DNA from: Chitinophagia bacterium | GTDB taxonomy: Bacteria; Bacteroidota; Bacteroidia; Chitinophagales; Chitinophagaceae | Length of the DNA stretch: 63,444 bases | Assembly (NCBI GenBank): GCA_021324175.1 | Contig: JAJPJP010000234.1 | Span: 1-63,444 of the forward strand | Direction: 5' to 3' | Part shown: piece after piece, positions 1 to 63,444 of the stretch | Position numbering within the stretch: the stretch's first letter is position 1 | Layout: every line of letters begins with the position of its first letter | Made by a program: the position numbers and the translations under genes | The notes under the pieces: generated by a model | The model's database searches: none | Told to the model about the DNA's origin: nothing | Seen by the model: only the letters and a program-made list of their open reading frames with translations

Positions 1-160
1 AACAGTTATGCAAATTGATTTTTAAAAATAAAAAATTACATTTATGAGCCGGTTGAGATTATTTTTTTTCGGCGGGTAAGCAGATAAAGTTACATTGTTC
101 GCATACCCTGCGAAAATAAAAAAGACTAACGATAAAATTTTATAATCAAACCAACTTGCC

Positions 161-1408
161 ATGACTTCAGCAATTCATCGCAAACAGCTTTTTGTTGCCG
201 CGCGTGTCGCGCTCATCTTTACGGCCATGACCTTTGCATTTCGTGCGTCGTTAGAAGGTGTTTGGGGTGATTCATTTCATTTAACCAAGGAACAGCTCGG
301 ATGGATATTCAGCCCGGCCTTTTGGGGCTTTACCCTGGCGATGGTTTTTGGAGGCCCGCTTTGCGATGTAATTGGAATGAAAAGACTGCTGGGCATCGCA
401 TTTATCGGTCATGTGGCGGGTGTAGTTATATACCTGGTGGCCAAAGATGCCACCATGCTTTTTGCAGGAACGGTTTGCATCGGCGTTGGAAACGGGATGG
501 TCGAAGCGGCCTGTAATCCCCTGACGGTAACGCTTTTCCCCGAAAATAAAACGACGATGTTGAACAGGTTTCATGTTTGGTTTCCCGGCGGAATAGTCAT
601 TGGCGGATTGCTTTCTTATGTTTTTGTCGAACAATTGAAAATTGACTGGCATTACCTCATTGCCATTCTGTTTATTCCGGCGGTTATTTACGGACTCATG
701 TTCCTTAAGCTAAAGTTTCCACAGACGGAACGGGTGACAAAAGGTGTCAGCACAAAACAAATGTTTGCATCCTGCCTTACACCGCTGTTTCTGATTATTT
801 TCATTTGCATGTTTATGACAGGTGCTACGGAATTGGGTACCAACACCTGGATTGTCGCACTCCTGCAGGGAGCCAATGTGTCAGGTATCTTGGTTCTCGT
901 GTTTATTAATGGATTGATGGCTATAGGTCGATCGTTTGCCGGGCCGGTCGTGCACCGCCTCAACCCGAATGGCATGCTGATTACGTCCGCCGTGCTTGCC
1001 TGCATTGGCCTTATTCTGCTGAGCAGATCGAGCGGCTATATGGCATTCGGCGCTGCATTCGTATTTGCGGCAGGAGTTTGTTTTTTTTGGCCGACCATGC
1101 TTGGATTTGTTTCCGAATATTTGCCAAATACCGGTGCGTTGGGCTTGTCACTTATGGGTGGCGCGGGAATGTTCTCGACTTCTTTCATAATTCCCTTCAT
1201 GGGTAAATGGTATGATGATTTCAAAAGTGGAGCCCTGGCCAAAGGTTTGACTGATGCCCAGGCCAACGCTGCAGCGGGGTCAGACACCCTGATGAAAGTT
1301 GCCATAATGCCTGTGATTTTGATCGTTATTTTCTCGCTGATCTATTTCGCCAGGAGAAAGCACTACGCAGCGCCAAAAGAGGTTCTCGATCCTGTAGCGG
1401 AATTGTGA
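161..1408 (+). CDS. MFS sugar permease
   Basis: Protein of 415 residues with about twelve hydrophobic segments, the size and layout of a major facilitator superfamily transporter. The N-terminal half contains a G-x-L-x-D-x-x-G-x-K-R stretch (around residues 65-75, GPLCDVIGMKR), the MFS loop 2-3 signature. The composition resembles the fucose/nucleoside-permease side of the superfamily common in Bacteroidota sugar loci. It lies 94 nt upstream of a TIM-barrel sugar isomerase and heads a co-directional run ending in five GMC dehydrogenases, so a sugar or oxidised-sugar substrate is inferred. The substrate cannot be read from sequence. The start ATG is the first in frame; no clear Shine-Dalgarno is present, as usual in this phylum. 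Confidence 0.85.
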   Translation: MTSAIHRKQLFVAARVALIFTAMTFAFRASLEGVWGDSFHLTKEQLGWIFSPAFWGFTLAMVFGGPLCDVIGMKRLLGIAFIGHVAGVVIYLVAKDATMLFAGTVCIGVGNGMVEAACNPLTVTLFPENKTTMLNRFHVWFPGGIVIGGLLSYVFVEQLKIDWHYLIAILFIPAVIYGLMFLKLKFPQTERVTKGVSTKQMFASCLTPLFLIIFICMFMTGATELGTNTWIVALLQGANVSGILVLVFINGLMAIGRSFAGPVVHRLNPNGMLITSAVLACIGLILLSRSSGYMAFGAAFVFAAGVCFFWPTMLGFVSEYLPNTGALGLSLMGGAGMFSTSFIIPFMGKWYDDFKSGALAKGLTDAQANAAAGSDTLMKVAIMPVILIVIFSLIYFARRKHYAAPKEVLDPVAEL

Positions 1409-1502
1409 TCCCCACTCATATTTTAATAAACGCAGATCATCAAATAAAGGACAAGAAATAGTTTTCGTTTTTGTATATTGTTTTTTTTAATGGTCCAACT
1501 AC

Positions 1503-2396
1503 ATGCCTAAGAAACATTCGCGACGCAGTGCCATCAAAAGCTTTGTCGCTGGAACTGCAGCACTGGGTACGGCAGCGATTCTACCTTCATATGCGCTCAG
1601 CGAAAATAAAATACAAAATAAATCTTCTTTGAAAGGCAACATCAATCACTCGGTCTGCCAGTGGACATATGGCTTCCTTTCGCTGGATGATTTGTGCAAA
1701 GTCGTCAAACAAATCGGGTTTAGCGCCATAGATCTTTTGGGACCGAAAGACTGGCCTACGATTCAGCAATACGGCATTTATTCTTCGATGTGTTATCACG
1801 GGGGTACGGTCAGCCTAACCGACGGGTTTAATGATAAAAAGTTTCACGACCAGCTTGTTAAAGAGTATCTCGATGTTTTTCCGCTGATGGTAAAGGCGGG
1901 CTACAAAGATGTGATTTGCTTCAGCGGTAGCCGGCGGGGTATGGATGATGAAACAGGCTTGAAAAACTGCGTTGATGGTCTGAAGCGGATACTTCCCGGA
2001 GCTGAAAAGAATGGCCTTACCGTACATATGGAACTGCTGAATAGTAAAATCGATCACAAAGACTACATGTGTGATCGCACACCATGGGGCGTCGAGCTTT
2101 GCAAGCGAATCGATTCGCCCAATTTCAGACTGTTATATGATATTTACCACATGCAAATCGATGAGGGAGATGTGATTCGGACCATTAAACAAAACGTCCA
2201 ATATCTTGGACACTATCATACGGGAGGCGTGCCTGGAAGAAATGAGATCGACCAGTCGCAGGAATTATATTATCCGGCAATTATGAAGGCAATTCTTGAG
2301 ACCGGATACAAGGGCTATGTGGCGCAAGAGTTTATTCCGGCAGCACCTGATAAAGTAGCTTCTTTGAAAAAAGCGGTGGAGACTTGCGACGTTTAA
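1503..2396 (+). CDS. Tat-exported TIM-barrel sugar isomerase/epimerase
   Basis: Protein of 297 residues. The N-terminus has a twin-arginine signal (S-R-R-S-A-I-K-S-F, residues 6-14, then a hydrophobic Ala/Gly-rich segment), so the folded enzyme is predicted to be exported to the periplasm. The mature part fits the AP-endonuclease-2/hydroxypyruvate-isomerase-like TIM barrel, with a metal-ligand type segment (H-M-E-L-L-N) near the middle, D-I-Y-H-M-Q-I further on, G-H-Y-H-T-G-G-V-P-G and a late Q-E-F. Relatives are encoded beside GMC dehydrogenases in 3-keto-glycoside pathways, where they act on oxidised sugars. It sits 49 nt before the first of five GMC genes. A role as isomerase or lyase of a keto-sugar is inference. 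Confidence 0.8.
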   Translation: MPKKHSRRSAIKSFVAGTAALGTAAILPSYALSENKIQNKSSLKGNINHSVCQWTYGFLSLDDLCKVVKQIGFSAIDLLGPKDWPTIQQYGIYSSMCYHGGTVSLTDGFNDKKFHDQLVKEYLDVFPLMVKAGYKDVICFSGSRRGMDDETGLKNCVDGLKRILPGAEKNGLTVHMELLNSKIDHKDYMCDRTPWGVELCKRIDSPNFRLLYDIYHMQIDEGDVIRTIKQNVQYLGHYHTGGVPGRNEIDQSQELYYPAIMKAILETGYKGYVAQEFIPAAPDKVASLKKAVETCDV

Positions 2397-2445
2397 TAAA
2401 TGAAACTAACAATAAGGAAAATATCAACTACGTAAAATAACAACT

Positions 2446-4122
2446 ATGTCCGACAATGTTTACGACGCGATCGTGATCGGTTCAGGAATCAGCGGCGGCT
2501 GGGCTGCCAAAGAATTGACTGAAAAAGGTTTGAAGACCATTATGCTTGAAAGGGGCATGGACATCGTGCACCGCAAGGATTACACCGAAGCAAACAAGGA
2601 GGCCTGGGACTATCCACACCGAGGCGAGCGGACCCAGCAAATGATAAAAAATTATCCGGTTCTTAAGAGAGACTATCCTTTGAATGAGCGAAACCTTTCT
2701 TGGTGGGCAAGCGACCAGGATTCGCCATATACCGAGATCAAGCGTTTTGACTGGTTTCGCGGCTACCATGTGGGCGGGCGTTCCCTCTTGTGGGGAAGAC
2801 AGAGCTACCGCTGGAGCGACTTGTATTTTGAAGAAAATGGCAAACAGGGAATCGGAGTAGACTGGCCGGTCAGGTATAAGGATATTGAGCCGTGGTATAG
2901 TTATGTCGAAAAATTCGCCGGAATCAGTGGATCAAAAGAAGGCCTTCCGGAGTTGCCTGACAGCGAATTCCTGCCTCCCATGGAAATGACCTGCGTTGAA
3001 AAAGACGTATCAGCAAGGATTAAGGAACATTACAAGGGCGCACGAAAAATGATTATCGGACGTTGCGCTCATGCCACCGTGCCCTTAAACGGCAGGCAAT
3101 GCGTGTATCGTGACAAGTGCTGGTATGGATGTCCGTTTGGCGGTTATTTTAGCACGCAGTCGGCAACCCTTCCTGCAGCAATGGCCACCAATAAGCTCAC
3201 GTTGCGCCCATGGAGCATCGTTACCAAGATTTTGTATGATAAAGACAAGAAACGCGCTATTGGCGTTGAAGTACTTGACGCGCAGACCATGAAGACCATT
3301 GAGTACAGGGCTAAAATTGTATTCCTGAACGCATCTACATTAAATAGTGCATGGGTACTTTTGAACTCTGCAACCGATGTTTGGCCCGACGGACTTGGAA
3401 GCAGCAGCGGTGAACTGGGGCACAACCTGATGGATCATCACCTGGATGTTTTCGCAGGCGGTACGATGGAAGGATACGATGACAAATATTACTTTGGACG
3501 CCGCGCAAATGGCGTGTATATTCCCCGGTACAGGAATTTCTTTGGAGACAAGCGTGATTATATTCGAGGTTTCGGCTATCAGGGTGGCGGAGGACGTGAT
3601 GGATGGGGCCACAATGTTGCGGAATATAGCATTGGCAAGGATTTTAAGGAAGCGCTCTGCGAGCCGGGAGGCTGGAGTTTTGGAATGGGAGGTTTTGGTG
3701 AAACGTTGCCGTATCATGACAACAAAGTGACTCTCGACAAGACTAGAAAAGACAAATGGGGTTTGAATATCCTGGCTATCGATGCAGAAATTAAGGACAA
3801 TGAACTAAAGATGCGTAAGGATATGCTTAACGACGCCAAAGAAATGCTCGAGGCGGCGGGAGTTAAGAATGTACAGGGCGGTGACAGCGAACCTTACCTT
3901 GGCCGCGGCATACATGAAATGGGAACTGCACGGATGGGCCGAGACCCCAAGACTTCAGTACTCAACAAGTGGAATCAGGTATGGGATGCGCCCAATGTTT
4001 TTGTTACGGATGGCTCTTTTATGGCATCAACTGCATGCCAGAATCCTTCATTGACATACATGGCTTTTACGGCTCGTGCTGCGGACCACGCAGTAAGCGA
4101 ATTAAAAAAAATGAACCTTTGA
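2446..4122 (+). CDS. GMC-family FAD glycoside dehydrogenase, paralog 1
   Basis: Protein of 558 residues of the glucose-methanol-choline oxidoreductase family, gluconate/glucoside dehydrogenase branch. The FAD-binding Rossmann motif G-S-G-I-S-G is at residues 12-17. Cys219, Cys225 and Cys229 (C-x5-C-x3-C-P) match the spacing of the 3Fe-4S ligands known from FAD-dependent glucose dehydrogenase. The active-site His490 (H-E-M-G-T-A-R-M-G) and Asn533 (Q-N-P-S) are both present. There is no signal peptide of its own, so export is probably by piggy-back on the Tat-signal subunit encoded at 11349. First of five tandem paralogs. Glycoside (for example C3) oxidation is inferred from family and context; the sugar is unknown. 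Confidence 0.88.
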   Translation: MSDNVYDAIVIGSGISGGWAAKELTEKGLKTIMLERGMDIVHRKDYTEANKEAWDYPHRGERTQQMIKNYPVLKRDYPLNERNLSWWASDQDSPYTEIKRFDWFRGYHVGGRSLLWGRQSYRWSDLYFEENGKQGIGVDWPVRYKDIEPWYSYVEKFAGISGSKEGLPELPDSEFLPPMEMTCVEKDVSARIKEHYKGARKMIIGRCAHATVPLNGRQCVYRDKCWYGCPFGGYFSTQSATLPAAMATNKLTLRPWSIVTKILYDKDKKRAIGVEVLDAQTMKTIEYRAKIVFLNASTLNSAWVLLNSATDVWPDGLGSSSGELGHNLMDHHLDVFAGGTMEGYDDKYYFGRRANGVYIPRYRNFFGDKRDYIRGFGYQGGGGRDGWGHNVAEYSIGKDFKEALCEPGGWSFGMGGFGETLPYHDNKVTLDKTRKDKWGLNILAIDAEIKDNELKMRKDMLNDAKEMLEAAGVKNVQGGDSEPYLGRGIHEMGTARMGRDPKTSVLNKWNQVWDAPNVFVTDGSFMASTACQNPSLTYMAFTARAADHAVSELKKMNL

Positions 4123-4172
4123 ATTGCATGAATTTCCTCAATTGATTAATTAAAAATTCTAAATAACAGGTT

Positions 4173-5849
4173 ATGCCCGATAATGTCTATGACGCAATTG
4201 TGATAGGTTCAGGGATCAGCGGCGGTTGGGCCGCCAAGGAACTTACAGAAAAAGGATTAAAAGTGTTGATGCTGGAACGGGGGGAGCATATTGAACACGT
4301 CAAAGATTACAAGAATGCCAATAAAGAAGCTTGGGACTACCCGCATCGGGGAAGGGCGACTGCCCAGATGAAAAAGGATTATCCTGTCCTGAGGCGCGAT
4401 TATCCGCTGAACGAGACTAACCTGGATTATTGGGTAAAAGATTCTGAATGTCCCTATACAGAGGTTAAACGATTCGATTGGTTTCGCGGCTATCACACCG
4501 GCGGCCGCTCGCTGATGTGGGGAAGGCAAAGCTACCGGTGGAGCGATATGAATTTTGAAGAAAATGCCCGAGATGGAATTGCCGTCGACTGGCCGATCCG
4601 GTATAAGGAAATTGCGCCGTGGTATGATCATGTCGAAAAGTTTGCAGGAATAAGTGGAAACAAAGATGGGCTCCCTCAGTTGCCTGACGGACAATTTTTG
4701 CCTCCAATGGATATGACATGCGTTGAAAAGGATGTTGCTGCAAGGCTCAAGGCAAAATATAAGAACCGTGACTTGATTATAGGGCGCACGGCCAACTTGA
4801 CGGCCCCGATCGAGGGCAGGACTCAGTGCCAATTCCGGAACAAGTGCTGGCTGGGCTGTCCTTTCGGCGCCTATTTTAGTACGCAATCATCGACGTTGCC
4901 TGCTGCGAGGGCTACCAATAATCTCACGCTGCGTCCCTGGAGCATTGTCACCAAAATTTTATTCGATAAGGATAAAAAACGTGCAGCGGGCGTCGAAGTT
5001 TTGGATGGTCAGACCAATCAGACCTATGAGTATAAGGCGAAGGTAATATTCCTGAACGCTTCCACGCTAAATAGTGCGTGGGTCCTGATGAATTCGGCTA
5101 CGGATGTCTGGCCGGATGGACTTGGCAGCAGCAGTGGCGAACTTGGTCATAACCTGATGGACCACCATCTGAATGTCGGGGCCTCGGGTGCAGTGGAAGG
5201 TTTCGAGGATAAATATTATTATGGCCGCAGGGCAAACGGAATTTACGTTCCCCGTTATAGAAATTATTTCGGAGACAAACGTGATTATATCCGCGGGTTC
5301 GGATATCAGGGCGGAAGTTCAAGGTCTGGATATAGCCGGTCTGCCGAAGAGATTGCACTTGGCGCCGATTTGAAAGAGGCATTGTGTGAGCCGGGGGCAT
5401 GGACGATGAGCCTGGGAGGATTTGGAGAGACTTTACCCTATCATGAAAATAAAGTTACTCTAGATAAAAGTAAAAAGGACAAGTGGGGTCTGCCGGTGCT
5501 TGCCATCGATGCTGAATTGAAAGAAAATGAATTAAAAATGCGAAAGGACATGCTCGAGGATGCCAAAGAAATGCTGGACTCCGTCGGTGTCAAGAATGTT
5601 CATTCGCGCGATGCAAATCCATATCTCGGCAGGGGAATCCACGAAATGGGAACCGCCAGGATGGGAAAAGATCCAAAGACTTCGGTTCTCAATAAATGGA
5701 ACCAGGTATGGGACGCTCAAAATGTATTTGTAACTGATGGCGCCTGCATGGTTTCGTCGGCCTGCCAAAACCCGTCGCTTACTTACATGGCCTTGACTGC
5801 GCGCGCGGCTGATCATGCCGTTAGCGAAATGAAGAAAAGAAATATTTGA
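4173..5849 (+). CDS. GMC-family FAD glycoside dehydrogenase, paralog 2
   Basis: Protein of 558 residues, colinear with paralog 1 and evidently its closest copy in the window. The FAD motif is at residues 12-17. The cluster-type Cys219/Cys225/Cys229 triad, His490 and the Q-N-P-S Asn are all kept. The segment before the Cys triad reads as T-A-P-I-E-G-R-T-Q, shared with paralog 3 but not paralog 1. Only 50 nt separate it from paralog 1, so co-transcription is expected. It also lacks a signal sequence. Function as periplasmic quinone- or cytochrome-linked sugar dehydrogenase follows from the family; the substrate difference from the other copies cannot be read. Confidence 0.87.
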   Translation: MPDNVYDAIVIGSGISGGWAAKELTEKGLKVLMLERGEHIEHVKDYKNANKEAWDYPHRGRATAQMKKDYPVLRRDYPLNETNLDYWVKDSECPYTEVKRFDWFRGYHTGGRSLMWGRQSYRWSDMNFEENARDGIAVDWPIRYKEIAPWYDHVEKFAGISGNKDGLPQLPDGQFLPPMDMTCVEKDVAARLKAKYKNRDLIIGRTANLTAPIEGRTQCQFRNKCWLGCPFGAYFSTQSSTLPAARATNNLTLRPWSIVTKILFDKDKKRAAGVEVLDGQTNQTYEYKAKVIFLNASTLNSAWVLMNSATDVWPDGLGSSSGELGHNLMDHHLNVGASGAVEGFEDKYYYGRRANGIYVPRYRNYFGDKRDYIRGFGYQGGSSRSGYSRSAEEIALGADLKEALCEPGAWTMSLGGFGETLPYHENKVTLDKSKKDKWGLPVLAIDAELKENELKMRKDMLEDAKEMLDSVGVKNVHSRDANPYLGRGIHEMGTARMGKDPKTSVLNKWNQVWDAQNVFVTDGACMVSSACQNPSLTYMALTARAADHAVSEMKKRNI

Positions 5850-5927
5850 GTTTGCGAATAGCGTAACTGGTTTTGCAACCGGCGACGCAGTTGTCTGCCA
5901 ATATTAATACCGAACAAAGTAAAACTT

Positions 5928-7643
5928 ATGCCCGGAGATTCAGTTCTTGTTAATAACAAAGCAAAACTGCAAAATACCTATGATGCAATTGTCATCGGTT
6001 CAGGTATTAGCGGTGGCTGGGCTGCTAAGGAGTTGACTGAGCAGGGGCTTAGGGTGCTGATGCTTGAGCGCGGAAGAGATTTTGAGCATGTTAAAGACTA
6101 CAAGTCTGCGACCAAGGATCCCTGGGAATTTCCTCATCATGGCCGGGCGACGCAGGAACAGTTAAAACAACATCCAATTATTGCTCGCACCTGGGGGAAA
6201 TACGAACCTATCATGGATTATTGGGCCAACGATGTTGACTGCCCCTACACGGAAACGAAGCCTTTCAAGTGGTGGCGATCATACCAGCTTGGGGGACGTT
6301 CAATCCTATGGGGCCGTCAAAGCTACCGCTGGAGCGATTTCGATTTTGGAGCCAATGAAAAAGACGGGTGGGCAATCGACTGGCCGATTCGGTACAAGGA
6401 TATTTCACCGTGGTATGGTCATGTCGAAAAATTTATCGGTGTCAACGGTTCTCTCGAAAACCTGCCGCAACTCCCAGACGGTCATTTTTTGCCGCCAATG
6501 GAACTTAACTGCGTTGAAAAAGATGTATCGGCCCGCATTCGCGAAAAATACCAAGGGCAGCGCCACCTGATCATCGGGCGCAGTGCAAACCTGACAGCAC
6601 CAATCGAAGGCAGGACCCAGTGTCAATATCGCAACCGCTGTTGGGAAGGCTGCCCCTTCGGGGCCTATTTTAGCACCCAGTCATCTACGCTGCCTGCGGC
6701 CAGCAAAACGGGCAAACTTACCGTTCGACCATGGAGTATCGTTACCAGGATCCTTTATGATAAGGATAAGAAGAAAGCAGCCGGCGTGGAAATTCTAGAT
6801 GCCCAGAACAATCAGACTTATTCCTATTATTCCAAAATTGTTTTTGTGAATGCTTCGGCGCTTAACAGCGCATGGGTGCTGATGAATTCGGCAACCGATG
6901 TTTGGCCGGATGGCCTCGGCAGCAGTTGTGGCGAATTGGGACATAACGTGATGGACCACCATTATAACCTCGGAGCCTCGGGTATCGTCGATGGTTATGA
7001 AGACAAATATTATTATGGCCGCAGGCCTAACGGGTTCTACATCGTTCGTTTCGCCAACCTTTTTGACGATAAGCGTGAATTCATGCGTGGATTCGGATAC
7101 CAGGGTGGCGCCGGACGGGAAGGTTGGAGTAGAAGTGTTGCCGAGCTGAGCATAGGAGCAAAGTTCAAAGAAGAATTGGCAGAGCCAGGATCATGGACGA
7201 TCGGCATGACAGGGTTTGGAGAGTTGTTGCCCTATCACGACAACAAAATTTCACTCGATAAAAATAAAAAAGACAAGTGGGGACTGCCTATCCTTGCTAT
7301 GGACGCTGAATTAAAAGATAATGAAAAGAAAATGCGAAAGGCAATTGTAGAAGAGGCAAAGGCCATGTTTGAATCGGCAGGTGTCCGGGATGTGCAGACC
7401 TGGGATAATGGTCATGAAATCGGCGACGGGATCCATGAAATGGGAACAGCCAGGATGGGGAGAGATTCGAAAACATCTGTACTCAACATGCATAACCAGG
7501 TGTGGGACGCCAGGAATGTTTTTCTCACTGACGGCGCATGCATGGTGTCAAGCGCATGTCAAAATCCTTCCCTGACTTATATGGCACTTACTGCGAGGGC
7601 TGCAAACTTCGCAGTCGATGAGTTAAAGAAAGGGAACATTTAA
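5928..7643 (+). CDS. GMC-family FAD glycoside dehydrogenase, paralog 3
   Basis: Protein of 571 residues of the same family, about 13 residues longer than paralogs 1 and 2. Much of the difference is a hydrophilic N-terminal extension before the G-S-G-I-S-G FAD motif. The putative 3Fe-4S ligands are Cys232, Cys238 and Cys242; the active-site pair is His503 and Asn546. The substrate-side segment near residues 80-100 differs from paralogs 1 and 2 (T-W-G-K-Y-E-P-I-M-D instead of the D-Y-P-L-N-E type), which suggests a changed sugar site. It lies 78 nt after paralog 2 in the same operon. Confidence 0.87.
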   Translation: MPGDSVLVNNKAKLQNTYDAIVIGSGISGGWAAKELTEQGLRVLMLERGRDFEHVKDYKSATKDPWEFPHHGRATQEQLKQHPIIARTWGKYEPIMDYWANDVDCPYTETKPFKWWRSYQLGGRSILWGRQSYRWSDFDFGANEKDGWAIDWPIRYKDISPWYGHVEKFIGVNGSLENLPQLPDGHFLPPMELNCVEKDVSARIREKYQGQRHLIIGRSANLTAPIEGRTQCQYRNRCWEGCPFGAYFSTQSSTLPAASKTGKLTVRPWSIVTRILYDKDKKKAAGVEILDAQNNQTYSYYSKIVFVNASALNSAWVLMNSATDVWPDGLGSSCGELGHNVMDHHYNLGASGIVDGYEDKYYYGRRPNGFYIVRFANLFDDKREFMRGFGYQGGAGREGWSRSVAELSIGAKFKEELAEPGSWTIGMTGFGELLPYHDNKISLDKNKKDKWGLPILAMDAELKDNEKKMRKAIVEEAKAMFESAGVRDVQTWDNGHEIGDGIHEMGTARMGRDSKTSVLNMHNQVWDARNVFLTDGACMVSSACQNPSLTYMALTARAANFAVDELKKGNI

Positions 7644-7708
7644 TCGTTTTCTATCAAAGGCAATGACGTACAAATCTGATTGTGTTTTATTGCCACAATT
7701 TATAATTT

Positions 7709-9439
7709 ATGCCTGGAGGAGACAGTACAGTAAATATTAATTCGGGGGGCGTCAGAAAAAATTCTTTTGATGCGATTGTTATCGGCAGCGGTATTAGCGG
7801 AGGCTGGGCAGCAAAAGAGTTATGTGATCATGGCGTTAAAACATTGTTGCTGGAAAGAGGAAAAAATGTCGTGCACCTGAAGGATTATCCTACTGCTACC
7901 AAGAATCCCTGGGATTTTCCCCATCGGGGCCAGATGCCTGTAAAGATTACTGATGAGAACCCCGTGGTTTCAAGGTGCTACGCATTTAGCGAAGCTTCAC
8001 AGCATTTTTTTGTCAAAGATACGCAGCACCCTTACGTCCAGGAGAAACCATTTGACTGGATCAGGGGCTACCAGGTCGGAGGGAAGTCGCTTCTTTGGGC
8101 GCGCCAGACACAACGATGGAGCAGGTTTGATTTTGACGGACCGGCGAGGGACGGATTTGCCGAATGGCCCATCACTTACGCAGATATTGCTCCCTGGTAT
8201 TCTCACGTCGAAATTTTTGCCGGCATTAGCGGAAACCGCGACGGACTCGAGACCTTGCCAGACGGGGAGTTTCTTCCGCCGTGGGAGCTAAACTGTGTCG
8301 AAAAAAATATACAGGAAAAAATTGCGTCAAGCTATAAAGACAGGTTTCCAATTGTGGGCAGGTGCGCGCACCTGACCAAGCCGAATCCCATTCACATTGA
8401 GCAGGGAAGGGGCCAATGTCAAGCCAGGAGCCTCTGTGAGCGAGGCTGCCCATTCGGAGGGTATTTCAGCAGCAACTCCGCGACAATTCCTTGGGCGCTG
8501 AAGACGGGTAACCTGACCCTCCAACCTGATTCAGTCGTACATTCCATCATCTATGATGATAAAAAAGGCAAGGCGGTCGGGGTAAGGGTCATTGATGCTC
8601 ATACTAAACAGGCTACGGAGTATTTTGCACGAATTATTTTTGTTAATGCGGCCTGCCTCAACAGCAACCTCATTCTTCTTAATTCAACTTCGACCCGGTT
8701 TCCAAACGGACTCGGTAACGACAATGGATTATTGGGCAAATACGTATGTTTTCATAATTATCGCGGCACGGTGTCTGCATCATACGACGGCCCGATGGAT
8801 AAATACTATTTTGGCAGGCGGCCCACGCAGGCCATGATGCCTAATTTCAGAAATGTCCGAAAACAGGAAATGGATTTTCAGCGAGGTTACATGGTGCACT
8901 ATAGTGCCGGCAGAGGAAACGCAAATGTAGGACCCGGAGAAGAAGAAATGGGAGGAAAATTCAAAGAAACTATATCTGAAGCGGGCGATTGGGGTGTATT
9001 TGCGATGATGCAGGGAGAAACGATTCCTAAAGAAAATAATCACGTTCGGCTGAGCTCTGATAAGAACGACGACTGGGGCATTCCTCAACTCATTACATCT
9101 GTCGGATATGATGATAATGATGAAAAAGTGCTCAACGACTTTCTCGACCAAACTGCCGAGATGCTGGAAAAGGGCGGCTGTAAAAATATTCAGAGGCGGG
9201 ACAGCAAGCAGGCGCCGGGCCTGGATATCCATGAGATGGGCGGATGCCGAATGGGTAAGGATCCGAAAAAATCAATGCTGAACAGTTGGAACCAATTCCA
9301 CAATGTGCCGAATGTTTTTGTTACGGACGGGGCCTGCATGGCATCAACAAGTACGCAAAATCCGTCGATTACCTTCATGGCATTGACGGCAAGGGCAGCG
9401 AATCACGCAGTCGAAGAATTGAAAAAAGGAAACGTTTGA
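7709..9439 (+). CDS. GMC-family FAD glycoside dehydrogenase, paralog 4
   Basis: Protein of 576 residues and first member of the second subgroup. It has a distinct 20-residue N-terminus before the FAD motif and an insertion ending I-E-Q-G-R-G-Q just before the cluster motif. Cys237, Cys243 and Cys247 keep the C-x5-C-x3-C-P spacing. The catalytic-type residues His508 (H-E-M-G-G-C-R-M-G) and Asn551 (Q-N-P-S) are present. The surrounding G-G-C replaces the G-T-A of paralogs 1-3. No signal peptide. Start ATG at 7709 follows an AT-rich leader. Confidence 0.87.
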   Translation: MPGGDSTVNINSGGVRKNSFDAIVIGSGISGGWAAKELCDHGVKTLLLERGKNVVHLKDYPTATKNPWDFPHRGQMPVKITDENPVVSRCYAFSEASQHFFVKDTQHPYVQEKPFDWIRGYQVGGKSLLWARQTQRWSRFDFDGPARDGFAEWPITYADIAPWYSHVEIFAGISGNRDGLETLPDGEFLPPWELNCVEKNIQEKIASSYKDRFPIVGRCAHLTKPNPIHIEQGRGQCQARSLCERGCPFGGYFSSNSATIPWALKTGNLTLQPDSVVHSIIYDDKKGKAVGVRVIDAHTKQATEYFARIIFVNAACLNSNLILLNSTSTRFPNGLGNDNGLLGKYVCFHNYRGTVSASYDGPMDKYYFGRRPTQAMMPNFRNVRKQEMDFQRGYMVHYSAGRGNANVGPGEEEMGGKFKETISEAGDWGVFAMMQGETIPKENNHVRLSSDKNDDWGIPQLITSVGYDDNDEKVLNDFLDQTAEMLEKGGCKNIQRRDSKQAPGLDIHEMGGCRMGKDPKKSMLNSWNQFHNVPNVFVTDGACMASTSTQNPSITFMALTARAANHAVEELKKGNV

Positions 9440-9506
9440 CATCAGGGCTCGCATTGGGCTGCATTGAGCAGGATGGCTTGCGGGGCCGATATAAACAAAA
9501 TATTCT

Positions 9507-11237
9507 ATGCCAGGAGACAGTACGGTAAATATCAATTCCGGCGGCGCTGCCAAAAATTCCTATGACGCCATTGTCATCGGCAGCGGCATCAGCGGAGGCT
9601 GGGCCGCCAAGGAACTTTGTGATCTTGGGCTGAAAACTTTAGTCCTGGAGCGTGGCAGAATGGTTGTACATAACAAGGATTACCCTACGGCCACGATGAA
9701 TCCCTGGAATTTTCCGCATCGTGGCGTGATGCCCCGGAAATTTGTCGAAGAAAATCCGCTGATCACGGAAGCGGCGGGTTTTGACGAATCTACGTCACAT
9801 TTTTTTATAAAAGATAAGGACCACCCTTATGTTCAGGAAAAGCCATTTGAATGGATAAGGGGATACCAGGTCGGGGGAAAGTCGATTATTTGGGGAAGGG
9901 CCTGCCCGCGATGGAGCAAGTACGAGTTTATCAACCCGGCGCGGTATGGTTACGGCATAGAGTGGCCGATCAGTTACGATGATATTGCACCATGGTATTC
10001 GCACGTTGAGTTGTTTGCCGGCATTTGCGGCAATCGTGATGGCCTAGAAGCAATGCCTGACGGTGAATATCTGCCACCCTTTGACTTCAATTGCCCCGAA
10101 AAGGACCTTCGCGACAAGATCATGACGCATTACAAGGATCGATTCATGATCCAGGGTCGATGGGCTCAACTGACCAAACCACAGCCCATCCATATCCAGC
10201 AGGGCAGGGGCCAATGCCAGGCAAGGGACGAGTGCATGCGCGGCTGCCCGTTTGGCGGGTATTTTAGTTCAGTATCTTCCACGTTGCCTTGGGCAGAAAG
10301 GACGGGCAACCTCACTATCCGGCCATTTTCCGTTGTACACTCCATCATTTACGACGAGAAAAAAAATAAGGCGACCGGGGTAAGAGTAATTGATGCGAAT
10401 TCAAAACAGGCCACTGATTATTATGCGCGTGTTATCTTCCTGAATGCATCAGCATTGAACAGCAATCTTATCCTGCTTAATTCCACTTCCGGAAGATTTC
10501 CCAACGGATTCGGCAATGATAACGGCCTTTTGGGCAAATACGCATGTTTCCAAAATTATCGCGGGTCAGTTGGGGGTGAAGTGGATGGATACATGGACAA
10601 ATATTTCTACGGACGCAGGACGGCAGAATGCATGATGGCAAATTTCAGGAATATCCACAAAAATGATATGGATTTCGTTGGGGGTTATATGGCGTTTATG
10701 GGATGCTACAGGGAGCGGGGCAATGGCGATTCGGTAAGTGACCAGATAGGCGCTGCGTACAAGGACGCGATGTCAGAAGCAGGACCCTGGAAGATCTATA
10801 TCTATATGCAGGGAGAAACTGTTCCCAAGGAAACGAACAGCCTGACGCTGAGTAAGGATAAAAAAGACCAATGGGGAATTCCGCTTCTTGTCACCAACGT
10901 GGCCTATGACGACAATGACGAGAAGCTGCTCAAGGATTTCCTGACGCAAAGCAGCGAGATGTTTGATAAATGCGGGATAAAGAATATACAGCATCACGAT
11001 AATCATTGGGCGCCTGGAAGGGATATCCATGAGATGGGAGGATGCCGCATGGGTAAAAGTCCGAAGACTTCCTTACTGAATGGCTGGAACCAGTTTCATC
11101 AGTGCAAGAATGTTTTCGTTACCGATGGCGCATGTATGACCAGTACGGCTAACCAAAGCCCTTCAATTTTTTACATGGCATTGACTGCGCGTGCCGCAAA
11201 TTATGCAGTCGCTGAAATGAAAAAAATGAATCTTTGA
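9507..11237 (+). CDS. GMC-family FAD dehydrogenase, paralog 5, altered active site
   Basis: Protein of 576 residues, closest to paralog 4 in length, N-terminus and insertion. It retains the FAD motif, the putative 3Fe-4S ligands Cys237/Cys243/Cys247 and His508. The Q-N-P-S motif of the other four copies is here Q-S-P-S: Ser551 aligns with Asn551 of paralog 4, and an Asn appears two residues earlier. In this family that Asn is the second active-site residue, so activity or substrate may be changed. The reading frame is intact and as long as its neighbour, arguing against simple decay. Last of the large subunits, 111 nt before the small subunit gene. Confidence 0.86.
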   Translation: MPGDSTVNINSGGAAKNSYDAIVIGSGISGGWAAKELCDLGLKTLVLERGRMVVHNKDYPTATMNPWNFPHRGVMPRKFVEENPLITEAAGFDESTSHFFIKDKDHPYVQEKPFEWIRGYQVGGKSIIWGRACPRWSKYEFINPARYGYGIEWPISYDDIAPWYSHVELFAGICGNRDGLEAMPDGEYLPPFDFNCPEKDLRDKIMTHYKDRFMIQGRWAQLTKPQPIHIQQGRGQCQARDECMRGCPFGGYFSSVSSTLPWAERTGNLTIRPFSVVHSIIYDEKKNKATGVRVIDANSKQATDYYARVIFLNASALNSNLILLNSTSGRFPNGFGNDNGLLGKYACFQNYRGSVGGEVDGYMDKYFYGRRTAECMMANFRNIHKNDMDFVGGYMAFMGCYRERGNGDSVSDQIGAAYKDAMSEAGPWKIYIYMQGETVPKETNSLTLSKDKKDQWGIPLLVTNVAYDDNDEKLLKDFLTQSSEMFDKCGIKNIQHHDNHWAPGRDIHEMGGCRMGKSPKTSLLNGWNQFHQCKNVFVTDGACMTSTANQSPSIFYMALTARAANYAVAEMKKMNL

Positions 11238-11348
11238 AACGGCGCGGCAAATGTGTGAACAGGTTTTTAAGATTAAAGAAATTTAACTCATTGCTATATC
11301 AATAAAAATCTGGAAATTTAATTTCATAACGTCAAAAAAAAATAAATT

Positions 11349-11921
11349 ATGAATAGACGTGAAGCGTTATCAAGTGTCGCACTGCTGCTGGGAGGAACCA
11401 TTGTAGGCGCGGAGGTTTTTCTGACAGGCTGCGGACCGGCCGACAAGAAATACGGAGCCAACCTCAGTTTCACTCCGGATGATGTGGCTTACCTGGATGA
11501 TATTGCCGAAACGATTATTCCGGCAACTTCCACTCCCGGTGCGAAAGATGCCAAGGTCGGTCAGTTCATGACCGTCATTGTAAACGACTGTTACGAAGAC
11601 AAGGACCAAAAAATATTCTTGGATGGGATGCAGAAGCTGAATGATGGCGCCAAGACGAAGTATAGCAAGAATTTTGTCGATTTGGCCCCGAATGACAAAC
11701 ACGATTTTCTTGTTGGACTCGATAAGGAAGCTAAAGATTACATGGCTAAGAAAAAACCAGATGAGCCTGCCCATTATTTTCGCATGATGAAGGAATTGAC
11801 GCTTTGGGGATATTTTACTTCCGAACCAGGAGCGACCCAGGCATTGCGTTATGTGGCGGTGCCAGGCAAATACGAGGGATGTATTCCATACAAAAAAGGC
11901 GACAAAGCCTGGGCTACTTAG
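11349..11921 (+). CDS. Gluconate 2-dehydrogenase subunit 3 family protein (Tat signal)
   Basis: Protein of 190 residues. The N-terminus N-R-R-E-A-L-S-S followed by a hydrophobic stretch is a twin-arginine-like signal, and it ends in L-T-G-C, a lipobox, so the mature protein may be a membrane-anchored lipoprotein. The rest (D-D-V-A-Y-L-D-D-I-A-E-T-I-I-P) matches gluconate 2-dehydrogenase subunit 3, the small subunit that escorts the FAD subunit through the Tat pathway in glucose and glucoside dehydrogenases. It is the only such gene in the window and follows five FAD subunits, so it may partner with all of them. No cytochrome c subunit gene is nearby; the electron acceptor is therefore not evident. 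Confidence 0.85.
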   Translation: MNRREALSSVALLLGGTIVGAEVFLTGCGPADKKYGANLSFTPDDVAYLDDIAETIIPATSTPGAKDAKVGQFMTVIVNDCYEDKDQKIFLDGMQKLNDGAKTKYSKNFVDLAPNDKHDFLVGLDKEAKDYMAKKKPDEPAHYFRMMKELTLWGYFTSEPGATQALRYVAVPGKYEGCIPYKKGDKAWAT

Positions 11922-11950
11922 ATGCTGCCTCGATTCAGTTAACCTATTCG

Positions 11951-11977
11951 ACCGTCGGCCACAACCGGCGGTTTTTC
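11951..11977 (+). terminator. Rho-independent terminator of the GMC operon
   Basis: An inverted repeat ACCGTCGG / CCGGCGGT (one G-T pair, 6-nt loop) is followed by TTTTT. It lies 29 nt after the subunit-3 stop codon and just before the end of the convergent AraC gene. Confidence 0.75.
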
Positions 11978-11981
11978 TTAA

Positions 11982-12857
11982 CTAGATAAATAGGCGGGTA
12001 CCAGAAGCAAAACTTTCTCGAAAACCTTTTGGAGTGCAGCCCTTTTTTTTCTTGAAGATCCTGTTAAAATTGGAGATGTTGTTGAATCCGCAATTAAACG
12101 AGATCTCGGCGACGGAATGAGTCGTGTCGATCAGCATCTTGGACGCGTGCCCAAGACGGATTTCGTTAAGTGTGTCTATGAACGTATTCCCCGTCCTCTT
12201 TTTAATAAAACGGCTAAATGATACGTCGGTCATGTTAACCAATTTTGCTACTTCACCGAGCGTAACGCTCCTGTCGTAATTGATGTTCATGTATTGGAAT
12301 GCCTTTTCAATTCTGCGGCTGTTATAGCTCAATTGTGAATTGATGAACGTTGCGTCGGAAAGAGTTTTTACGTCACACAATGACAGCTCATGCAGAATGG
12401 ACATCAGTTCAAGAACTGATGCGAATCCCCCTTTTTGATCCAGCGATCTGATGCGTGCAGCAATGCGCCCTGCAACTTCACGCGGGAATGAAATGCCCCT
12501 TTGCGCCCGTTCGAAAAGGCATTTTACGAAGTTGAGCTGATTCCTGTTCAGGAATTTGTCATCAAATAGATCACGATGCCATTGGACTGTTATTTCTGTA
12601 ATCTCCCTGCTTTTGCATTGATGGGTAAACCAGGCATGATAGAGATTGGGACCAATCAGGACGAGTTCAAGATCGTCGATTACTTCAATACTGTCACCGA
12701 CAATGCGTTTGGCGCCTTTTGCATTTGAAATAAAATTGAGTTCATATTCGTCGTGGTAATGGAGTGGGAAATTGAACTCCTTTTTGACCCGCGAAAAGTG
12801 AGTGAAGCAATCATTGGGGGTTAGCGGGATAATCTCCCGCATAATATCCTTATGCAT
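11982..12857 (-). CDS. AraC-family transcriptional regulator
   Basis: The chosen start gives 291 residues; an in-frame ATG 135 nt upstream adds 45 residues that do not resemble the family start. The N-terminal part is a cupin-like sensor domain (F-P-L-H-Y-H-D-E-Y-E-L-N-F). The C-terminal hundred residues form the double helix-turn-helix AraC domain (V-T-L-G-E-V-A-K-L-V-N-M and later S-V-A-E-I-S-F-N-C-G-F-N-N-I-S-N-F-N-R-I-F-K-K). It diverges from the mannanase gene at 13126 and converges on the GMC operon. Control of the adjacent mannan genes by a sugar ligand is the natural inference. Confidence 0.88.
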   Translation of the reverse strand: MHKDIMREIIPLTPNDCFTHFSRVKKEFNFPLHYHDEYELNFISNAKGAKRIVGDSIEVIDDLELVLIGPNLYHAWFTHQCKSREITEITVQWHRDLFDDKFLNRNQLNFVKCLFERAQRGISFPREVAGRIAARIRSLDQKGGFASVLELMSILHELSLCDVKTLSDATFINSQLSYNSRRIEKAFQYMNINYDRSVTLGEVAKLVNMTDVSFSRFIKKRTGNTFIDTLNEIRLGHASKMLIDTTHSVAEISFNCGFNNISNFNRIFKKKKGCTPKGFRESFASGTRLFI

Positions 12858-13125
12858 AGTCTTGGTTGATTCCAGACAAAATATGTAGACTATTCGCTGC
12901 TTCGGCAAAAAAATATCTGAATAAAGATCGTATAGGGATAAATAAATATCATATGATCTCGCCAGATTTATGGCTTTCAAATTATTTACCATCAGGTTTT
13001 TACAGACGCTGAATTCATCAAATATGATAAACTTGGGTGAGTAATTGTCAAAAAAGTATAGATATAAGCAGGCTATTCAGTTTAGATTTGAAGAAGGATC
13101 GATTGTTCACGCAACTGGCTGCTAT

Positions 13126-14247
13126 ATGAAAAATGTTCTACTGCAGGTCATCGCTCTGCTGATCTGGATCGATTTTTCTTTTGCCCAATCCAAACCTGCT
13201 GACTCCCGGGCTACAGTAGAAACGGTCAACTTATACCATAGTCTGGCCAGATTACTCAACAAAGGCACCATGATCGGCCACCAGGATGACTTGGCTTACG
13301 GGGTCGGATGGAAGTACGTGGAGGGTCGCAGTGACATCAAAGATGTGACCGGAGACTATCCGGCCGTATACGGTTGGGAGCTTGGACGCATCGAACTGGA
13401 TCACCAGGTAAATCTCGACAGCGTGCCTTTTGAAAAAATAGCCCACTTCATCAGGCTCATTTATGACCGCGGTGGTATTGTTACCATCAGCTGGCATCTG
13501 AACAATCCGCTGACAGGCAAAACCGCCTGGGATCCGGCACCAGGCAGCGTCGCCTCGGTTTTGCCGGGTGGGGCAAAAAATGAGCTTTTTAAAAGCTGGC
13601 TGGACCGGGTAGCTTCATTCTTTCTGAGTTTAAAGGGTAATCACGGAGAACTCATTCCCGTAATATTCCGACCTTTTCACGAGTTGAACGGGAGCTGGTT
13701 TTGGTGGGGAGGCAAGAATTGCACTCCCGAGGAAACCAGGGAACTCTACCAATTTACGGTAAAATACCTGCGAGATGTAAAGCAGGTGCATAATCTGCTC
13801 TATGCCTACAATACGGATAAGTTTTATTCCCGCGCAGAATATATGGAGCGTTACCCGGGCAACGATTTCGTTGACGTGATTGGCTTTGACATCTACCAGG
13901 CATATAACACGGCCTCCAACGATAATTTTGTCAGGCAGGCGGGACTCATGCTTTCCATGCTCGACAGTGTCGCTTCCGAAAACCACAAAATACCGGCGCT
14001 GACTGAGTTTGGATATGCAGGATTGCCTGACCCTGAGTGGTGGACCCAGGTGTTTTGGAAAGCAATTGCTCCGTACAGGATCGCTTATGCGCTCGCATGG
14101 AGAAACGCCGGAGGCAAAGGCAATGGAAGCAGCGAATTTTACGTGCCATTTGATAGACAGATTTCCGCTGGGGACTTTGTCCGGTTCTACAATGAAAAAC
14201 GGACACTTTTCCAGCGGGAGATAACCAAAGAACAGGTTTATCACTAA
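13126..14247 (+). CDS. GH26 beta-mannanase, secreted
   Basis: Glycoside hydrolase family 26 endo-beta-1,4-mannanase of 373 residues. The start at 13126 was chosen because it begins directly with a signal peptide (M-K-N-V-L-L-Q..., cleavage near F-A-Q); an upstream ATG at 13045 would add 27 charged residues before it. The acid/base is Glu186 in F-H-E-L-N-G and the nucleophile Glu294 in L-T-E-F-G. Their 108-residue spacing equals that of characterised GH26 mannanases. W-F-W-W-G is the aromatic stretch after the acid/base. It is followed by a 2-epimerase and an esterase, consistent with breakdown of (acetylated) glucomannan to disaccharides. Confidence 0.9.
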   Translation: MKNVLLQVIALLIWIDFSFAQSKPADSRATVETVNLYHSLARLLNKGTMIGHQDDLAYGVGWKYVEGRSDIKDVTGDYPAVYGWELGRIELDHQVNLDSVPFEKIAHFIRLIYDRGGIVTISWHLNNPLTGKTAWDPAPGSVASVLPGGAKNELFKSWLDRVASFFLSLKGNHGELIPVIFRPFHELNGSWFWWGGKNCTPEETRELYQFTVKYLRDVKQVHNLLYAYNTDKFYSRAEYMERYPGNDFVDVIGFDIYQAYNTASNDNFVRQAGLMLSMLDSVASENHKIPALTEFGYAGLPDPEWWTQVFWKAIAPYRIAYALAWRNAGGKGNGSSEFYVPFDRQISAGDFVRFYNEKRTLFQREITKEQVYH

Positions 14248-14316
14248 AGCGTCAAACCCTGGATTTCCCGGTCTGTCTTGGCGTTAACGTTGAGGCCCCC
14301 GACTGCACACTCAGAC

Positions 14317-15537
14317 ATGCAAAATTTGATACAACGATACAAGAAAGAATTGCAGGCCGAACTTGCCAGCATCCTTCAGTATTGGGCTATTCATTCGCCT
14401 GACAATGATAAGGGCGGTTTTTACGGGCGTGTTGATGACGAAAACAATATCGATTTGAATGCCGAAAAAGGGCTGGTTTTAAACGCGCGAATCCTTTGGG
14501 CTTTTTCGGCTGCATATAACCAAACGAGAAAAGAAGAATATTTTAAACTTGCCCGTCGCGCACATCACTATTTGCTGGATCATTTCGTGGATAAGCAATT
14601 CGGGGGGGTGTTCTGGAGTGTCGATTCGCAGGGGAATCCCTCTGGTGCTAGAAAACAAATTTACGGTCAGGCATTTTACCTATATGCGCTGAGCGAATAT
14701 TATAAAGCGACCAAAGATGAATCCATTGGCGCCCAGGCCAGGGAGTTGTTCAAGACAATTGAACGACACAGCTTTGACAGCAGGCTGAAGGGATATTTTG
14801 AAGCATTTAACCGTGACTGGAAGCCCATCGAGGACCTGCGACTAAGTCCCAGGGACGGAAATTATGCCAAGACGATGAACACCCATCTTCACCTGCTCGA
14901 AGCCTATACGAACCTGTATAGTGTTTGGAGGGACGGATTCCTGGGAATGCAGATTGAAAACCTGCTCGAGGTCTTCGCTCATCATTTTATCGACAACAGG
15001 ACTAACCACCTCATGCTTTTTTTTGATGAAAACTGGACCTGCAAATCGCAATTGATCTCTTTTGGCCATGATATAGAGGCAGCATGGCTTTTGCAATACG
15101 CTGCTGAGGTCATTGGCCACAAAGGTTGGAATATTACCATGAAATCCGAAGCTCTAAGGATCACAGAAGCGGCTTCGGAAGGGTGGGAATATGATGGAGG
15201 GTTATGCTATGAAAAGCATGATGATGTCGTGAACGCGGAAAAGCATTGGTGGGTCCAGGCCGAGGCAATGGTCGGATATTTCAACGCATTTCAAATCTCT
15301 CAGCAAAAGAAATACTTTGAGCATTCCCTAAAATGCTGGGAATTTGTGAAACGTTACATCAGGGACAAAAAATTCGGCGAGTGGCACTGGGGGGTGACGA
15401 AAGATAACGAGGTGATGGCCGGCCAGGACAAGATCGGCTTTTGGAAATGCCCCTATCATAACGCCAGGGCCTGCATGGAGATCGTTAACAGAATTAAGGT
15501 GCGCGCTTATCCACCTCAAATTGTAGATTTGAAATAA
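14317..15537 (+). CDS. Cellobiose/mannobiose 2-epimerase (AGE family)
   Basis: Protein of 406 residues from the ATG at 14317; a TTG 39 nt upstream is in frame but unlikely as start. It belongs to the N-acylglucosamine 2-epimerase (alpha/alpha)6-barrel family, cellobiose 2-epimerase branch: K-G-G-F-Y-G-R-V-D near the start, N-A-R-I-L-W-A-F-S, H-L-H-L-L-E-A-Y-T, G-H-D-I-E-A-A-W-L-L, K-H-W-W-V-Q-A-E-A and W-H-W-G-V supply the barrel-centre His and Trp residues. Such enzymes convert beta-1,4-mannobiose to mannosyl-glucose. The GH26 mannanase 69 nt upstream makes that the likely reaction. The phosphorylase (GH130) that normally follows is not in the window. Confidence 0.88.
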   Translation: MQNLIQRYKKELQAELASILQYWAIHSPDNDKGGFYGRVDDENNIDLNAEKGLVLNARILWAFSAAYNQTRKEEYFKLARRAHHYLLDHFVDKQFGGVFWSVDSQGNPSGARKQIYGQAFYLYALSEYYKATKDESIGAQARELFKTIERHSFDSRLKGYFEAFNRDWKPIEDLRLSPRDGNYAKTMNTHLHLLEAYTNLYSVWRDGFLGMQIENLLEVFAHHFIDNRTNHLMLFFDENWTCKSQLISFGHDIEAAWLLQYAAEVIGHKGWNITMKSEALRITEAASEGWEYDGGLCYEKHDDVVNAEKHWWVQAEAMVGYFNAFQISQQKKYFEHSLKCWEFVKRYIRDKKFGEWHWGVTKDNEVMAGQDKIGFWKCPYHNARACMEIVNRIKVRAYPPQIVDLK

Positions 15538-15548
15538 AATTTGGTATT

Positions 15549-16226
15549 ATGAACCCCATTGGTAGGTTGTCAATTATCGCCGGACTCATGGTCATCGCAA
15601 TGTCGATGATCGTTGAAAAGCCCAAGCGTGTCATTTTTTTTGGAGATTCAATTACTCAAGCAGGCGTCAACCCGGGAGGATACATTGTCCGAATCGGAGA
15701 ATTGCTTGAGCAGAAAGGTTTGGCGAAGCAATATGAGTTGGTCGGGGCTGGTATCGGCGGCAACAAGGTATACGACCTTTATCTTCGCATGGATGACGAC
15801 GTGCTGGCAAAGAAGCCCGACATTGTGTTTATCTGGATCGGCGTGAATGATGTGTGGCATAAATCAAGTTTCGGAACAGGTACGGACGCTGACAAATTTG
15901 AAAAATTCTACGTCGCGATCATCAAAAAGTTACAAGATAAAGGGGTTCGGATCATATTATGCACTCCAGCCTGCATCGGGGAACGAACGGATTTTACCAA
16001 CCAGCAAGACGGGGATCTCAACCAGTATGCGCAAATCGTTCGAGGACTGGCTAAAAATTACCGCTGCGAATTGGTTGACCTGCGAGAGGATTTTCTCACC
16101 TATAATATGAAAAATAACCCCGATAACAAAGACCAGGGTATTCTTACGGTGGACAGGGTGCACCTCAATGATAAAGGCAACCAACTTGTCGCTGAAAAAA
16201 TGGTTGAAGTGCTTTTGTCGAAATAA
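15549..16226 (+). CDS. SGNH/GDSL-type esterase
   Basis: Protein of 225 residues starting 11 nt after the epimerase stop, so certainly co-transcribed. It has an N-terminal hydrophobic signal-like segment, then block I F-F-G-D-S-I-T with nucleophile Ser34, block II Gly (A-G-I-G-G-N), block III G-V-N-D, and block V D-R-V-H with Asp202 and His205, i.e. a complete catalytic set. Esterases of this fold include carbohydrate acetyl esterases. Next to a mannanase and a mannobiose epimerase, deacetylation of mannan is a reasonable inference, not shown. Confidence 0.85.
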   Translation: MNPIGRLSIIAGLMVIAMSMIVEKPKRVIFFGDSITQAGVNPGGYIVRIGELLEQKGLAKQYELVGAGIGGNKVYDLYLRMDDDVLAKKPDIVFIWIGVNDVWHKSSFGTGTDADKFEKFYVAIIKKLQDKGVRIILCTPACIGERTDFTNQQDGDLNQYAQIVRGLAKNYRCELVDLREDFLTYNMKNNPDNKDQGILTVDRVHLNDKGNQLVAEKMVEVLLSK

Positions 16227-16288
16227 TTTACCCATCCATCATGGGAAAATTCAGATGCTGGAAATATCATTAGCCGCGGAAATGATTT

Positions 16289-16585
16289 TTAAACCGTGAG
16301 GACGCTATTCCAACCTGTTACTCCATCTGGTTCGCGCAGGGGATTTTCGATGTCTTCCATCCACATTTTTTCATCTATGCAGAATTTGTAAAAATATTTT
16401 CCCTGGGGTAGCATCGGGATCTCAATCTGCCACAAGCCGTTCTTCTTTTGTTGCATTTCCAGTTCATCCTTTGCCCAATGATTAAAACTTCCAGCGAGAG
16501 AGATGTGGGACGCAGTCTGCAATCGAATGTTAAATTCGATGGTTTTCTTTCTTTTGTGAATGCACGGGGACACTTGTAGTTTCAT
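16289..16585 (-). CDS. Stand-alone glycogen-binding (AMPK-beta/CBM48-like) domain protein
   Basis: Protein of 98 residues consisting only of an early-set immunoglobulin-like domain. Its signature is L-A-G-S-F-N-H-W, then G-L-W-Q-I-E-I-P-M-L-P-Q-G-K-Y-F-Y-K-F-x-I-D and D-x-x-N-P, as in AMPK-beta glycogen-binding modules and CBM48. No catalytic domain, signal peptide or membrane segment. Convergent with the esterase gene and not in its operon. It may bind alpha-glucan in the cytoplasm; partner unknown. Confidence 0.75.
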   Translation of the reverse strand: MKLQVSPCIHKRKKTIEFNIRLQTASHISLAGSFNHWAKDELEMQQKKNGLWQIEIPMLPQGKYFYKFCIDEKMWMEDIENPLREPDGVTGWNSVLTV

Positions 16586-16783
16586 AAGAACATTTTTTGG
16601 TTCAAAAAAGATTAATGGTAAACCATTAGTAAGTTCTCAGGGTAGGGGATCATTGTCGAATGAAAGCGAATAATGTTTTGGTGCTATCTCACCCTTTTAA
16701 AACCAATTTACGAAAATTCTTACCAAGTATCAAGAATTTTATTTCACAAAATGAAAACGTCTGCGAACAGGCGCTTCCATGGC

Positions 16784-18004
16784 TCATTCATATCTAAGCG
16801 CCTCAATGGGGTCAAGGCGGGAGGCTTTCTGCGCGGGGTAATATCCAAAGAAAACGCCAGTCAGTGCACAGACAAAAAATGAAAGAACGATGGAATATTC
16901 TGAAACCAAAGTCGGCCATGACAGAAAAACTGAGACCAGTTTGGACGCTGTGATTCCCAGCGCGACGCCGATCAATCCCCCTGTAATACTGATCAGGATG
17001 GCCTCGATCAGAAATTGCAAAAGGATATCGATTCCGCGCGCTCCGATCGACATGCGCAGACCGATTTCTCGCGTACGCTCGGTGACCGAAACGTACATGA
17101 TATTCATTATCCCGATGCCGCCAACCACCAGGGAAATTCCTGCTATGGCCGTTAGCAGCACGGTCAATAACTGACTGGTTGAACTGAACGTGTTGATCAG
17201 TTCGGCCTGGGTTCGTACCGCGAAGTCATCGATATCCGTCGGCTTAAGTCTGTGAGAAGCGCGAAGGATTTGCGAAACCTCATTGGTTGCAGAATCCGTC
17301 AAATTTTCATTCCTTGCCGAAACATAAATATTTTGGAAATATACCGTGGCAGTTATTCTTTCCTGAACGGTCGTGTAAGGAGCGATGATAATATCATCCT
17401 GATCCTGGCCGAATGCGTTTTCACCTTTGGTCACAAGCACCCCGATAACTTTAAATGGGATTTTGCTAAATCGGATGGTTGCGCCAATGGGGTTCTCACC
17501 CGGGCTGAAAATGTTATTTACAACCGTCTGTCCCAAAAGACAGACTTTGGCAGCACTCGTTACATCGGAACTGGAAAAAACAATACCGTCCTTTAAAGGC
17601 CAATTCCTAATATCAAGATATGAAGGACTGACTCCCTGCATGGTGGTCGACCAGTTCAGCGAACCGTTAATTGCTTGGCCCCTCGATGAAACTGCCGGTG
17701 ATACTCCGCTAATATACTGCGCCTGCTTTTCGATCGCCTTCACGTCCGCAATGGTCAGCGTTTGTACAGAAGTAGCATCGAGGCGCACACCGGCTGTGAC
17801 ATTGCTGTTGGGCCGAATGGTGATCATATTGGACCCCATGCTGGACAGCTGGTCCTGAATACTTTTTTTCGAACCCTGGCCGATGGCCACCATGGCAATG
17901 ACGGCTGCTACACCGATGATTATGCCAAGCATGGTCAGAAATGCCCTGAGTTTGTTGCGCTGCAATGCTTTAAACGCAATTCTGATGAGATTGAGAACAT
18001 TCAT
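16784..18004 (-). CDS. MacB-type ABC transporter permease
   Basis: Protein of 406 residues from the ATG at 18004 (an ATG 18 nt upstream is possible). One N-terminal transmembrane helix (L-R-A-F-L-T-M-L-G-I-I-I-G-V-A), a large periplasmic MacB-PCD domain with the G-V-S-P motif, and three C-terminal helices (FtsX domain; L-R-M-S-I-G-A-R-G). This is the non-canonical mechanotransmission type of ABC permease, here without a fused ATPase. The ATPase is encoded upstream at 18138. Last gene of a four-gene minus-strand operon (outer-membrane factor, adaptor, ATPase, permease). Substrate unknown. Confidence 0.88.
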   Translation of the reverse strand: MNVLNLIRIAFKALQRNKLRAFLTMLGIIIGVAAVIAMVAIGQGSKKSIQDQLSSMGSNMITIRPNSNVTAGVRLDATSVQTLTIADVKAIEKQAQYISGVSPAVSSRGQAINGSLNWSTTMQGVSPSYLDIRNWPLKDGIVFSSSDVTSAAKVCLLGQTVVNNIFSPGENPIGATIRFSKIPFKVIGVLVTKGENAFGQDQDDIIIAPYTTVQERITATVYFQNIYVSARNENLTDSATNEVSQILRASHRLKPTDIDDFAVRTQAELINTFSSTSQLLTVLLTAIAGISLVVGGIGIMNIMYVSVTERTREIGLRMSIGARGIDILLQFLIEAILISITGGLIGVALGITASKLVSVFLSWPTLVSEYSIVLSFFVCALTGVFFGYYPAQKASRLDPIEALRYE

Positions 18005-18137
18005 AATAAAAACTATTGGCAACCTATTCTTCCGCTAATCAAGTTTTTTTTCATTCACTCTAGCCTGCGTCACTATTCCTGAATCTTCGCTCGTAACTTT
18101 CCGGGCACCTACCACAAATTCCAAACCAAATGAAGAT

Positions 18138-18887
18138 CTAGTAGTCGTCGCTTGTGGGGAGCGAAGCCAGAACTTCCCTAGCCAATCGCCTGTTTTCATT
18201 TGATGCGTCTTTCATCACTTTTCCGTCTTTTAGCGTGATAGTGCGGTTACTGAACGACGCAATATCGGGTTCGTGTGTTACAAAGACTATCGTCTTTCCC
18301 TGCTGCTGGTTCAACTCCTGCATAAGTGCCATTATTTCAAAAGAAGTCCGCGAGTCGAGGTTTCCCGTTGCTTCGTCTGCAAGAATCATTACGGGTTCAT
18401 TGACCAGGGCACGGGCGATGGCTACTCTCTGTTGCTGTCCTCCTGACAATTGGTTAGGCGTGTGGTCGAGACGGTCGGCTAGCTTCACTGATTCGAGCGC
18501 CTTGATCGCCTTCTCTCGCCTCTCTTTGTGAGTGATGGCCGGGTTGTACAGGAGTGGCAGCTCTACGTTCTCCAAAGCTGAGGTTCGAGGTAGTAAGTTG
18601 TACGCCTGAAAAACAAAGCCAATTTTATTGTTTCGCAGGCGGGCAAGCTCGTTGCGGGAGAGCGTGCCGACATTAACCCCGTCAAGCAAATAAATCCCTT
18701 CAGTTGGCTTGTCCAGGCAGCCCAGGGTGTTTAGCAAGGTTGTTTTTCCTGAACCGCTGCTGCCCATAATCGTGACAAATTCGCCGGATTGAACATCAAA
18801 CGTGACACCCTTGAGGGCTCGGACGATTTCACTTCCCATACGGAATTCACGTTTAATATTCTGAAGTTCCAGGATTTTGGTACCCAT
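18138..18887 (-). CDS. MacB/LolD-type ABC transporter ATPase
   Basis: Protein of 249 residues. Walker A G-S-S-G-S-G-K-T-T at 42-50, Q-loop F-Q-A-Y-N near 93, signature L-S-G-G-Q-Q-Q-R at 147-154, Walker B V-M-I-L-A-D-E at 166-172 and H-loop T-H-E-P. It drives the permease encoded 133 nt downstream. It lies 38 nt after the adaptor gene. Confidence 0.92.
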   Translation of the reverse strand: MGTKILELQNIKREFRMGSEIVRALKGVTFDVQSGEFVTIMGSSGSGKTTLLNTLGCLDKPTEGIYLLDGVNVGTLSRNELARLRNNKIGFVFQAYNLLPRTSALENVELPLLYNPAITHKERREKAIKALESVKLADRLDHTPNQLSGGQQQRVAIARALVNEPVMILADEATGNLDSRTSFEIMALMQELNQQQGKTIVFVTHEPDIASFSNRTITLKDGKVMKDASNENRRLAREVLASLPTSDDY

Positions 18888-18925
18888 GTCAAAATTTAAA
18901 TGGTTCGCCGATCCGGCACTGTCTG

Positions 18926-20218
18926 TTACTTGTTTCCCCCACCTTGTGGCCGATTCGCGCTGTTTGCGGGGCGGCTTCCTGGACGTGATGGCATAAAAGG
19001 GCTGCGCTGAGTGGATGGCTTGGCAGCCGATTTATCCGTGGGATTTTCCACGCCCGTCACCACATCATCGTCATCCGATAATCCCGCAAAGACCTCAACG
19101 TTTGTGTCATCGTTGAGACCGGTAATGATCCGTTTCTGAATAAGGCTATCGCCCTTCTTTACCCAAACGTAAGCGCGTGTCCTTTTGACTGCTCCCGTCG
19201 TATCACTGTTTTTCCTTCTGGAAGTATCTGCTCCCGACTTTTTATGATGAAAGGAACTTGAGTCGACTTCGCGCTCGCCGATCTTGTACTGCTTTTCCAT
19301 CGTCGATGCGGGCTGAAACTTCAGTGCCTTTGCTGGAATTAACATGGCATTGTTATCCTCCCTGGTAAATATTGTGATGTTAGCTGTCATTCCCGGTTTT
19401 AGTTTCATGTTCGTGTTCTGGGCACTGATAATAGTGGAATAAGTGACTACGTTAGCCGAAACAGTAGGTTCGAGTCGTATCTGTGCGACTTCCCCGCTAA
19501 AAACATCGTCAGGATAGGCGTCTACGGTGAAAGTCACCCGTTGATTTATTTTGACATTGCCGATGTCCGCTTCATCGACCGCGCCCTGGACCTGCATTTT
19601 TGTTATGTCCTTAGCAATTACAAAAAGCGTGGGAGTGCTGAAACTCGCGGCAACCGTCTGCCCGATGCTGACGTTGCGTGTCATGACGACCCCGTCAACT
19701 GGCGAGTAAATACTGGAGTATTGCAGGTTTTTGGTCGCCGCGTCAAGCTGGGACTGCACGCTTTGAACATTTGCCTGGGCACTGTTATAATTATATTGGG
19801 CTGTTTCGAAGTCGGCCTTGCTGATGGCACCCGCTTGATAAAGGAGATTTTGCCGGTCAAATGTGCTTTTCTGATAGACAAGCTGGCTTTTTGCTACCTC
19901 GAGGTTTGCTTTATATTGATTGACGGCGGCAGCTAGCAACGACTGATCCAGCTGCGCGATCAATTCACCCTTTTTTACCTTGGAATTAAAATCCGCGTAA
20001 ATATTCTTGATCGTACCGGAAACTTGCGTGCCGACTGAGACAGTGTCGACAGGTTGCACGGTACCGGTGGCCGTTACACTTCTTGAAATGTAACCGTATT
20101 GCGGACGCTCGGTATCCAGAATCAACGGTTTATCCTCTTCCCGAAATCGAAAATACCAGAGTGCTGCCCCGATCAGCAGCAAGAGGAGAAGGAGACCGAC
20201 TATTTTTAAACTTTTCAT
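18926..20218 (-). CDS. Efflux periplasmic adaptor (HlyD/MacA family)
   Basis: Protein of 430 residues with an N-terminal membrane anchor (residues 4-24), a biotinyl-lipoyl-like half (V-S-V-G-T-Q-V-S-G-T-I), an alpha-hairpin coiled coil (about 95-170), the second lipoyl half (Y-S-P-V-D-G-V-V) and beta-barrel domains. The C-terminal 130 residues are unusually basic and Ser/Pro/Asn-rich, including a low-complexity tail ending P-Q-G-G-G-N-K. It links the ABC permease to the outer-membrane factor encoded 30 nt upstream. Confidence 0.88.
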   Translation of the reverse strand: MKSLKIVGLLLLLLLIGAALWYFRFREEDKPLILDTERPQYGYISRSVTATGTVQPVDTVSVGTQVSGTIKNIYADFNSKVKKGELIAQLDQSLLAAAVNQYKANLEVAKSQLVYQKSTFDRQNLLYQAGAISKADFETAQYNYNSAQANVQSVQSQLDAATKNLQYSSIYSPVDGVVMTRNVSIGQTVAASFSTPTLFVIAKDITKMQVQGAVDEADIGNVKINQRVTFTVDAYPDDVFSGEVAQIRLEPTVSANVVTYSTIISAQNTNMKLKPGMTANITIFTREDNNAMLIPAKALKFQPASTMEKQYKIGEREVDSSSFHHKKSGADTSRRKNSDTTGAVKRTRAYVWVKKGDSLIQKRIITGLNDDTNVEVFAGLSDDDDVVTGVENPTDKSAAKPSTQRSPFMPSRPGSRPANSANRPQGGGNK

Positions 20219-20248
20219 CTCTGCAATTTATAATTTATTCCGGCCGGC

Positions 20249-21577
20249 TTAGAGTTTGACCGGTTCGCCCATATAGAATTCGTAAATTCTTATATTTAAG
20301 GCCGTGCTGTATTTTGCCTGAATGTAATTTTCAAGCGCCTGCACATAAAGTGTTTTTTGTGTGAGGTAATCAACCGTGTTCACCGCCCCGACCTTCAGTT
20401 CTTCGTTGACAATCCGGTAGCTCTCTTTCGCCGAATTCAATTGTTCTACCGAGGCGTCATATTGGGCTTGTGAGTTCAATACGTTTATATAGGCCTGTTC
20501 TACCTGTTGTGTCAAAACCGTTTTGGTGTTCGTCAATGTAAGCTGGGACTGGGACACTTCAATTTTCGCGTTTTCGACATTCGTCTTATTGACACGTTTC
20601 GTAAAGATTGGAATGGAAAGTGTAAGCCCGATCTGTTGGTAAAAATTGTTGTCAAGTTGTTTCAAATAGGAAAAATCATTATTGTCGGAATAGCCTGTCG
20701 CGATCGCAGCCCCTAAAGTCGCAATTGGATAGTATCCTGCTTTTGCTTTGGCCAGGTCAAGTCGTGCAACCTGAACGCCAAGTTCGCCTATCTTCACCTC
20801 GGGCCTTGTTGCCAATGCTGCTTTCTGTGCTTCGGCCAGTGAGGCTGTGAGTGCCGATGCCATGAGCGTATCGGGCACGACAATATCAAATTTGTAGTCT
20901 GTTGGCAATAAAAGCAGTTGCTTTAAGGTCAGGGCATTTTGTCTCTCGGTGTTTTGCGCGGTAACGAGGTTGTATTTGTCATTTGCCAACTGGGCCTGGA
21001 GTTCAATGAGGCTCACTTTAGCAATGCTTCCTGCGTTGTACTGTTGCTGAGCCTGGCCAATTTGAGCCTGGGACGTGGTCAGCAGATCCTGAAGGTAGAG
21101 CACGTTTTCTTTTGCCAGTAAAATATTCAGATAGGCCTGTGTGACTTGCAGCGTGATGCTATTTTCCTGCTGAAGTACATTTAGCGACGCTGTTTGGACG
21201 TTTAATTGATTCTGCTTTAACACGTCGTTCAGGTAACCACCGTTGTAAATTGTCCATGAAGAGTTTAAAGACAAGTTGTTGGCGAAATTGGCCTGTGTCT
21301 GGAAACCACCGACAACCGGGTTTGCATTTTTGCTGTTTGTAAGAGAGGCCGCGACCGTGCCACTTAGGCCCGGCAATTTTTGAGCTTTAGCCAGCAGGAC
21401 TTCCTGCTGCGCGGTTTGTTCGGAAAGGCGAAGGCTGTTGACTTGGATGTTGTTCTTCTTGGCGTAATCAATGCATAGTTGCAAACTCCATTTGCCCGGC
21501 AATCCCGTCGAATCCTGTGCGAAGACGGTCATCACAGATACCAGCATTGGAAAACCGATGACGAAAGACCTTTTCAT
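20249..21577 (-). CDS. TolC-family outer membrane factor
   Basis: Protein of 442 residues from the ATG at 21577 (a GTG 9 nt upstream is less likely). Signal peptide M-K-R-S-F-V...F-A-Q, then two OEP repeats with long helices rich in Gln, Ala and Leu, and the typical beginning W-S-L-Q-L-C-I-D-Y-A-K-K-N-N. First gene of the efflux operon; it would form the outer-membrane exit duct for the MacB-type pump. Confidence 0.88.
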   Translation of the reverse strand: MKRSFVIGFPMLVSVMTVFAQDSTGLPGKWSLQLCIDYAKKNNIQVNSLRLSEQTAQQEVLLAKAQKLPGLSGTVAASLTNSKNANPVVGGFQTQANFANNLSLNSSWTIYNGGYLNDVLKQNQLNVQTASLNVLQQENSITLQVTQAYLNILLAKENVLYLQDLLTTSQAQIGQAQQQYNAGSIAKVSLIELQAQLANDKYNLVTAQNTERQNALTLKQLLLLPTDYKFDIVVPDTLMASALTASLAEAQKAALATRPEVKIGELGVQVARLDLAKAKAGYYPIATLGAAIATGYSDNNDFSYLKQLDNNFYQQIGLTLSIPIFTKRVNKTNVENAKIEVSQSQLTLTNTKTVLTQQVEQAYINVLNSQAQYDASVEQLNSAKESYRIVNEELKVGAVNTVDYLTQKTLYVQALENYIQAKYSTALNIRIYEFYMGEPVKL

Positions 21578-21894
21578 AGCTAACACGTTTTAGGCACTGC
21601 GTTGCGTTGTGTATATGAGGAACCCAGAGCTCTTACAATTTAATTAGTGGCCAAACCGGTCGCATCTTTTTCACCAGAAAATTTGCTGCCCTCGTATAAC
21701 ACGTGTCATGCGCTTCGAAGGACTCTCAGGCAGGAACGACATTTTTCATTAGTCGATTGGCAAAGTAAAGGCCAAAATCCGAGGATTTTATCCGCCGATC
21801 AAGTCAAAGAGTATACTGCATTGGTTGGCATAACATATAAAGCGGGCTAAATTTAGTTGTATTCATCATATATCGGCATATTTCTGAAAGTAAA
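21578..21894. other. Intergenic region, no supported gene
   Basis: About 317 nt between the outermost efflux gene and the broken hydrolase. It should hold the promoter for the efflux operon, but no clean TAnnTTTG box was found on the minus strand. A 67-codon GTG-start frame (21647-21850) has no recognisable family or signal and is not called. Confidence 0.4.
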
Positions 21895-22604
21895 TTACAG
21901 CGGGGACAGGCTGTTCTTTAAGAACGACAGGATCATGTCCCCTGCTTCATTTGCTGACTTGGGGTGATAGGCGGATCTCCCATCGCAATTAAATCCATGA
22001 TCTGCAAAAGAGAATACTACATTTATGTAATCCTTACCCGCCTGGTCCATTGCCGGAGTTACTGTCTCCCGGTGATCAGGTGTAAAGTGATTATCCTTTG
22101 CACCCCAAATAAATAATTGGGGGCCACTCAGTTTCAAAACCATGCCCGTCAACAACTGGAGCGAACCGCCGTAGTACGACACCGCGGCGGCAGGGGGTAA
22201 GACTGCATTGGCCAGGAAGGCCACTCTTCCCCCAAGGCAAAGCCGACCGCGCCTATCTTATTGTGTCGAACACCCGGATGCTGGAGAAGCCACCCATGGC
22301 AGGCTTTAATATCGTTGGTCAGGCCTTCTGTCGTGAGAGGGCTTATGTGTGGTCTTACCGACTCAAAATCTGTATACGGTATGGTCGTTCCTGGGCTTGT
22401 TGTTCTGTGAAATAATTCGGGTGCGATTGCGATATATCCGGCATCCGCGAATTTATCTGCGACCTTTCTGATATGATGGTCGACGCCGAAGGCTTCTTGA
22501 AAAACCAGTATCCCCGGGCGCCTGGCGCCATCATTAGAAAAGGCGACATATGCTTGCATGTCGCCTTCTTTCTCAGCTGGCAATGTGAATATTTGCCTTG
22601 CCAT
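21895..22604 (-). pseudogene. Dienelactone hydrolase family gene with frameshift
   Basis: Two overlapping frames together make one alpha/beta hydrolase of the dienelactone hydrolase family. The first part (from the ATG at 22604) carries the N-terminal half through H-P-G-V-R-H-N-K-I-G-A-V-G-F. The second frame continues with R-V-A-F-L-A-N-A-V-L-P, S-Y-Y-G-G, W-G-A-K-D-N-H-F-T and the His region D-H-G-F-N-C. Adding one T to the T-run (A-run at 22239-22241 on the plus strand) joins the frames and yields G-F-C-L-G-G, the family nucleophile motif with catalytic Cys. The break is thus at the nucleophile codon. Either a recent pseudogene or a one-base sequence error. Confidence 0.8.
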
Positions 22605-22659
22605 GGAAATGCATTTTTTGCGCAAAAAAACCAGCGCGCCAAATACAAACCAAGAAGGA

Positions 22660-23013
22660 TTAAAGTAAAATGATCAATAGCAGAATGATGATCACGAGAC
22701 CGGCGCCGGAGATATAGATGTAAGTCGGATTCATTTCCTTAACTTCTTTTTTCATATCCTTTAATTCGCGTCGCAAGTCCTTACGTTCCGCCTTTGTCAA
22801 TTGTGATTTATCCATCGCCTTGATTTCAGCTATCCTCTCCTTTATCTCGGTGATCCGGATCTCTTTTTGCACCGGGGTCATTTTAGCGATTCTTTCCTTC
22901 ACCGTCTTTGCGTTATCGTTTGGATCGCCGTGAATGCCGGATGCCGCGAATGCATTTATGCCGGACAGTGTAAATGCAAAAGTTAACGCAATCAAAAAAG
23001 CTTTGATTTTCAT
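22660..23013 (-). CDS. Small exported coiled-coil protein with C-terminal membrane helix
   Basis: Protein of 117 residues, function not recognised. Residues 1-23 are a signal peptide (cleavage near A-F-A-A). Residues 36-93 are almost entirely Lys, Glu, Arg and Ile/Leu in heptad-like order, predicting a charged coiled coil. The last 20 residues are a pure hydrophobic helix ending in I-I-L-L. The layout resembles small periplasmic proteins of Bacteroidota seen next to stress or envelope genes. It lies 55 nt upstream of the broken hydrolase gene, on the same strand. Confidence 0.65.
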   Translation of the reverse strand: MKIKAFLIALTFAFTLSGINAFAASGIHGDPNDNAKTVKERIAKMTPVQKEIRITEIKERIAEIKAMDKSQLTKAERKDLRRELKDMKKEVKEMNPTYIYISGAGLVIIILLLIILL

Positions 23014-23220
23014 GTTTAATGTTTTTAGCTTATGAAATATTTACGAGGTGAATAATTCAAAAGCCGTTCCTGAATGGAATTTTATTCATTGTCAGGGCAA
23101 AAGAAAGCGTAAAACGGATAATTTGGGCAATCGTCGGAAAACCCAATGGCCTTTTGTGGAATAATTTTCTCAAATAAGCCCTCGAAAGGAATTTCAGCAA
23201 AATGTTAAATGAGCCGACAA

Positions 23221-26200
23221 TTACATATTCCGCCGGTATTGACCCCCTACCTCGTAAAGGGCATGCGTAATTTGGCCAAGTGAACAATATTTGGCCGCCT
23301 CCATGAGCTGTTCAAACAGATTGCCATCAGAGATGGCAACATTCTTCAATTCGGCGAGAATACCCGGGGCTGACTTTTCGTTACGCTTTTGAAACGCCGC
23401 GAGGTTCTGAATCTGCTGTTCTTTTTCCTCTCGCGAGCTTCGAATTACTTCGGCCGGTATAACAGTAGGAGATCCTTTTTTATTGAGAAATGTATTAACG
23501 CCTATGATAGGAAGTTCCCCTTTATTTTTTTGCATTTCATAAAAAAGGCTTTCTTCCTGAATTTTGTTTCTTTGGTACATTCTCTCCATGGCTCCAAGCA
23601 CGCCGCCGCGCTCAGTGAGACGATCAAACTCTGCCATAACGGCCGCCTCCACGAGGTCTGTCAGTTCTTCAATAATAAAAGAACCTTGGGTAAAATTTTC
23701 AGTCTTGGTTGATCCAAGTTCGCGATTAATAATTAATTGAATCGCCATCGCACGCCGTACGCTTTCCTCCGTCGGTGTGGTTATTGCCTCATCATAGGCA
23801 TTTGTGTGCAGGGAATTGCAATTGTCATAAATAGCGTAGAGCGCCTGTAATGTCGTTCTTATATCGTTAAAATCGATTTCCTGCGCATGCAGGCTCCTGC
23901 CCGAAGTCTGGATATGATATTTTAATTTTTGCGAACGGCTGTTGCCGCCATATTTTAATTTGATCGCCTTGGCCCAAATTCGCCTCGCCACCCTTCCTAT
24001 TACTCCATATTCGGCGTCCATCCCGTTGCTGAAAAAGAATGAAAGATTTGGCGCGAATTCGTCGATTTTCATCCCCCGACTCAGGTAATACTCTACATAA
24101 GTGTAACCGTTAGCCAGTGTAAATGCGAGCTGGGTGATGGGATTCGCGCCAGCTTCGGCAATATGGTATCCGCTTATACTTACACTGTAGAAATTGCGAA
24201 CCTTGTGATTGATGAAATATTGTTGTACGTCCCCCATCAGTTTTAATGCAAACTCCGTAGAAAATATGCACGTGTTTTGGGCCTGATCTTCTTTGAGGAT
24301 GTCGGCCTGTACCGTTCCCCGAACCTGTTCCAGCGTTTGCTGTTTTATCAATTGATAGACTTCATTTGGTAAAACCTCGTCGCCGCTTACGCCGAGCAAA
24401 CCTAGGCCCAGTCCGTCGTTCCCATCAGGAAGGCGTTCCGGCGAAAGAGGATTGTAATAACCCGGTCTCTGAAATCTCGCGAATTTTGAATCAATTATAC
24501 TGCGCACAGTTTCCCAGGCTGTATTCGCATGGACCCATTTCTCGCATTGTTGATCAATGGCCGCGTTTAAGAAAAATGCCAGGATAACCGGGGCCGGCCC
24601 GTTAATGGTCATGCTTACCGAGGTTTTTGGATCGCAAAGGTCAAAACCGGAATATAGTTTTTTGGCATCATCAACAGTGCAGATACTGACGCCGCTATTG
24701 CCCACCTTGCCTAAAATGTCGGGACGCATTGCGGGATCTTCGCCGTATAAAGTAACACTGTCGAACGCTGTGCTCAGTCTCTTGGCGGGCTGATCGATAG
24801 ACAGATAATGGAATCTTTTGTTCGTGCGTTCAGGGCCGCCTTCTCCGGCAAACATCCGCGTTGGATCTTCCTCTTGTCTTTTCAAAGGGAAAACTCCAGC
24901 GGTATAGGGAAATTTCCCGGGGAAATTTTCCTGCAGGCGCCAGTGCAGAATATCGCCCCAGTCCCGGAATCTGGGTACAGCAATTTTTGGCACGCGGGTA
25001 TGAGAAAGTGTTTTGAAAAAAATTGGTTGCCGGATTTTCTTTCCCCGGACGTCATATTCAAAAAAATCACGTTTGTATCTGGATTTGGTTTCTTCCCATT
25101 CATCGACGAGTTTACGGCAAACGGGCATGAGTTTTTTCTCCCAACTTGCGATGGCTTCCAAAAGTTCATTTTGGGCAGCTGATTCACCCTTCTCCCGGAC
25201 GATTTCGAGGGCCCCCTTGAGCTGGTATAACCGACTTGCTATCTCCGCCTGTTCTCTTGATTTGTCATTATAATCCCGGACGACCTCGGATATTTCTGAG
25301 AGATAGCGAATTCTTGACGGAGGAATGATCGTATTGTTATTTGTAGGAGATCGGAATTCGCCTTCGCGCAATTCACCCTCGAAGGAGGTCGGGTATTTAT
25401 CATGGACCCTGCGGATCAGAGCGTCAAAGAGCGCGTTTACGCCCCGGTCATTAAATTGTGCAGCAACGGTGCCCAGGATGGGAAGCGTATCATCCTTCGC
25501 GGAGAAAAGGTTGTGGTTACGTTTATACTGTTTACGGACTTCGCCAAGCGCATCTAATCCGCCAGCCTTATCGAACTTGTTAATGGCGATCAGGTCTGCA
25601 AAATCAAGCATATTGATTTTTTCCAATTGTGACGCTGCGCCATATTCCGGTGTCATAACATAAAGACTGATTCCGCAATGATCCAGTATGGATACATCGC
25701 TTTGACCTGATCCCACCGATTCCAGAATAATAAAATCGAATCCATTTTTTTTGCAGATTCCGATAGCTTCGCCAACATGCTCACTTAGTGACTTGTCGCT
25801 TTCTCTCGTCGCGAGGCTTCTCATATACACGCGCGGCGATGAAATCGAATTCATTCGAATCCGGTCACCCAGCAGCGCACCTCCGGTCTTTTTTTTTGAA
25901 GGATCAACCGATATGACGGCAACTGTTTTATCCTGGAAATGATTGAGAAATCGCCGGACTATTTCGTCGGTGATAGATGATTTACCTGCGCCTCCAGTAC
26001 CTGTGATACCGAGCACGGGAATTTCCTTGTCCCTGATCTTGCCGTCTTCCCCACCGAGGCCGTTCTCTGCATTGGTAATTTCCCGCGCAACCTTTCGCAC
26101 ATCCTTCCATTCTCCCAGAGTCATTTGATGATCATAATGGCCGTTGCCATTCAGGCTAAAATCGCATTTTCCTAGGAGGTCATCGATCATGCCCTCCAGT

Positions 26201-26580
26201 CCCATTTTTCTGCCATCATCGGGCGAGTAGACCCGGCTTATTCCATATTTATGCAGTTCATTGATTTCCTGGGGTAGGATAGTTCCGCCGCCACCGCCAA
26301 ATATTCTGATATGCCCGCATCCATTTTCGTCAAGGAGGTCCTTCATGTATTTGAAGTATTCCAGGTGTCCGCCCTGGTAAGAAGTAACAGCTATGCCTTG
26401 AACGTCTTCTTCAATGGCTGCCTCCACGATTTCCTGGACACTACGGTTATGACCAAGATGGATAACTTCGGCACCCTTTGCCTGCATGATCCGGCGCATG
26501 ATATTGATCGCGGCGTCGTGACCGTCGAAAAGCGATGCTGCCGTAATAATCCTGATCTTGTTTTGTAAAGATGAAGCCAT
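23221..26580 (-). CDS. icmF: Fused isobutyryl-CoA mutase
   Basis: Protein of 1119 residues with the IcmF architecture: an N-terminal B12-binding domain (1-140) with the base-off His21 in F-D-G-H-D, a central MeaB-like G-protein chaperone domain with Walker A G-T-G-G-A-G-K-S at 194-201, a linker, and a C-terminal acyl-CoA mutase barrel (about 560-1119). The stretch [17 protein letters not shown] is the IcmF form of the substrate region and differs from methylmalonyl-CoA mutase. It interconverts isobutyryl-CoA and n-butyryl-CoA using adenosylcobalamin; some relatives also act on pivalyl-CoA. It stands alone, divergent from rhaM, with a palindrome and a -7 box just upstream. Confidence 0.93.
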
Positions 26581-26594
26581 GTTTTTGTGATAGG

Positions 26595-26602
26595 CAAAGG
26601 TA
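26595..26602 (-). promoter_or_regulatory. Candidate -7 promoter box of icmF
   Basis: On the minus strand the sequence reads TACCTTTG, an exact TAnnTTTG Bacteroidota -7 element, 15 nt before the icmF ATG. No good TTTG -33 element stands at the usual distance; the palindrome at 26610 occupies that place. Confidence 0.5.
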
Positions 26603-26609
26603 CTCCAAA

Positions 26610-26629
26610 AAACTAATGAGCGTTAGTTT
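26610..26629. promoter_or_regulatory. Palindromic operator-like site upstream of icmF
   Basis: Arms AAACTAATG and CGTTAGTTT are inverted repeats with one mismatch and a 2-nt spacer, 20 bp in all. Size and symmetry are typical for a TetR-family dimer. It lies immediately upstream of the icmF -7 box, where a bound repressor would block RNA polymerase. Identity of the regulator is not known from the window. Confidence 0.55.
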
Positions 26630-26694
26630 ACCCCGATGCACGGCGAATTAGCGTTTATCTTCCGGAAATCAATATCTTCATGAAATAACCAGTT

Positions 26695-27027
26695 ATGAAG
26701 CGTTATTGCCTTGCCCTTGATCTGAAGGAGGACCCTGCACTCATTGCAGAATACGAACACTATCATAAGAATGTCTGGAGAGAAATCGAAGACAGCATCC
26801 GCGAGTCGGGGATTGAATCGATGTCCATTTACAGGACAGGGAACAGGCTGTTTATGATCATGGAGGTTGCCGACGGCTTCTCGTTTGACGATAAGTTCGC
26901 AGCAGACGCGGCTAACCGGCGGGTTCAGGACTGGGAGAACCTGATGTGGAAATTTCAGCAGCCATTGCCCTGGTCAAAGCCAGGTGAGAAATGGGTGCTG
27001 ATGCATGAGATTTTCCGCCTGGCATAG
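26695..27027 (+). CDS. rhaM: L-rhamnose mutarotase
   Basis: Protein of 110 residues, the full length of the RhaM family (dimeric ferredoxin-like fold). Key features are the early Y-C-L-A-L-D-L, Y-H-x-N-V-W, the central G-I-x-S-M-S-I-Y-R, and the C-terminal W-E-N-L-M-W-K-F-Q-Q-P-L-P-W with M-H-E-I-F. It interconverts anomers of L-rhamnose or L-fucose in the cytoplasm. It is followed after 68 nt by a sugar-lactonase-like amidohydrolase, which suggests the oxidative route of a 6-deoxysugar. Confidence 0.9.
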   Translation: MKRYCLALDLKEDPALIAEYEHYHKNVWREIEDSIRESGIESMSIYRTGNRLFMIMEVADGFSFDDKFAADAANRRVQDWENLMWKFQQPLPWSKPGEKWVLMHEIFRLA

Positions 27028-27095
27028 GCTGAGCGTGGCTCTTATTTATTTCTTCATAAATCTGATCCGATAGCAATTTCCCTTCAAACCAATTT

Positions 27096-27920
27096 ATGAA
27101 TATTGACTCCCATGTGCATTTCTGGAAATACGAAAAAAAACGCTATGCATGGATTAACGACGACATGAAAGTTCTGCAGCAGGATTACCTGCCAGATCAG
27201 CTTTCGGTTAGTCTAAGGCGAAACGGAATGGATGCATGCGTCGCAGTCCAGGCCGATCAGTCAGAATTGGAAACCAGGTTCCTTGTTGAACTCGCAAAAA
27301 ATCACAAGGAGATTAAAGGGATCGTGGGCTGGGTCGACCTTCAGTCGCCAAACCTGGAAAATCGCCTTCGCCATTTTGCAGAATTCGGCCTGATCAGGGG
27401 GTATCGCCATATCGTGCAGGGCGAGGTCGCCGGTTTTCTGCTGAAGCCTGAATTTCTGCATGGCGTAGCTCTCTTAAAGGAGTTCAACTATACTTACGAT
27501 ATTCTCATTTATCACTACCAGCTGGCCGAAGCAGTTTCATTCGTACGAAATTTTCCTGATCACCGACTGGTGATCGATCATTGTGCAAAGCCGGATATCA
27601 GGCGAAAAGAGATTGACGACTGGAGAAAGCACATGAAAGAAATCGCCCAGCAGGGAAATGTCTATTGTAAAATTTCGGGGCTTTTTACAGAAGCAGCCTG
27701 GAAGGGTTGGAGTGTCAACGAATTTTACCCCTACCTGGATTCAGTTTTCGAATTTTTCGGTCCTGACCGACTGATGTTTGGCAGCGACTGGCCGGTAATC
27801 CTTGTGTCAGGTTTGTACGTCCAATGGAAAAGCTTGCTCGAAAATTACATGCAGAATTTTGATATCGAAACAAGAGAAAAGGTATTTGGGCTAAATGCAA
27901 CAAGATTCTACGGAATCTGA
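27096..27920 (+). CDS. Amidohydrolase, L-fuconolactonase-like
   Basis: Protein of 274 residues in the amidohydrolase-2 (TIM-barrel metal hydrolase) family. D-S-H-V-H-F-W at residues 4-10 provides the first His pair, Y-R-H-I-V-Q and V-I-D-H-C-A-K-P-D supply further active-site His, and F-G-S-D-W-P carries the catalytic Asp. Together these are the layout of L-fucono-1,5-lactonase and related sugar lactonases. Downstream of rhaM, hydrolysis of a deoxy-aldonolactone is plausible. Convergent with the S4 gene 20 nt away. Confidence 0.82.
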   Translation: MNIDSHVHFWKYEKKRYAWINDDMKVLQQDYLPDQLSVSLRRNGMDACVAVQADQSELETRFLVELAKNHKEIKGIVGWVDLQSPNLENRLRHFAEFGLIRGYRHIVQGEVAGFLLKPEFLHGVALLKEFNYTYDILIYHYQLAEAVSFVRNFPDHRLVIDHCAKPDIRRKEIDDWRKHMKEIAQQGNVYCKISGLFTEAAWKGWSVNEFYPYLDSVFEFFGPDRLMFGSDWPVILVSGLYVQWKSLLENYMQNFDIETREKVFGLNATRFYGI

Positions 27921-27939
27921 CGGTAGCGAATTGTCCGGT

Positions 27940-28332
27940 TCATTCCTCCAGAAAATCATTGAGGTCACGGCGCTGCTTTTTGGTCGGCCTGCCAATCTTG
28001 CTTTGGCGCTTGCCTGTGTGAAAGCTCGCGGCCTGGTGCTGAAACCGCTCCAATTCCTCAGACGGTGTAATATCAAGATAATAATTGACGGCCAAATTGT
28101 ATTGGACACGGTGATCAAGCAATCCTGCGACCTTGATACGCCATCGCCTCGTTTCCGTCTTTAAATCATACTCTTCGCCCAGATGCACCTGCTTAGATGG
28201 CTTGACCTGCGCGGCATTGAATTTGATTTTGCCCCTGTTGCATGCCTCCGTGGCTAGCGCCCTTGTTTTGAACATCCTGATCGCCCAGAGGTATTTATCG
28301 AGCCTGAGTTTTTCTTTTGAAGGTTCTGTCAT
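27940..28332 (-). CDS. S4-domain RNA-binding protein (Hsp15-like)
   Basis: Protein of 130 residues from the ATG at 28332. R-L-D-K-Y-L-W-A-I-R-M-F-K-T-R-x-x-A-T-E-A-C-N-R-G-K is the S4 domain start of Hsp15, followed by the V-K-P-S-K-Q-V segment, and a basic C-terminal tail. Hsp15 recognises blocked 50S subunits carrying nascent chains and helps recycle them. Confidence 0.88.
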   Translation of the reverse strand: MTEPSKEKLRLDKYLWAIRMFKTRALATEACNRGKIKFNAAQVKPSKQVHLGEEYDLKTETRRWRIKVAGLLDHRVQYNLAVNYYLDITPSEELERFQHQAASFHTGKRQSKIGRPTKKQRRDLNDFLEE

Positions 28333-28360
28333 GATCACATTATTTTGCGAGCGGAAAGGT

Positions 28361-29728
28361 TCAACTCATTTCTGCAAAATACTTGTGAAAATAGGGGATG
28401 GTCTCAATTCCCCTGTAAAAATTGGCCAGGTCGAATTTCTCATTAGGTGAATGGAGATTATCACTATCCAGACCAAATCCCAGAAATACGATTTTTATGC
28501 CAAGTTCCTTTTCAAAAAGCGAGCAAATCGGAATACTTCCTCCGCCCCGAACCGGAACGGGCTTACGATGAAATGTTTCCTCGATAGCTCTGGAGGCTGC
28601 GCGGTAAGCAAGCGAATCGAGCGGCGTAAGATAAGGTTCGCCTCCATGGTGTTCTTTAGCGATCACAGAAACGCCAGGCGGCGCTATGCGCTCAAAATAA
28701 TCTATCAAAAGCTTTGCAATTTTTTCCGATGACTGGTTGGGAACCAATCGCGCAGAAATTTTTGCAAAGACCTTGGCGGGCAGTACCGTTTTCGACCCTT
28801 CTTCGATATACCCGCCCCATATGCCATTCACTTCAAGGGTGGGGCGAATGCCCGTCCGCTCACTCGTTGAATAACCTTTTTCACCCCAGGGCGCATGGAT
28901 ACCTAGATCGTTCTCAAATTCCTTTTCGTCAAAAGGAGCCGCGGCCAGCATTGCTCTTTCTTCCCCGCTTGCTTCGATGACATCATCATAAAATCCAGGA
29001 ATTGTGATGTGGTTGTTTTCATCATGACAGGATGCTATCATTTTGGCAAGCATGGTGATTGGGTTTGCTACGGCGCCTCCATAAACTCCGCTGTGCAAGT
29101 CGCGATTCGGACCCGTGACTTCAATTTCGATATATGAAAGCCCCCTTACCCCGGTATCAATAGAAGGATTTTCGAGGCTAATCATCGCCGTATCGCTGAT
29201 CAGGATCACATCAGCCTTGAGCATGTTCTTGTGTGAGGAAAGAAATTCTGCCAAGCTTGGCGAGCCGACTTCTTCTTCTCCTTCGATAATAAACTTAACG
29301 TTTGTTGGCAGCGAATTCGTCTTTGTCATTATTTCAAACGCCTTAATATGCATGTAGAATTGTCCCTTGTCATCGGCTGCGCCACGGGCAAAAATTTTAC
29401 CATCGCGAATCACCGGCTCGAAGGGCCCGCTTTGCCACAACGTTATTGGGTCGGGTGGCTGAACATCATAATGACCGTAAACAAGAACAGTTGGCTTGGA
29501 TGGATCGACGACCTTTTCGGCAAACACCACCGGGTGCCCCCCCGTATTGTAAACTTCTGCTTTATCAACTCCTGCCTCAAGAAGTTTTTGTTTGACTGCT
29601 TCGGCGCATCGAATCATGTCGTTTGTAAATTCTGCCCTGGCACTTATAGAAGAAATCTTCAATAGATCCAATAGTTCGTTCAGAAATCGCTCTTTATTTT
29701 TTTCCTGGTATTCTTTCCAAGCCTGCAT
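28361..29728 (-). CDS. M20 family dipeptidase
   Basis: Protein of 455 residues from the ATG at 29728; an upstream in-frame start would add 48 residues with no family similarity. Zinc peptidase of family M20: V-Y-G-H-Y-D-V-Q-P gives the first His/Asp pair, G-A-A-D-D-K-G the bridging Asp, E-G-E-E-E-V-G-S the general base Glu and ligand, and a late H-S-P-N-E the last His ligand. A lid/dimerisation domain lies in between (I-E-V-T-G-P-N-R-D-L-H-S-G). It resembles the carnosinase/DUG1-like dipeptidases of about 450 residues. Confidence 0.9.
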   Translation of the reverse strand: MQAWKEYQEKNKERFLNELLDLLKISSISARAEFTNDMIRCAEAVKQKLLEAGVDKAEVYNTGGHPVVFAEKVVDPSKPTVLVYGHYDVQPPDPITLWQSGPFEPVIRDGKIFARGAADDKGQFYMHIKAFEIMTKTNSLPTNVKFIIEGEEEVGSPSLAEFLSSHKNMLKADVILISDTAMISLENPSIDTGVRGLSYIEIEVTGPNRDLHSGVYGGAVANPITMLAKMIASCHDENNHITIPGFYDDVIEASGEERAMLAAAPFDEKEFENDLGIHAPWGEKGYSTSERTGIRPTLEVNGIWGGYIEEGSKTVLPAKVFAKISARLVPNQSSEKIAKLLIDYFERIAPPGVSVIAKEHHGGEPYLTPLDSLAYRAASRAIEETFHRKPVPVRGGGSIPICSLFEKELGIKIVFLGFGLDSDNLHSPNEKFDLANFYRGIETIPYFHKYFAEMS

Positions 29729-29905
29729 ACGTAAGTTTTTGAATATTCTGTAAATATAAGAACCGGCGGCTACTTTTTTCTTTTTTTGATCTGTCCGACA
29801 ACATGCTGTATAGCCTATATTTATCCAACGGCCTCCTGGCCCGACACGGGCGGGAAGCTTTTGCGAAATCAAACAACCGGCTACTCTCGTTTGTGTTTTT
29901 TTTCG

Positions 29906-30829
29906 CTATTTTTTGTATTTCGACAGGTTCACCAGGAGAACTCCAAACAGGATGACAAAGAGAGAAAGTACCTGGATCGTCGTTATTTTTTCATCAAGAA
30001 TCCACCACCCGAGAAACATAGCTACGGCGGGGTTTACATAGGCATAGGTGCCGACGATTGCAGGGGGCCGCACATCGAGAAGCCAGACATAAGCGATGAA
30101 TCCGACGAGGGACCCGAATGTGATCAGATAAAGCATCGCTTTAATGGAACTGACGGTTATCTGCCCCCACGAAAAATTGTTAAACTCGCCGGCAAAAAGG
30201 GAAACCACCAATGCAAAGAGACCGGCTGCCATCATCTGGATGCTAGCCTTCATGCTTGTGGATCCGTTCGTCACCGAGTATTTGGAGTAAAGTGAGCCGG
30301 TCGCCCAAAGCGCGCTGCCTACCAACAATACAAAAAAACTGATCACCTGCAGTTTTCCGCCATGCCAATTGATGGCACCCTTATTGGCCGACAGCATGAC
30401 GATACCAACCAGGCCAATCATGAGGCCAACGAGAATGAATTTGTCGGCAAAATTGTCCTTCCAGTGCTTTCGATCGAGCAGGATGAACCAGAACGGCGTC
30501 GTAGCTATCAGGATGGAACATAGTCCTGCCGGCAGGTATTGCTCGACCCAGATCAACGAAGTCGTACCAAAAAACAACATCAGGATGCCAGCAGCCGAAT
30601 TTTTCGACGCCGACGCTTTATCCGGTATTTTCTCTCCTCGGGCGATGCACCATAGGAAAAGAATAATTCCCGCTACAAAAAACCGGATCGCTGCCATCAG
30701 GAAAGGGGGAGTACTTTTAATTGCAAGGGCAATGGCAATATAGGTTGATCCCCAGAATATATAGACCGCACCAAATGCCAAAAGGATGAGCATTTTGGAA
30801 GGTTCCCTTAATGTCAGTGTTTTTTCCAT
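29906..30829 (-). CDS. EamA/DMT-family transporter
   Basis: Protein of 307 residues with about ten hydrophobic helices and two EamA repeats; F-W-G-S-T-Y-I-A-I-A near the start and W-V-E-Q-Y-L-P-A-G are typical. Members export amino acids or metabolites. The start overlaps the end of the Lrp-family regulator by 16 nt, so translation is coupled and amino-acid-responsive control is likely. Confidence 0.88.
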   Translation of the reverse strand: MEKTLTLREPSKMLILLAFGAVYIFWGSTYIAIALAIKSTPPFLMAAIRFFVAGIILFLWCIARGEKIPDKASASKNSAAGILMLFFGTTSLIWVEQYLPAGLCSILIATTPFWFILLDRKHWKDNFADKFILVGLMIGLVGIVMLSANKGAINWHGGKLQVISFFVLLVGSALWATGSLYSKYSVTNGSTSMKASIQMMAAGLFALVVSLFAGEFNNFSWGQITVSSIKAMLYLITFGSLVGFIAYVWLLDVRPPAIVGTYAYVNPAVAMFLGWWILDEKITTIQVLSLFVILFGVLLVNLSKYKK

Positions 30830-31299
30830 GCTGTCAGCTTTGGTATGGGCAGGTAATTATCTTCTTTGATTGTTTCGAGAACAATTGTCGTCTTAGTCGT
30901 CAGTATGCCGCTTATCCTGCTCATTTTTTCACGCATGAATTGAATTAATGATAAAGGATCCTTGGAGCGGACTTTCATGAGGTAACAGTCTTCACCCGCG
31001 ATATGGTGGAGTTCAAGCACATCCGGTATTCGTGCGAGGCTCTTGGCTACGGCCGCGCTGCCGGGCCCTTCGCTTGTCTTGATGAAGATAAATGCCAGCA
31101 GTTTAAGATCAAGGATGGCGGGATTGATCTTCGCGTTGTATGCCTGGATGACGTTCTTTTGCTCTAGTTTTTTCACTCTTTCTAAGACGGCAGACGGGGC
31201 CATTTTCAGCTTTCGGGCCAGCTCGGCATTTTGGAGGCAGGCATCGGCCTGTAATGCCGCGAGAATATTAACGTCCGTTATATCGATTTCCAACCCCAT
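30814..31299 (-). CDS. Lrp/AsnC-family regulator
   Basis: Protein of 161 residues. The N-terminal helix-turn-helix (D-V-N-I-L-A-A-L-Q-A-D-A through A-P-S-A-V-L-E-R-V-K-K-L-E) is followed by the RAM ligand domain (H-H-I-A-G-E-D-C-Y-L-M-K-V). It probably senses an amino acid and controls the overlapping EamA exporter gene and itself. Confidence 0.92.
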   Translation of the reverse strand: MGLEIDITDVNILAALQADACLQNAELARKLKMAPSAVLERVKKLEQKNVIQAYNAKINPAILDLKLLAFIFIKTSEGPGSAAVAKSLARIPDVLELHHIAGEDCYLMKVRSKDPLSLIQFMREKMSRISGILTTKTTIVLETIKEDNYLPIPKLTAWKKH

Positions 31300-31414
31300 T
31301 TCAGAATTTTATTCTGCCAAACTACTAAAGTAACGAATTATATTCAAAAATATATCGAATTTCCAGAATGGAGAATTACCTCCCTTGGCCAATAACAAGA
31401 TTGCGAGGAGAGTG

Positions 31415-32380
31415 TCAGTCGCTGCCAACCGTATGCTTTCGGTCAGCAATTACATTTTGAAGTGACCATTCAATTCTTTTTTCGAAATGCTTCTTGCGAA
31501 CATCACAGTCGCGTTTAATGCAGATTCGACAGGAAAAATCGAGACAGGGGTCCGTATGGACAAATATCTCGACGGCGTCGCCAAATTCCTTTTTGATAAA
31601 TTTCAGCAATGCGTCAACTTCATCATGGGCTTCGCGAACACTCAGGTACCAGGGGACGGTTAAATGGCAGTCAATATGGAGAACGCTGCCATATTTGATC
31701 ACGCGTAGATTATGAAGATCAACCCAGTTTTCGCGCCGGTTAATATTTAAAAACTCGACGAGATGCCTGAGGAGTTTTTCATCTGCTTCATCCATGATAC
31801 CCGCGATCGAAGACCGAAGGACACGGTAGCCGGTATATATAATGATCAAAGCAAAAAGCAAAGCAATGGCACTGTCCATCCATTTGACGTGTGTAACGTA
31901 AATCAGTATTAGCCCCAGGATGATGCCGATTGTTGAATAAGTGTCTGTCTGAAGATGCCTGCCACTGGCGATGAGCACAGCAGAATTATTCTTCTTTCCC
32001 TTGCGTATGCTCAGATTGCCAATTAAGTAATTGATGATCGCTGTCACTGCAATCAACAGTATCCCAAAATCGAGCTGCTTAAGCTCGTGAGGATGGATGA
32101 GCCCCGCAACTCCTTCATAAATGATAAAAACCCCTGCGATGATGATCAAAACGCCTTCCACGGCTGCCGAAAGGAATTCTGCCTTGCCATGGCCATAGGG
32201 ATGATCCCTGTCCCGAGGTTTTGCTGCGATGAACAGACTATACAGGCCAATAAAACCTGCGATAACATTGACAATACTTTCTAATGCATCAGTAAGTATC
32301 GCCACGGACCGGGTGAGGAAATAGGCAACGATTTTCAGCAGGAAGAGGATTACAGCAACTATGAATATCAATTGCTGCAT
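31415..32380 (-). CDS. Cation diffusion facilitator transporter
   Basis: Protein of 321 residues from the ATG at 32380 (a TTG 30 nt upstream was rejected). Six transmembrane helices; site-A ligands in helix 2 (L-T-D-A-L-E-S) and helix 5 (L-Q-T-D-T-Y-S), D-H-P-Y-G-H-G-K in the loop, and a C-terminal cytoplasmic ferredoxin-like domain. The last 50 residues hold an extra Cys cluster (C-L-D-F-S-C-R-I-C-I-K-R-D-C) that could bind metal. It exports Zn, Fe or Mn by proton antiport; metal not assignable here. Confidence 0.88.
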   Translation of the reverse strand: MQQLIFIVAVILFLLKIVAYFLTRSVAILTDALESIVNVIAGFIGLYSLFIAAKPRDRDHPYGHGKAEFLSAAVEGVLIIIAGVFIIYEGVAGLIHPHELKQLDFGILLIAVTAIINYLIGNLSIRKGKKNNSAVLIASGRHLQTDTYSTIGIILGLILIYVTHVKWMDSAIALLFALIIIYTGYRVLRSSIAGIMDEADEKLLRHLVEFLNINRRENWVDLHNLRVIKYGSVLHIDCHLTVPWYLSVREAHDEVDALLKFIKKEFGDAVEIFVHTDPCLDFSCRICIKRDCDVRKKHFEKRIEWSLQNVIADRKHTVGSD

Positions 32381-32462
32381 CTTGAGATTCTGCCGGCCAT
32401 TTCGTTCCAATTAAAACAATTTCCGGTAAATGTAGATACAATTTTCTGGGTATGGAAAACGA

Positions 32463-33953
32463 CTAATCAGAATAGGTCTGCAATGTGGAACCCTCTTTCT
32501 GCCGCCTGAAAAAGGGAAGGATTTCGGAGAAATGCCAGAGTCTCTTTTTGATACGGGAGTAAAACTCCTTATTAAACAGCTGGGAGTCATGAAGCGCTTT
32601 GTAGGTGAGGAATATTCCAACAGGCAGCAAAATATAAGTAGCCATCCACATGCCGGCCACCGGCGTCAAAACGCCTTCCTTGACAAACTTAGTCCCATAA
32701 TTATTCAGTAGATAAAAAATGACGAAAAAAACCACTGCGAATATGAGGGGCATGCCGACTCCTCCCTTGCGGATAATGGATCCCAGTGGCGCGCCAATTA
32801 GAAACAGGACCAGGCATGCCAAGGACATGGTCAATTTATCATGCCAGGCTACTTCATGGAGTCTCAACTCCTTTTCCTCGTTCGAATATTGTAAATCGTT
32901 TTGGTCAAAGGTGCTCTTGACATTATTTACGACCGACATTCCCCTTTCAAAAACAAATGACCGTAAGCTATCGGGCACGATATCCTGGAACGATTTTATG
33001 CTTGATGATTGTTTTGGCTTGATCTTGTCCCAGTTAGAATCAATATATTTTGGAAAGAGAAGCTGCTGCGTCATCATCAGATTCGTCCTTGCCAGCCATT
33101 CATTATCCCTTTTTTTCAAAGAATCAATTGTAAAGGTCAGCTGCTTGATGTTCAGCATCTGATAATTGTTCTTGAAAGTATTGTCGTCACTTCGGCTTAG
33201 TTTAAATGAACTCAGATCGAAAACCTTCTTGTAATACTTGAATCCGACCCGGATGAATTCCGTATTGGTCGTCATGTGTTGTCCTGTTTCTTGGTAGAGC
33301 CAGCCGTTTTGCAGGTCAAATTCAAGAAAGTTATCCTTGGTTACTTTCATTTTTCCCCTTTCTGCAATAATGACATTATCCTGAAGAGAATTGTAGGTGC
33401 CCTGCGGGTGTTCATAGATCAGGATATTCTCGATCGTGGAATTGTCCTTTTCTTTTTTTCCAATCTTGATTATATAGCCGTCTATTTTGTCATAAAAGAC
33501 ACCCTCTTTGATATCAAATGCCGGCTTTGCCACGACGATATCATAACGCATGGTCTGCATTTTCAGGTTCACTACGGGGTTAATAAAATTGTTGAACAGA
33601 AATGAAATTCCGCAAAGCAGGATACTGACGGCGAACAGGGGGCTCATAAATCGGAGAAGAGATATTCCGGCCGATTTGATCGCGACCAGCTCAAATCGTT
33701 CTCCGAGGTTACCAAATGTCATAATCGAAGAAAGCAGCACGGCAAGGGGAAGGGCCAGCGGCACGAGGGTGGCCGAAACATAAGCGACAAAACGACCAAT
33801 CGTCAGAAAGTCGAGTCCCTTGCCAACGATGTCATCAATCCACAACCAAAAAAATTGCAGAACCAGTACAAACAGCGTAATGAAAAAGGTCGCTATAAAA
33901 GGTCCGACGAATGATCGTACAATCAGGATGTCCAGCTTTTTAATCAACGGCAA
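32463..33953 (-). CDS. LptF/LptG-family permease (YjgP/YjgQ)
   Basis: Protein of 496 residues with three N-terminal membrane helices, a large periplasmic beta-jellyroll domain (roughly 110-370) and three C-terminal helices, as in LptF/LptG, the inner-membrane half of the lipopolysaccharide export machine. Somewhat longer than the proteobacterial proteins (about 360), as is common in Bacteroidota. Divergent from the unknown gene at 33988 with only 34 nt between. Confidence 0.88.
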   Translation of the reverse strand: MPLIKKLDILIVRSFVGPFIATFFITLFVLVLQFFWLWIDDIVGKGLDFLTIGRFVAYVSATLVPLALPLAVLLSSIMTFGNLGERFELVAIKSAGISLLRFMSPLFAVSILLCGISFLFNNFINPVVNLKMQTMRYDIVVAKPAFDIKEGVFYDKIDGYIIKIGKKEKDNSTIENILIYEHPQGTYNSLQDNVIIAERGKMKVTKDNFLEFDLQNGWLYQETGQHMTTNTEFIRVGFKYYKKVFDLSSFKLSRSDDNTFKNNYQMLNIKQLTFTIDSLKKRDNEWLARTNLMMTQQLLFPKYIDSNWDKIKPKQSSSIKSFQDIVPDSLRSFVFERGMSVVNNVKSTFDQNDLQYSNEEKELRLHEVAWHDKLTMSLACLVLFLIGAPLGSIIRKGGVGMPLIFAVVFFVIFYLLNNYGTKFVKEGVLTPVAGMWMATYILLPVGIFLTYKALHDSQLFNKEFYSRIKKRLWHFSEILPFFRRQKEGSTLQTYSD

Positions 33954-33987
33954 TTTTTCTATAAAAATGATGAAATACCTTTAGCAA

Positions 33988-34593
33988 ATGGATGAGGCAA
34001 AAATACAGCTTTCGGAAGAGGAAATGGTACTGGTCAGAAATGGCGAATGGATTTTAACAAAGAATAGAATTATCCAAAAAGTTTACCAGCTTTTTGGCTC
34101 GCTGGCGAGCACCATGACTGACGAACTGGAAGAATCACGATTGCCTCATGAGCTAAGAAGGACTCCACCGAAGATTTCAAAGGGGGAGAACTACAGAGGC
34201 TTTCCATATGTAGTGCTCGATTGCCCAAGAAATTTTTCCAAAAATGACATTTTTGCAATCCGCACTTTTTTTTGGTGGGCGCATTATTTTAGCGTCACCC
34301 TGCACCTGAAAGGAACATTTCGTGACCGACTCCAGGATAATATTTTGGCAAACAGGCAGCTTTTATCTACACAAAATTTCTGTCTTGTTACAGCGCATAA
34401 CGAATGGGAACATGACCTCGCCGCCGCCGGCCCGATCTCCTTTCGCGAACTCACAAAGGCAGATTTGGAGAAACGCTTCAGCGAACTGCCATTTTTGAAA
34501 ATTACCTCTGTCCTCGAACTGAAAGATTGGAATGTGTCGGCGGAGGGACTGGCAAGGATTTGCAGAACGCTTTTACAATCAGTCGGAGGTTAG
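33988..34593 (+). CDS. Conserved protein of unknown function
   Basis: Protein of 201 residues that I do not recognise as a named family. No signal peptide or membrane helix. Notable are a charged N-terminus, the central G-F-P-Y-V-V-L-D-C-P-R-N-F segment and an aromatic stretch T-F-F-W-W-A-H-Y-F. The start is 34 nt from the divergent lptF/G-like gene, and its end overlaps the convergent START-domain gene by 4 nt. Coding is supported by the lack of a better frame and by the tight fit between neighbours. Confidence 0.75.
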   Translation: MDEAKIQLSEEEMVLVRNGEWILTKNRIIQKVYQLFGSLASTMTDELEESRLPHELRRTPPKISKGENYRGFPYVVLDCPRNFSKNDIFAIRTFFWWAHYFSVTLHLKGTFRDRLQDNILANRQLLSTQNFCLVTAHNEWEHDLAAAGPISFRELTKADLEKRFSELPFLKITSVLELKDWNVSAEGLARICRTLLQSVGG

Positions 34594-34970
34594 CTGCCAA
34601 GTCGATGAAACAGATCTTTAACCTGTGAACCCCAAAGAAGGCTTTGGTCTTTGATATCTTTTTTGTCGGCAAAATCTTTAATCACCAATATTGTTTGATT
34701 AGTGACTTCCGATTTCTCTATCCTGAATTCGAAGAATTCGTCCTTCGGTGCATGAGTCCAGTGAAACCTGATAAATTTGTCAAGCTCTGTTTCCAAAACT
34801 TCAGCCTTATCTGTTGAACCATTCCACGAAAAACTGAAAACTTTATCACGTTCATCAACTTTATCGGCAAACCATTCTTGCAAACCTGACGGACTACTTA
34901 AGAACTCATATAATATGGTAGGAGAACATCTTATTGGGTATTCTAACGTAAATAACTGTTTTTTGCTCAT
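34590..34970 (-). CDS. START/SRPBCC-like domain protein
   Basis: Protein of 126 residues with the AHSA1/START-like helix-grip pattern: F-T-L-E-Y-P-I-R-C-S-P-x-x-L-Y-E-F-L-S-S-P, then G-L-Q-E-W-F-A-D-K-V and a C-terminal long helix (W-G-S-Q-V-K-D-L-F-H-R-L). Probably binds a hydrophobic ligand in the cytoplasm; ligand unknown. Confidence 0.8.
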   Translation of the reverse strand: MSKKQLFTLEYPIRCSPTILYEFLSSPSGLQEWFADKVDERDKVFSFSWNGSTDKAEVLETELDKFIRFHWTHAPKDEFFEFRIEKSEVTNQTILVIKDFADKKDIKDQSLLWGSQVKDLFHRLGS

Positions 34971-35372
34971 TAATATTCAATTGAATCTTTACCAAACTAG
35001 ACATCATATAAGCATGTATAATCGATCCAAAACAATGCTGAAATAAATCCGCTTGCATGACAAAACGAATCTTCCTGCGCAATAATAAACAAATATTTCA
35101 ACGGTCAAAATTTTTTTATCCAATTTGACCAAATAGGCGGATTGCCGGCTTATACTCCTCATTATTTTGATTGATAATCAAATATTTATTAAAGAAATTT
35201 TATTATTTTATCACATTTAAAATCATCCATTTAGCTCCGATGGACGGGGTAGCCCACTTATTTCAAAATAGGAGCACGAAAAGAAATGAATTTACGTTAG
35301 AGGTTAATTCGTCGTCCCTGTGGATAACGTCTATTAATTTAGAGAACCCTTAAAATCTGCTCGCCTATGAGT
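34971..35372. other. AT-rich leader region upstream of rpoD
   Basis: About 400 nt without a supported gene, very AT-rich, expected to contain the rpoD promoters. A small perfect inverted repeat TTTGAT / ATCAAA with a 5-nt spacer lies at 35166-35182. No exact TAnnTTTG box was found on the plus strand. Confidence 0.4.
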
Positions 35373-36242
35373 ATGCGCCAACTGAAGATCACGAAAAGCA
35401 TCACTAACCGGGAATCTCAGAGTTTAGAAAAGTATTTGCAGGAGATAGGAAAAGTTGAGTTGATCGGGCCGGAGGATGAGGTAAAACTGGCGGTGCGGAT
35501 CAGGCAGGGGGATCAGAAAGCGCTTGAAAAACTGACAAAGGCCAACCTTAGATTTGTAGTTTCTGTCGCTAAACAATACCAGAACCAGGGCTTATCCCTG
35601 CCGGATTTAATCAATGAGGGCAACCTGGGACTGATCAAGGCTGCCCAGCGTTTCGATGAAACCCGCGGATTCAAATTTATTTCTTACGCCGTGTGGTGGA
35701 TTCGTCAAAGCATTCTGCAGGCTCTTGCAGAACAATCGAGGATTGTTCGTCTTCCGCTAAATAAGGTTGGGTTGACTAATAGGATACAGAAAGCTTATTC
35801 GCAGCTGGAGCAGGAATTTGAACGCGAACCTTCTGCTGAAGAGCTCGCCGAAATTCTCGAATTGGACATTGAGGAGGTTTTATCAACAATCGGAATCACT
35901 GCCCGCCATGTAAGCGTAGATACTCCCTTGTCAGATGGCGAAGAGAGTACATTGATTGATGTATTCGAAAATCCCAATGCAGAAAGGGCAGAAAAAAGGA
36001 TCGAGTATGACGAATCACTGAAACAGGAAATAGAAAGATCGATGAAAAGTCTCACCGAACGCCAAAAGGAGGTGATATGTTTTTTCTTTGGGATTGGAAC
36101 TGATCATCCCATGAGCCTGGAAGATATCGGCGAACGGTTTAACCTCACCCGCGAGCGTGTCCGCCAGATAAAAGATAAAGCAATCACGAAACTGAGGACA
36201 AACACACGTTCAGAATCGCTAAAAACTTATCTCGGAGTCTAA
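35373..36242 (+). CDS. rpoD: Primary RNA polymerase sigma factor
   Basis: Protein of 289 residues (291 if the ATG at 35367 is used; the family usually begins Met-Arg-Gln-Leu-Lys-Ile, favouring 35373). It is the short Bacteroidota housekeeping sigma: region 1.2 ([10 protein letters not shown]), no region 1.1, region 2 with [10 protein letters not shown] and Y-A-V-W-W-I-R-Q, region 3, and region 4 ending with the helix-turn-helix L-T-R-E-R-V-R-Q-I. It directs transcription from TTTG / TAnnTTTG promoters. Confidence 0.95.
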
Positions 36243-36391
36243 ATAAACTGATACATTACCGATAAATTCTACTTTGTTTCCTTAATTTCGCAGCTCATTT
36301 GAAGTGAATATAACCAGGTTTGTATTCACTTTATTTTTTTGGTTTCAGTCCATTCGGGCCAGACTACATTGACAGTATTTAAATCGTCACC

Positions 36392-37714
36392 ATGTTCGAA
36401 AATTTAACCGACCGTCTCGAATCGGCCTTCAAGCAAATTAAGGGAGAAGGCCGGATCACGGAGCTCAATATTGCTGCCACAGTAAAGGACATTCGAAGGG
36501 CGCTGATTGACGCTGATGTCAATTATAAGATCGCAAAGGAATTTACGGACACGGTCAAGGAAAAGGCGCTCGGGCAAAAAGTGTTAACTGCGGTCAGCCC
36601 GGGGCAACTCATGGTCAAGATTGTCAAGGACGAATTGGCTTCCTTGATGGGCGGGGCAGAATCAGAATTCAACGCTAAAGGCAATCCTGCAGTAGTCCTC
36701 ATAGCGGGACTTCAGGGTAGCGGTAAGACAACGTTTAGCGCCAAATTGGCGAATTACCTGAAAAATAAGAGAGGTCTTTCACCAATGCTGGTTGCAGGTG
36801 ACATATATCGGCCCGCTGCGATCGAACAATTGAGAATCCTGGGCGAGCAAGTCAACGTTGAAGTCTACTCCGATGCCGAGAACCGGGATGCGGTAGACAT
36901 TGCAAAAAACGCTCTTCGGGAATCGAGGTCAAGGAATAAGAATGTAGTCATCATCGACACCGCCGGCCGGTTAGCCATTGACGAAGCGATGATGTCGGAA
37001 GTCGAAAATATTAAACAGGCAGTCCAGCCTCAGGAGATCCTTTTTGTAGTCGATTCGATGACCGGCCAGGATGCGGTTAATACTGCAAAGTCCTTTAATG
37101 ACCGGCTGAACTTTTCGGGAGTAGTGCTTACCAAACTTGACGGCGACACGCGTGGGGGAGCAGCATTATCGATCAAGTATACTGTAGACAAGCCAATCAA
37201 GTTTGTCAGCATGGGTGAAAAATTGGACACCCTGGATGTCTTTTATCCTGAGAGAATGGCCCAAAGAATTCTCGGGATGGGCGACATTACGACACTTGTG
37301 GAAAGGGCACAGTCACAGTTCGATGAGGAGCAGGCGAAAAAACTGGAGAAAAAAATCCGTAAAAACCAGTTTGATTTTGAAGATTTTAAGCAACAACTCG
37401 AACAGATAAAAAAAATGGGCAATTTGAAGGACCTGATGTCCATGATACCCGGTGTCGGAAAAGCGATGAAAGATATTGATGTGAGTAATGATTCGTTTAA
37501 AGGGATCGAGGCTATGATCAATTCCATGACGCCCTACGAAAGGGCCAACCCGGACGTTATCGACCAAAACAGGCGGAAGCGTATTGCATCAGGGAGTGGA
37601 AAAGACCTGGCGGAAATTAACGCGTTTATGAAGCAATTCGACCAGATGAAGCAGATGATGAAATCGTTAAATAAGTTACCCGCAGGCGGCCGGTTTGGCT
37701 TGGGGAAAAGATGA
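36392..37714 (+). CDS. ffh: Signal recognition particle protein
   Basis: Protein of 440 residues: N domain (1-90), G domain with P-loop G-L-Q-G-S-G-K-T-T at 106-114, D-T-A-G-R-L and T-K-L-D-G-D motifs, and a Met-rich M domain ending G-G-R-F-G-L-G-K-R. GTPase that binds 4.5S RNA and signal sequences for co-translational targeting. 149 nt after rpoD. Confidence 0.96.
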   Translation: MFENLTDRLESAFKQIKGEGRITELNIAATVKDIRRALIDADVNYKIAKEFTDTVKEKALGQKVLTAVSPGQLMVKIVKDELASLMGGAESEFNAKGNPAVVLIAGLQGSGKTTFSAKLANYLKNKRGLSPMLVAGDIYRPAAIEQLRILGEQVNVEVYSDAENRDAVDIAKNALRESRSRNKNVVIIDTAGRLAIDEAMMSEVENIKQAVQPQEILFVVDSMTGQDAVNTAKSFNDRLNFSGVVLTKLDGDTRGGAALSIKYTVDKPIKFVSMGEKLDTLDVFYPERMAQRILGMGDITTLVERAQSQFDEEQAKKLEKKIRKNQFDFEDFKQQLEQIKKMGNLKDLMSMIPGVGKAMKDIDVSNDSFKGIEAMINSMTPYERANPDVIDQNRRKRIASGSGKDLAEINAFMKQFDQMKQMMKSLNKLPAGGRFGLGKR

Positions 37715-37774
37715 TTTCGACCGTTGATAAAAAAGTGTCTTGGATATTATCACATTTATGAATGAAGTATTAAT

Positions 37775-37805
37775 TTTGAACAGATTGAATCGATTGCTAC
37801 CTTTG
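37775..37805 (+). promoter_or_regulatory. Bacteroidota-type promoter of rpsP
   Basis: TTTG at 37775-37778 and TACCTTTG (exact TAnnTTTG) at 37798-37805 are separated by 19 nt, matching the consensus spacing for Bacteroidota primary-sigma promoters. Transcription would start about 40-45 nt before the rpsP ATG. Confidence 0.75.
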
Positions 37806-37856
37806 CAATCCTAATAATTAACCTTATTAATTAACGCATTTAAATATCTATTTAAG

Positions 37857-38303
37857 ATGCCAGTAAAAATCCGACTTCAACGTCATGGGTCAAAAAAGAG
37901 ACCCTTTTACTTTATCGTCGTTGCTGATGCGCGTGCCCCCAGAGACGGTAAATTCATCCAGAAAATCGGCACATACAATCCGCTAACCGTACCAGCAGCT
38001 GTACAACTCGATCGCCAGAAAGCTCTCGACTGGTTGCATAAAGGTGCCCAGCCGACTGATACGGTGCGCAGGATTCTTTCATATAAAGGAGTCTTGTACC
38101 TGAAGCACCTGTTGCGTGGCGTCAAGCTTGGCTTGTTTGATGATGCGGCGGCCATGGAGAAGTTTCAGAAATGGCATTCTGAACATGAGGTCCAACTCAG
38201 GAAGAGACAGGAAGATCACCGCAAATCAAAATTTGTCAAGCGTGGACAAGCTCCGGTTCGTAAAGCTGAAAAAAAGCCGGAAGGTGAAGCTGGTGAAGAA
38301 TAA
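37857..38303 (+). CDS. rpsP: 30S ribosomal protein S16
   Basis: Protein of 148 residues. The first 80 are the conserved S16 core ([23 protein letters not shown]). The remaining 65 form the basic, Lys/Glu-rich extension usual for Bacteroidota (the E. coli protein has about 82 residues). Driven by the promoter at 37775 and followed by a strong terminator before rimM. Confidence 0.96.
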
Positions 38304-38330
38304 CGATTATAAATTTTAAATCATAACATC

Positions 38331-38362
38331 AACCCGGTGAAGGAATTCATCGGGTTTTTTTT
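38331..38362 (+). terminator. Terminator between rpsP and rimM
   Basis: AACCCGGTGA and TCATCGGGTT form a 10-bp stem with one G-T pair and a 6-nt loop, followed by a run of eight T. The run ends two nucleotides before the rimM ATG, so it may act as terminator or attenuator for rimM. Confidence 0.85.
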
Positions 38363-38364
38363 GC

Positions 38365-38880
38365 ATGAAAGAGTACAGAAATGTAGGACGGTTCGTAGCA
38401 ACGCATGGATATCGCGGCGAGTTAATTTTGTCACACCACCTGGGGAGCAAAAACTCTCTGAAAGAGATTCCGACAATTTTTATACATGAGGTCTCAAATT
38501 CCATGTTCCCTTATTTTGTTGAGCAAATCAGGGTCAAAAAGGAAAATGAACTTGTTGTCAAGATCGAAGGTATTGACTCAAAGGAATCTGCTGAGAAGCT
38601 GCTTGGAAAGGAAGCCTGGCTCGAAGAACGGTCTTTTAGAAAGCATGCTGATTCATCCTCACCCGCTTCGCTTGTGGGCTTTCATTTGGTCAGCCAGGAT
38701 GCCGACCTGGGGGAAATCTATGAGGTGATCGAAATGCCACACCAGTTGCTATGCAAAATTAAGTGGAAAGAAAAAGAGGCACTTATTCCACTGCATGACA
38801 AAAGCCTGATAAGAATCGATAAACGCAAAAGGGAAGTGCATGTTGAATTGCCCGATGGACTCCTGGATATATATCGATAA
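38365..38880 (+). CDS. rimM: 16S rRNA processing protein RimM
   Basis: Protein of 171 residues: N-terminal RimM domain (N-V-G-R-F-V-A-T-H-G-Y-R-G-E) and C-terminal PRC-barrel (L-V-G-F-H-L-V, I-P-L-H-D, L-P-D-G-L-L-D). Assembly factor for the 30S head that binds S19. The ATG lies immediately behind the T-run of a terminator, leaving no room for a separate leader. trmD and rplS, which usually follow, are absent here. Confidence 0.93.
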   Translation: MKEYRNVGRFVATHGYRGELILSHHLGSKNSLKEIPTIFIHEVSNSMFPYFVEQIRVKKENELVVKIEGIDSKESAEKLLGKEAWLEERSFRKHADSSSPASLVGFHLVSQDADLGEIYEVIEMPHQLLCKIKWKEKEALIPLHDKSLIRIDKRKREVHVELPDGLLDIYR

Positions 38881-39348
38881 TTAATTACCCAGTCGGATAA
38901 GATCGGCCATTAACTTCATTCTGAAATAAAGGTTGCTGAACATGAGTGGAATGTCATTTTTTGCGTGCACGAATGAGCCGCCGTTCAATTCGCGTATATT
39001 TTTCAGCTCAACGATTTTTTCATCGATTTTGAAGGCAAGCCTCTCGAGCGTCCATCCAATGTACTTTTTATTTCTCCCATCCGCCACGTCGTCAACGCCA
39101 ATCAAATCACGTTTGAACTTTTTATACGAGAAATTATTTCTTATAGCCTCTTTGTAGGCCTCATTGCTGAGTAGTCCAGCCAGCCGGTCATAAGACGAAT
39201 GATTAATGTAGGCGTTCTTGAATAAGTTCAGATTATCCCGAAGTTCCATGATGAGGTGTTTCTTCACTATATCGTTGGTCTGCGCCTTGCGGCGCAGAAA
39301 AGTGATCAGGTCATTTAGCTGCGATACTCCCGGGGCTAGCCATTCCAT
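38881..39348 (-). CDS. Conserved protein of unknown function
   Basis: Protein of 155 residues from the ATG at 39348; longer starts overlap the divergent dinB and look non-coding. Mostly alpha-helical and basic with no signal peptide: L-N-D-L-I-T-F-L-R-R-K early, Y-K-K-F-K-R-D-L-I-G-V-D-D-V-A in the middle. Not recognised. Its stop abuts the rimM stop, so the two genes are convergent. Expressed divergently from dinB with a 75-nt gap. Confidence 0.7.
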   Translation of the reverse strand: MEWLAPGVSQLNDLITFLRRKAQTNDIVKKHLIMELRDNLNLFKNAYINHSSYDRLAGLLSNEAYKEAIRNNFSYKKFKRDLIGVDDVADGRNKKYIGWTLERLAFKIDEKIVELKNIRELNGGSFVHAKNDIPLMFSNLYFRMKLMADLIRLGN

Positions 39349-39423
39349 AAAGATAAAAGTAAAGTTTTCCGATTGCTTTGAGGCCTTCGTACTAAAGAAA
39401 TTAGTACATTTAAGGAGAGTTTT

Positions 39424-40575
39424 ATGCCAGAAACCCAGCAGAGAATTATAGCGCATTTTGATCTCGATGCTTTTTTTGTATCGGTCGAATGCCTGAATGA
39501 CCCTTCGCTAAAGGGCAAGCCATTGATCGTTGGAGGACACAATGAAAGGGGAGTGGTCTGCGCGTGCAGTTATGAGACGAGAAAGTTTGTCGTGCATTCC
39601 GCGATGCCGATGAAGTCGGCGATGCGCCTTTGTCCCCAGGCGATCGTTGTCAGTGGGTCATACAAGGACTATGGAAAGTATTCACAATGGGTTACCGATA
39701 TAATTGCGGAAAATGCGCCGCTATATGAAAAGGCCTCGGTCGATGAATTTTATATCGACCTGACCGGAATGGAGCGTTTTTTTGAACCGTACAAATGGAC
39801 AATTCAATTAAGGGAAAAAATTATATCTAAAACGAAACTCCCAATTTCATTTGGCATGGCCTCCAGTAAACTGGTAGCCAAAATCGCAACAGATGAAGCA
39901 AAGCCAAATGGTTATCTGTATATACCGCCGGGAAGGGAAAAGGAATTTCTCGCTCCGCTGCTCGTGTCAAAAATTCCCGGCGTTGGCAAGCACACCTGCA
40001 AAGCGCTCAATGATCTCGGCATCAATACCATCGAAGACATCAGCCGCCAATCCACATCGCTCTTGGAAAAATATTTTGGCAAATACGGCGCCGACTTATG
40101 GAATAAATCCAACGGGATCAATGTGCACCAGGTAGTAAACATGCGAAGAGCGAAATCTATTTCAACAGAGAATACTTTTTTTGAAAACAGTACTGATCTC
40201 ACTTTTCTTCTTTCGGAGGTTGTTCGAATGACGGAAAAAATCGCCTATGAATTGAGGCAGGATCAGAAAATTGCCGGATGCATTGCCGTGAAAATCCGCT
40301 ATTCGGATTTCGAGACGACATCCAGGCAAGTCTCCATTGACCTCACCGATTATGATGACGAACTCATCCGGAAAGCCAAAGATCTTTTTCGCAAACTTTA
40401 CAGAAACAAAAAATCAGTGCGATTGTTGGGCGTCAGGCTCAGCCACCTCTCGGATCAGGGCCAACAGACGGACATGTTTGGTGACGACGAAAGAAAAAGT
40501 GCACTTTACCGCACGATCGACGAGGTAAAAAACCGGTTTGGCTTTAATTCGCTTTCGAAAGCGGCTTATAAATAG
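39424..40575 (+). CDS. dinB: DNA polymerase IV (Y family)
   Basis: Protein of 383 residues. Catalytic acidic residues lie in F-D-L-D-A-F-F-V-S-V-E and S-V-D-E-F-Y-I-D-L-T-G. G-V-G-K in the thumb helix-hairpin-helix, then a little-finger domain. The C-terminal Q-Q-T-D-M-F is a likely sliding-clamp-binding motif. Translesion polymerase. No LexA-type site was recognised upstream. Confidence 0.94.
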   Translation: MPETQQRIIAHFDLDAFFVSVECLNDPSLKGKPLIVGGHNERGVVCACSYETRKFVVHSAMPMKSAMRLCPQAIVVSGSYKDYGKYSQWVTDIIAENAPLYEKASVDEFYIDLTGMERFFEPYKWTIQLREKIISKTKLPISFGMASSKLVAKIATDEAKPNGYLYIPPGREKEFLAPLLVSKIPGVGKHTCKALNDLGINTIEDISRQSTSLLEKYFGKYGADLWNKSNGINVHQVVNMRRAKSISTENTFFENSTDLTFLLSEVVRMTEKIAYELRQDQKIAGCIAVKIRYSDFETTSRQVSIDLTDYDDELIRKAKDLFRKLYRNKKSVRLLGVRLSHLSDQGQQTDMFGDDERKSALYRTIDEVKNRFGFNSLSKAAYK

Positions 40576-40697
40576 ACGGGGAAAAATTGTTTTCGTAAAG
40601 ATTTTCTGGCCGAAAGAAGTGAAGAAAATTTAGCGTCTGCGTAAGAGGTGAGTCAAAACAATGATCGTATATATGTTCTAATTCCTTCAAAAAACAA

Positions 40698-40727
40698 GGG
40701 GCCAGAATGAATATTCAGCCCCGTTTT
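40698..40727 (+). terminator. Candidate terminator downstream of dinB
   Basis: GGGGC and GCCCC form a short stem around a 15-nt loop that contains a palindrome (TGAATATTCA), followed by GTTTTT. It lies 122 nt after the dinB stop in the 336-nt gap before gldN. The rest of that gap is AT-rich with no supported gene. Confidence 0.5.
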
Positions 40728-40858
40728 TAAAATCCAATATCCTATGAAAAACCGAAGTAAAAGTAGCAAAACAATTCTATTTATCAATAAATGCTCTTCG
40801 CTATTTTATCCTTTTTCCAAAATGTGCAAAAGATTTTTTCAAAAGTCGACAAAAACAA

Positions 40859-40888
40859 AAAAGGCATCGTAAATCTACGATACCTTTT
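40859..40888 (-). terminator. Terminator of the gldKLMN operon
   Basis: AAAAGGCATCGTA and TACGATACCTTTT form a 13-bp stem (one G-T pair on the RNA) with a 4-nt loop. On the minus strand it is followed by a T-rich run, 23 nt after the gldN stop. It could also work weakly on the plus strand. Confidence 0.85.
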
Positions 40889-40911
40889 AACCAAAAATGA
40901 GGTTATGAGGA

Positions 40912-41934
40912 TTAATAGGACCAAAGATCCTGTTCGTAATTGAATATTTTATCCTTGATGTCGTCTCCTTCCAGCAGCGCAAGAATAGGATCCTTAATGT
41001 ATTCGCCGATGTACTTGTCGCCCGGGTTATCCATCGTTGACTTGATGATTCGACTCGCAAACATCCGGCTTTCAAATAATTCTTCCCAGCTCATTCTAGC
41101 GCCGAAGTTCTTTCCGTTATAAGCTTCAAATTTCGCAAGCATTGGTCTGAGATCCGGATAGTATACCCAGAAGATCGGCAATACGGCGCGGAAACTTCCA
41201 TCGGAATTAATAAGCGTCTTGAGAGGAGCAATACCCAGTATCCGCGCATACATACGCGAAGTCTGCTTGTCAAATACCCATTCTTCTTTAATCCAATATC
41301 TTTCGATGGACTCTGCATTGAAAACATCCATTATGGTAGTGTCTTTTGTCAGGCCCTTCGAGCCATCGGGATCTTTCGCGAAGTCAGGAATCTGTATGAC
41401 ATGTGGTTTTCCAACAAGGCTGGTTGCAATATCTTTGAAAGTGTATGGAGTCGTAAAACGGTCATTCTGCGGGTCAAAGGCAGTAATTTCTCCACTTTTG
41501 ATCGCATTAAGCAAGATCATGATAAAACGCTGGTTGCCGTTATCTTCTGTCGCCGAATATGAAAACGGGAGATTCATCTTCTCGTGTACGTCAATTTCGC
41601 GCCATACACGCTGCCTGTAAACTGCATCATCCTCGCGGATATACTGGTAGGCCAGAGGCGTGCGATCCTTAATTAGGGTGCGTTCAATCGAGGCATCATT
41701 TCTTAAAGATTTGAGCGGGGTATCCAGCACAATATCCGGCTCGATGTTAGCAGGTTTTTTGGTCGTGTCAACTGCCGGTGTAACCGCTGCCGTATTCGCA
41801 TTGTTCTTGCTCGTATTTGTCTTTTTGGTTGTCCTTTTTTTCGATGTACGCTTAGTTGTTTGGGCGTTCACCGTACCGACTGCGAGGGCAATCACCAGAG
41901 CCAATAGACTGAACCTGATCAAGCTGTTTTTCAT
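40912..41934 (-). CDS. gldN: Gliding motility / type IX secretion protein GldN
   Basis: Protein of 340 residues with a signal peptide (…V-G-T-V-N-A-Q), a Thr/Lys-rich stretch (T-T-K-R-T-S-K-K-R-T-T-K-K) and the GldN/PorN core (Y-Q-Y-I-R-E-D-D-A-V-Y-R-Q-R-V-W-R-E-I-D). Periplasmic ring component that works with GldK at the outer membrane. Last gene of gldKLMN, followed by a terminator. Confidence 0.93.
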   Translation of the reverse strand: MKNSLIRFSLLALVIALAVGTVNAQTTKRTSKKRTTKKTNTSKNNANTAAVTPAVDTTKKPANIEPDIVLDTPLKSLRNDASIERTLIKDRTPLAYQYIREDDAVYRQRVWREIDVHEKMNLPFSYSATEDNGNQRFIMILLNAIKSGEITAFDPQNDRFTTPYTFKDIATSLVGKPHVIQIPDFAKDPDGSKGLTKDTTIMDVFNAESIERYWIKEEWVFDKQTSRMYARILGIAPLKTLINSDGSFRAVLPIFWVYYPDLRPMLAKFEAYNGKNFGARMSWEELFESRMFASRIIKSTMDNPGDKYIGEYIKDPILALLEGDDIKDKIFNYEQDLWSY

Positions 41935-41996
41935 TTTTCGAATTTTACGAATTTACTAGTTGCAAAAAGTTCGCCATGCCCGGCGAACTGATTCCT

Positions 41997-43562
41997 TTAT
42001 CTCAAATTAAAGAATATTCCCTGTATCTGTCGCTGTTTGCCATCGGGTCCGACAACCGTAATTTCATCAAAGAAAACCTGAGTTCCCGGCGAAGCCCGAT
42101 TGATGATGTCTGCAGCTTTCCCAGTCCACTTGTTTCCTTCGTTTAAAGCCTGCGTATACACGGGGATGCTACCGCCGATTGCTCCTAATTTGTAACTGAT
42201 CACTTTGAAAGGAGCTTCAAATTCTGCGTCCGCCAACCTGGTAATTAATCCCAGGCTAGCCTTAAACTCGGAGGTAGGAATCGTGCCTCCCCTGTGAAGG
42301 CCTACAAATGCTGTGGGATCCGGCAAAGGTTTTACACGCCATTTTGTTGGCGTTGTCTTTCCGTCAATGGTTACATTGATAATTTGTTCGCCGCGCTGAA
42401 CCGGGTAAGCTTCCCATTTTGAGCCGCTGATATGTTTCAAAACACCGACTGCGCTTCCACCAACGAATGAAGCTTGTATTTTTTCACTGCCGGAACCACC
42501 TGTAATAGTGAGCGGATTGGACATCTGGTCACCCATAATGTACAACACGTTCATTTTGTCTGCTGAAACTGCAACTCCTGAGGGAACTCCCACGGTATAA
42601 TTAATATCCTGGTTGATTGTCATCAATTGGCCGTCCTGGTTCTTATATGAACCGCCGATATGGACCTTCTGGGCGCCGCTCCCTGAAACCGGGTACTCTG
42701 TAATCGCTTCGCCATCTTTATCTAGTTCAACATGCTGACCATTAATCGTAATATTCGGTTGAACCGAAGCCGCAGAGCTAAAAGCTCCCACACCGGCGGT
42801 TACCTTAATTTTTTCTCCGGGCATGAGGTAGGTCGCATTCGCTCCCGCAATTACGCCCGTTTTGTCAAACCTGACAGCCACCGCGCCGATCTGGTCGTGA
42901 CAATAAGTAATCATGTTATTCTCTGTATTCTTAATATCATTCTGAAACTTGCTCAAAATCGTGATCGCAGCGACCGTGGGGGTCATGTTGAAGTAGTTCA
43001 CCGTCCAGTTTCTCGCCTCGTCGCCTGTTGGCGTAATTCCTTCCTGGGTTGGCGGGACGGTTAAGTCAAGGGGAATTTTACCTGCAAATTCCTTTGACAG
43101 TTCAGGGTCCTTCATGATATCTTCTTTGTATTTCTTGAGCATCGAATAAAGCTTTGGACCTTCCCCTTCCTCGTCAAAAATCCTCGTTGCAGCTTCCAGA
43201 TCATCCGGTTTGTAACCGGAGGTATCACCTTTTGGAAGGTCAAATCCCGATTCCTTGAGTAGCCTGTCTTTCAGGTGTTCAATCGAGTCATAAGCATTTT
43301 TGGACATATTTTGAACGGTATAAGCTTTTGGCGCCCAGATCTCCGCCTTTTGCTTAGTTTCGGGAGCCTTCAACTTTTGGGCCAGCGAATTATAAATTAT
43401 TCCGTTGTCATTCGCCAAGGCATTATTCGAGTTCGCAATGCTGCGGTTGACAACTTTAAACGCGTTCAATATTTCTGCAGATACATTCAGTGCCAGCAAA
43501 GCCGTGAGCACCAAATACATCATGTTGATCATCTTTTGGCGGGGCTCTTTAGGTAAGGCCAT
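41997..43562 (-). CDS. gldM: Gliding motility / type IX secretion protein GldM
   Basis: Protein of 521 residues: a short cytoplasmic start, one membrane helix (M-Y-L-V-L-T-A-L-L-A-L-N-V-S), then four periplasmic domains, as known for GldM/PorM. The helical first domain covers about 35-220 and the beta-rich domains the rest. It couples the GldL motor to the GldK/N ring. 62 nt upstream of gldN. Confidence 0.95.
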   Translation of the reverse strand: MALPKEPRQKMINMMYLVLTALLALNVSAEILNAFKVVNRSIANSNNALANDNGIIYNSLAQKLKAPETKQKAEIWAPKAYTVQNMSKNAYDSIEHLKDRLLKESGFDLPKGDTSGYKPDDLEAATRIFDEEGEGPKLYSMLKKYKEDIMKDPELSKEFAGKIPLDLTVPPTQEGITPTGDEARNWTVNYFNMTPTVAAITILSKFQNDIKNTENNMITYCHDQIGAVAVRFDKTGVIAGANATYLMPGEKIKVTAGVGAFSSAASVQPNITINGQHVELDKDGEAITEYPVSGSGAQKVHIGGSYKNQDGQLMTINQDINYTVGVPSGVAVSADKMNVLYIMGDQMSNPLTITGGSGSEKIQASFVGGSAVGVLKHISGSKWEAYPVQRGEQIINVTIDGKTTPTKWRVKPLPDPTAFVGLHRGGTIPTSEFKASLGLITRLADAEFEAPFKVISYKLGAIGGSIPVYTQALNEGNKWTGKAADIINRASPGTQVFFDEITVVGPDGKQRQIQGIFFNLR

Positions 43563-43611
43563 GGATCAGTAGTTTAAATTTTTGGACAATGGGTTTTTCA
43601 ATTTCAGTTTT

Positions 43612-44379
43612 TTATTGCCTTCCCTGCATCGCGCTCAGCATGTTTCCATAGATGTGGTTGAGGCTGCCCAGGTTCTTCGCGAGAAGCGCAATCTGTTCCT
43701 GAGTCTTTTTGGCATCATCCACGCTGTTTTGCATAGTCTGCGAAGCTTGTACCAGGTTACCGTAGAAGCTATTCATGGCCTTCAGGTGGTTATTGGTATC
43801 CTGCAATTCCAATTCATAGATGGCATTTAGCGATCCCAGATTCTTGTTTAGCACCTGTACCTGCTCGTGGAACTGCTTAGTGCTTTCTGCCGCAGCATTA
43901 AAATGACCGATTGTTGTTGTGGCACTTTGATAGGCGCCCTTCATATTATCAAGCGCGACGGCTGCTTCTTTAGTTTTGGCAGTGTATTCACTGGTTGCAG
44001 CCACAGCTCCCGATACGTCACTTATTTTTTCGATGGTCGTGCCAAATTTTTTGAACCCCTCGCTCAAACGACCCAGGTTGGCTGGAGTGATTTCAGCTTC
44101 CTGGAGCATCTTGTCGAACTTGTCCAGTGCAGGATTGCCACCTGAGTTGCCGGCCAGTTTTGGCAACGCTTCCGCAATGGCATGCATTTCTGAACCCGGA
44201 GGAGGCAGGAAAGCATAAACCGTAAAAATCAGGGCTTCTGTGATCAACCCTGCGGTCAAAAAGAAATTTGCTAATTTTTGGTGGGTAATTTTCTCCCAGG
44301 CGCCAAAAATGACGATTGCAGCGCCCATACAGACTATAACGTTGACAAGTTTTTCGGTTTGCTTAGAAACGCCGGCCAT
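43612..44379 (-). CDS. gldL: Gliding motility / type IX secretion motor protein GldL
   Basis: Protein of 255 residues: two membrane helices in the first 75 residues (L-V-N-V-I-V-C-M-G-A-A-I-V-I-F-G and the F-L-T-A-G-L-I-T-E-A helix with the proton-path Glu), then a long cytoplasmic helical part with repeated heptads. It forms the proton-driven rotary motor with GldM. 49 nt before gldM. Confidence 0.94.
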   Translation of the reverse strand: MAGVSKQTEKLVNVIVCMGAAIVIFGAWEKITHQKLANFFLTAGLITEALIFTVYAFLPPPGSEMHAIAEALPKLAGNSGGNPALDKFDKMLQEAEITPANLGRLSEGFKKFGTTIEKISDVSGAVAATSEYTAKTKEAAVALDNMKGAYQSATTTIGHFNAAAESTKQFHEQVQVLNKNLGSLNAIYELELQDTNNHLKAMNSFYGNLVQASQTMQNSVDDAKKTQEQIALLAKNLGSLNHIYGNMLSAMQGRQ

Positions 44380-44429
44380 AATTGTAAGTTTAAATTGATT
44401 TTTAATAGGTTAAAAAGGGGTCAGAAAAC

Positions 44430-44472
44430 AAAGTTCGTTTTGAATTCTAGCTATGAATCAAAAACGAACTTT
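44430..44472 (-). promoter_or_regulatory. Stem-loop between gldK and gldL
   Basis: AAAGTTCGTTTT and AAAACGAACTTT form a 12-bp stem around a loop of about 19 nt in the 122-nt spacer. On the minus strand only GTTTTCT follows, so full termination is doubtful. It could be a processing or partial-attenuation site setting the GldK:GldL ratio. Confidence 0.5.
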
Positions 44473-44501
44473 CAGTAAAAAAATTTTATTCTCGGTAAAA
44501 A

Positions 44502-45791
44502 TTACTTGCGATAGGAAAGTGTTGGTGGAAGATCAATTATCGTACGGAAACCAATATAAGACTTTGATGTATCCTGGTATTCGTAAGTACGCGTGCTCGT
44601 CTGCAGATAGAAACCTACATCCTTCCAGCTTCCGCCGCGAACTACCTTGCGCTTCATCCTGGGAGGATCAGATTCTTTTGCATTGTAACGAATATCGGGG
44701 TTCATGTCATGTTCAAACGTCGATGCACCTTCGTAGTAAACAGAGGAAGTCCACTCAGCAACGTTGCCTGCCATACAGTAAAGACCAAAGTCATTGGGCC
44801 AGTAAGCGTCTGCACGGGCAGTATAAAAAGCGCCATCTTCGGGATAATTTCCGCGGCCAGGTTTAAAGTTGGCAAGTAGGCAGCCTTTCTTGTTTCTCAG
44901 GTAATAATTACCCCAGGGAAACATCGATTGTGACCTGCCGCCTCGTGCTGCGTATTCCCATTCTGCTTCACTGGGTAAGCGGTAATTTGATTCCGTCGAT
45001 TTATGCTGACGTATCAACGCTGAATTCTGAATCATCGTTCGCCATTCGCAGAACGCGGTCGCCTGGTTCCAGTTCACACCTACAACCGGATAATTACCAA
45101 ATGCGGGGTGCGAGAAATAACGCTGCGTCATTGGTTCGTTATATGAATAAGAGAAATCGCGAATCCATACCAACGTGTCAGGATAGATCTTAACTTCAGC
45201 TGAATCAATGAATTTTGAGCGAGCCTTTCCTTCATTTTCCTTTTTTGCCGCTTCTTTCAGATCAAACTTCTCGTAATGAAATTTTAGTTTTGCCGGATCG
45301 ATTTCCTTTCTACCGAAAATGCGGTTGTCCGGAGTCAGAATCATCTGGTCTATCTTCTCAATCGTCGCTTTGTCACCCCATTTGATCATCTCAGCCTTTT
45401 TCCAGTCAATTTGGAATCTTCCGTCAATTTCTTTTCCGTACTGCATCAGGGTTGCTGCGATCGAATCTCTTACCCAATACACGAATTGACGATACTCATT
45501 GTTGGTGATTTCTGTTGCATCCATCCAGAATCCATTGATGGAAACCTGGCGATTACGGGCAGTAAATGCGTAATTGATATCCTCGTCACTCGGACCCATG
45601 TGAAAGGTACCAGCGGGCACGTAAACCATTCCCGGCGGTTTAGTCAAATTGTATCTGCTCGCAGGAGCAACTCCGTGCAGTCGCCCGTCTTCCGGAAAAC
45701 TCTTCCCGGTCGAACTTCCTGATTTGCTGCAGCCAAGAGACAGAAAAAAGAGGGGGGAGATGAGCAGGATATAAAGGTTTTTCATTTTCAT
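44502..45791 (-). CDS. gldK: Gliding motility / type IX secretion lipoprotein GldK
   Basis: Protein of 429 residues from the ATG at 45791 (upstream ATG at 45833 gives an atypical start). Lipoprotein signal ends L-S-L-G-C. The body is a formylglycine-generating-enzyme-like (SUMF1) domain: P-P-G-M-V-Y-V-P-A-G-T-F-H-M-G, E-I-T-N-N-E-Y, R-L-P-S-E-A-E-W-E-Y-A-A-R-G and V-R-G-G-S-W. Outer-membrane lipoprotein that forms rings with GldN. First gene of the set. Confidence 0.94.
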   Translation of the reverse strand: MKMKNLYILLISPLFFLSLGCSKSGSSTGKSFPEDGRLHGVAPASRYNLTKPPGMVYVPAGTFHMGPSDEDINYAFTARNRQVSINGFWMDATEITNNEYRQFVYWVRDSIAATLMQYGKEIDGRFQIDWKKAEMIKWGDKATIEKIDQMILTPDNRIFGRKEIDPAKLKFHYEKFDLKEAAKKENEGKARSKFIDSAEVKIYPDTLVWIRDFSYSYNEPMTQRYFSHPAFGNYPVVGVNWNQATAFCEWRTMIQNSALIRQHKSTESNYRLPSEAEWEYAARGGRSQSMFPWGNYYLRNKKGCLLANFKPGRGNYPEDGAFYTARADAYWPNDFGLYCMAGNVAEWTSSVYYEGASTFEHDMNPDIRYNAKESDPPRMKRKVVRGGSWKDVGFYLQTSTRTYEYQDTSKSYIGFRTIIDLPPTLSYRK

Positions 45792-45922
45792 AACATTAAA
45801 GGGTAATCGGCAAAATTTAGTTTTCACCAACATCTTGTTTACAATTTTATAATTTATTTCTCAGAAGTCAAAACTTTGAAACCAGTAAATTTTAACGAAT
45901 ACTATAAAGCTTTATTGTAACA

Positions 45923-47995
45923 TCATGGCCTGTTTTTTTGCACATTTTTCAGGAAATGGATCAACTTAGCGGTTTCGTTTACAGGCGGTTGGCAACTATA
46001 ATCTTTGCATAGGAAAATTGATGGCTCCTTGGTGATGGGCTTACCCTTTAAGAGCGGGAATTTATTGTTTTCAACGGTGGAGGATTGAAAAATTCTTACT
46101 GGAATAAAATTACTCAATAATTCCTTCCTGAGTGCATTTATTTTTTCACCAACCATGACCAGTTCCGGCATATCATACGCAATTGACTGCAGGACAGTTG
46201 CCCAAATACTGAAAGACGTGGGAAATTTCACGATGTTGTCTTTCATTGCAAGGCAGGCTTCTATGGCTTTTCGTTTCCAGTCGGGAATGTCGAATATTAT
46301 AGAAAGCGTTAATAAGTTCATAACCATCGTCGAGTTTCCTGAAGGCTGGGCGCCGTCAAACATTTCCTTTTTTCGGAGAATAACATCTTTTTGCGCTTCG
46401 TTCGTGAAATAGAACAGCCCTTTTTCCTTGTCTTCAAAATGGTCTTGAACATAGTGCGCAATATCTTTTGCCCGAAGAAGATAAGTCGGATTGCCGGTAA
46501 TTTCCTGCAGGTCGACGAGTGCCTGGATCATAAAGGCCAGATCGTCCAGGAAAGCAAAAAAAGATTTTTTGCCGTTCTTAAAACTGTGTCCGAATTCACC
46601 TGGGGCATCACCTCCAAGATGACTTAGCATGAATCCCATATTTTCAACGGCGAGTTCGCGATATGCTTCAATTCCCAATGCCTGGTAAGCTTTGCAGCAG
46701 GCTGAATTCATGAGGGCGTTCCAGCTTAATATGATCTTGTCGTCCAGTCCAGGTTTTAGTCTGCTATTTCTTCGTTCCAATAGTTTCTTTCGGTCTCTTT
46801 CCAAAGCGTTAAGCAGCAGATCAAGAGTCAAATTGTTCTCGCGCGCAAATTCGGCCGCGTCCATCCGGCGATGCAATATGTTTTTGCTCTCCCAGTTTCC
46901 ACTTCGCGTGATGCCATAGTAATTGCAAAACAATTCGCTGTCGCCCTGTAATACCTCATCTACCTCCTCGATTGTCCAGATATAATATTTTCCTTCTTCG
47001 CCATCGCTGTCGGCATCCATTGCGGAATAAAACCCTTTCTCACCTGACGTCAATTCGTTCCTGATAAAATCCATGGTTTGCTGGATCGCCGCTTTATAGC
47101 TTTGCTTTTGCGTAATTTGATATGCTTCGCTCAAAAGAATGATAAGCAGCGCGTTATCATAAAGCATTTTTTCGAAATGCGGAACAAGCCACTTGGAATC
47201 CGTTGAATATCGTGCAAAGCCGCCCGCCAGGTGATCATAAATTCCCCCATCTATCATTTTATCAAGGCTGAGACAAGCCTGCTTAAGTGCCTCATTGTTT
47301 CCGGTGAAATAATGATAATGTAATAAAAAGCGAATTGAGAATGTCTGGGGAAACTTTGGAGCGCTGCCGAATCCGCCATCGACCCTATCCGCATTGTTCA
47401 TCAGTTGTTTGAACACTTCGTCCAAATCTGCAGGGCCAATATTTTGAGGTGTCCCTGGATGGCTCGACGGTTCTGCGAACAAACCCATCCGCGACAAATG
47501 TTGCGTTAGGGTATTCGCCTGATTTTTTATTTCGTCGGACCTCGTCAGATATGCATCAGCAATACTTTCCAGGACCTCGCGCCATGAAGGGCGATTGTAC
47601 ATTCGCTTCGGAGGAAAATACGTGCCACCGTAAAAAGGTTTTAGATCAGGTGTCAGGAACACATTCAGCGGCCATCCTCCACTTCCGCTAATTGCCTGGA
47701 CAGCATCCATATATATCTGGTCTATGTCAGGCCTTTCTTCCCTGTCAACTTTAATATTGATGAAATATCGGTTCATCAGCTCCGCGATGCCCTCATCCTC
47801 AAAACTTTCCTTTTCCATCACATGACACCAATGGCAGGAAGAATATCCGATGCTGACGAGCAATGGCTTGTTTTCAAGCACGGCTTTTTCCAGCGTTTGC
47901 GCGTTCCAGGGATGCCAATGAACCGGGTTATGGGCATGTTGCAATAAATATGGGCTGGTCTCGTGTATGAGGAGGTTGGTGAAATCAGGCATCAT
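45923..47995 (-). CDS. Thioredoxin-like DUF255 (YyaL-type) protein
   Basis: Protein of 690 residues from the ATG at 47995 (47992 also possible). The N-terminal thioredoxin fold starts [19 protein letters not shown] and carries C-H-W-C at 54-57. The larger C-terminal part resembles an (alpha/alpha)6 barrel of the 2-epimerase type ([10 protein letters not shown]). Full length for the family. Biochemical role not established; cytoplasmic by lack of signal. Confidence 0.9.
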
Positions 47996-48084
47996 GTTAA
48001 TAGAGATGAATCCAAAAATGATTGTTTTTTGCAATTAAAAAGGCAGCCACCTGCCGCCTGCCACCATTTCCGAACCTCGCGGAG

Positions 48085-48891
48085 TTATTTCCGTTTGATC
48101 CTTTCCGAAAGGTATTTTTCCAAAGCGGAAACCATAGAAGGAATTTGCGGGAGAGGTGCTTTGATGTCCAGTGTAAGCCCGGCATCTTCGATGGCCCTGG
48201 AAGTATTATTGCCAAAGGCCCCAATCTTTGTCCCATTTTGCTTGTATTTGGGAAGATTGTCAAAGAGGCTGCGGACGCCGCTGGGGGTAAAAAAACAAAT
48301 GATATCGTATTCACAGCCGGACATCAGGTCCTTAATATCATTACTGATGGAGCGGTACATGAACGGAGTGGCGAACTCGCAATTATTATTTTTCAGCCAT
48401 CCGATAATCTCATTGTCCTGTTGGTTTTCGGAACCTGGGTAAAGGAATTTTTCGTTTTCCTTGTGCTTATTAATCACATCGAACATGCTTTTGTTTGTTC
48501 CATCAGACCCATAAAAAACTTTACGCTTTCTATACAGGATGAATTTCTGCAGATAGAGTGCAACGGCCTCGGTAATACAGAAATATTTTGTATCCTGGGA
48601 AACCGTGATTTTCATTTCTTCGCAGATTCTGAAAAAATGATCGATGGCATGCCTGCTGGTAAAAATGATCGCGCTATAATTGACTATGTCCACCTTTTGC
48701 TTGCGGAAGTCTTTGGATGATATCGGTTCGAGGCGAATAAAAGGATGAAATGCAAGTTCAACGTCATATTTCTTTGTCAGATCGAAATATGGTGATTTGT
48801 CTGTTTCCGGCCGGGGCTGAGTGATTAAAATTTTTTTGATGACTTTAACAGGCGCAGAGCTGCCCATAATCTTTTCACCGTTTTTAATCAT
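48085..48891 (-). CDS. hemD: Uroporphyrinogen-III synthase
   Basis: Protein of 268 residues of the HemD fold (two similar alpha/beta domains): I-L-I-T-Q-P-R-P-E, Y-S-A-I-I-F-T-S-R-H-A-I, F-F-T-P-S-G-V-R-S-L-F and G-A-F-G-N-N-T. Cyclises hydroxymethylbilane to uroporphyrinogen III for haem and sirohaem. 24 nt after the DUF4271 gene, a common Bacteroidota pairing. Confidence 0.87.
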   Translation of the reverse strand: MIKNGEKIMGSSAPVKVIKKILITQPRPETDKSPYFDLTKKYDVELAFHPFIRLEPISSKDFRKQKVDIVNYSAIIFTSRHAIDHFFRICEEMKITVSQDTKYFCITEAVALYLQKFILYRKRKVFYGSDGTNKSMFDVINKHKENEKFLYPGSENQQDNEIIGWLKNNNCEFATPFMYRSISNDIKDLMSGCEYDIICFFTPSGVRSLFDNLPKYKQNGTKIGAFGNNTSRAIEDAGLTLDIKAPLPQIPSMVSALEKYLSERIKRK

Positions 48892-48915
48892 GAATTAGCT
48901 TGTGAGTTTGCAAAA

Positions 48916-49863
48916 TTAAGAAGCTTTTTCCAAATATGCCAATAACACTTTATAAATGAGCACAACGGGCGTTATTTCAAACGCGCAAAGGTAAATAAAA
49001 AAATGAAAAATACTCAATTTAATTTCATTGCGAAGATGCCTGAAACCTGTGCTGAAGCGATAAACGAGGAGAATTCCGATCATGATCAGAGAGATGGTAA
49101 CCGTTGCGGCATAAAGTTCTTCGGCCGAGGTAAAGGCCAGTACGACAAGGAAAGGGATGAGGAGGATTCCCATCATTTTGTTGACCAGGAAAACCACAAA
49201 AATGTAAGCGTCAGTTGCCATGCTAATATTAAATATCCAGCCTGACATTTTTAGAATTGCAAATTTGACCAGATATAGGGAAGCGATAGCCGTCGCGCAA
49301 ATCCCAAATGTTAAAGGGAATTCCTGATGAGCTGCCAGGCCATAATGATTCGCCAGGAACGCACCATAGAGCCCGGCCGATGCCACAAAAAAGGTATTCA
49401 GCAGGAGAGACGGAAGGGGGGTTTGAAGCAGTTGCTCACGGATTTGCTGTTTGCGCATCGATGCCCTGAAGAAAAGGAGGAAGAGGTTGCTGACGTATTT
49501 GTCAAAGGCTACCTTGATCAGCCCGAAGTATAGCAGCAGACCCAGCATTGTGTAAAAAAGTTCATCTTTTGTCGGTTCGATGTGGGCAATCATGAACTGC
49601 TTTTTCGGCTGTCCTAAAAAATCAAAAAAAGGATTCAGGTTGAGAATCCTCATGGTCAATGTCGCTTCCCGGGGCAACTCCTCGCTGTCTTTTATTGCCG
49701 GAACCATTTTCGATAATTGGCTTCCATGGGCTGAAATCTCCTGAGAATCGGATCGCGTGGTATCATGCCGGGCCACAGAATTTGTGGAATCACCAGCTGT
49801 TTGGGCAAAGCAGCAGCTGCAGGTGACGGAGGCCAACAATAACGAGTAAATGATTTTGGTCAC
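48916..49863 (-). CDS. DUF4271 membrane protein
   Basis: Protein of 315 residues: signal peptide or first helix (…S-C-C-F-A-Q), a hydrophilic Ser/Asp-rich stretch to about residue 90, then six to seven membrane helices. This is the DUF4271 pattern found next to hemD in Bacteroidota. Function unknown. It lies between a POTRA/beta-barrel gene and hemD. Confidence 0.82.
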   Translation of the reverse strand: MTKIIYSLLLASVTCSCCFAQTAGDSTNSVARHDTTRSDSQEISAHGSQLSKMVPAIKDSEELPREATLTMRILNLNPFFDFLGQPKKQFMIAHIEPTKDELFYTMLGLLLYFGLIKVAFDKYVSNLFLLFFRASMRKQQIREQLLQTPLPSLLLNTFFVASAGLYGAFLANHYGLAAHQEFPLTFGICATAIASLYLVKFAILKMSGWIFNISMATDAYIFVVFLVNKMMGILLIPFLVVLAFTSAEELYAATVTISLIMIGILLVYRFSTGFRHLRNEIKLSIFHFFIYLCAFEITPVVLIYKVLLAYLEKAS

Positions 49864-49915
49864 GTTGTGCAGTTGGAATTACAAAAATATTACATCACAG
49901 ATCTAAATAATTTTA

Positions 49916-51715
49916 TCAGAAAAAAGTTACGTAACCCAAATGAATTTTAGCCTGTCTGAAATTCAGGGTGTTATTATCCTGTTTACCGATGGCATACGAT
50001 ATATTGAAAATGCCCGCCTTTGTTTCGAATGCAAGACCGATCCCCACTCCGAGATAGGCGCTGCTTAAGCTATAACCCGGCACATTGTTGTCAGCCCAAC
50101 CGTAATCGGCAAACGAAAACAAAAAAGAATTTTGACCGATAAGGTATCGATATTCTAACGTACCTACAGCATATCGCGAGGCATAGATACTTTGTTCGTC
50201 GAACCCGCGCAACAATTTATATCCCCCTATCAGGAATAGCTCGTTCAGGAAGTTGTTGGGACTCTGGAAAAGCCCTCCGTTAAAGGCAAGTTTCAGGGTC
50301 GTAGCATGACCGAGCGGAATATAGTGAGCGCCCGCGACGGTGACCCTGAATTCGTAGGAGCTGAGTTTGATCGTATCGTACAGCGAAGAGAAAGAAAATC
50401 CCGAATCGCTTGGATCAATCAATTTTGATATCGTGGCATTTTTCCGGATGGTCTTTATGCCAGCCGAACCTATAAAGCTGAACTCATTTCCACGGACAGG
50501 GTTGAATCGGTAATTTGTATTGTTGAATTCGTAGCTGAGGCCAAGACTTGTTGCGCTATAATCGGCCTGGCTCGGCAATTGGTGACTGGTAATAATTGCC
50601 GGCGTATCCACCGTCAAGAGGTTCGAGTTTGAAATTTGAATAAAAATGCTGCTGGTCTGGGTAATTGTCGCTGCATATTGAATGCCTGCGACAAGATTGA
50701 TGTTGATATAGGAAGAATCCTTTTTGAATAAATCAAAGCTCGCGTTTAGCCCGAATGGAGAATTAAAAAGATATGGCTGCTTGAACGAGAGGTTAAGCCT
50801 GGGGGTGGCGGGTTGAATTTGTTCCCAATTCAGGCCCATGCTTTCCCCATTTCCCAAGGCGTTCTGAAGGTTGATGGTGGCCTCACCGGTGACCAGAACC
50901 TTGCTTGAGGTGCCGGGGATGGTACTGTTGCTGGGAGCAAAACCAATTAGCGCGTCGATTTGGCTGCTTTTTTTTGGTTTCAGATAAAGATTAAGCACGC
51001 AACCGGTTCCCAAAAGCGTCAGCGTCCAGGACTGCTGCTCCTGCACATAAGGTAACTCCATGATTTTCTTGCTGATTTGGAGGAATTTTTCTTTTTTGTA
51101 GATGCTTCCGTTGGCTATGTTGAGGTAATGGGCAAAAAACTCCGCCGAAATTTTTGCGCTTCCATAGACCCTGATGCTGTCGATCCTGTAGAGGGGGCCT
51201 TTATCGATCTTTAGATTCGCCTTGAGCTCGTAATTGGTAATCGTCACACTATCAAGCGAAATCTTTGCAAAGGGGTACCCGTTATTTTCCATATAGTCGA
51301 GCAGTCGCTGTTCTGTCTTTTGAAATTGATCAAAGTTCATTGCCTTACCCGTAAAAAACCTGTCATTCCATGCTACAGCTTCCAGTATGGCGCGATCGAC
51401 ATGCCTCGTATTGATCTGAGCCCACTTAAAGGCGTCCCCAACGTAAAGCTGCACACTTGCCGATGCAGAATCCACTTTTACGCTGTCAAGTGATGCACTG
51501 ACATAGCCTCTCGATTGCAGCACGGAAGGCAGATCGTAGATGTATTGCAGACAAAGCGCTTTGCTTTTGAATGCAGACTGCAAAGGCAGGTTTTTTGCAA
51601 AAAAGGCGGAATCCTTATCGACAGGCGCGAAGTGAAGCTGGTACTGTGAGCAAACTCTGGACTGGATCAACAGAACAGCAAGGGCACAAAAAACGTATCG
51701 TCTTATCTTCGCCAT
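49916..51715 (-). CDS. POTRA/beta-barrel outer membrane protein (Omp85-like)
   Basis: Protein of 599 residues from the ATG at 51715. Signal peptide (M-A-K-I-R-R-Y...V-C-S-Q), POTRA-like repeats in the first 250 residues (I-D-S-I-R-V-Y-G-S-A-K-I-S), and a C-terminal barrel with F-D-E-Q-S-I-Y-A-S-R and a terminal aromatic residue. It resembles TamA/BamA relatives but is shorter than BamA (about 800). Role in outer-membrane protein or lipid handling is inferred. Confidence 0.82.
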   Translation of the reverse strand: MAKIRRYVFCALAVLLIQSRVCSQYQLHFAPVDKDSAFFAKNLPLQSAFKSKALCLQYIYDLPSVLQSRGYVSASLDSVKVDSASASVQLYVGDAFKWAQINTRHVDRAILEAVAWNDRFFTGKAMNFDQFQKTEQRLLDYMENNGYPFAKISLDSVTITNYELKANLKIDKGPLYRIDSIRVYGSAKISAEFFAHYLNIANGSIYKKEKFLQISKKIMELPYVQEQQSWTLTLLGTGCVLNLYLKPKKSSQIDALIGFAPSNSTIPGTSSKVLVTGEATINLQNALGNGESMGLNWEQIQPATPRLNLSFKQPYLFNSPFGLNASFDLFKKDSSYININLVAGIQYAATITQTSSIFIQISNSNLLTVDTPAIITSHQLPSQADYSATSLGLSYEFNNTNYRFNPVRGNEFSFIGSAGIKTIRKNATISKLIDPSDSGFSFSSLYDTIKLSSYEFRVTVAGAHYIPLGHATTLKLAFNGGLFQSPNNFLNELFLIGGYKLLRGFDEQSIYASRYAVGTLEYRYLIGQNSFLFSFADYGWADNNVPGYSLSSAYLGVGIGLAFETKAGIFNISYAIGKQDNNTLNFRQAKIHLGYVTFF

Positions 51716-51766
51716 CAAACACATTAGTTCGGCCTTGTTATATTCGCAAAATTAAATCCTCCCAAC

Positions 51767-52900
51767 ATGGCGGGCATCTACTGTCACATACCATTTTGCA
51801 AGCGCGCCTGCCATTATTGCAATTTTTACTTTTCAACGTCAGTTGGAGCTAAAAACGATATAGTTGCGGCTTTATTGAAGGAAATGACAATTCAGCGGGA
51901 TTATCTTGAAGGTGAGATTGTCGATACCGTTTATTTCGGCGGCGGTACGCCTTCGATACTGCCAGCTGGCCAGCTTTCTGAAATTCTGGCCGCGGCCAGG
52001 ACTGTATTCCATGTCTCGCAGCACGCAGAAATCACGCTGGAATGCAATCCGGATGATGTTCATTCGCAAAGCCTGAATGCATGGAATGAGATAGGAATTA
52101 ACCGCCTGAGCCTTGGCTTGCAGTCTTTTTTTGACGATGACCTCCGGTGGATGAACAGGTCTCATTCGGCAAACCAGGCCTTGGAGAGCATCCGCGTCGT
52201 ACGCGCCCACGGCTTCGATAATTTTTCTGTCGACCTGATATACGGATTTCAACTGCTTACCCAAAGCAAATGGAAAGAAAATGTGATGAAGGTCCTCGAG
52301 CTGGGTATTCCCCACGTCTCATGCTACGGGATGACCATAGAGCCCAACACTGCCCTTGCCAGGTTGATTGCCCGGGGGGCGGCCGAGGATATTGATCAAT
52401 CAGTTCAGGCTGAGCAATTTTTGTTGCTGATGAAATGGATGAAAGATGCGGGATTTGAACATTATGAAATCTCCAATTTTGCCATGCCTGGTTTCAGAAG
52501 CCGCCACAACAGCTCTTACTGGCAGGGGAAAAAATACCTGGGCCTCGGACCCTCCGCTCATTCCTACAATGGCAAAACACGGCAGTGGAATGTCAGTAAC
52601 AATAGTCTTTACACGTCTGGGCTCAGAAACGGAATTTTAAATTTTGAATCAGAGAACCTTAGCCCGACCCAGCGGATAAATGAGTATATTATGACATCGC
52701 TACGGACAATCGAAGGTTGCGAATTGGACGTCATCAGCAATAATTTTGGTGATGCTATTGCAGCCATTCTGGAAAAAGCCACGCGCAAATACATTCCGGA
52801 CTCCCTGGTTCGTATCGGTTCGAGATTAGTGCTCAACGATCAGGGCAAACTTTTTGCGGACGACATTGCTTCATCGCTTTTTTTTGAAACCCTTGCATAA
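51767..52900 (+). CDS. hemW: Radical SAM haem chaperone HemW
   Basis: Protein of 377 residues beginning A-G-I-Y-C-H-I-P-F-C. The 4Fe-4S triad is Cys11-x3-Cys15-x2-Cys18, followed by N-F, the HemW hallmark, and G-G-G-T-P-S for SAM. C-terminal HemW domain (Y-E-I-S-N-F-A, L-G-L-G-P-S-A-H-S-Y). Inserts haem into respiratory proteins; often misannotated as oxygen-independent coproporphyrinogen oxidase. Divergent from the Omp85-like gene with a 51-nt gap. Confidence 0.92.
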   Translation: MAGIYCHIPFCKRACHYCNFYFSTSVGAKNDIVAALLKEMTIQRDYLEGEIVDTVYFGGGTPSILPAGQLSEILAAARTVFHVSQHAEITLECNPDDVHSQSLNAWNEIGINRLSLGLQSFFDDDLRWMNRSHSANQALESIRVVRAHGFDNFSVDLIYGFQLLTQSKWKENVMKVLELGIPHVSCYGMTIEPNTALARLIARGAAEDIDQSVQAEQFLLLMKWMKDAGFEHYEISNFAMPGFRSRHNSSYWQGKKYLGLGPSAHSYNGKTRQWNVSNNSLYTSGLRNGILNFESENLSPTQRINEYIMTSLRTIEGCELDVISNNFGDAIAAILEKATRKYIPDSLVRIGSRLVLNDQGKLFADDIASSLFFETLA

Positions 52901-53031
52901 TCTGCAGGTCCCTTGTTCCGATGTTTTTGAATGGAATCCCTGAGCAGTTTGACACCCTGGCTTATGCAGAGTAAGGCAACCATTAATACGATTGCTGTAA
53001 AACCAAATCCCTGATAAGACAGCGGCATCAT
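52840..53031 (-). CDS. Small membrane protein, hypothetical
   Basis: Frame of 63 codons with one clear membrane helix (about residues 8-30: F-T-A-I-V-L-M-V-A-L-L-C-I) and a charged cytoplasmic tail. It begins 22 nt after gpsA on the same strand and overlaps the hemW end by 61 nt. The topology and position support a real small gene; no family recognised. Confidence 0.45.
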   Translation of the reverse strand: MMPLSYQGFGFTAIVLMVALLCISQGVKLLRDSIQKHRNKGPADYARVSKKSDEAMSSAKSLP

Positions 53032-53053
53032 AATCTAATTTTGTTTCTACCTA

Positions 53054-54088
53054 TCAGACGAGGATTCCCTCGATTTGTTTAAAGCCATCCCTGGATTTCA
53101 CATTTTCCCACAAAATCCTGTAAATCGTCTCGGCAACAGGCATTTCGGCATTTATTTTTTTGTTAATGTTATATATACAGCGACAGGCATTGTAACCCTC
53201 TGCCACCATGTTAAGGTCCAGCATGGCAGCCTTTACTGAGTATCCTTTACCGATCATATTACCAAATGTCCGGTTGCGGCTGTATAAGGAATAGCAGGTT
53301 ACGAGCAAATCACCCAGGTACACTGAGGCCGCATAATTTGCACGTTTTTTATGCGAAACAGGATCTTCATTGTCGTGACCAACTTCAATATGCTGAATCC
53401 CAACCTTTCTCAGAAAGCCTGCCATTTCATCGGCGCAGTTGGCAATTAAAACACTTAGAAAATTGTCGCCGTACTCGAGGCCATGTGCAATTCCCGCGCC
53501 CAACGCGTAAATGTTTTTCAAAACGGCTGCATACTGGACGCCCAATACATCATCATTAATGATCGTATTCAGGTATTCTGTGTTAAACTTCGACGCGATT
53601 TCGGCAGTTTTGGTTAGATCCATGCCGGAAAAAGTCAAGTAGGAAAGCTTCTCCGCAGCAACTTCTTCCGCATGACAGGGTCCCATGATCGTAAAGTAAT
53701 TTTCCAGGGGTAATCCGAATTTTGCAGACAGAAATTCATTGAGCAGCATATTTTTATCGGGGAGTATTCCTTTAACTGCTGAAACGACGTTCTTTTGATT
53801 GAACTGATTCGTCTTAAGCGAGTCAAGTTCATTTTCGATGTAGGAAGACGGGATAGCAATAATTATACAGTCTGATTTTTCAATGATGTCTTTCAGGTCC
53901 GAGCTGAGCGTCAGGAGCCTTGTGTCAAACATCACTGAACTGATGTAATTGGGATTATGATGCCGGTTTCTGATATGATTAATCACTGAATCATTTCTGA
54001 TCCACCAATTGATTCCAATACCATTATCGGTAAGGATTTTTGCAAGCGCGGTTGCCCAGCTTCCGCCTCCAAGAATGGCAAATTGCAT
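53054..54088 (-). CDS. gpsA: Glycerol-3-phosphate dehydrogenase [NAD(P)+]
   Basis: Protein of 344 residues. Rossmann start F-A-I-L-G-G-G-S-W-A-T-A-L-A, M-G-P-C-H-A-E-E-V in place of the usual G-P-S-x-A-x-E, L-K-N-I-Y-A-L-G-A-G with the catalytic Lys, and a helical C-terminal domain. Makes sn-glycerol-3-phosphate for phospholipids. The P-C-H variant of the P-S motif is frequent in Bacteroidota. Confidence 0.94.
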   Translation of the reverse strand: MQFAILGGGSWATALAKILTDNGIGINWWIRNDSVINHIRNRHHNPNYISSVMFDTRLLTLSSDLKDIIEKSDCIIIAIPSSYIENELDSLKTNQFNQKNVVSAVKGILPDKNMLLNEFLSAKFGLPLENYFTIMGPCHAEEVAAEKLSYLTFSGMDLTKTAEIASKFNTEYLNTIINDDVLGVQYAAVLKNIYALGAGIAHGLEYGDNFLSVLIANCADEMAGFLRKVGIQHIEVGHDNEDPVSHKKRANYAASVYLGDLLVTCYSLYSRNRTFGNMIGKGYSVKAAMLDLNMVAEGYNACRCIYNINKKINAEMPVAETIYRILWENVKSRDGFKQIEGILV

Positions 54089-54101
54089 AATGAGTATAAA
54101 T

Positions 54102-54134
54102 AAAAAGGTTTGAAAAGGCTGCCCTCTTCAAACC
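54102..54134 (-). terminator. Terminator downstream of the adaptor gene
   Basis: GGTTTGAA and TTCAAACC form a perfect 8-bp stem with a 12-nt loop; on the minus strand it is followed by TTTTT. It sits between the HlyD-family gene and gpsA, with the T-run only 13 nt before the gpsA ATG. Confidence 0.8.
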
Positions 54135-54161
54135 CTAAATTAAATTTTTCCCGGCTTTCGC

Positions 54162-55571
54162 TTATTGCTTCGTGTCGAATAATTTGTCTTTTGGTACCAC
54201 CTTAACCTTGGTGCCATTCTTCAGGATCTTGCTAACTGTTCCGTAAGGGCCCGTTATTATCTGGTCGCCTACTTTAATTCCATCTATAATTTCGATGTAG
54301 TTGATGTCCTGGATGTCAGTCTTTACTTTGACCTTCTTCACGGTGTTGTCACTCTGCAGAACATATACCACTTCATCCAGGTCCGACATCGAGCTCGTCG
54401 ATTTTGAATCATCGGGGTTACTTCCGTTCCCTGCCTGGTTTTGATCCCCCGTTTTATTGTCTTTGCCGGATTGATTGACGGTATTATCGCCGTTTTTCTC
54501 CCTCGTCGTCACAGCGTTAATCGGTACCGCGATGACGTTGTCGTGCGTGTTGGTTTGAATGTCCGCGCTTGCGCTCATGCCTGGCCGGAACGGCAGGTTC
54601 TTTTGAATGTTCCGGTTTAGGAGGTCTTTATAACTATCAGGAGATAACCTGATATGAACTTTATAATTAGTGACATCGTTGGTGGAGACCGAAGAAGATG
54701 ATGATGAAGAACTCGAGGCGCTGGCAACACTGCTGGCGATCTGCGTGACAATACCGCGAAATTTGCGGTTATTGTAGGCATCAATTTCGATGCTCGCAGA
54801 ATCTCCCAGGTGAACCTTTGGTATGTCGTTTTCGCCTACATCAACAATTGCCTCAATTTTGCTCATATCTGCCACCCGCATCATTTCGGTGCCTGCCATC
54901 ATTGAATTACCAACAACACGTTCACCTTTCTTAACGCTCAGCAGCGAAATGACGCCGTTTATCGGAGAATACACGGTGGTGCGACTAAGGTTCTTTGCTG
55001 CAATGGAGAGATTTGCCTTTGCACTGACAGCACCTGCCTGGTTCCCGATGATGCTTTGCTGGGCCGCGTTGTAATTAGCTTGTGCAGTTCTCAAAGCGCT
55101 TTCGGCCTGGTCAAATTCAGATTGTGAGATGACCTTATCAGCGAGCAACTGTTTTTCACGATCATAATTCTTCTGGTTTTGATCCATTGCCGCTTTTAAG
55201 CCTGGCAACTGTGCAGAACTGTTTGAGGCTACGGCTTCCTGCTGGTTTAGTTGTGCGGCCGCCTGGTCGCGCTGGGTTGTGTAGATATCCGCATAAATCT
55301 TTGCCAGTTCCTGCCCTTTCTTCACGCTGTCACCTTCCTGGACGGTCAGTTCGACGATTTCGCCAGATATATCCGGGCTGATTTTGACTTCAACCTCTGG
55401 ATAAATCTTTCCGCTCGCCGTGACGATTTCAGTGATACTCCTTTTCTCGGCCTTCTCCGCCGAAACCTTCAACCCTTCGTCTTTGCCAAACACACCGGCT
55501 TTAGACATCACGACCAATAATACAATCAGCACAACTAAGCTGATGATTATCCATAGTAATTTTTTGTTCAT
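54162..55571 (-). CDS. Efflux periplasmic adaptor (HlyD/MacA family)
   Basis: Protein of 469 residues: membrane anchor (residues 4-22), lipoyl halves (I-S-P-D-I-S-G-E-I-V and Y-S-P-I-N-G-V-I), a coiled-coil hairpin, beta-barrel and membrane-proximal domains. A nine-Ser run (near 54690-54720) and an Asn/Gly/Ser-rich stretch (about 365-400) are low-complexity insertions. Encoded 20 nt after a TolC-like gene, but no ABC or RND pump gene is adjacent. Confidence 0.87.
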   Translation of the reverse strand: MNKKLLWIIISLVVLIVLLVVMSKAGVFGKDEGLKVSAEKAEKRSITEIVTASGKIYPEVEVKISPDISGEIVELTVQEGDSVKKGQELAKIYADIYTTQRDQAAAQLNQQEAVASNSSAQLPGLKAAMDQNQKNYDREKQLLADKVISQSEFDQAESALRTAQANYNAAQQSIIGNQAGAVSAKANLSIAAKNLSRTTVYSPINGVISLLSVKKGERVVGNSMMAGTEMMRVADMSKIEAIVDVGENDIPKVHLGDSASIEIDAYNNRKFRGIVTQIASSVASASSSSSSSSSVSTNDVTNYKVHIRLSPDSYKDLLNRNIQKNLPFRPGMSASADIQTNTHDNVIAVPINAVTTREKNGDNTVNQSGKDNKTGDQNQAGNGSNPDDSKSTSSMSDLDEVVYVLQSDNTVKKVKVKTDIQDINYIEIIDGIKVGDQIITGPYGTVSKILKNGTKVKVVPKDKLFDTKQ

Positions 55572-55591
55572 GATATTTTTAGGTTGTTCAT

Positions 55592-57013
55592 TTATAATCT
55601 TATACCCATCCCCTTATAAAATTCCAGCACTTTCATCTTAAATACGAAGTCGAACTGGTCGGACAACAAATCGACTTTTGCTTTGAAATAATTGTTTTGG
55701 TTTGTTAAAAGGTCAATGGTATTTAACAATCCCACGTTGTACCTCTTTTGGGCAAAATCGAAACTTTTTTGAGTTGCTTCCAGCGTCTTTTTCTGCGACT
55801 CGAATTTTTGCAATGCGGCAATCGCCAATGCATAGGCTCCGTATATGTTCTGCTTCAGCGCAAGATTGTCAGCCTGCTGCTGCAATTTATAATTGCGCAA
55901 ATTTAGTTTGGCCCTTGCATAGCTGGTCCTGAGTGTTCCTCCATTAAGAATGGGGATATTCAGGCTTACGCCGATCGTCTGCCTGAAATTCTGGTTAAGC
56001 TGGGTAAAATAGGGTGTCTTCTGCAGGATCGGTACTTTGGCCGAGTCAACTGCATAAACCGAAGCGCCACTTGGACTGACCACCCCGATTTGCGGCAAAT
56101 AGGAAAATGAGCCTACGGACTGGTAAGTCTGGTTGGTAAATGTCGTGTAGAACTGCCCAAACAGCGCGAGGGTCGGGTACATGGCCTGTCTATTGGATAC
56201 CACAAATCTTTCGCCCGATTCGACGTAAAGCTGATCAGACTTTTGAAGAGGCTGGTTTTTCAAAGCCAGCCCGTAAACCATTTCCGGTTGAAGATCGGAT
56301 ATATTTTCTATGGGTATCTGCTCAACCGGCGGGGTTGCAATATCAAAAGGAGTTGCAGCATCGAGGCTCATATATGCTTTTAGGTTCAGGATAGCCTGCT
56401 CGGCAGATGAACGGTCCGTCACATATGACGAACTATCCTGCGCTACCTGTGACTCGATCTCTGCCGCGTTCAATTCTGGCAACGTGCCGGCACTTACCTG
56501 TTTTTGAGTAATACTCAATTGTGATTGCGAAAGCCTGAGCTGCAACTCTGCGGCATTTGCAGTTTGGACCGAAAGGAGCGCATTCAGGTACGCATTTGCC
56601 ACATTGAGCGAGACATCGTTCTTAAGCTTTTCAGTCGCCTCATCGGCTGCCTGGTATGCCAAGCGGCTGCCAGCAATGGTATTGTGCAGACTGTTGAAGT
56701 TATAAACGTTCACACTGGACTGAACAAAATACTGGCTTGACCACAGACCTGAGGTGATCAGGGCAAAAGTGGCGGGATCCTGACTTTGACCAGAGCTGTA
56801 ACTAATATTCCCGCCCAAACTCAACAGTGGAATTTGACTTAACTGGGCCTGCTTAAAAGTTAATTCGGCAAGCCTTGCCTGAACATCAGTCTGTTTTACG
56901 GAAATATTGTTATTGACAGCATATTCTACGCATCGCTTCAAATCCCATTTATCCTGTGCAGTAATTGATTGAACAAATAAGCAGATGCATGGTAAGATAG
57001 AGAGTTTTTTCAT
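55592..57013 (-). CDS. TolC-family outer membrane factor
   Basis: Protein of 473 residues with signal peptide (…S-I-T-A-Q), W-D-L-K-R-C-V-E-Y-A-V-N-N-N at the mature start, two OEP repeats and Q-K-R-Y-N-V-G-L-L-N-T-I-D-L-L near the end. Paralogous in type to the gene at 20249. Forms an export duct with the adaptor encoded downstream. Confidence 0.88.
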   Translation of the reverse strand: MKKLSILPCICLFVQSITAQDKWDLKRCVEYAVNNNISVKQTDVQARLAELTFKQAQLSQIPLLSLGGNISYSSGQSQDPATFALITSGLWSSQYFVQSSVNVYNFNSLHNTIAGSRLAYQAADEATEKLKNDVSLNVANAYLNALLSVQTANAAELQLRLSQSQLSITQKQVSAGTLPELNAAEIESQVAQDSSSYVTDRSSAEQAILNLKAYMSLDAATPFDIATPPVEQIPIENISDLQPEMVYGLALKNQPLQKSDQLYVESGERFVVSNRQAMYPTLALFGQFYTTFTNQTYQSVGSFSYLPQIGVVSPSGASVYAVDSAKVPILQKTPYFTQLNQNFRQTIGVSLNIPILNGGTLRTSYARAKLNLRNYKLQQQADNLALKQNIYGAYALAIAALQKFESQKKTLEATQKSFDFAQKRYNVGLLNTIDLLTNQNNYFKAKVDLLSDQFDFVFKMKVLEFYKGMGIRL

Positions 57014-57229
57014 GGCAGATGCTCAAATTTATAAACTAGTGTGCAACCAAAGCAGTTTTTATGATGATCGGTTTTGGGAAAAAAAATTTTGCTAAAATAG
57101 GCAATTCAACGGCAGGTCGCTCAAAAGAAAGGTTAAATAAAATCCGTATAAATCAGGTCGATGCGACGCCGCTACGAATAGCCATACGGGATGCTGAAAG
57201 CACAGGGATTTGCCTACGGGACGGACGAC

Positions 57230-58561
57230 TTATTGAGCGGGCTTCCTGGTTCTTTTAATAAGAAAATACAAGGCCAGGAAGGCGAGAAATACGATGGTGC
57301 CTACCAATGCATATTGGGGAAAAGTGATTGCAATCATTGTTCCCACGAAAATGTAGGTCAGGACGAAAATAAGGGGCATTGCCGGGTAAAATTTCATAGA
57401 ATAGGTTCCTGCAGCGTCGAGATGTTTTGTTCTTGGGCGGAGTACGAAAATTGTCGCTGCAGATGTAGCCATTCCAATTGAATCAAGAAAGATGGTAAAA
57501 CTTAAGATTTTGTCAAATGTGTCGGCAAAAAATAATACCACGATGCAAACGCTCGCGAACACCGTAAGACTTACCGTTAGCACATCTTTTTTTTCATCCT
57601 TTTTTTTGAAGGACCTGGGAAGAATTCCGTCTTCGCTCATCGCGTACATAACACGTGGGTTACTCAGCAGAATAACATCCACGTAAGCAAGTACGGCTAT
57701 AAACAAAAGAATTGACGAGGCATACTGTCCGGGTTCTCCGAACATTTTTTGCGCTACGATAGCGGCGATTCCCTTCGCATCTTTAAGATTTTCAAATCCT
57801 ATAACGCTGTAGTAGGAATAGCTTACTGAAAGGTAAAGTACAATGATAACGATGATACCAATGATCACTCCCCTGGGTATATTCCGGCGCGGATTTAGAA
57901 TTTCATCGCCAAAATTGATGGTCTGCTGGTAGCCGCCGTAGGTAAAGGATGTAGCCTTTAATGCTACACCAAAGGATAAGACGGTTGCCCAAAAGCTGTT
58001 TTGGACAGCGTGGTAGGCGTGCACCTCGTGGTGATGCAGGCCGGGTACAAAAATGGCCGCAATGATGATGACCAGCATCCCAATCTTTATCATCATGAGG
58101 ATGTTCAAAACTCTAGAACTAATTTTCAGGCCCATCATATTGATCCCGTAGAATGCCAGGATCGCGGACATCGCAATGAGGGATTTGATGAATGGTGATG
58201 GATCGACGGAAAATATAACCTGGGAAATGTACTCGCTGCCAATAAGCGCGACTCCGGCCAGGGATGCCGCGTTTGAAATCAGGATAACGCAATTGATGGC
58301 AAAGGCTATCGAAGGATGATAAGCATATGCAAAAACCTTGTAATAGCCGCCCGTGACAGGATAGCGGCTGCCGATTTCTGCATAAGTAAGGGCGCCGAAT
58401 ACAGCGACTATGCCGCCAACAATCCAGGCTGCAAAAAAAATGGAAGGGTTTAGAGCAGCATTCGCCGCGTCTCTGGACGTACGAAAAATTCCGAGACCTA
58501 TCACCAGTCCAATTACAATCATCGTCAGATCGAACAGATTAAGCTTCCCCAATTTGGACAT
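57230..58561 (-). CDS. APC-family amino acid permease
   Basis: Protein of 443 residues with about twelve membrane helices. The start D-L-T-M-I-V-I-G-L-V-I-G-L-G-I-F-R is the helix-1 substrate loop of the amino acid/polyamine/organocation family, and Y-A-E-I-G-S-R-Y-P-V-T-G-G lies in helix 2-3. Closest to the LAT-like branch. Substrate not assignable. Separated by 216 nt from the upstream outer-membrane-factor gene. Confidence 0.9.
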   Translation of the reverse strand: MSKLGKLNLFDLTMIVIGLVIGLGIFRTSRDAANAALNPSIFFAAWIVGGIVAVFGALTYAEIGSRYPVTGGYYKVFAYAYHPSIAFAINCVILISNAASLAGVALIGSEYISQVIFSVDPSPFIKSLIAMSAILAFYGINMMGLKISSRVLNILMMIKIGMLVIIIAAIFVPGLHHHEVHAYHAVQNSFWATVLSFGVALKATSFTYGGYQQTINFGDEILNPRRNIPRGVIIGIIVIIVLYLSVSYSYYSVIGFENLKDAKGIAAIVAQKMFGEPGQYASSILLFIAVLAYVDVILLSNPRVMYAMSEDGILPRSFKKKDEKKDVLTVSLTVFASVCIVVLFFADTFDKILSFTIFLDSIGMATSAATIFVLRPRTKHLDAAGTYSMKFYPAMPLIFVLTYIFVGTMIAITFPQYALVGTIVFLAFLALYFLIKRTRKPAQ

Positions 58562-58625
58562 ATAATATTAACGTGATGCAGGCGTTTTTTTGTAATTCTG
58601 GTCAAGATAGGGAATTATTCTATAC

Positions 58626-58633
58626 TAATTTTG
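58626..58633 (+). promoter_or_regulatory. Candidate -7 box upstream of the TonB receptor
   Basis: TAATTTTG is an exact TAnnTTTG match 19 nt before the ATG. No TTTG stands at the normal distance, so support is partial. Confidence 0.4.
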
Positions 58634-58652
58634 GGGCAAGACTAAAACTAAA

Positions 58653-60722
58653 ATGATGCGACGGACTGCACTGTTGGTGAAATTTTCCTTTTTGTCCTAT
58701 TCGTTATTTGCGCAGACTACGGTTCCTTCCGCCGACTCGTCTGATGCGAGGACTTTGGATGCGATAGTCATCAAAGCCTATGAACAGAACAGAAAACTTA
58801 TCGACGTGGCTGCACCGGTCGCTGTTACTGGCCAGGCGCAGTTGAACAGGTTCGGTAATATGAGTATATTGCCGGCGCTTAATTTGACGCCTGGCGTCAG
58901 CATGGAAGAGCGATCACCAGGTAGTTACAGGCTCAACGTTCGAGGAAGCTCGCTGCGGTCTCCTTTCGGCGTCAGGGATGTCAAGATCTATTTGGATGAT
59001 ATTCCGCTCACCGATCCCAGCGGGAATACTTACCTCAACCAGTTAAGTTTTTATAATTTTCAATCCGCGGAAATCATTAAAGGGCCGGCGGGAAGTCTGT
59101 ATGGCGCAAGCATTGGCGGCGCTTTGCTCATCCACACCTTGCCGAGGATCTGGTCCGACGGAGCTACAGTCGCCTACTCTTATGGAAGTTTTGCAACGAA
59201 CAACCTGGATGCTAATCTTCGTTTTGGCGGCGACGATCATCAGAATATTTTGAATTACACGCATCAGTCAAGTAATGGTTATCGCCAGCAAACCCAAATG
59301 CGAAGAGATATCGTATCATGGGAGGACGACTTAAAGGTATCCGACCAACAAAGTCTCCATGCTTTTATCTATTACGGTGACCTCTACTACCAGACACCCG
59401 GCGCGCTTACGCAAGCCCAATATGACTCGAGTGCTTCCCAGGCGAGACCTGGGTCGATACAAGCACAAGCTGCAATATTTCAAAAGAACTTTCTGGCGGG
59501 ATTCAGCCATGAATACCATTTTGACGAGAATTGGCATAATACGACAGCCGTATACGGAACATACACCGATTTTACCAACCCGGGACTCCGCGTGTATGAA
59601 TTGCGAAAAGAACCTCATTTTGGAGGGAGAACAGTATTTGGCTATAAAAAACAGATCGATCAAAGCGTACTTCAGGTTAACCTGGGTGGCGAGGGACAAA
59701 AGGGTTTTTTTAACACCAGGGACTACGGGAACAATAAAGGCGTGGCCGATTCACTCGAGACTGATAACGATATCAATTTGTGGCAGTACATGATCTTCGC
59801 GCAGGCCGATCTGGACCTGAGGGGAGGCTGGATTTTCACCGTTGGTGGAAGCCTGAATAAATCGTCCGTTCAATTTGTAAACCTTTTTACGCGCCCTTCA
59901 TCTAATGCGACGATTCAGACAAGGACATTTGAAAACAAGCTGCCACCTCATGTCGGCGTACTGAAAAAACTCACCTCTACGGTTTCAGTGTATGCTAATA
60001 TCGCCAGGGGCTTTTCAACTCCGACAGTGTCTGAGATGCTGAGTTCGGATGGCCTTTTTGGGACAAACCTTCAGCCCGAAGATGGCATGGATTACGAACT
60101 TGGATTGCGTGGAAGCGTATTTCGAGACAGACTGTACTTTGATGTCAGCGGGTTTCTGTTTCACCTGCATAATACGATTGTCCAGCGAATCGATACGAGC
60201 GGAGTATACTATTACGTGAATGCAGGTTCAACCCGGCAAAACGGTGTGGAGGCATATATTTCCTATGAGCTGATCGATCATGTGCAGCAATTCATCAATG
60301 CGGCAAAAATTTTTGTAAGCTATGCCTGGCACGACTTCCACTATGGAACCTTCAAGCAGGTGAATTCTGATTTTTCGGGCAACAATATGCCCGGCGTAGC
60401 GCCAAATATTGTTGTTTCGGGAATTGACCTCAGTTCGAAGATTGGCCTTTACGCCGACCTGACCTACACTTATACTGACAGGATCTTTATGAATGACGCG
60501 AATACCGCCGAAGCAAAACCTTTCAACCTTCTTGGCGCCCGCGCCGGGTTTAAAAAGATGGTCGCGAACAATTACAAATTTGAGTTGTTCGCCGGGGCGG
60601 ACAACCTGCTAAATGTAAAATACAGCCTCGGAAATGATATCAATGCAGCAGCAAGCCGGTATTTTAACGCGGCGCCGGCGCGAAACTATTTTGTGGGAAT
60701 AATCCTCAAGTGGAAAAAATAG
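58653..60722 (+). CDS. TonB-dependent outer membrane receptor
   Basis: Protein of 689 residues: signal peptide (…L-F-A-Q), TonB-box region L-D-A-I-V-I-K-A, plug domain (P-G-V-S-M-E-E-R-S-P-G-S-Y-R-L-N-V-R-G through I-K-G-P-A-G-S-L-Y-G), and a 22-strand-type barrel ending with an aromatic segment. No N-terminal carboxypeptidase-like or STN domain, and no SusD partner, so a metal-chelate type ligand is more likely than a glycan. Ligand unknown. Confidence 0.9.
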   Translation: MMRRTALLVKFSFLSYSLFAQTTVPSADSSDARTLDAIVIKAYEQNRKLIDVAAPVAVTGQAQLNRFGNMSILPALNLTPGVSMEERSPGSYRLNVRGSSLRSPFGVRDVKIYLDDIPLTDPSGNTYLNQLSFYNFQSAEIIKGPAGSLYGASIGGALLIHTLPRIWSDGATVAYSYGSFATNNLDANLRFGGDDHQNILNYTHQSSNGYRQQTQMRRDIVSWEDDLKVSDQQSLHAFIYYGDLYYQTPGALTQAQYDSSASQARPGSIQAQAAIFQKNFLAGFSHEYHFDENWHNTTAVYGTYTDFTNPGLRVYELRKEPHFGGRTVFGYKKQIDQSVLQVNLGGEGQKGFFNTRDYGNNKGVADSLETDNDINLWQYMIFAQADLDLRGGWIFTVGGSLNKSSVQFVNLFTRPSSNATIQTRTFENKLPPHVGVLKKLTSTVSVYANIARGFSTPTVSEMLSSDGLFGTNLQPEDGMDYELGLRGSVFRDRLYFDVSGFLFHLHNTIVQRIDTSGVYYYVNAGSTRQNGVEAYISYELIDHVQQFINAAKIFVSYAWHDFHYGTFKQVNSDFSGNNMPGVAPNIVVSGIDLSSKIGLYADLTYTYTDRIFMNDANTAEAKPFNLLGARAGFKKMVANNYKFELFAGADNLLNVKYSLGNDINAAASRYFNAAPARNYFVGIILKWKK

Positions 60723-60791
60723 TGTAGATGCCGCCATCCCTATGATTTAAATTTTAGAAACGACTTCTTCGGGGTTAAAACTTTATTTGCA

Positions 60792-60799
60792 TAATTTTG
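60792..60799 (+). promoter_or_regulatory. Candidate -7 box upstream of the small barrel gene
   Basis: TAATTTTG, an exact TAnnTTTG match, 22 nt before the ATG at 60822. The -33 position has only TTC. It suggests separate transcription from the receptor gene upstream. Confidence 0.45.
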
Positions 60800-60821
60800 G
60801 GCAACTTTATTACCTTAAAAT

Positions 60822-61328
60822 ATGTCAATCATGAATAAGAACTTGTTGCTTTTTGTCGCTACCATTTTTATCCTGTCATCGTCGGCTTTCGCACAAAATT
60901 CCTTTCATGAAGGCACCAATGCGGTAAATCTGGGGCTTGGCGTCGGGGGCACGGTATGGGGAGGAGTTAGTATCGGTGGGAGCTATGAATATGGTGTGAC
61001 GGATAATATCGGTGTCGGAGGAAATTTAGCCTATTCGAGTTTCTCTGATTACGATTATCACTATTCGGCAGTATTGATTGGAGCCAGGGGGTCCTACCAT
61101 TTTTTGACCACAGATAAGATGGACCCATATGCGGGCGCAGACTTGGGTTATATTGTATTAAGTCACAGCGGCTTTAATGATAACTACAGACCCCATTCTT
61201 ATTCCGCCATCGCTTTCGGCATCCATGGGGGTATCAAATACTATTTGAGCCCTAACGTGGGAGTTTTTGGCGAAATAGGTATCGCCAGCTTTTCCATTCT
61301 GGGAGTAGGAGTGTGTTTCAAATTTTAG
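60822..61328 (+). CDS. Small outer membrane beta-barrel protein
   Basis: Protein of 168 residues (an ATG at 60831 gives 165). Signal peptide M-N-K-N-L-L-L...A-F-A-Q, then alternating Gly/aromatic strands (V-G-G-T-V-W-G-G-V-S-I-G-G-S-Y-E-Y-G) typical of eight-stranded porin-like barrels, ending in Phe. Possible structural or protective protein; no specific function readable. Confidence 0.82.
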   Translation: MSIMNKNLLLFVATIFILSSSAFAQNSFHEGTNAVNLGLGVGGTVWGGVSIGGSYEYGVTDNIGVGGNLAYSSFSDYDYHYSAVLIGARGSYHFLTTDKMDPYAGADLGYIVLSHSGFNDNYRPHSYSAIAFGIHGGIKYYLSPNVGVFGEIGIASFSILGVGVCFKF

Positions 61329-61348
61329 AAAATAGATTATTTGCAGGA

Positions 61349-61377
61349 AACCGTCGAGACCCGGCGGTTCTTTTTTT
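61349..61377 (+). terminator. Terminator after the small barrel gene
   Basis: AACCGTCG and CGGCGGTT pair over 8 bp (one G-T) with a 5-nt loop, followed by C and seven T, 21 nt after the stop codon. Confidence 0.82.
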
Positions 61378-61403
61378 AGGCACTTATGTGCACATTTATT
61401 TTT

Positions 61404-61432
61404 TTTGATTATCAGCAGAAATCGATATTTGT
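61404..61432 (+). promoter_or_regulatory. Candidate promoter of the riboswitch transcript
   Basis: TTTG at 61404-61407 and TATTTGTG at 61425-61432 (one mismatch to TAnnTTTG), 17 nt apart. The predicted start falls right at the 5' end of the riboswitch. Confidence 0.5.
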
Positions 61433-61438
61433 GCCAGA

Positions 61439-61675
61439 TTAAGGTTGATCCGCGTCATAACGGATCATGAAAAGGGAAGCCGGTGAAAACCCGGCGCTAT
61501 CCCCGTAGCTGTGAGTTCTTTTAGTTTGCAAGTCGGTATCCGTGAGGTAGCTCTCGGCGAATTCGAACACCGTCTTTGCAAACCTAAAACTGTCTGATCT
61601 GCATACCACTGTCGAGTATAAACATCGATGGGAAGGTCACGGACAGGGAACGAGCCAGAAGACCTGCCTTAGTCA
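61439..61675 (+). ncRNA. Cobalamin riboswitch
   Basis: Leader RNA with the conserved core GGGAAGCCGGTGAAAA followed by CCCGGCGCTATCCCCGTAGC, a variable peripheral region, and the B12 box AGCCAGAAGACCTGCCT at 61653-61669. A small hairpin (GCTTTC/GAAAGG at 61692) follows without a T-run, so control is more likely at translation or through a longer-range fold. It precedes a BtuB-like TonB receptor, the expected target for repression by adenosylcobalamin. Confidence 0.93.
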
Positions 61676-61781
61676 AATCAATTGAGTCAATGCTTTCGGG
61701 AGAAAGGCGGAGAAGGTATCGTGATCTTATTTAATTCCTTTCGCTTTAGCCTGCATTGCCTATTCTAAATTTCGGTAGACT

Positions 61782-63444
61782 ATGTTGTCAGGGCTGTATA
61801 TTTTTAAGTCGGCTGCGGGGCAAAGTATTCGCATTAGCGCTATTTTTTTGACAGGCATTTTCATTCAATGGTCGGATCTGTATGCGCAAAAACATGACAG
61901 CAGCGCCTTACTTCATAAAATCATTATTTCGGCGGAAAAGAAACCGGCAGGATTTAAGGCGCCTGTCGCAGAGCAGTCTCTTTCACGGGAATTCCTGGAG
62001 AATCTTAATACTGAATCCGTAGGAGACGCCGCAAAATATTTTTCGGGTGTACTGATCAAGGATTATGGTGGAACGGGAGGACTTAAAACGATATCCACTC
62101 GCAGCCTTGGCGCTTTTAATACGAGTATATTATATGATGGTATTACTGTTGCTGATGCGCAAACGGGTCAAATTGACCTTAGCAAATTCTCATCGACTTT
62201 CGTCCAAAGTCTTCAGCTCGATCAGGCAAATCCGCAACAACTGCCCCTGCCGGCCAGGGCATACTCTTCGGCCTCCGTGCTCTCTATTTTTTCCAGCGCG
62301 TTCAATACAGCTAATTTTTCCCAGGATAAATGGCAGATGGGTCTCAAACAGGGATCTTTTGGTTTATGGCATGCGTTTGCGGGCCTTTATTTTCCTTTTA
62401 GCGGCTCCCTGGTCGCCAGCGCAAATCTTGAAGCCACAGAGTCCAGGGGAAATTACCCCTATACCGTCAATAACGGTATGTTCTCCGAGGAGCTTCGCCG
62501 GGCAAACTCAGACCTGCGTTCATTTCTGGGTGAATTCAATATTGTTAAGAGATTCGATGACAGCTCACAATTGCAGATGAAATGCTGGTCGTATAATTCG
62601 GAAAGAGGTCTGCCCGGAAGCACAATTTTCTTCAACAATAATTCGGCCCAACGGTTGGCCGATAATGACATTTTTTTTCAGTCAAGATTTCATAAAAAAT
62701 TGGGAATAGCTACAGAATTGCTCGTATCATTAAAATTTAGTTCAACGATAACGGGGTACAGAGATCCCGACTTCCTAAATAACTCAGGGGGACTAAATGA
62801 CCACTATTACCAGAATGAGGAGTATACAAGCCTAGCGATCAGTCACGGTTTTGGCGCCAATTTTAAGGCTTCCATTGCTTCGGATTTCGCAGTCACGCAT
62901 CTAAATGCGAACATTCAAAATTTTGCAACACCCACGCGCTATAGCTTTTGGAATAATATCGCTGCGGAATATGCAGAAAAGCACTGGCAATTCAATGCAT
63001 CTCTTTTGAACTCGACTTTTGTCGACCACGCAGCCAATGAAACGGGTACGATCAACCGAAATCAATTGACTCCAGGTCTAGCAGTTGCTTATAAACCTGC
63101 ATCAAGCGGTCCCTGGCTATTTAGAGCATTTTATAAGTTCATTTACAGGCTGCCTACGTTTAATGATCTCTATTATACTTACACAACCAGCGTCAACGCA
63201 AAACTTCAACCAGAAAACACCTGGCAATACGACGTGGGCATTGTTTACAACAATCACTTTAACCGCCAACTGGAACAACTGAGCCTGAGCACAGACGTGT
63301 ATTACAATTCAGTGAGAGACAAGATAGTTTCGGTTCCATCTGTAAACCTCTTTCAATGGACAGTCCTCAATCTTGGAAGGGTGAGCATAAAAGGCATTGA
63401 TGTCGCAGCAGAAGCAAATGGCAGGATTTCCGAGGAGCTGCGCT
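61782..63444 (+). CDS. TonB-dependent receptor, probable cobalamin transporter (partial)
   Basis: Open frame of 554 codons running off the window end; an in-frame TAG at 61776 fixes the start near 61782. Signal peptide (M-L-S-G-L-Y-I-F...L-Y-A-Q), a plug domain (S-V-G-D-A-A-K-Y-F-S-G-V-L-I-K-D-Y-G-G, then T-R-S-L-G-A), and barrel strands including Y-R-L-P-T-F-N-D-L-Y-Y, a motif typical of BtuB-type receptors. The cobalamin riboswitch in its leader supports vitamin B12 uptake. The C-terminal barrel end is missing only because the window stops. Confidence 0.88.
   Translation, partial: MLSGLYIFKSAAGQSIRISAIFLTGIFIQWSDLYAQKHDSSALLHKIIISAEKKPAGFKAPVAEQSLSREFLENLNTESVGDAAKYFSGVLIKDYGGTGGLKTISTRSLGAFNTSILYDGITVADAQTGQIDLSKFSSTFVQSLQLDQANPQQLPLPARAYSSASVLSIFSSAFNTANFSQDKWQMGLKQGSFGLWHAFAGLYFPFSGSLVASANLEATESRGNYPYTVNNGMFSEELRRANSDLRSFLGEFNIVKRFDDSSQLQMKCWSYNSERGLPGSTIFFNNNSAQRLADNDIFFQSRFHKKLGIATELLVSLKFSSTITGYRDPDFLNNSGGLNDHYYQNEEYTSLAISHGFGANFKASIASDFAVTHLNANIQNFATPTRYSFWNNIAAEYAEKHWQFNASLLNSTFVDHAANETGTINRNQLTPGLAVAYKPASSGPWLFRAFYKFIYRLPTFNDLYYTYTTSVNAKLQPENTWQYDVGIVYNNHFNRQLEQLSLSTDVYYNSVRDKIVSVPSVNLFQWTVLNLGRVSIKGIDVAAEANGRISEELR

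Follow-up and report, generated by a model that had tools for sequence, protein, structure and literature searches.

How a single small subunit could serve five different catalytic subunits is the question raised by a row of genes near the start of a contig from a Chitinophagia bacterium of the family Chitinophagaceae. The contig (C141), the whole of which forms the window of 63,444 nucleotides analysed here, belongs to a draft assembly of 5.1 Mb in 450 contigs, 88% complete. As the first-pass annotation had described, five paralogous GMC genes (G1 to G5) follow each other and are closed by one subunit-3 gene (S3); all these reading frames are open (Table 1), and both GMC_oxred_N and GMC_oxred_C score above the Pfam cut-offs in 5/5 large ORFs. 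The permease and the TIM-barrel protein with a twin-arginine (RR) leader reported upstream of them are also present. From the MFS permease to S3, the genes of the row lie on the plus strand with gaps of 49–111 bases between neighbours, and the contig starts only 160 bases 5′ of the permease, so the locus is truncated on that side. None of the NCBIfam models reaches its cut-off for any of the eight genes (MFS, TIM, G1–G5, S3). The five GMCs show overall identities of 47–77% (G1/G2 77%, G2/G3 70%, G4/G5 67% and G1/G3 66%), with 47–49% between the G1–G3 and the G4–G5 sequences. The TIM barrel matches the NCBIfam hydroxypyruvate- and 2-oxo-tetronate-isomerase models far under their cut-offs, its solved relatives include ketose 3-epimerases and one 3-keto-D-glucoside 4-epimerase (E 6.5e-6), and the protein is isomerase/epimerase-like.

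Table 1. Features of the GMC array in the window
Feature	Position	Strand	Basis
MFS permease, first in the row	161..1408	+	Pfam MFS_1 1.8e-27; MFS at the same place in many relatives
TIM-barrel AP_endonuc_2 protein, RR-type leader	1503..2396	+	Pfam AP_endonuc_2 1.5e-21; leader read from the sequence
G1 GMC large subunit, 558 aa	2446..4122	+	Pfam GMC_oxred_N/C; C-x5-C-x3-C and His/Asn kept
G2 GMC large subunit, 558 aa	4173..5849	+	Pfam GMC_oxred_N/C; motif residues kept
G3 GMC large subunit, 571 aa	5928..7643	+	Pfam GMC_oxred_N/C; 22-sequence clade, support 100
G4 GMC large subunit, 576 aa	7709..9439	+	Pfam GMC_oxred_N/C; 12-sequence clade, support 94
G5 GMC large subunit, Ser clade, 576 aa	9507..11237	+	Pfam GMC_oxred_N/C; trees
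G5 residues 237–247, C-x5-C-x3-C Fe-S motif	10215..10247	+	Equivalent to BcGDH Cys212/218/222; aligned with fructose dehydrogenase
G5 His508, catalytic His retained	11028..11030	+	Alignment
G5 Ser551, at the place of the catalytic Asn	11157..11159	+	Alignment, trees
S3 small hitchhiker subunit, 190 aa, twin-arginine leader and lipobox (Cys28)	11349..11921	+	Pfam Gluconate_2-dh3 2.8e-38

Judged by motif only, the PF13618 small subunit has a Tat-like leader and the large subunits of the row have none. The Tat signal attributed to S3 is borne out by a twin arginine in its N-terminus (MNRREAL...FLTGC), where motif reading also reveals a lipobox, and because both elements are combined in the leader, S3 is more likely to be a Tat lipoprotein than a soluble Tat protein. 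The same combination is usual among related S3 ORFs, 58 of 59 showing RR within the first 100 residues and 57 of 59 a strict lipobox within the first 70, once each ORF had been trimmed to the Met preceding its first RR. A sequence search of the PDB with S3 gave no match at E 1. On the side of the large subunits, no RR precedes the FAD motif in 115 of 117 clade GMCs, those in which the motif was recognised and where 5–30 residues stand before it, and C-x5-C-x3-C is found in 120/120 aligned rows (the 117 clade GMCs plus 3 outgroups). Among solved structures, the best match of G5 is the large subunit of fructose dehydrogenase (PDB 7w2j, 8xcm; 2e-33, residues 18–572), followed through residues 19–345 (6.1e-18) by that of the gamma-alpha FAD glucose dehydrogenase of Burkholderia cepacia (BcGDH; PDB 6a2u). 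The latter is described as having a small Tat hitchhiker (PMC6719666, PMC9727119), a catalytic His/Asn pair and a 3Fe-4S motif numbered Cys212/218/222 (PMC6719666), to which the cysteines of the window GMCs are equivalent. By motif and leader, the window GMCs and S3 match the Fe-S, hitchhiker-dependent kind of FAD dehydrogenase represented by BcGDH, fructose dehydrogenase (FDH) and LacA.

Differences from these enzymes are also apparent. BcGDH is reported to have one small subunit per large subunit, a triheme cytochrome, an inter-subunit disulfide through Cys213 and a His105-linked FAD (PMC6719666, PMC9727119), whereas the window GMCs have V or Q in the place of Cys213, and Ile occupies in G5 the position of the fructose dehydrogenase His taken as the equivalent of His105. 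Fructose dehydrogenase has Asn where G5 has Ser, and its substrate also differs; to our knowledge, no array is known for this enzyme. Hitchhiker export through Tat, in the cases described in these sources, follows a pattern of one escort and one cargo (PMC6719666, PMC9727119), and a literature search covering titles and the beginnings of abstracts, with few subscription journals, found no description of several large subunits on one S3. Two features set the locus apart from the described cases, namely several large subunits per S3 and the presence of a Ser clade.

The combination had been put forward as a candidate for something undescribed; comparison with relatives does not support a singular locus. 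Relatives of S3 occur in 102 of the 147 genomes of the family searched, and the order MFS–TIM barrel–(GMC)n–S3 was found repeatedly. The comparison used loci picked for the quality of their S3 match to the window, among them 80 titled loci kept as the best of 495, and loci chosen through G5, a selection that makes the counts of n lean toward the kin of the window; from 145 loci with S3, 138 had a distinct S3 and 104 the complete TIM–GMC–S3 order. Among these 104, the number of GMC genes is 1 (62 loci), 2 (22), 3 (3), 4 (5), 5 (9), 6 (2) or 7 (1), so that arrays with n = 2–7 make up 42 complete loci, and the idea of an array unique to the source genome was rejected on this recurrence. A single S3 above 170 bits accompanies the GMCs in 101 of the 104, with n reaching 7, and a second S3, scored only when above that value, was seen in three loci counted as n = 1 (L075, L098 and L099), each time behind a GMC. 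The 80 titled loci come from Chitinophagaceae (including Niastella, Terrimonas, Flavihumibacter, Sediminibacterium and Pinibacter), many uncultured Bacteroidetes, and a few Mucilaginibacter, Chryseolinea and Flexithrix. Two GMC genes per S3 were counted in the culturable Niastella vici and N. caeni (L150 and L152). In the nearest relative found, genome G282 of the same genus, locus L242 reads MFS-TIM-G1-G2-G3-G4-G5-S3 by best match, and its G5 counterpart shows 90% identity.

Such a ratio could hide dedicated partners encoded elsewhere, but a separate S3 for every paralogue in another place was rejected, because S3 genes are too few in this assembly and in the 20 genomes counted. The assembly, from which an S3 may be missing given its completeness, contains three S3 in all versus at least eight Fe-S-type GMCs among 10 GMC matches, a number that leaves out the match on contig C112. 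These eight are the five of the array, a lone G4-like gene on contig C313 with no S3 in view and two GMCs with their own S3, while one more match, on contig C100, has no C-x5-C-x3-C. Both remaining S3 adjoin their own distant GMCs of another type, and the proposal of the first-pass annotation that the paralogues share S3 is therefore left unrefuted. A similar picture comes from the one-contig genome G141, with 3 S3 and 10 Fe-S-type GMCs among 13 GMC matches, where three clade GMCs stand alone with no S3 near (L111–L113). GMC matches exceed S3 matches in 20/20 genomes counted (12/12 and 8/8), a loose count since PF05199 also picks GMCs that lack this motif (in G141, 3 of the 13). Other clade GMCs stand without a visible S3 at L087 and L123–L125, as well as at 17 loci with a lone Ser-type gene discussed below.

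A different explanation would be that S3 serves just one GMC, perhaps G1 or G2, the others remaining cytoplasmic or using another escort and being clustered through tandem duplication. The gene of the 62 single-GMC loci is nearly always of the G1/G2 kind (by best match, read by eye), as would be expected from such a partnership, and the three loci with additional S3 copies, together with some G4-related GMCs that adjoin their own, more divergent S3 (L116, L188, L189, L305 and L307), point in the same direction; to judge from these sequences, dedicated escorts also occur. This explanation nevertheless seems unlikely in view of the Fe-S motif and the similar constraint found in all paralogues, of the few S3 and the unaccompanied clade GMCs of genome G141, and of two informative arrangements, one where S3 lies directly behind a lone G3-type gene (L092) and the other, in genome G084, where no clade GMC other than a Ser-type gene is in view and this gene lies directly 5′ of S3 (L071), which indicates that S3 can go with a G5-type gene. 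Two further comparisons gave little signal: segments facing the small subunit, placed by eye from BcGDH, showed no enrichment in conserved positions (17/73 at ≥97% versus 128/576 overall), and the contrast in S3 constraint between arrays and single loci was weak, with S3/TIM distance ratios of 0.95 versus 1.11 in one distance bin and 1.12 versus 1.12 in the other (96 loci, compared within bins). In any case, the available sequences support an S3 common to several GMCs, and their constraint and company favour one escort for all over most of the enzymes staying inside.

The paralogues themselves are old lineages, and the possibility of a row of recent copies was rejected because their clades span genera. 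In a tree of the 117 clade GMCs (120 rows, 3 of them outgroup), G3 and G5 have a support of 100, G4 of 94 and a further clade, CX, with no member in the window, of 98, all four groups spanning genera, and G1 and G2 fall in the large remainder. The G4 clade is less firm, two of its 12 rows being separate in a second tree of 72 rows. Compared with G282, dN is 0.06–0.09 for all eight genes of the row, and synonymous sites are saturated, so dN/dS was not obtainable. These data bear on the idea that the paralogues are alternatives used singly, through dosage or expression switching, several of them perhaps near-redundant and heading for loss. Copy number does differ among relatives, as this idea would predict, but the supported clades across genera (G3, G5, CX and, less firmly, G4) and the conservation of all genes at similar rates, with no recent copies among them, make it very improbable.

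The five FAD subunits had also been called intact, which holds for the reading frames but not for the catalytic residues, as G5 has Ser551 instead of the catalytic Asn of the other four. The His and Asn pair is present in G1–G4 (4/4), and G5 keeps His508. In the first tree set, Ser was found in 10/10 rows of the G5 clade versus Asn in the other 107 clade rows and the 3 outgroups, the position of His508 being conserved in 120/120 rows. The best 30 matches of G5 across 394 genomes of the family, a set that includes the window and partly repeats genes of the first tree, all carry Ser (30/30). The tree of 72 rows, a quick one in which 4 of 28 loci were left out since no ORF met the filter (L284, L286, L288 and L289), separates all 42 Ser rows (41 distinct) from the others by a single branch with a support of 100. 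Within the class, the Ser clade is spread over at least three families (f1, f3 and f8), with at most one Ser-type gene per locus in the S3 set described above and one in 16 of the 104 complete loci.

Seventeen loci (8 + 9) have a lone Ser-type gene, which is their only clade GMC and has no S3 in the stretch read, one of these stretches ending early at a contig end. In the 16 whose neighbours were listed (all but L256), DUF1080 proteins were found in L244, L294, L296 and L298, a GH3 protein above the BglX cut-off in L245, ROK kinases in L245 and L259, NagB-like proteins in L245 and L294, and a ketohexokinase in L294, further neighbours being named by resemblance only; some loci, such as L255 and L258, have no glycoside-catabolic neighbours. 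Since several of the lone genes adjoin glycoside-catabolic genes, the Ser-type enzymes are probably active, with a substrate range of their own, and not dead copies. The decay of G5 was rejected as its dN is similar to that of its neighbours. G5 and its clade could still be catalytically dead partners of the array, for instance a substrate-binding or regulatory decoy, as the Ser at the second catalytic residue in 42/42 Ser-clade rows might suggest, together with the fact that just five columns split G5 from the rest at 90%/90% and three of them lie at this very site (551, 554 and 555). A low probability is assigned to this reading, against which stand the retained FAD, Fe-S and His motifs and the 17 loci where the gene is the sole clade GMC, some of them next to a DUF1080 or GH3 protein and others not.

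As for the function of the row, the annotation had suggested a broad-range 3-keto-glycoside system, a role strengthened by the genes that accompany the array in its relatives. Where these were inspected by eye, a divergent unit faces the MFS gene; it is composed of Gfo/Idh/MocA, a second TIM barrel (TIM2), a cytochrome c, which is a monoheme lipoprotein of 131–138 aa, and DUF1080, the 3-keto-disaccharide hydrolase family. All four are present in 67/104 complete loci, counted by presence in the stretch with strand unscored, and many stretches stop short of these genes. In the organism itself, contig C350, outside the window, carries a truncated TIM barrel at its end, with the cytochrome c, DUF1080 and further neighbours before it in synteny with G282, and the genome contains seven DUF1080 matches, two of them within one reading frame. 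The assembly yields no close counterpart of the unit's Gfo/Idh/MocA gene, the best score being 39 bits. Because C350 ends in a unit syntenic with G282 and a close Gfo gene was not found, we infer that C350 and C141 are adjacent, the Gfo gene lying in the gap between them. In G282, neither the Gfo protein nor the second TIM barrel reached an NCBIfam cut-off, and the gene after DUF1080 (ThuA-like by eye) had no NCBIfam match. Some loci (L167, L174 and L188) encode a Tat Gfo protein between their GMC and S3 genes; the one of L167 scores 488 bits, below the 750-bit cut-off, with the NCBIfam model BT_2158_fam 'glycoside 3-dehydrogenase', a relation that ties the locus to glycoside oxidation.

Two described systems resemble this organisation. 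In lactose 3-dehydrogenase, LacA is the FAD large subunit and LacC the small subunit. This LacABC enzyme of Caulobacter crescentus has been reported with a DUF1080 hydrolase and with a putative equivalent in Pedobacter (PMC9007349), and the likeness extends to a three-component dehydrogenase near DUF1080, accompanied by transporter, epimerase and reductase genes, in Bacteroidetes too, as that source describes. However, the rule of one large per small subunit, typical of the LacABC kind, does not hold here, since the one lacABC set described contrasts with five large subunits per S3 in the window and up to seven in relatives. The glucoside 3-dehydrogenase of Rhizobium radiobacter, compared by description, is a FAD enzyme with a separate monoheme cytochrome c as electron acceptor (PMC9915066), and the available portion of that source mentions no array, in contrast to the one found here. 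The row has the appearance of a 3-keto-glycoside locus of the kind represented by LacABC and glucoside 3-dehydrogenase.

Altogether, it is probable that the row supplies the oxidative part of a 3-keto-glycoside pathway in the periplasm, in which one S3 escorts all five GMCs. For this scheme we infer the binding of S3 to each paralogue, the export, the site of oxidation at C3, the substrates and the route of the electrons. The process would start in the cytoplasm, where the five Fe-S-type large subunits, with no export signals of their own, would fold with FAD, and each of them would dock with the single kind of S3 to exit through the Tat pore as an S3–GMC dimer, which the lipid of S3 would anchor once exported. 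Outside, each GMC may oxidise a different range of glycosides, converting the 3-OH into the 3-keto form by analogy with the described enzymes, and electrons would travel by way of its Fe-S cluster to the monoheme cytochrome c lipoprotein whose gene lies alongside in relatives. Cleavage, rearrangement and reduction of the keto product would then fall to the DUF1080, TIM-barrel and Gfo/Idh/MocA proteins, and its import to the MFS permease. Tandem duplication would have broadened the substrate range, the escort, the cytochrome and the downstream enzymes remaining common to all. A more ambitious version, in which one Tat lipoprotein escort exports an interchangeable pool of five to seven clustered subunits plus unlinked ones, all feeding one cytochrome c and one of them standing for a Bacteroidota subfamily that oxidises glycosides through a His-Ser rather than a His-Asn pair, is put forward only tentatively.

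A last point concerns what such a system would offer. The fixed Asn-to-Ser change of the G5 clade offers a direct test of how far GMC enzymes depend on their second catalytic residue. If true, an escort with many cargoes, unlinked ones among them, would lend itself naturally to the exchange of catalytic subunits while the electron-transfer partner stays common, with a possible use for electrode-coupled enzymes, and it would also explain how these Bacteroidota broaden their range of glycoside oxidation.

Further pairs of a GMC large subunit with the small subunit S3 occur outside the array, and in six loci of relatives (L061, L064, L067, L075, L079 and L082) a second, distant GMC-S3 pair, in divergent orientation, adjoins the array locus, its scores resembling those of the two pairs on other contigs of the window's own assembly (C80 and C297). 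In five other loci (L116, L188, L189, L305 and L307), a divergent S3 (74-97 bits) adjoins a GMC gene related to G4, the fourth large subunit of the array, and these are dedicated pairs outside the array. A Gfo/Idh/MocA-like protein of ~485 aa with a Tat-like start lies between GMC and S3 in L167, L174 and L188, that of L167 being related to BT_2158_fam. A single in-frame stop interrupts one GMC match in each of three genomes of one genus (G466:C2, G500:C7 and G580:C76; two TGA, one TAA).

A GMC-S3 pair of Bacteroidota type was also found in a record titled Beijerinckiaceae (L195, CAJCIQ010000077.1). This title is probably wrong, since the position and contig number are those of G145, a genome placed in the window's family.

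Features of the window outside the array
Feature	Position	Strand	Remark
AraC-type regulator	within 11982-16226	minus	faces GH26 gene
GH26 gene	within 11982-16226
N-acylglucosamine 2-epimerase-family gene and GDSL esterase gene	within 11982-16226		follow GH26 gene
1119-aa fusion	23221-26580		B12-binding, MeaB GTPase and methylmalonyl-CoA-mutase domains

The domain layout of the fusion is that of IcmF. Beside the array, the AraC, GH26, epimerase-family and GDSL genes look like a small mannan-use unit; in G282, the nearest relative found, AraC-like and GH26-like ORFs, as judged by eye, again adjoin the array.
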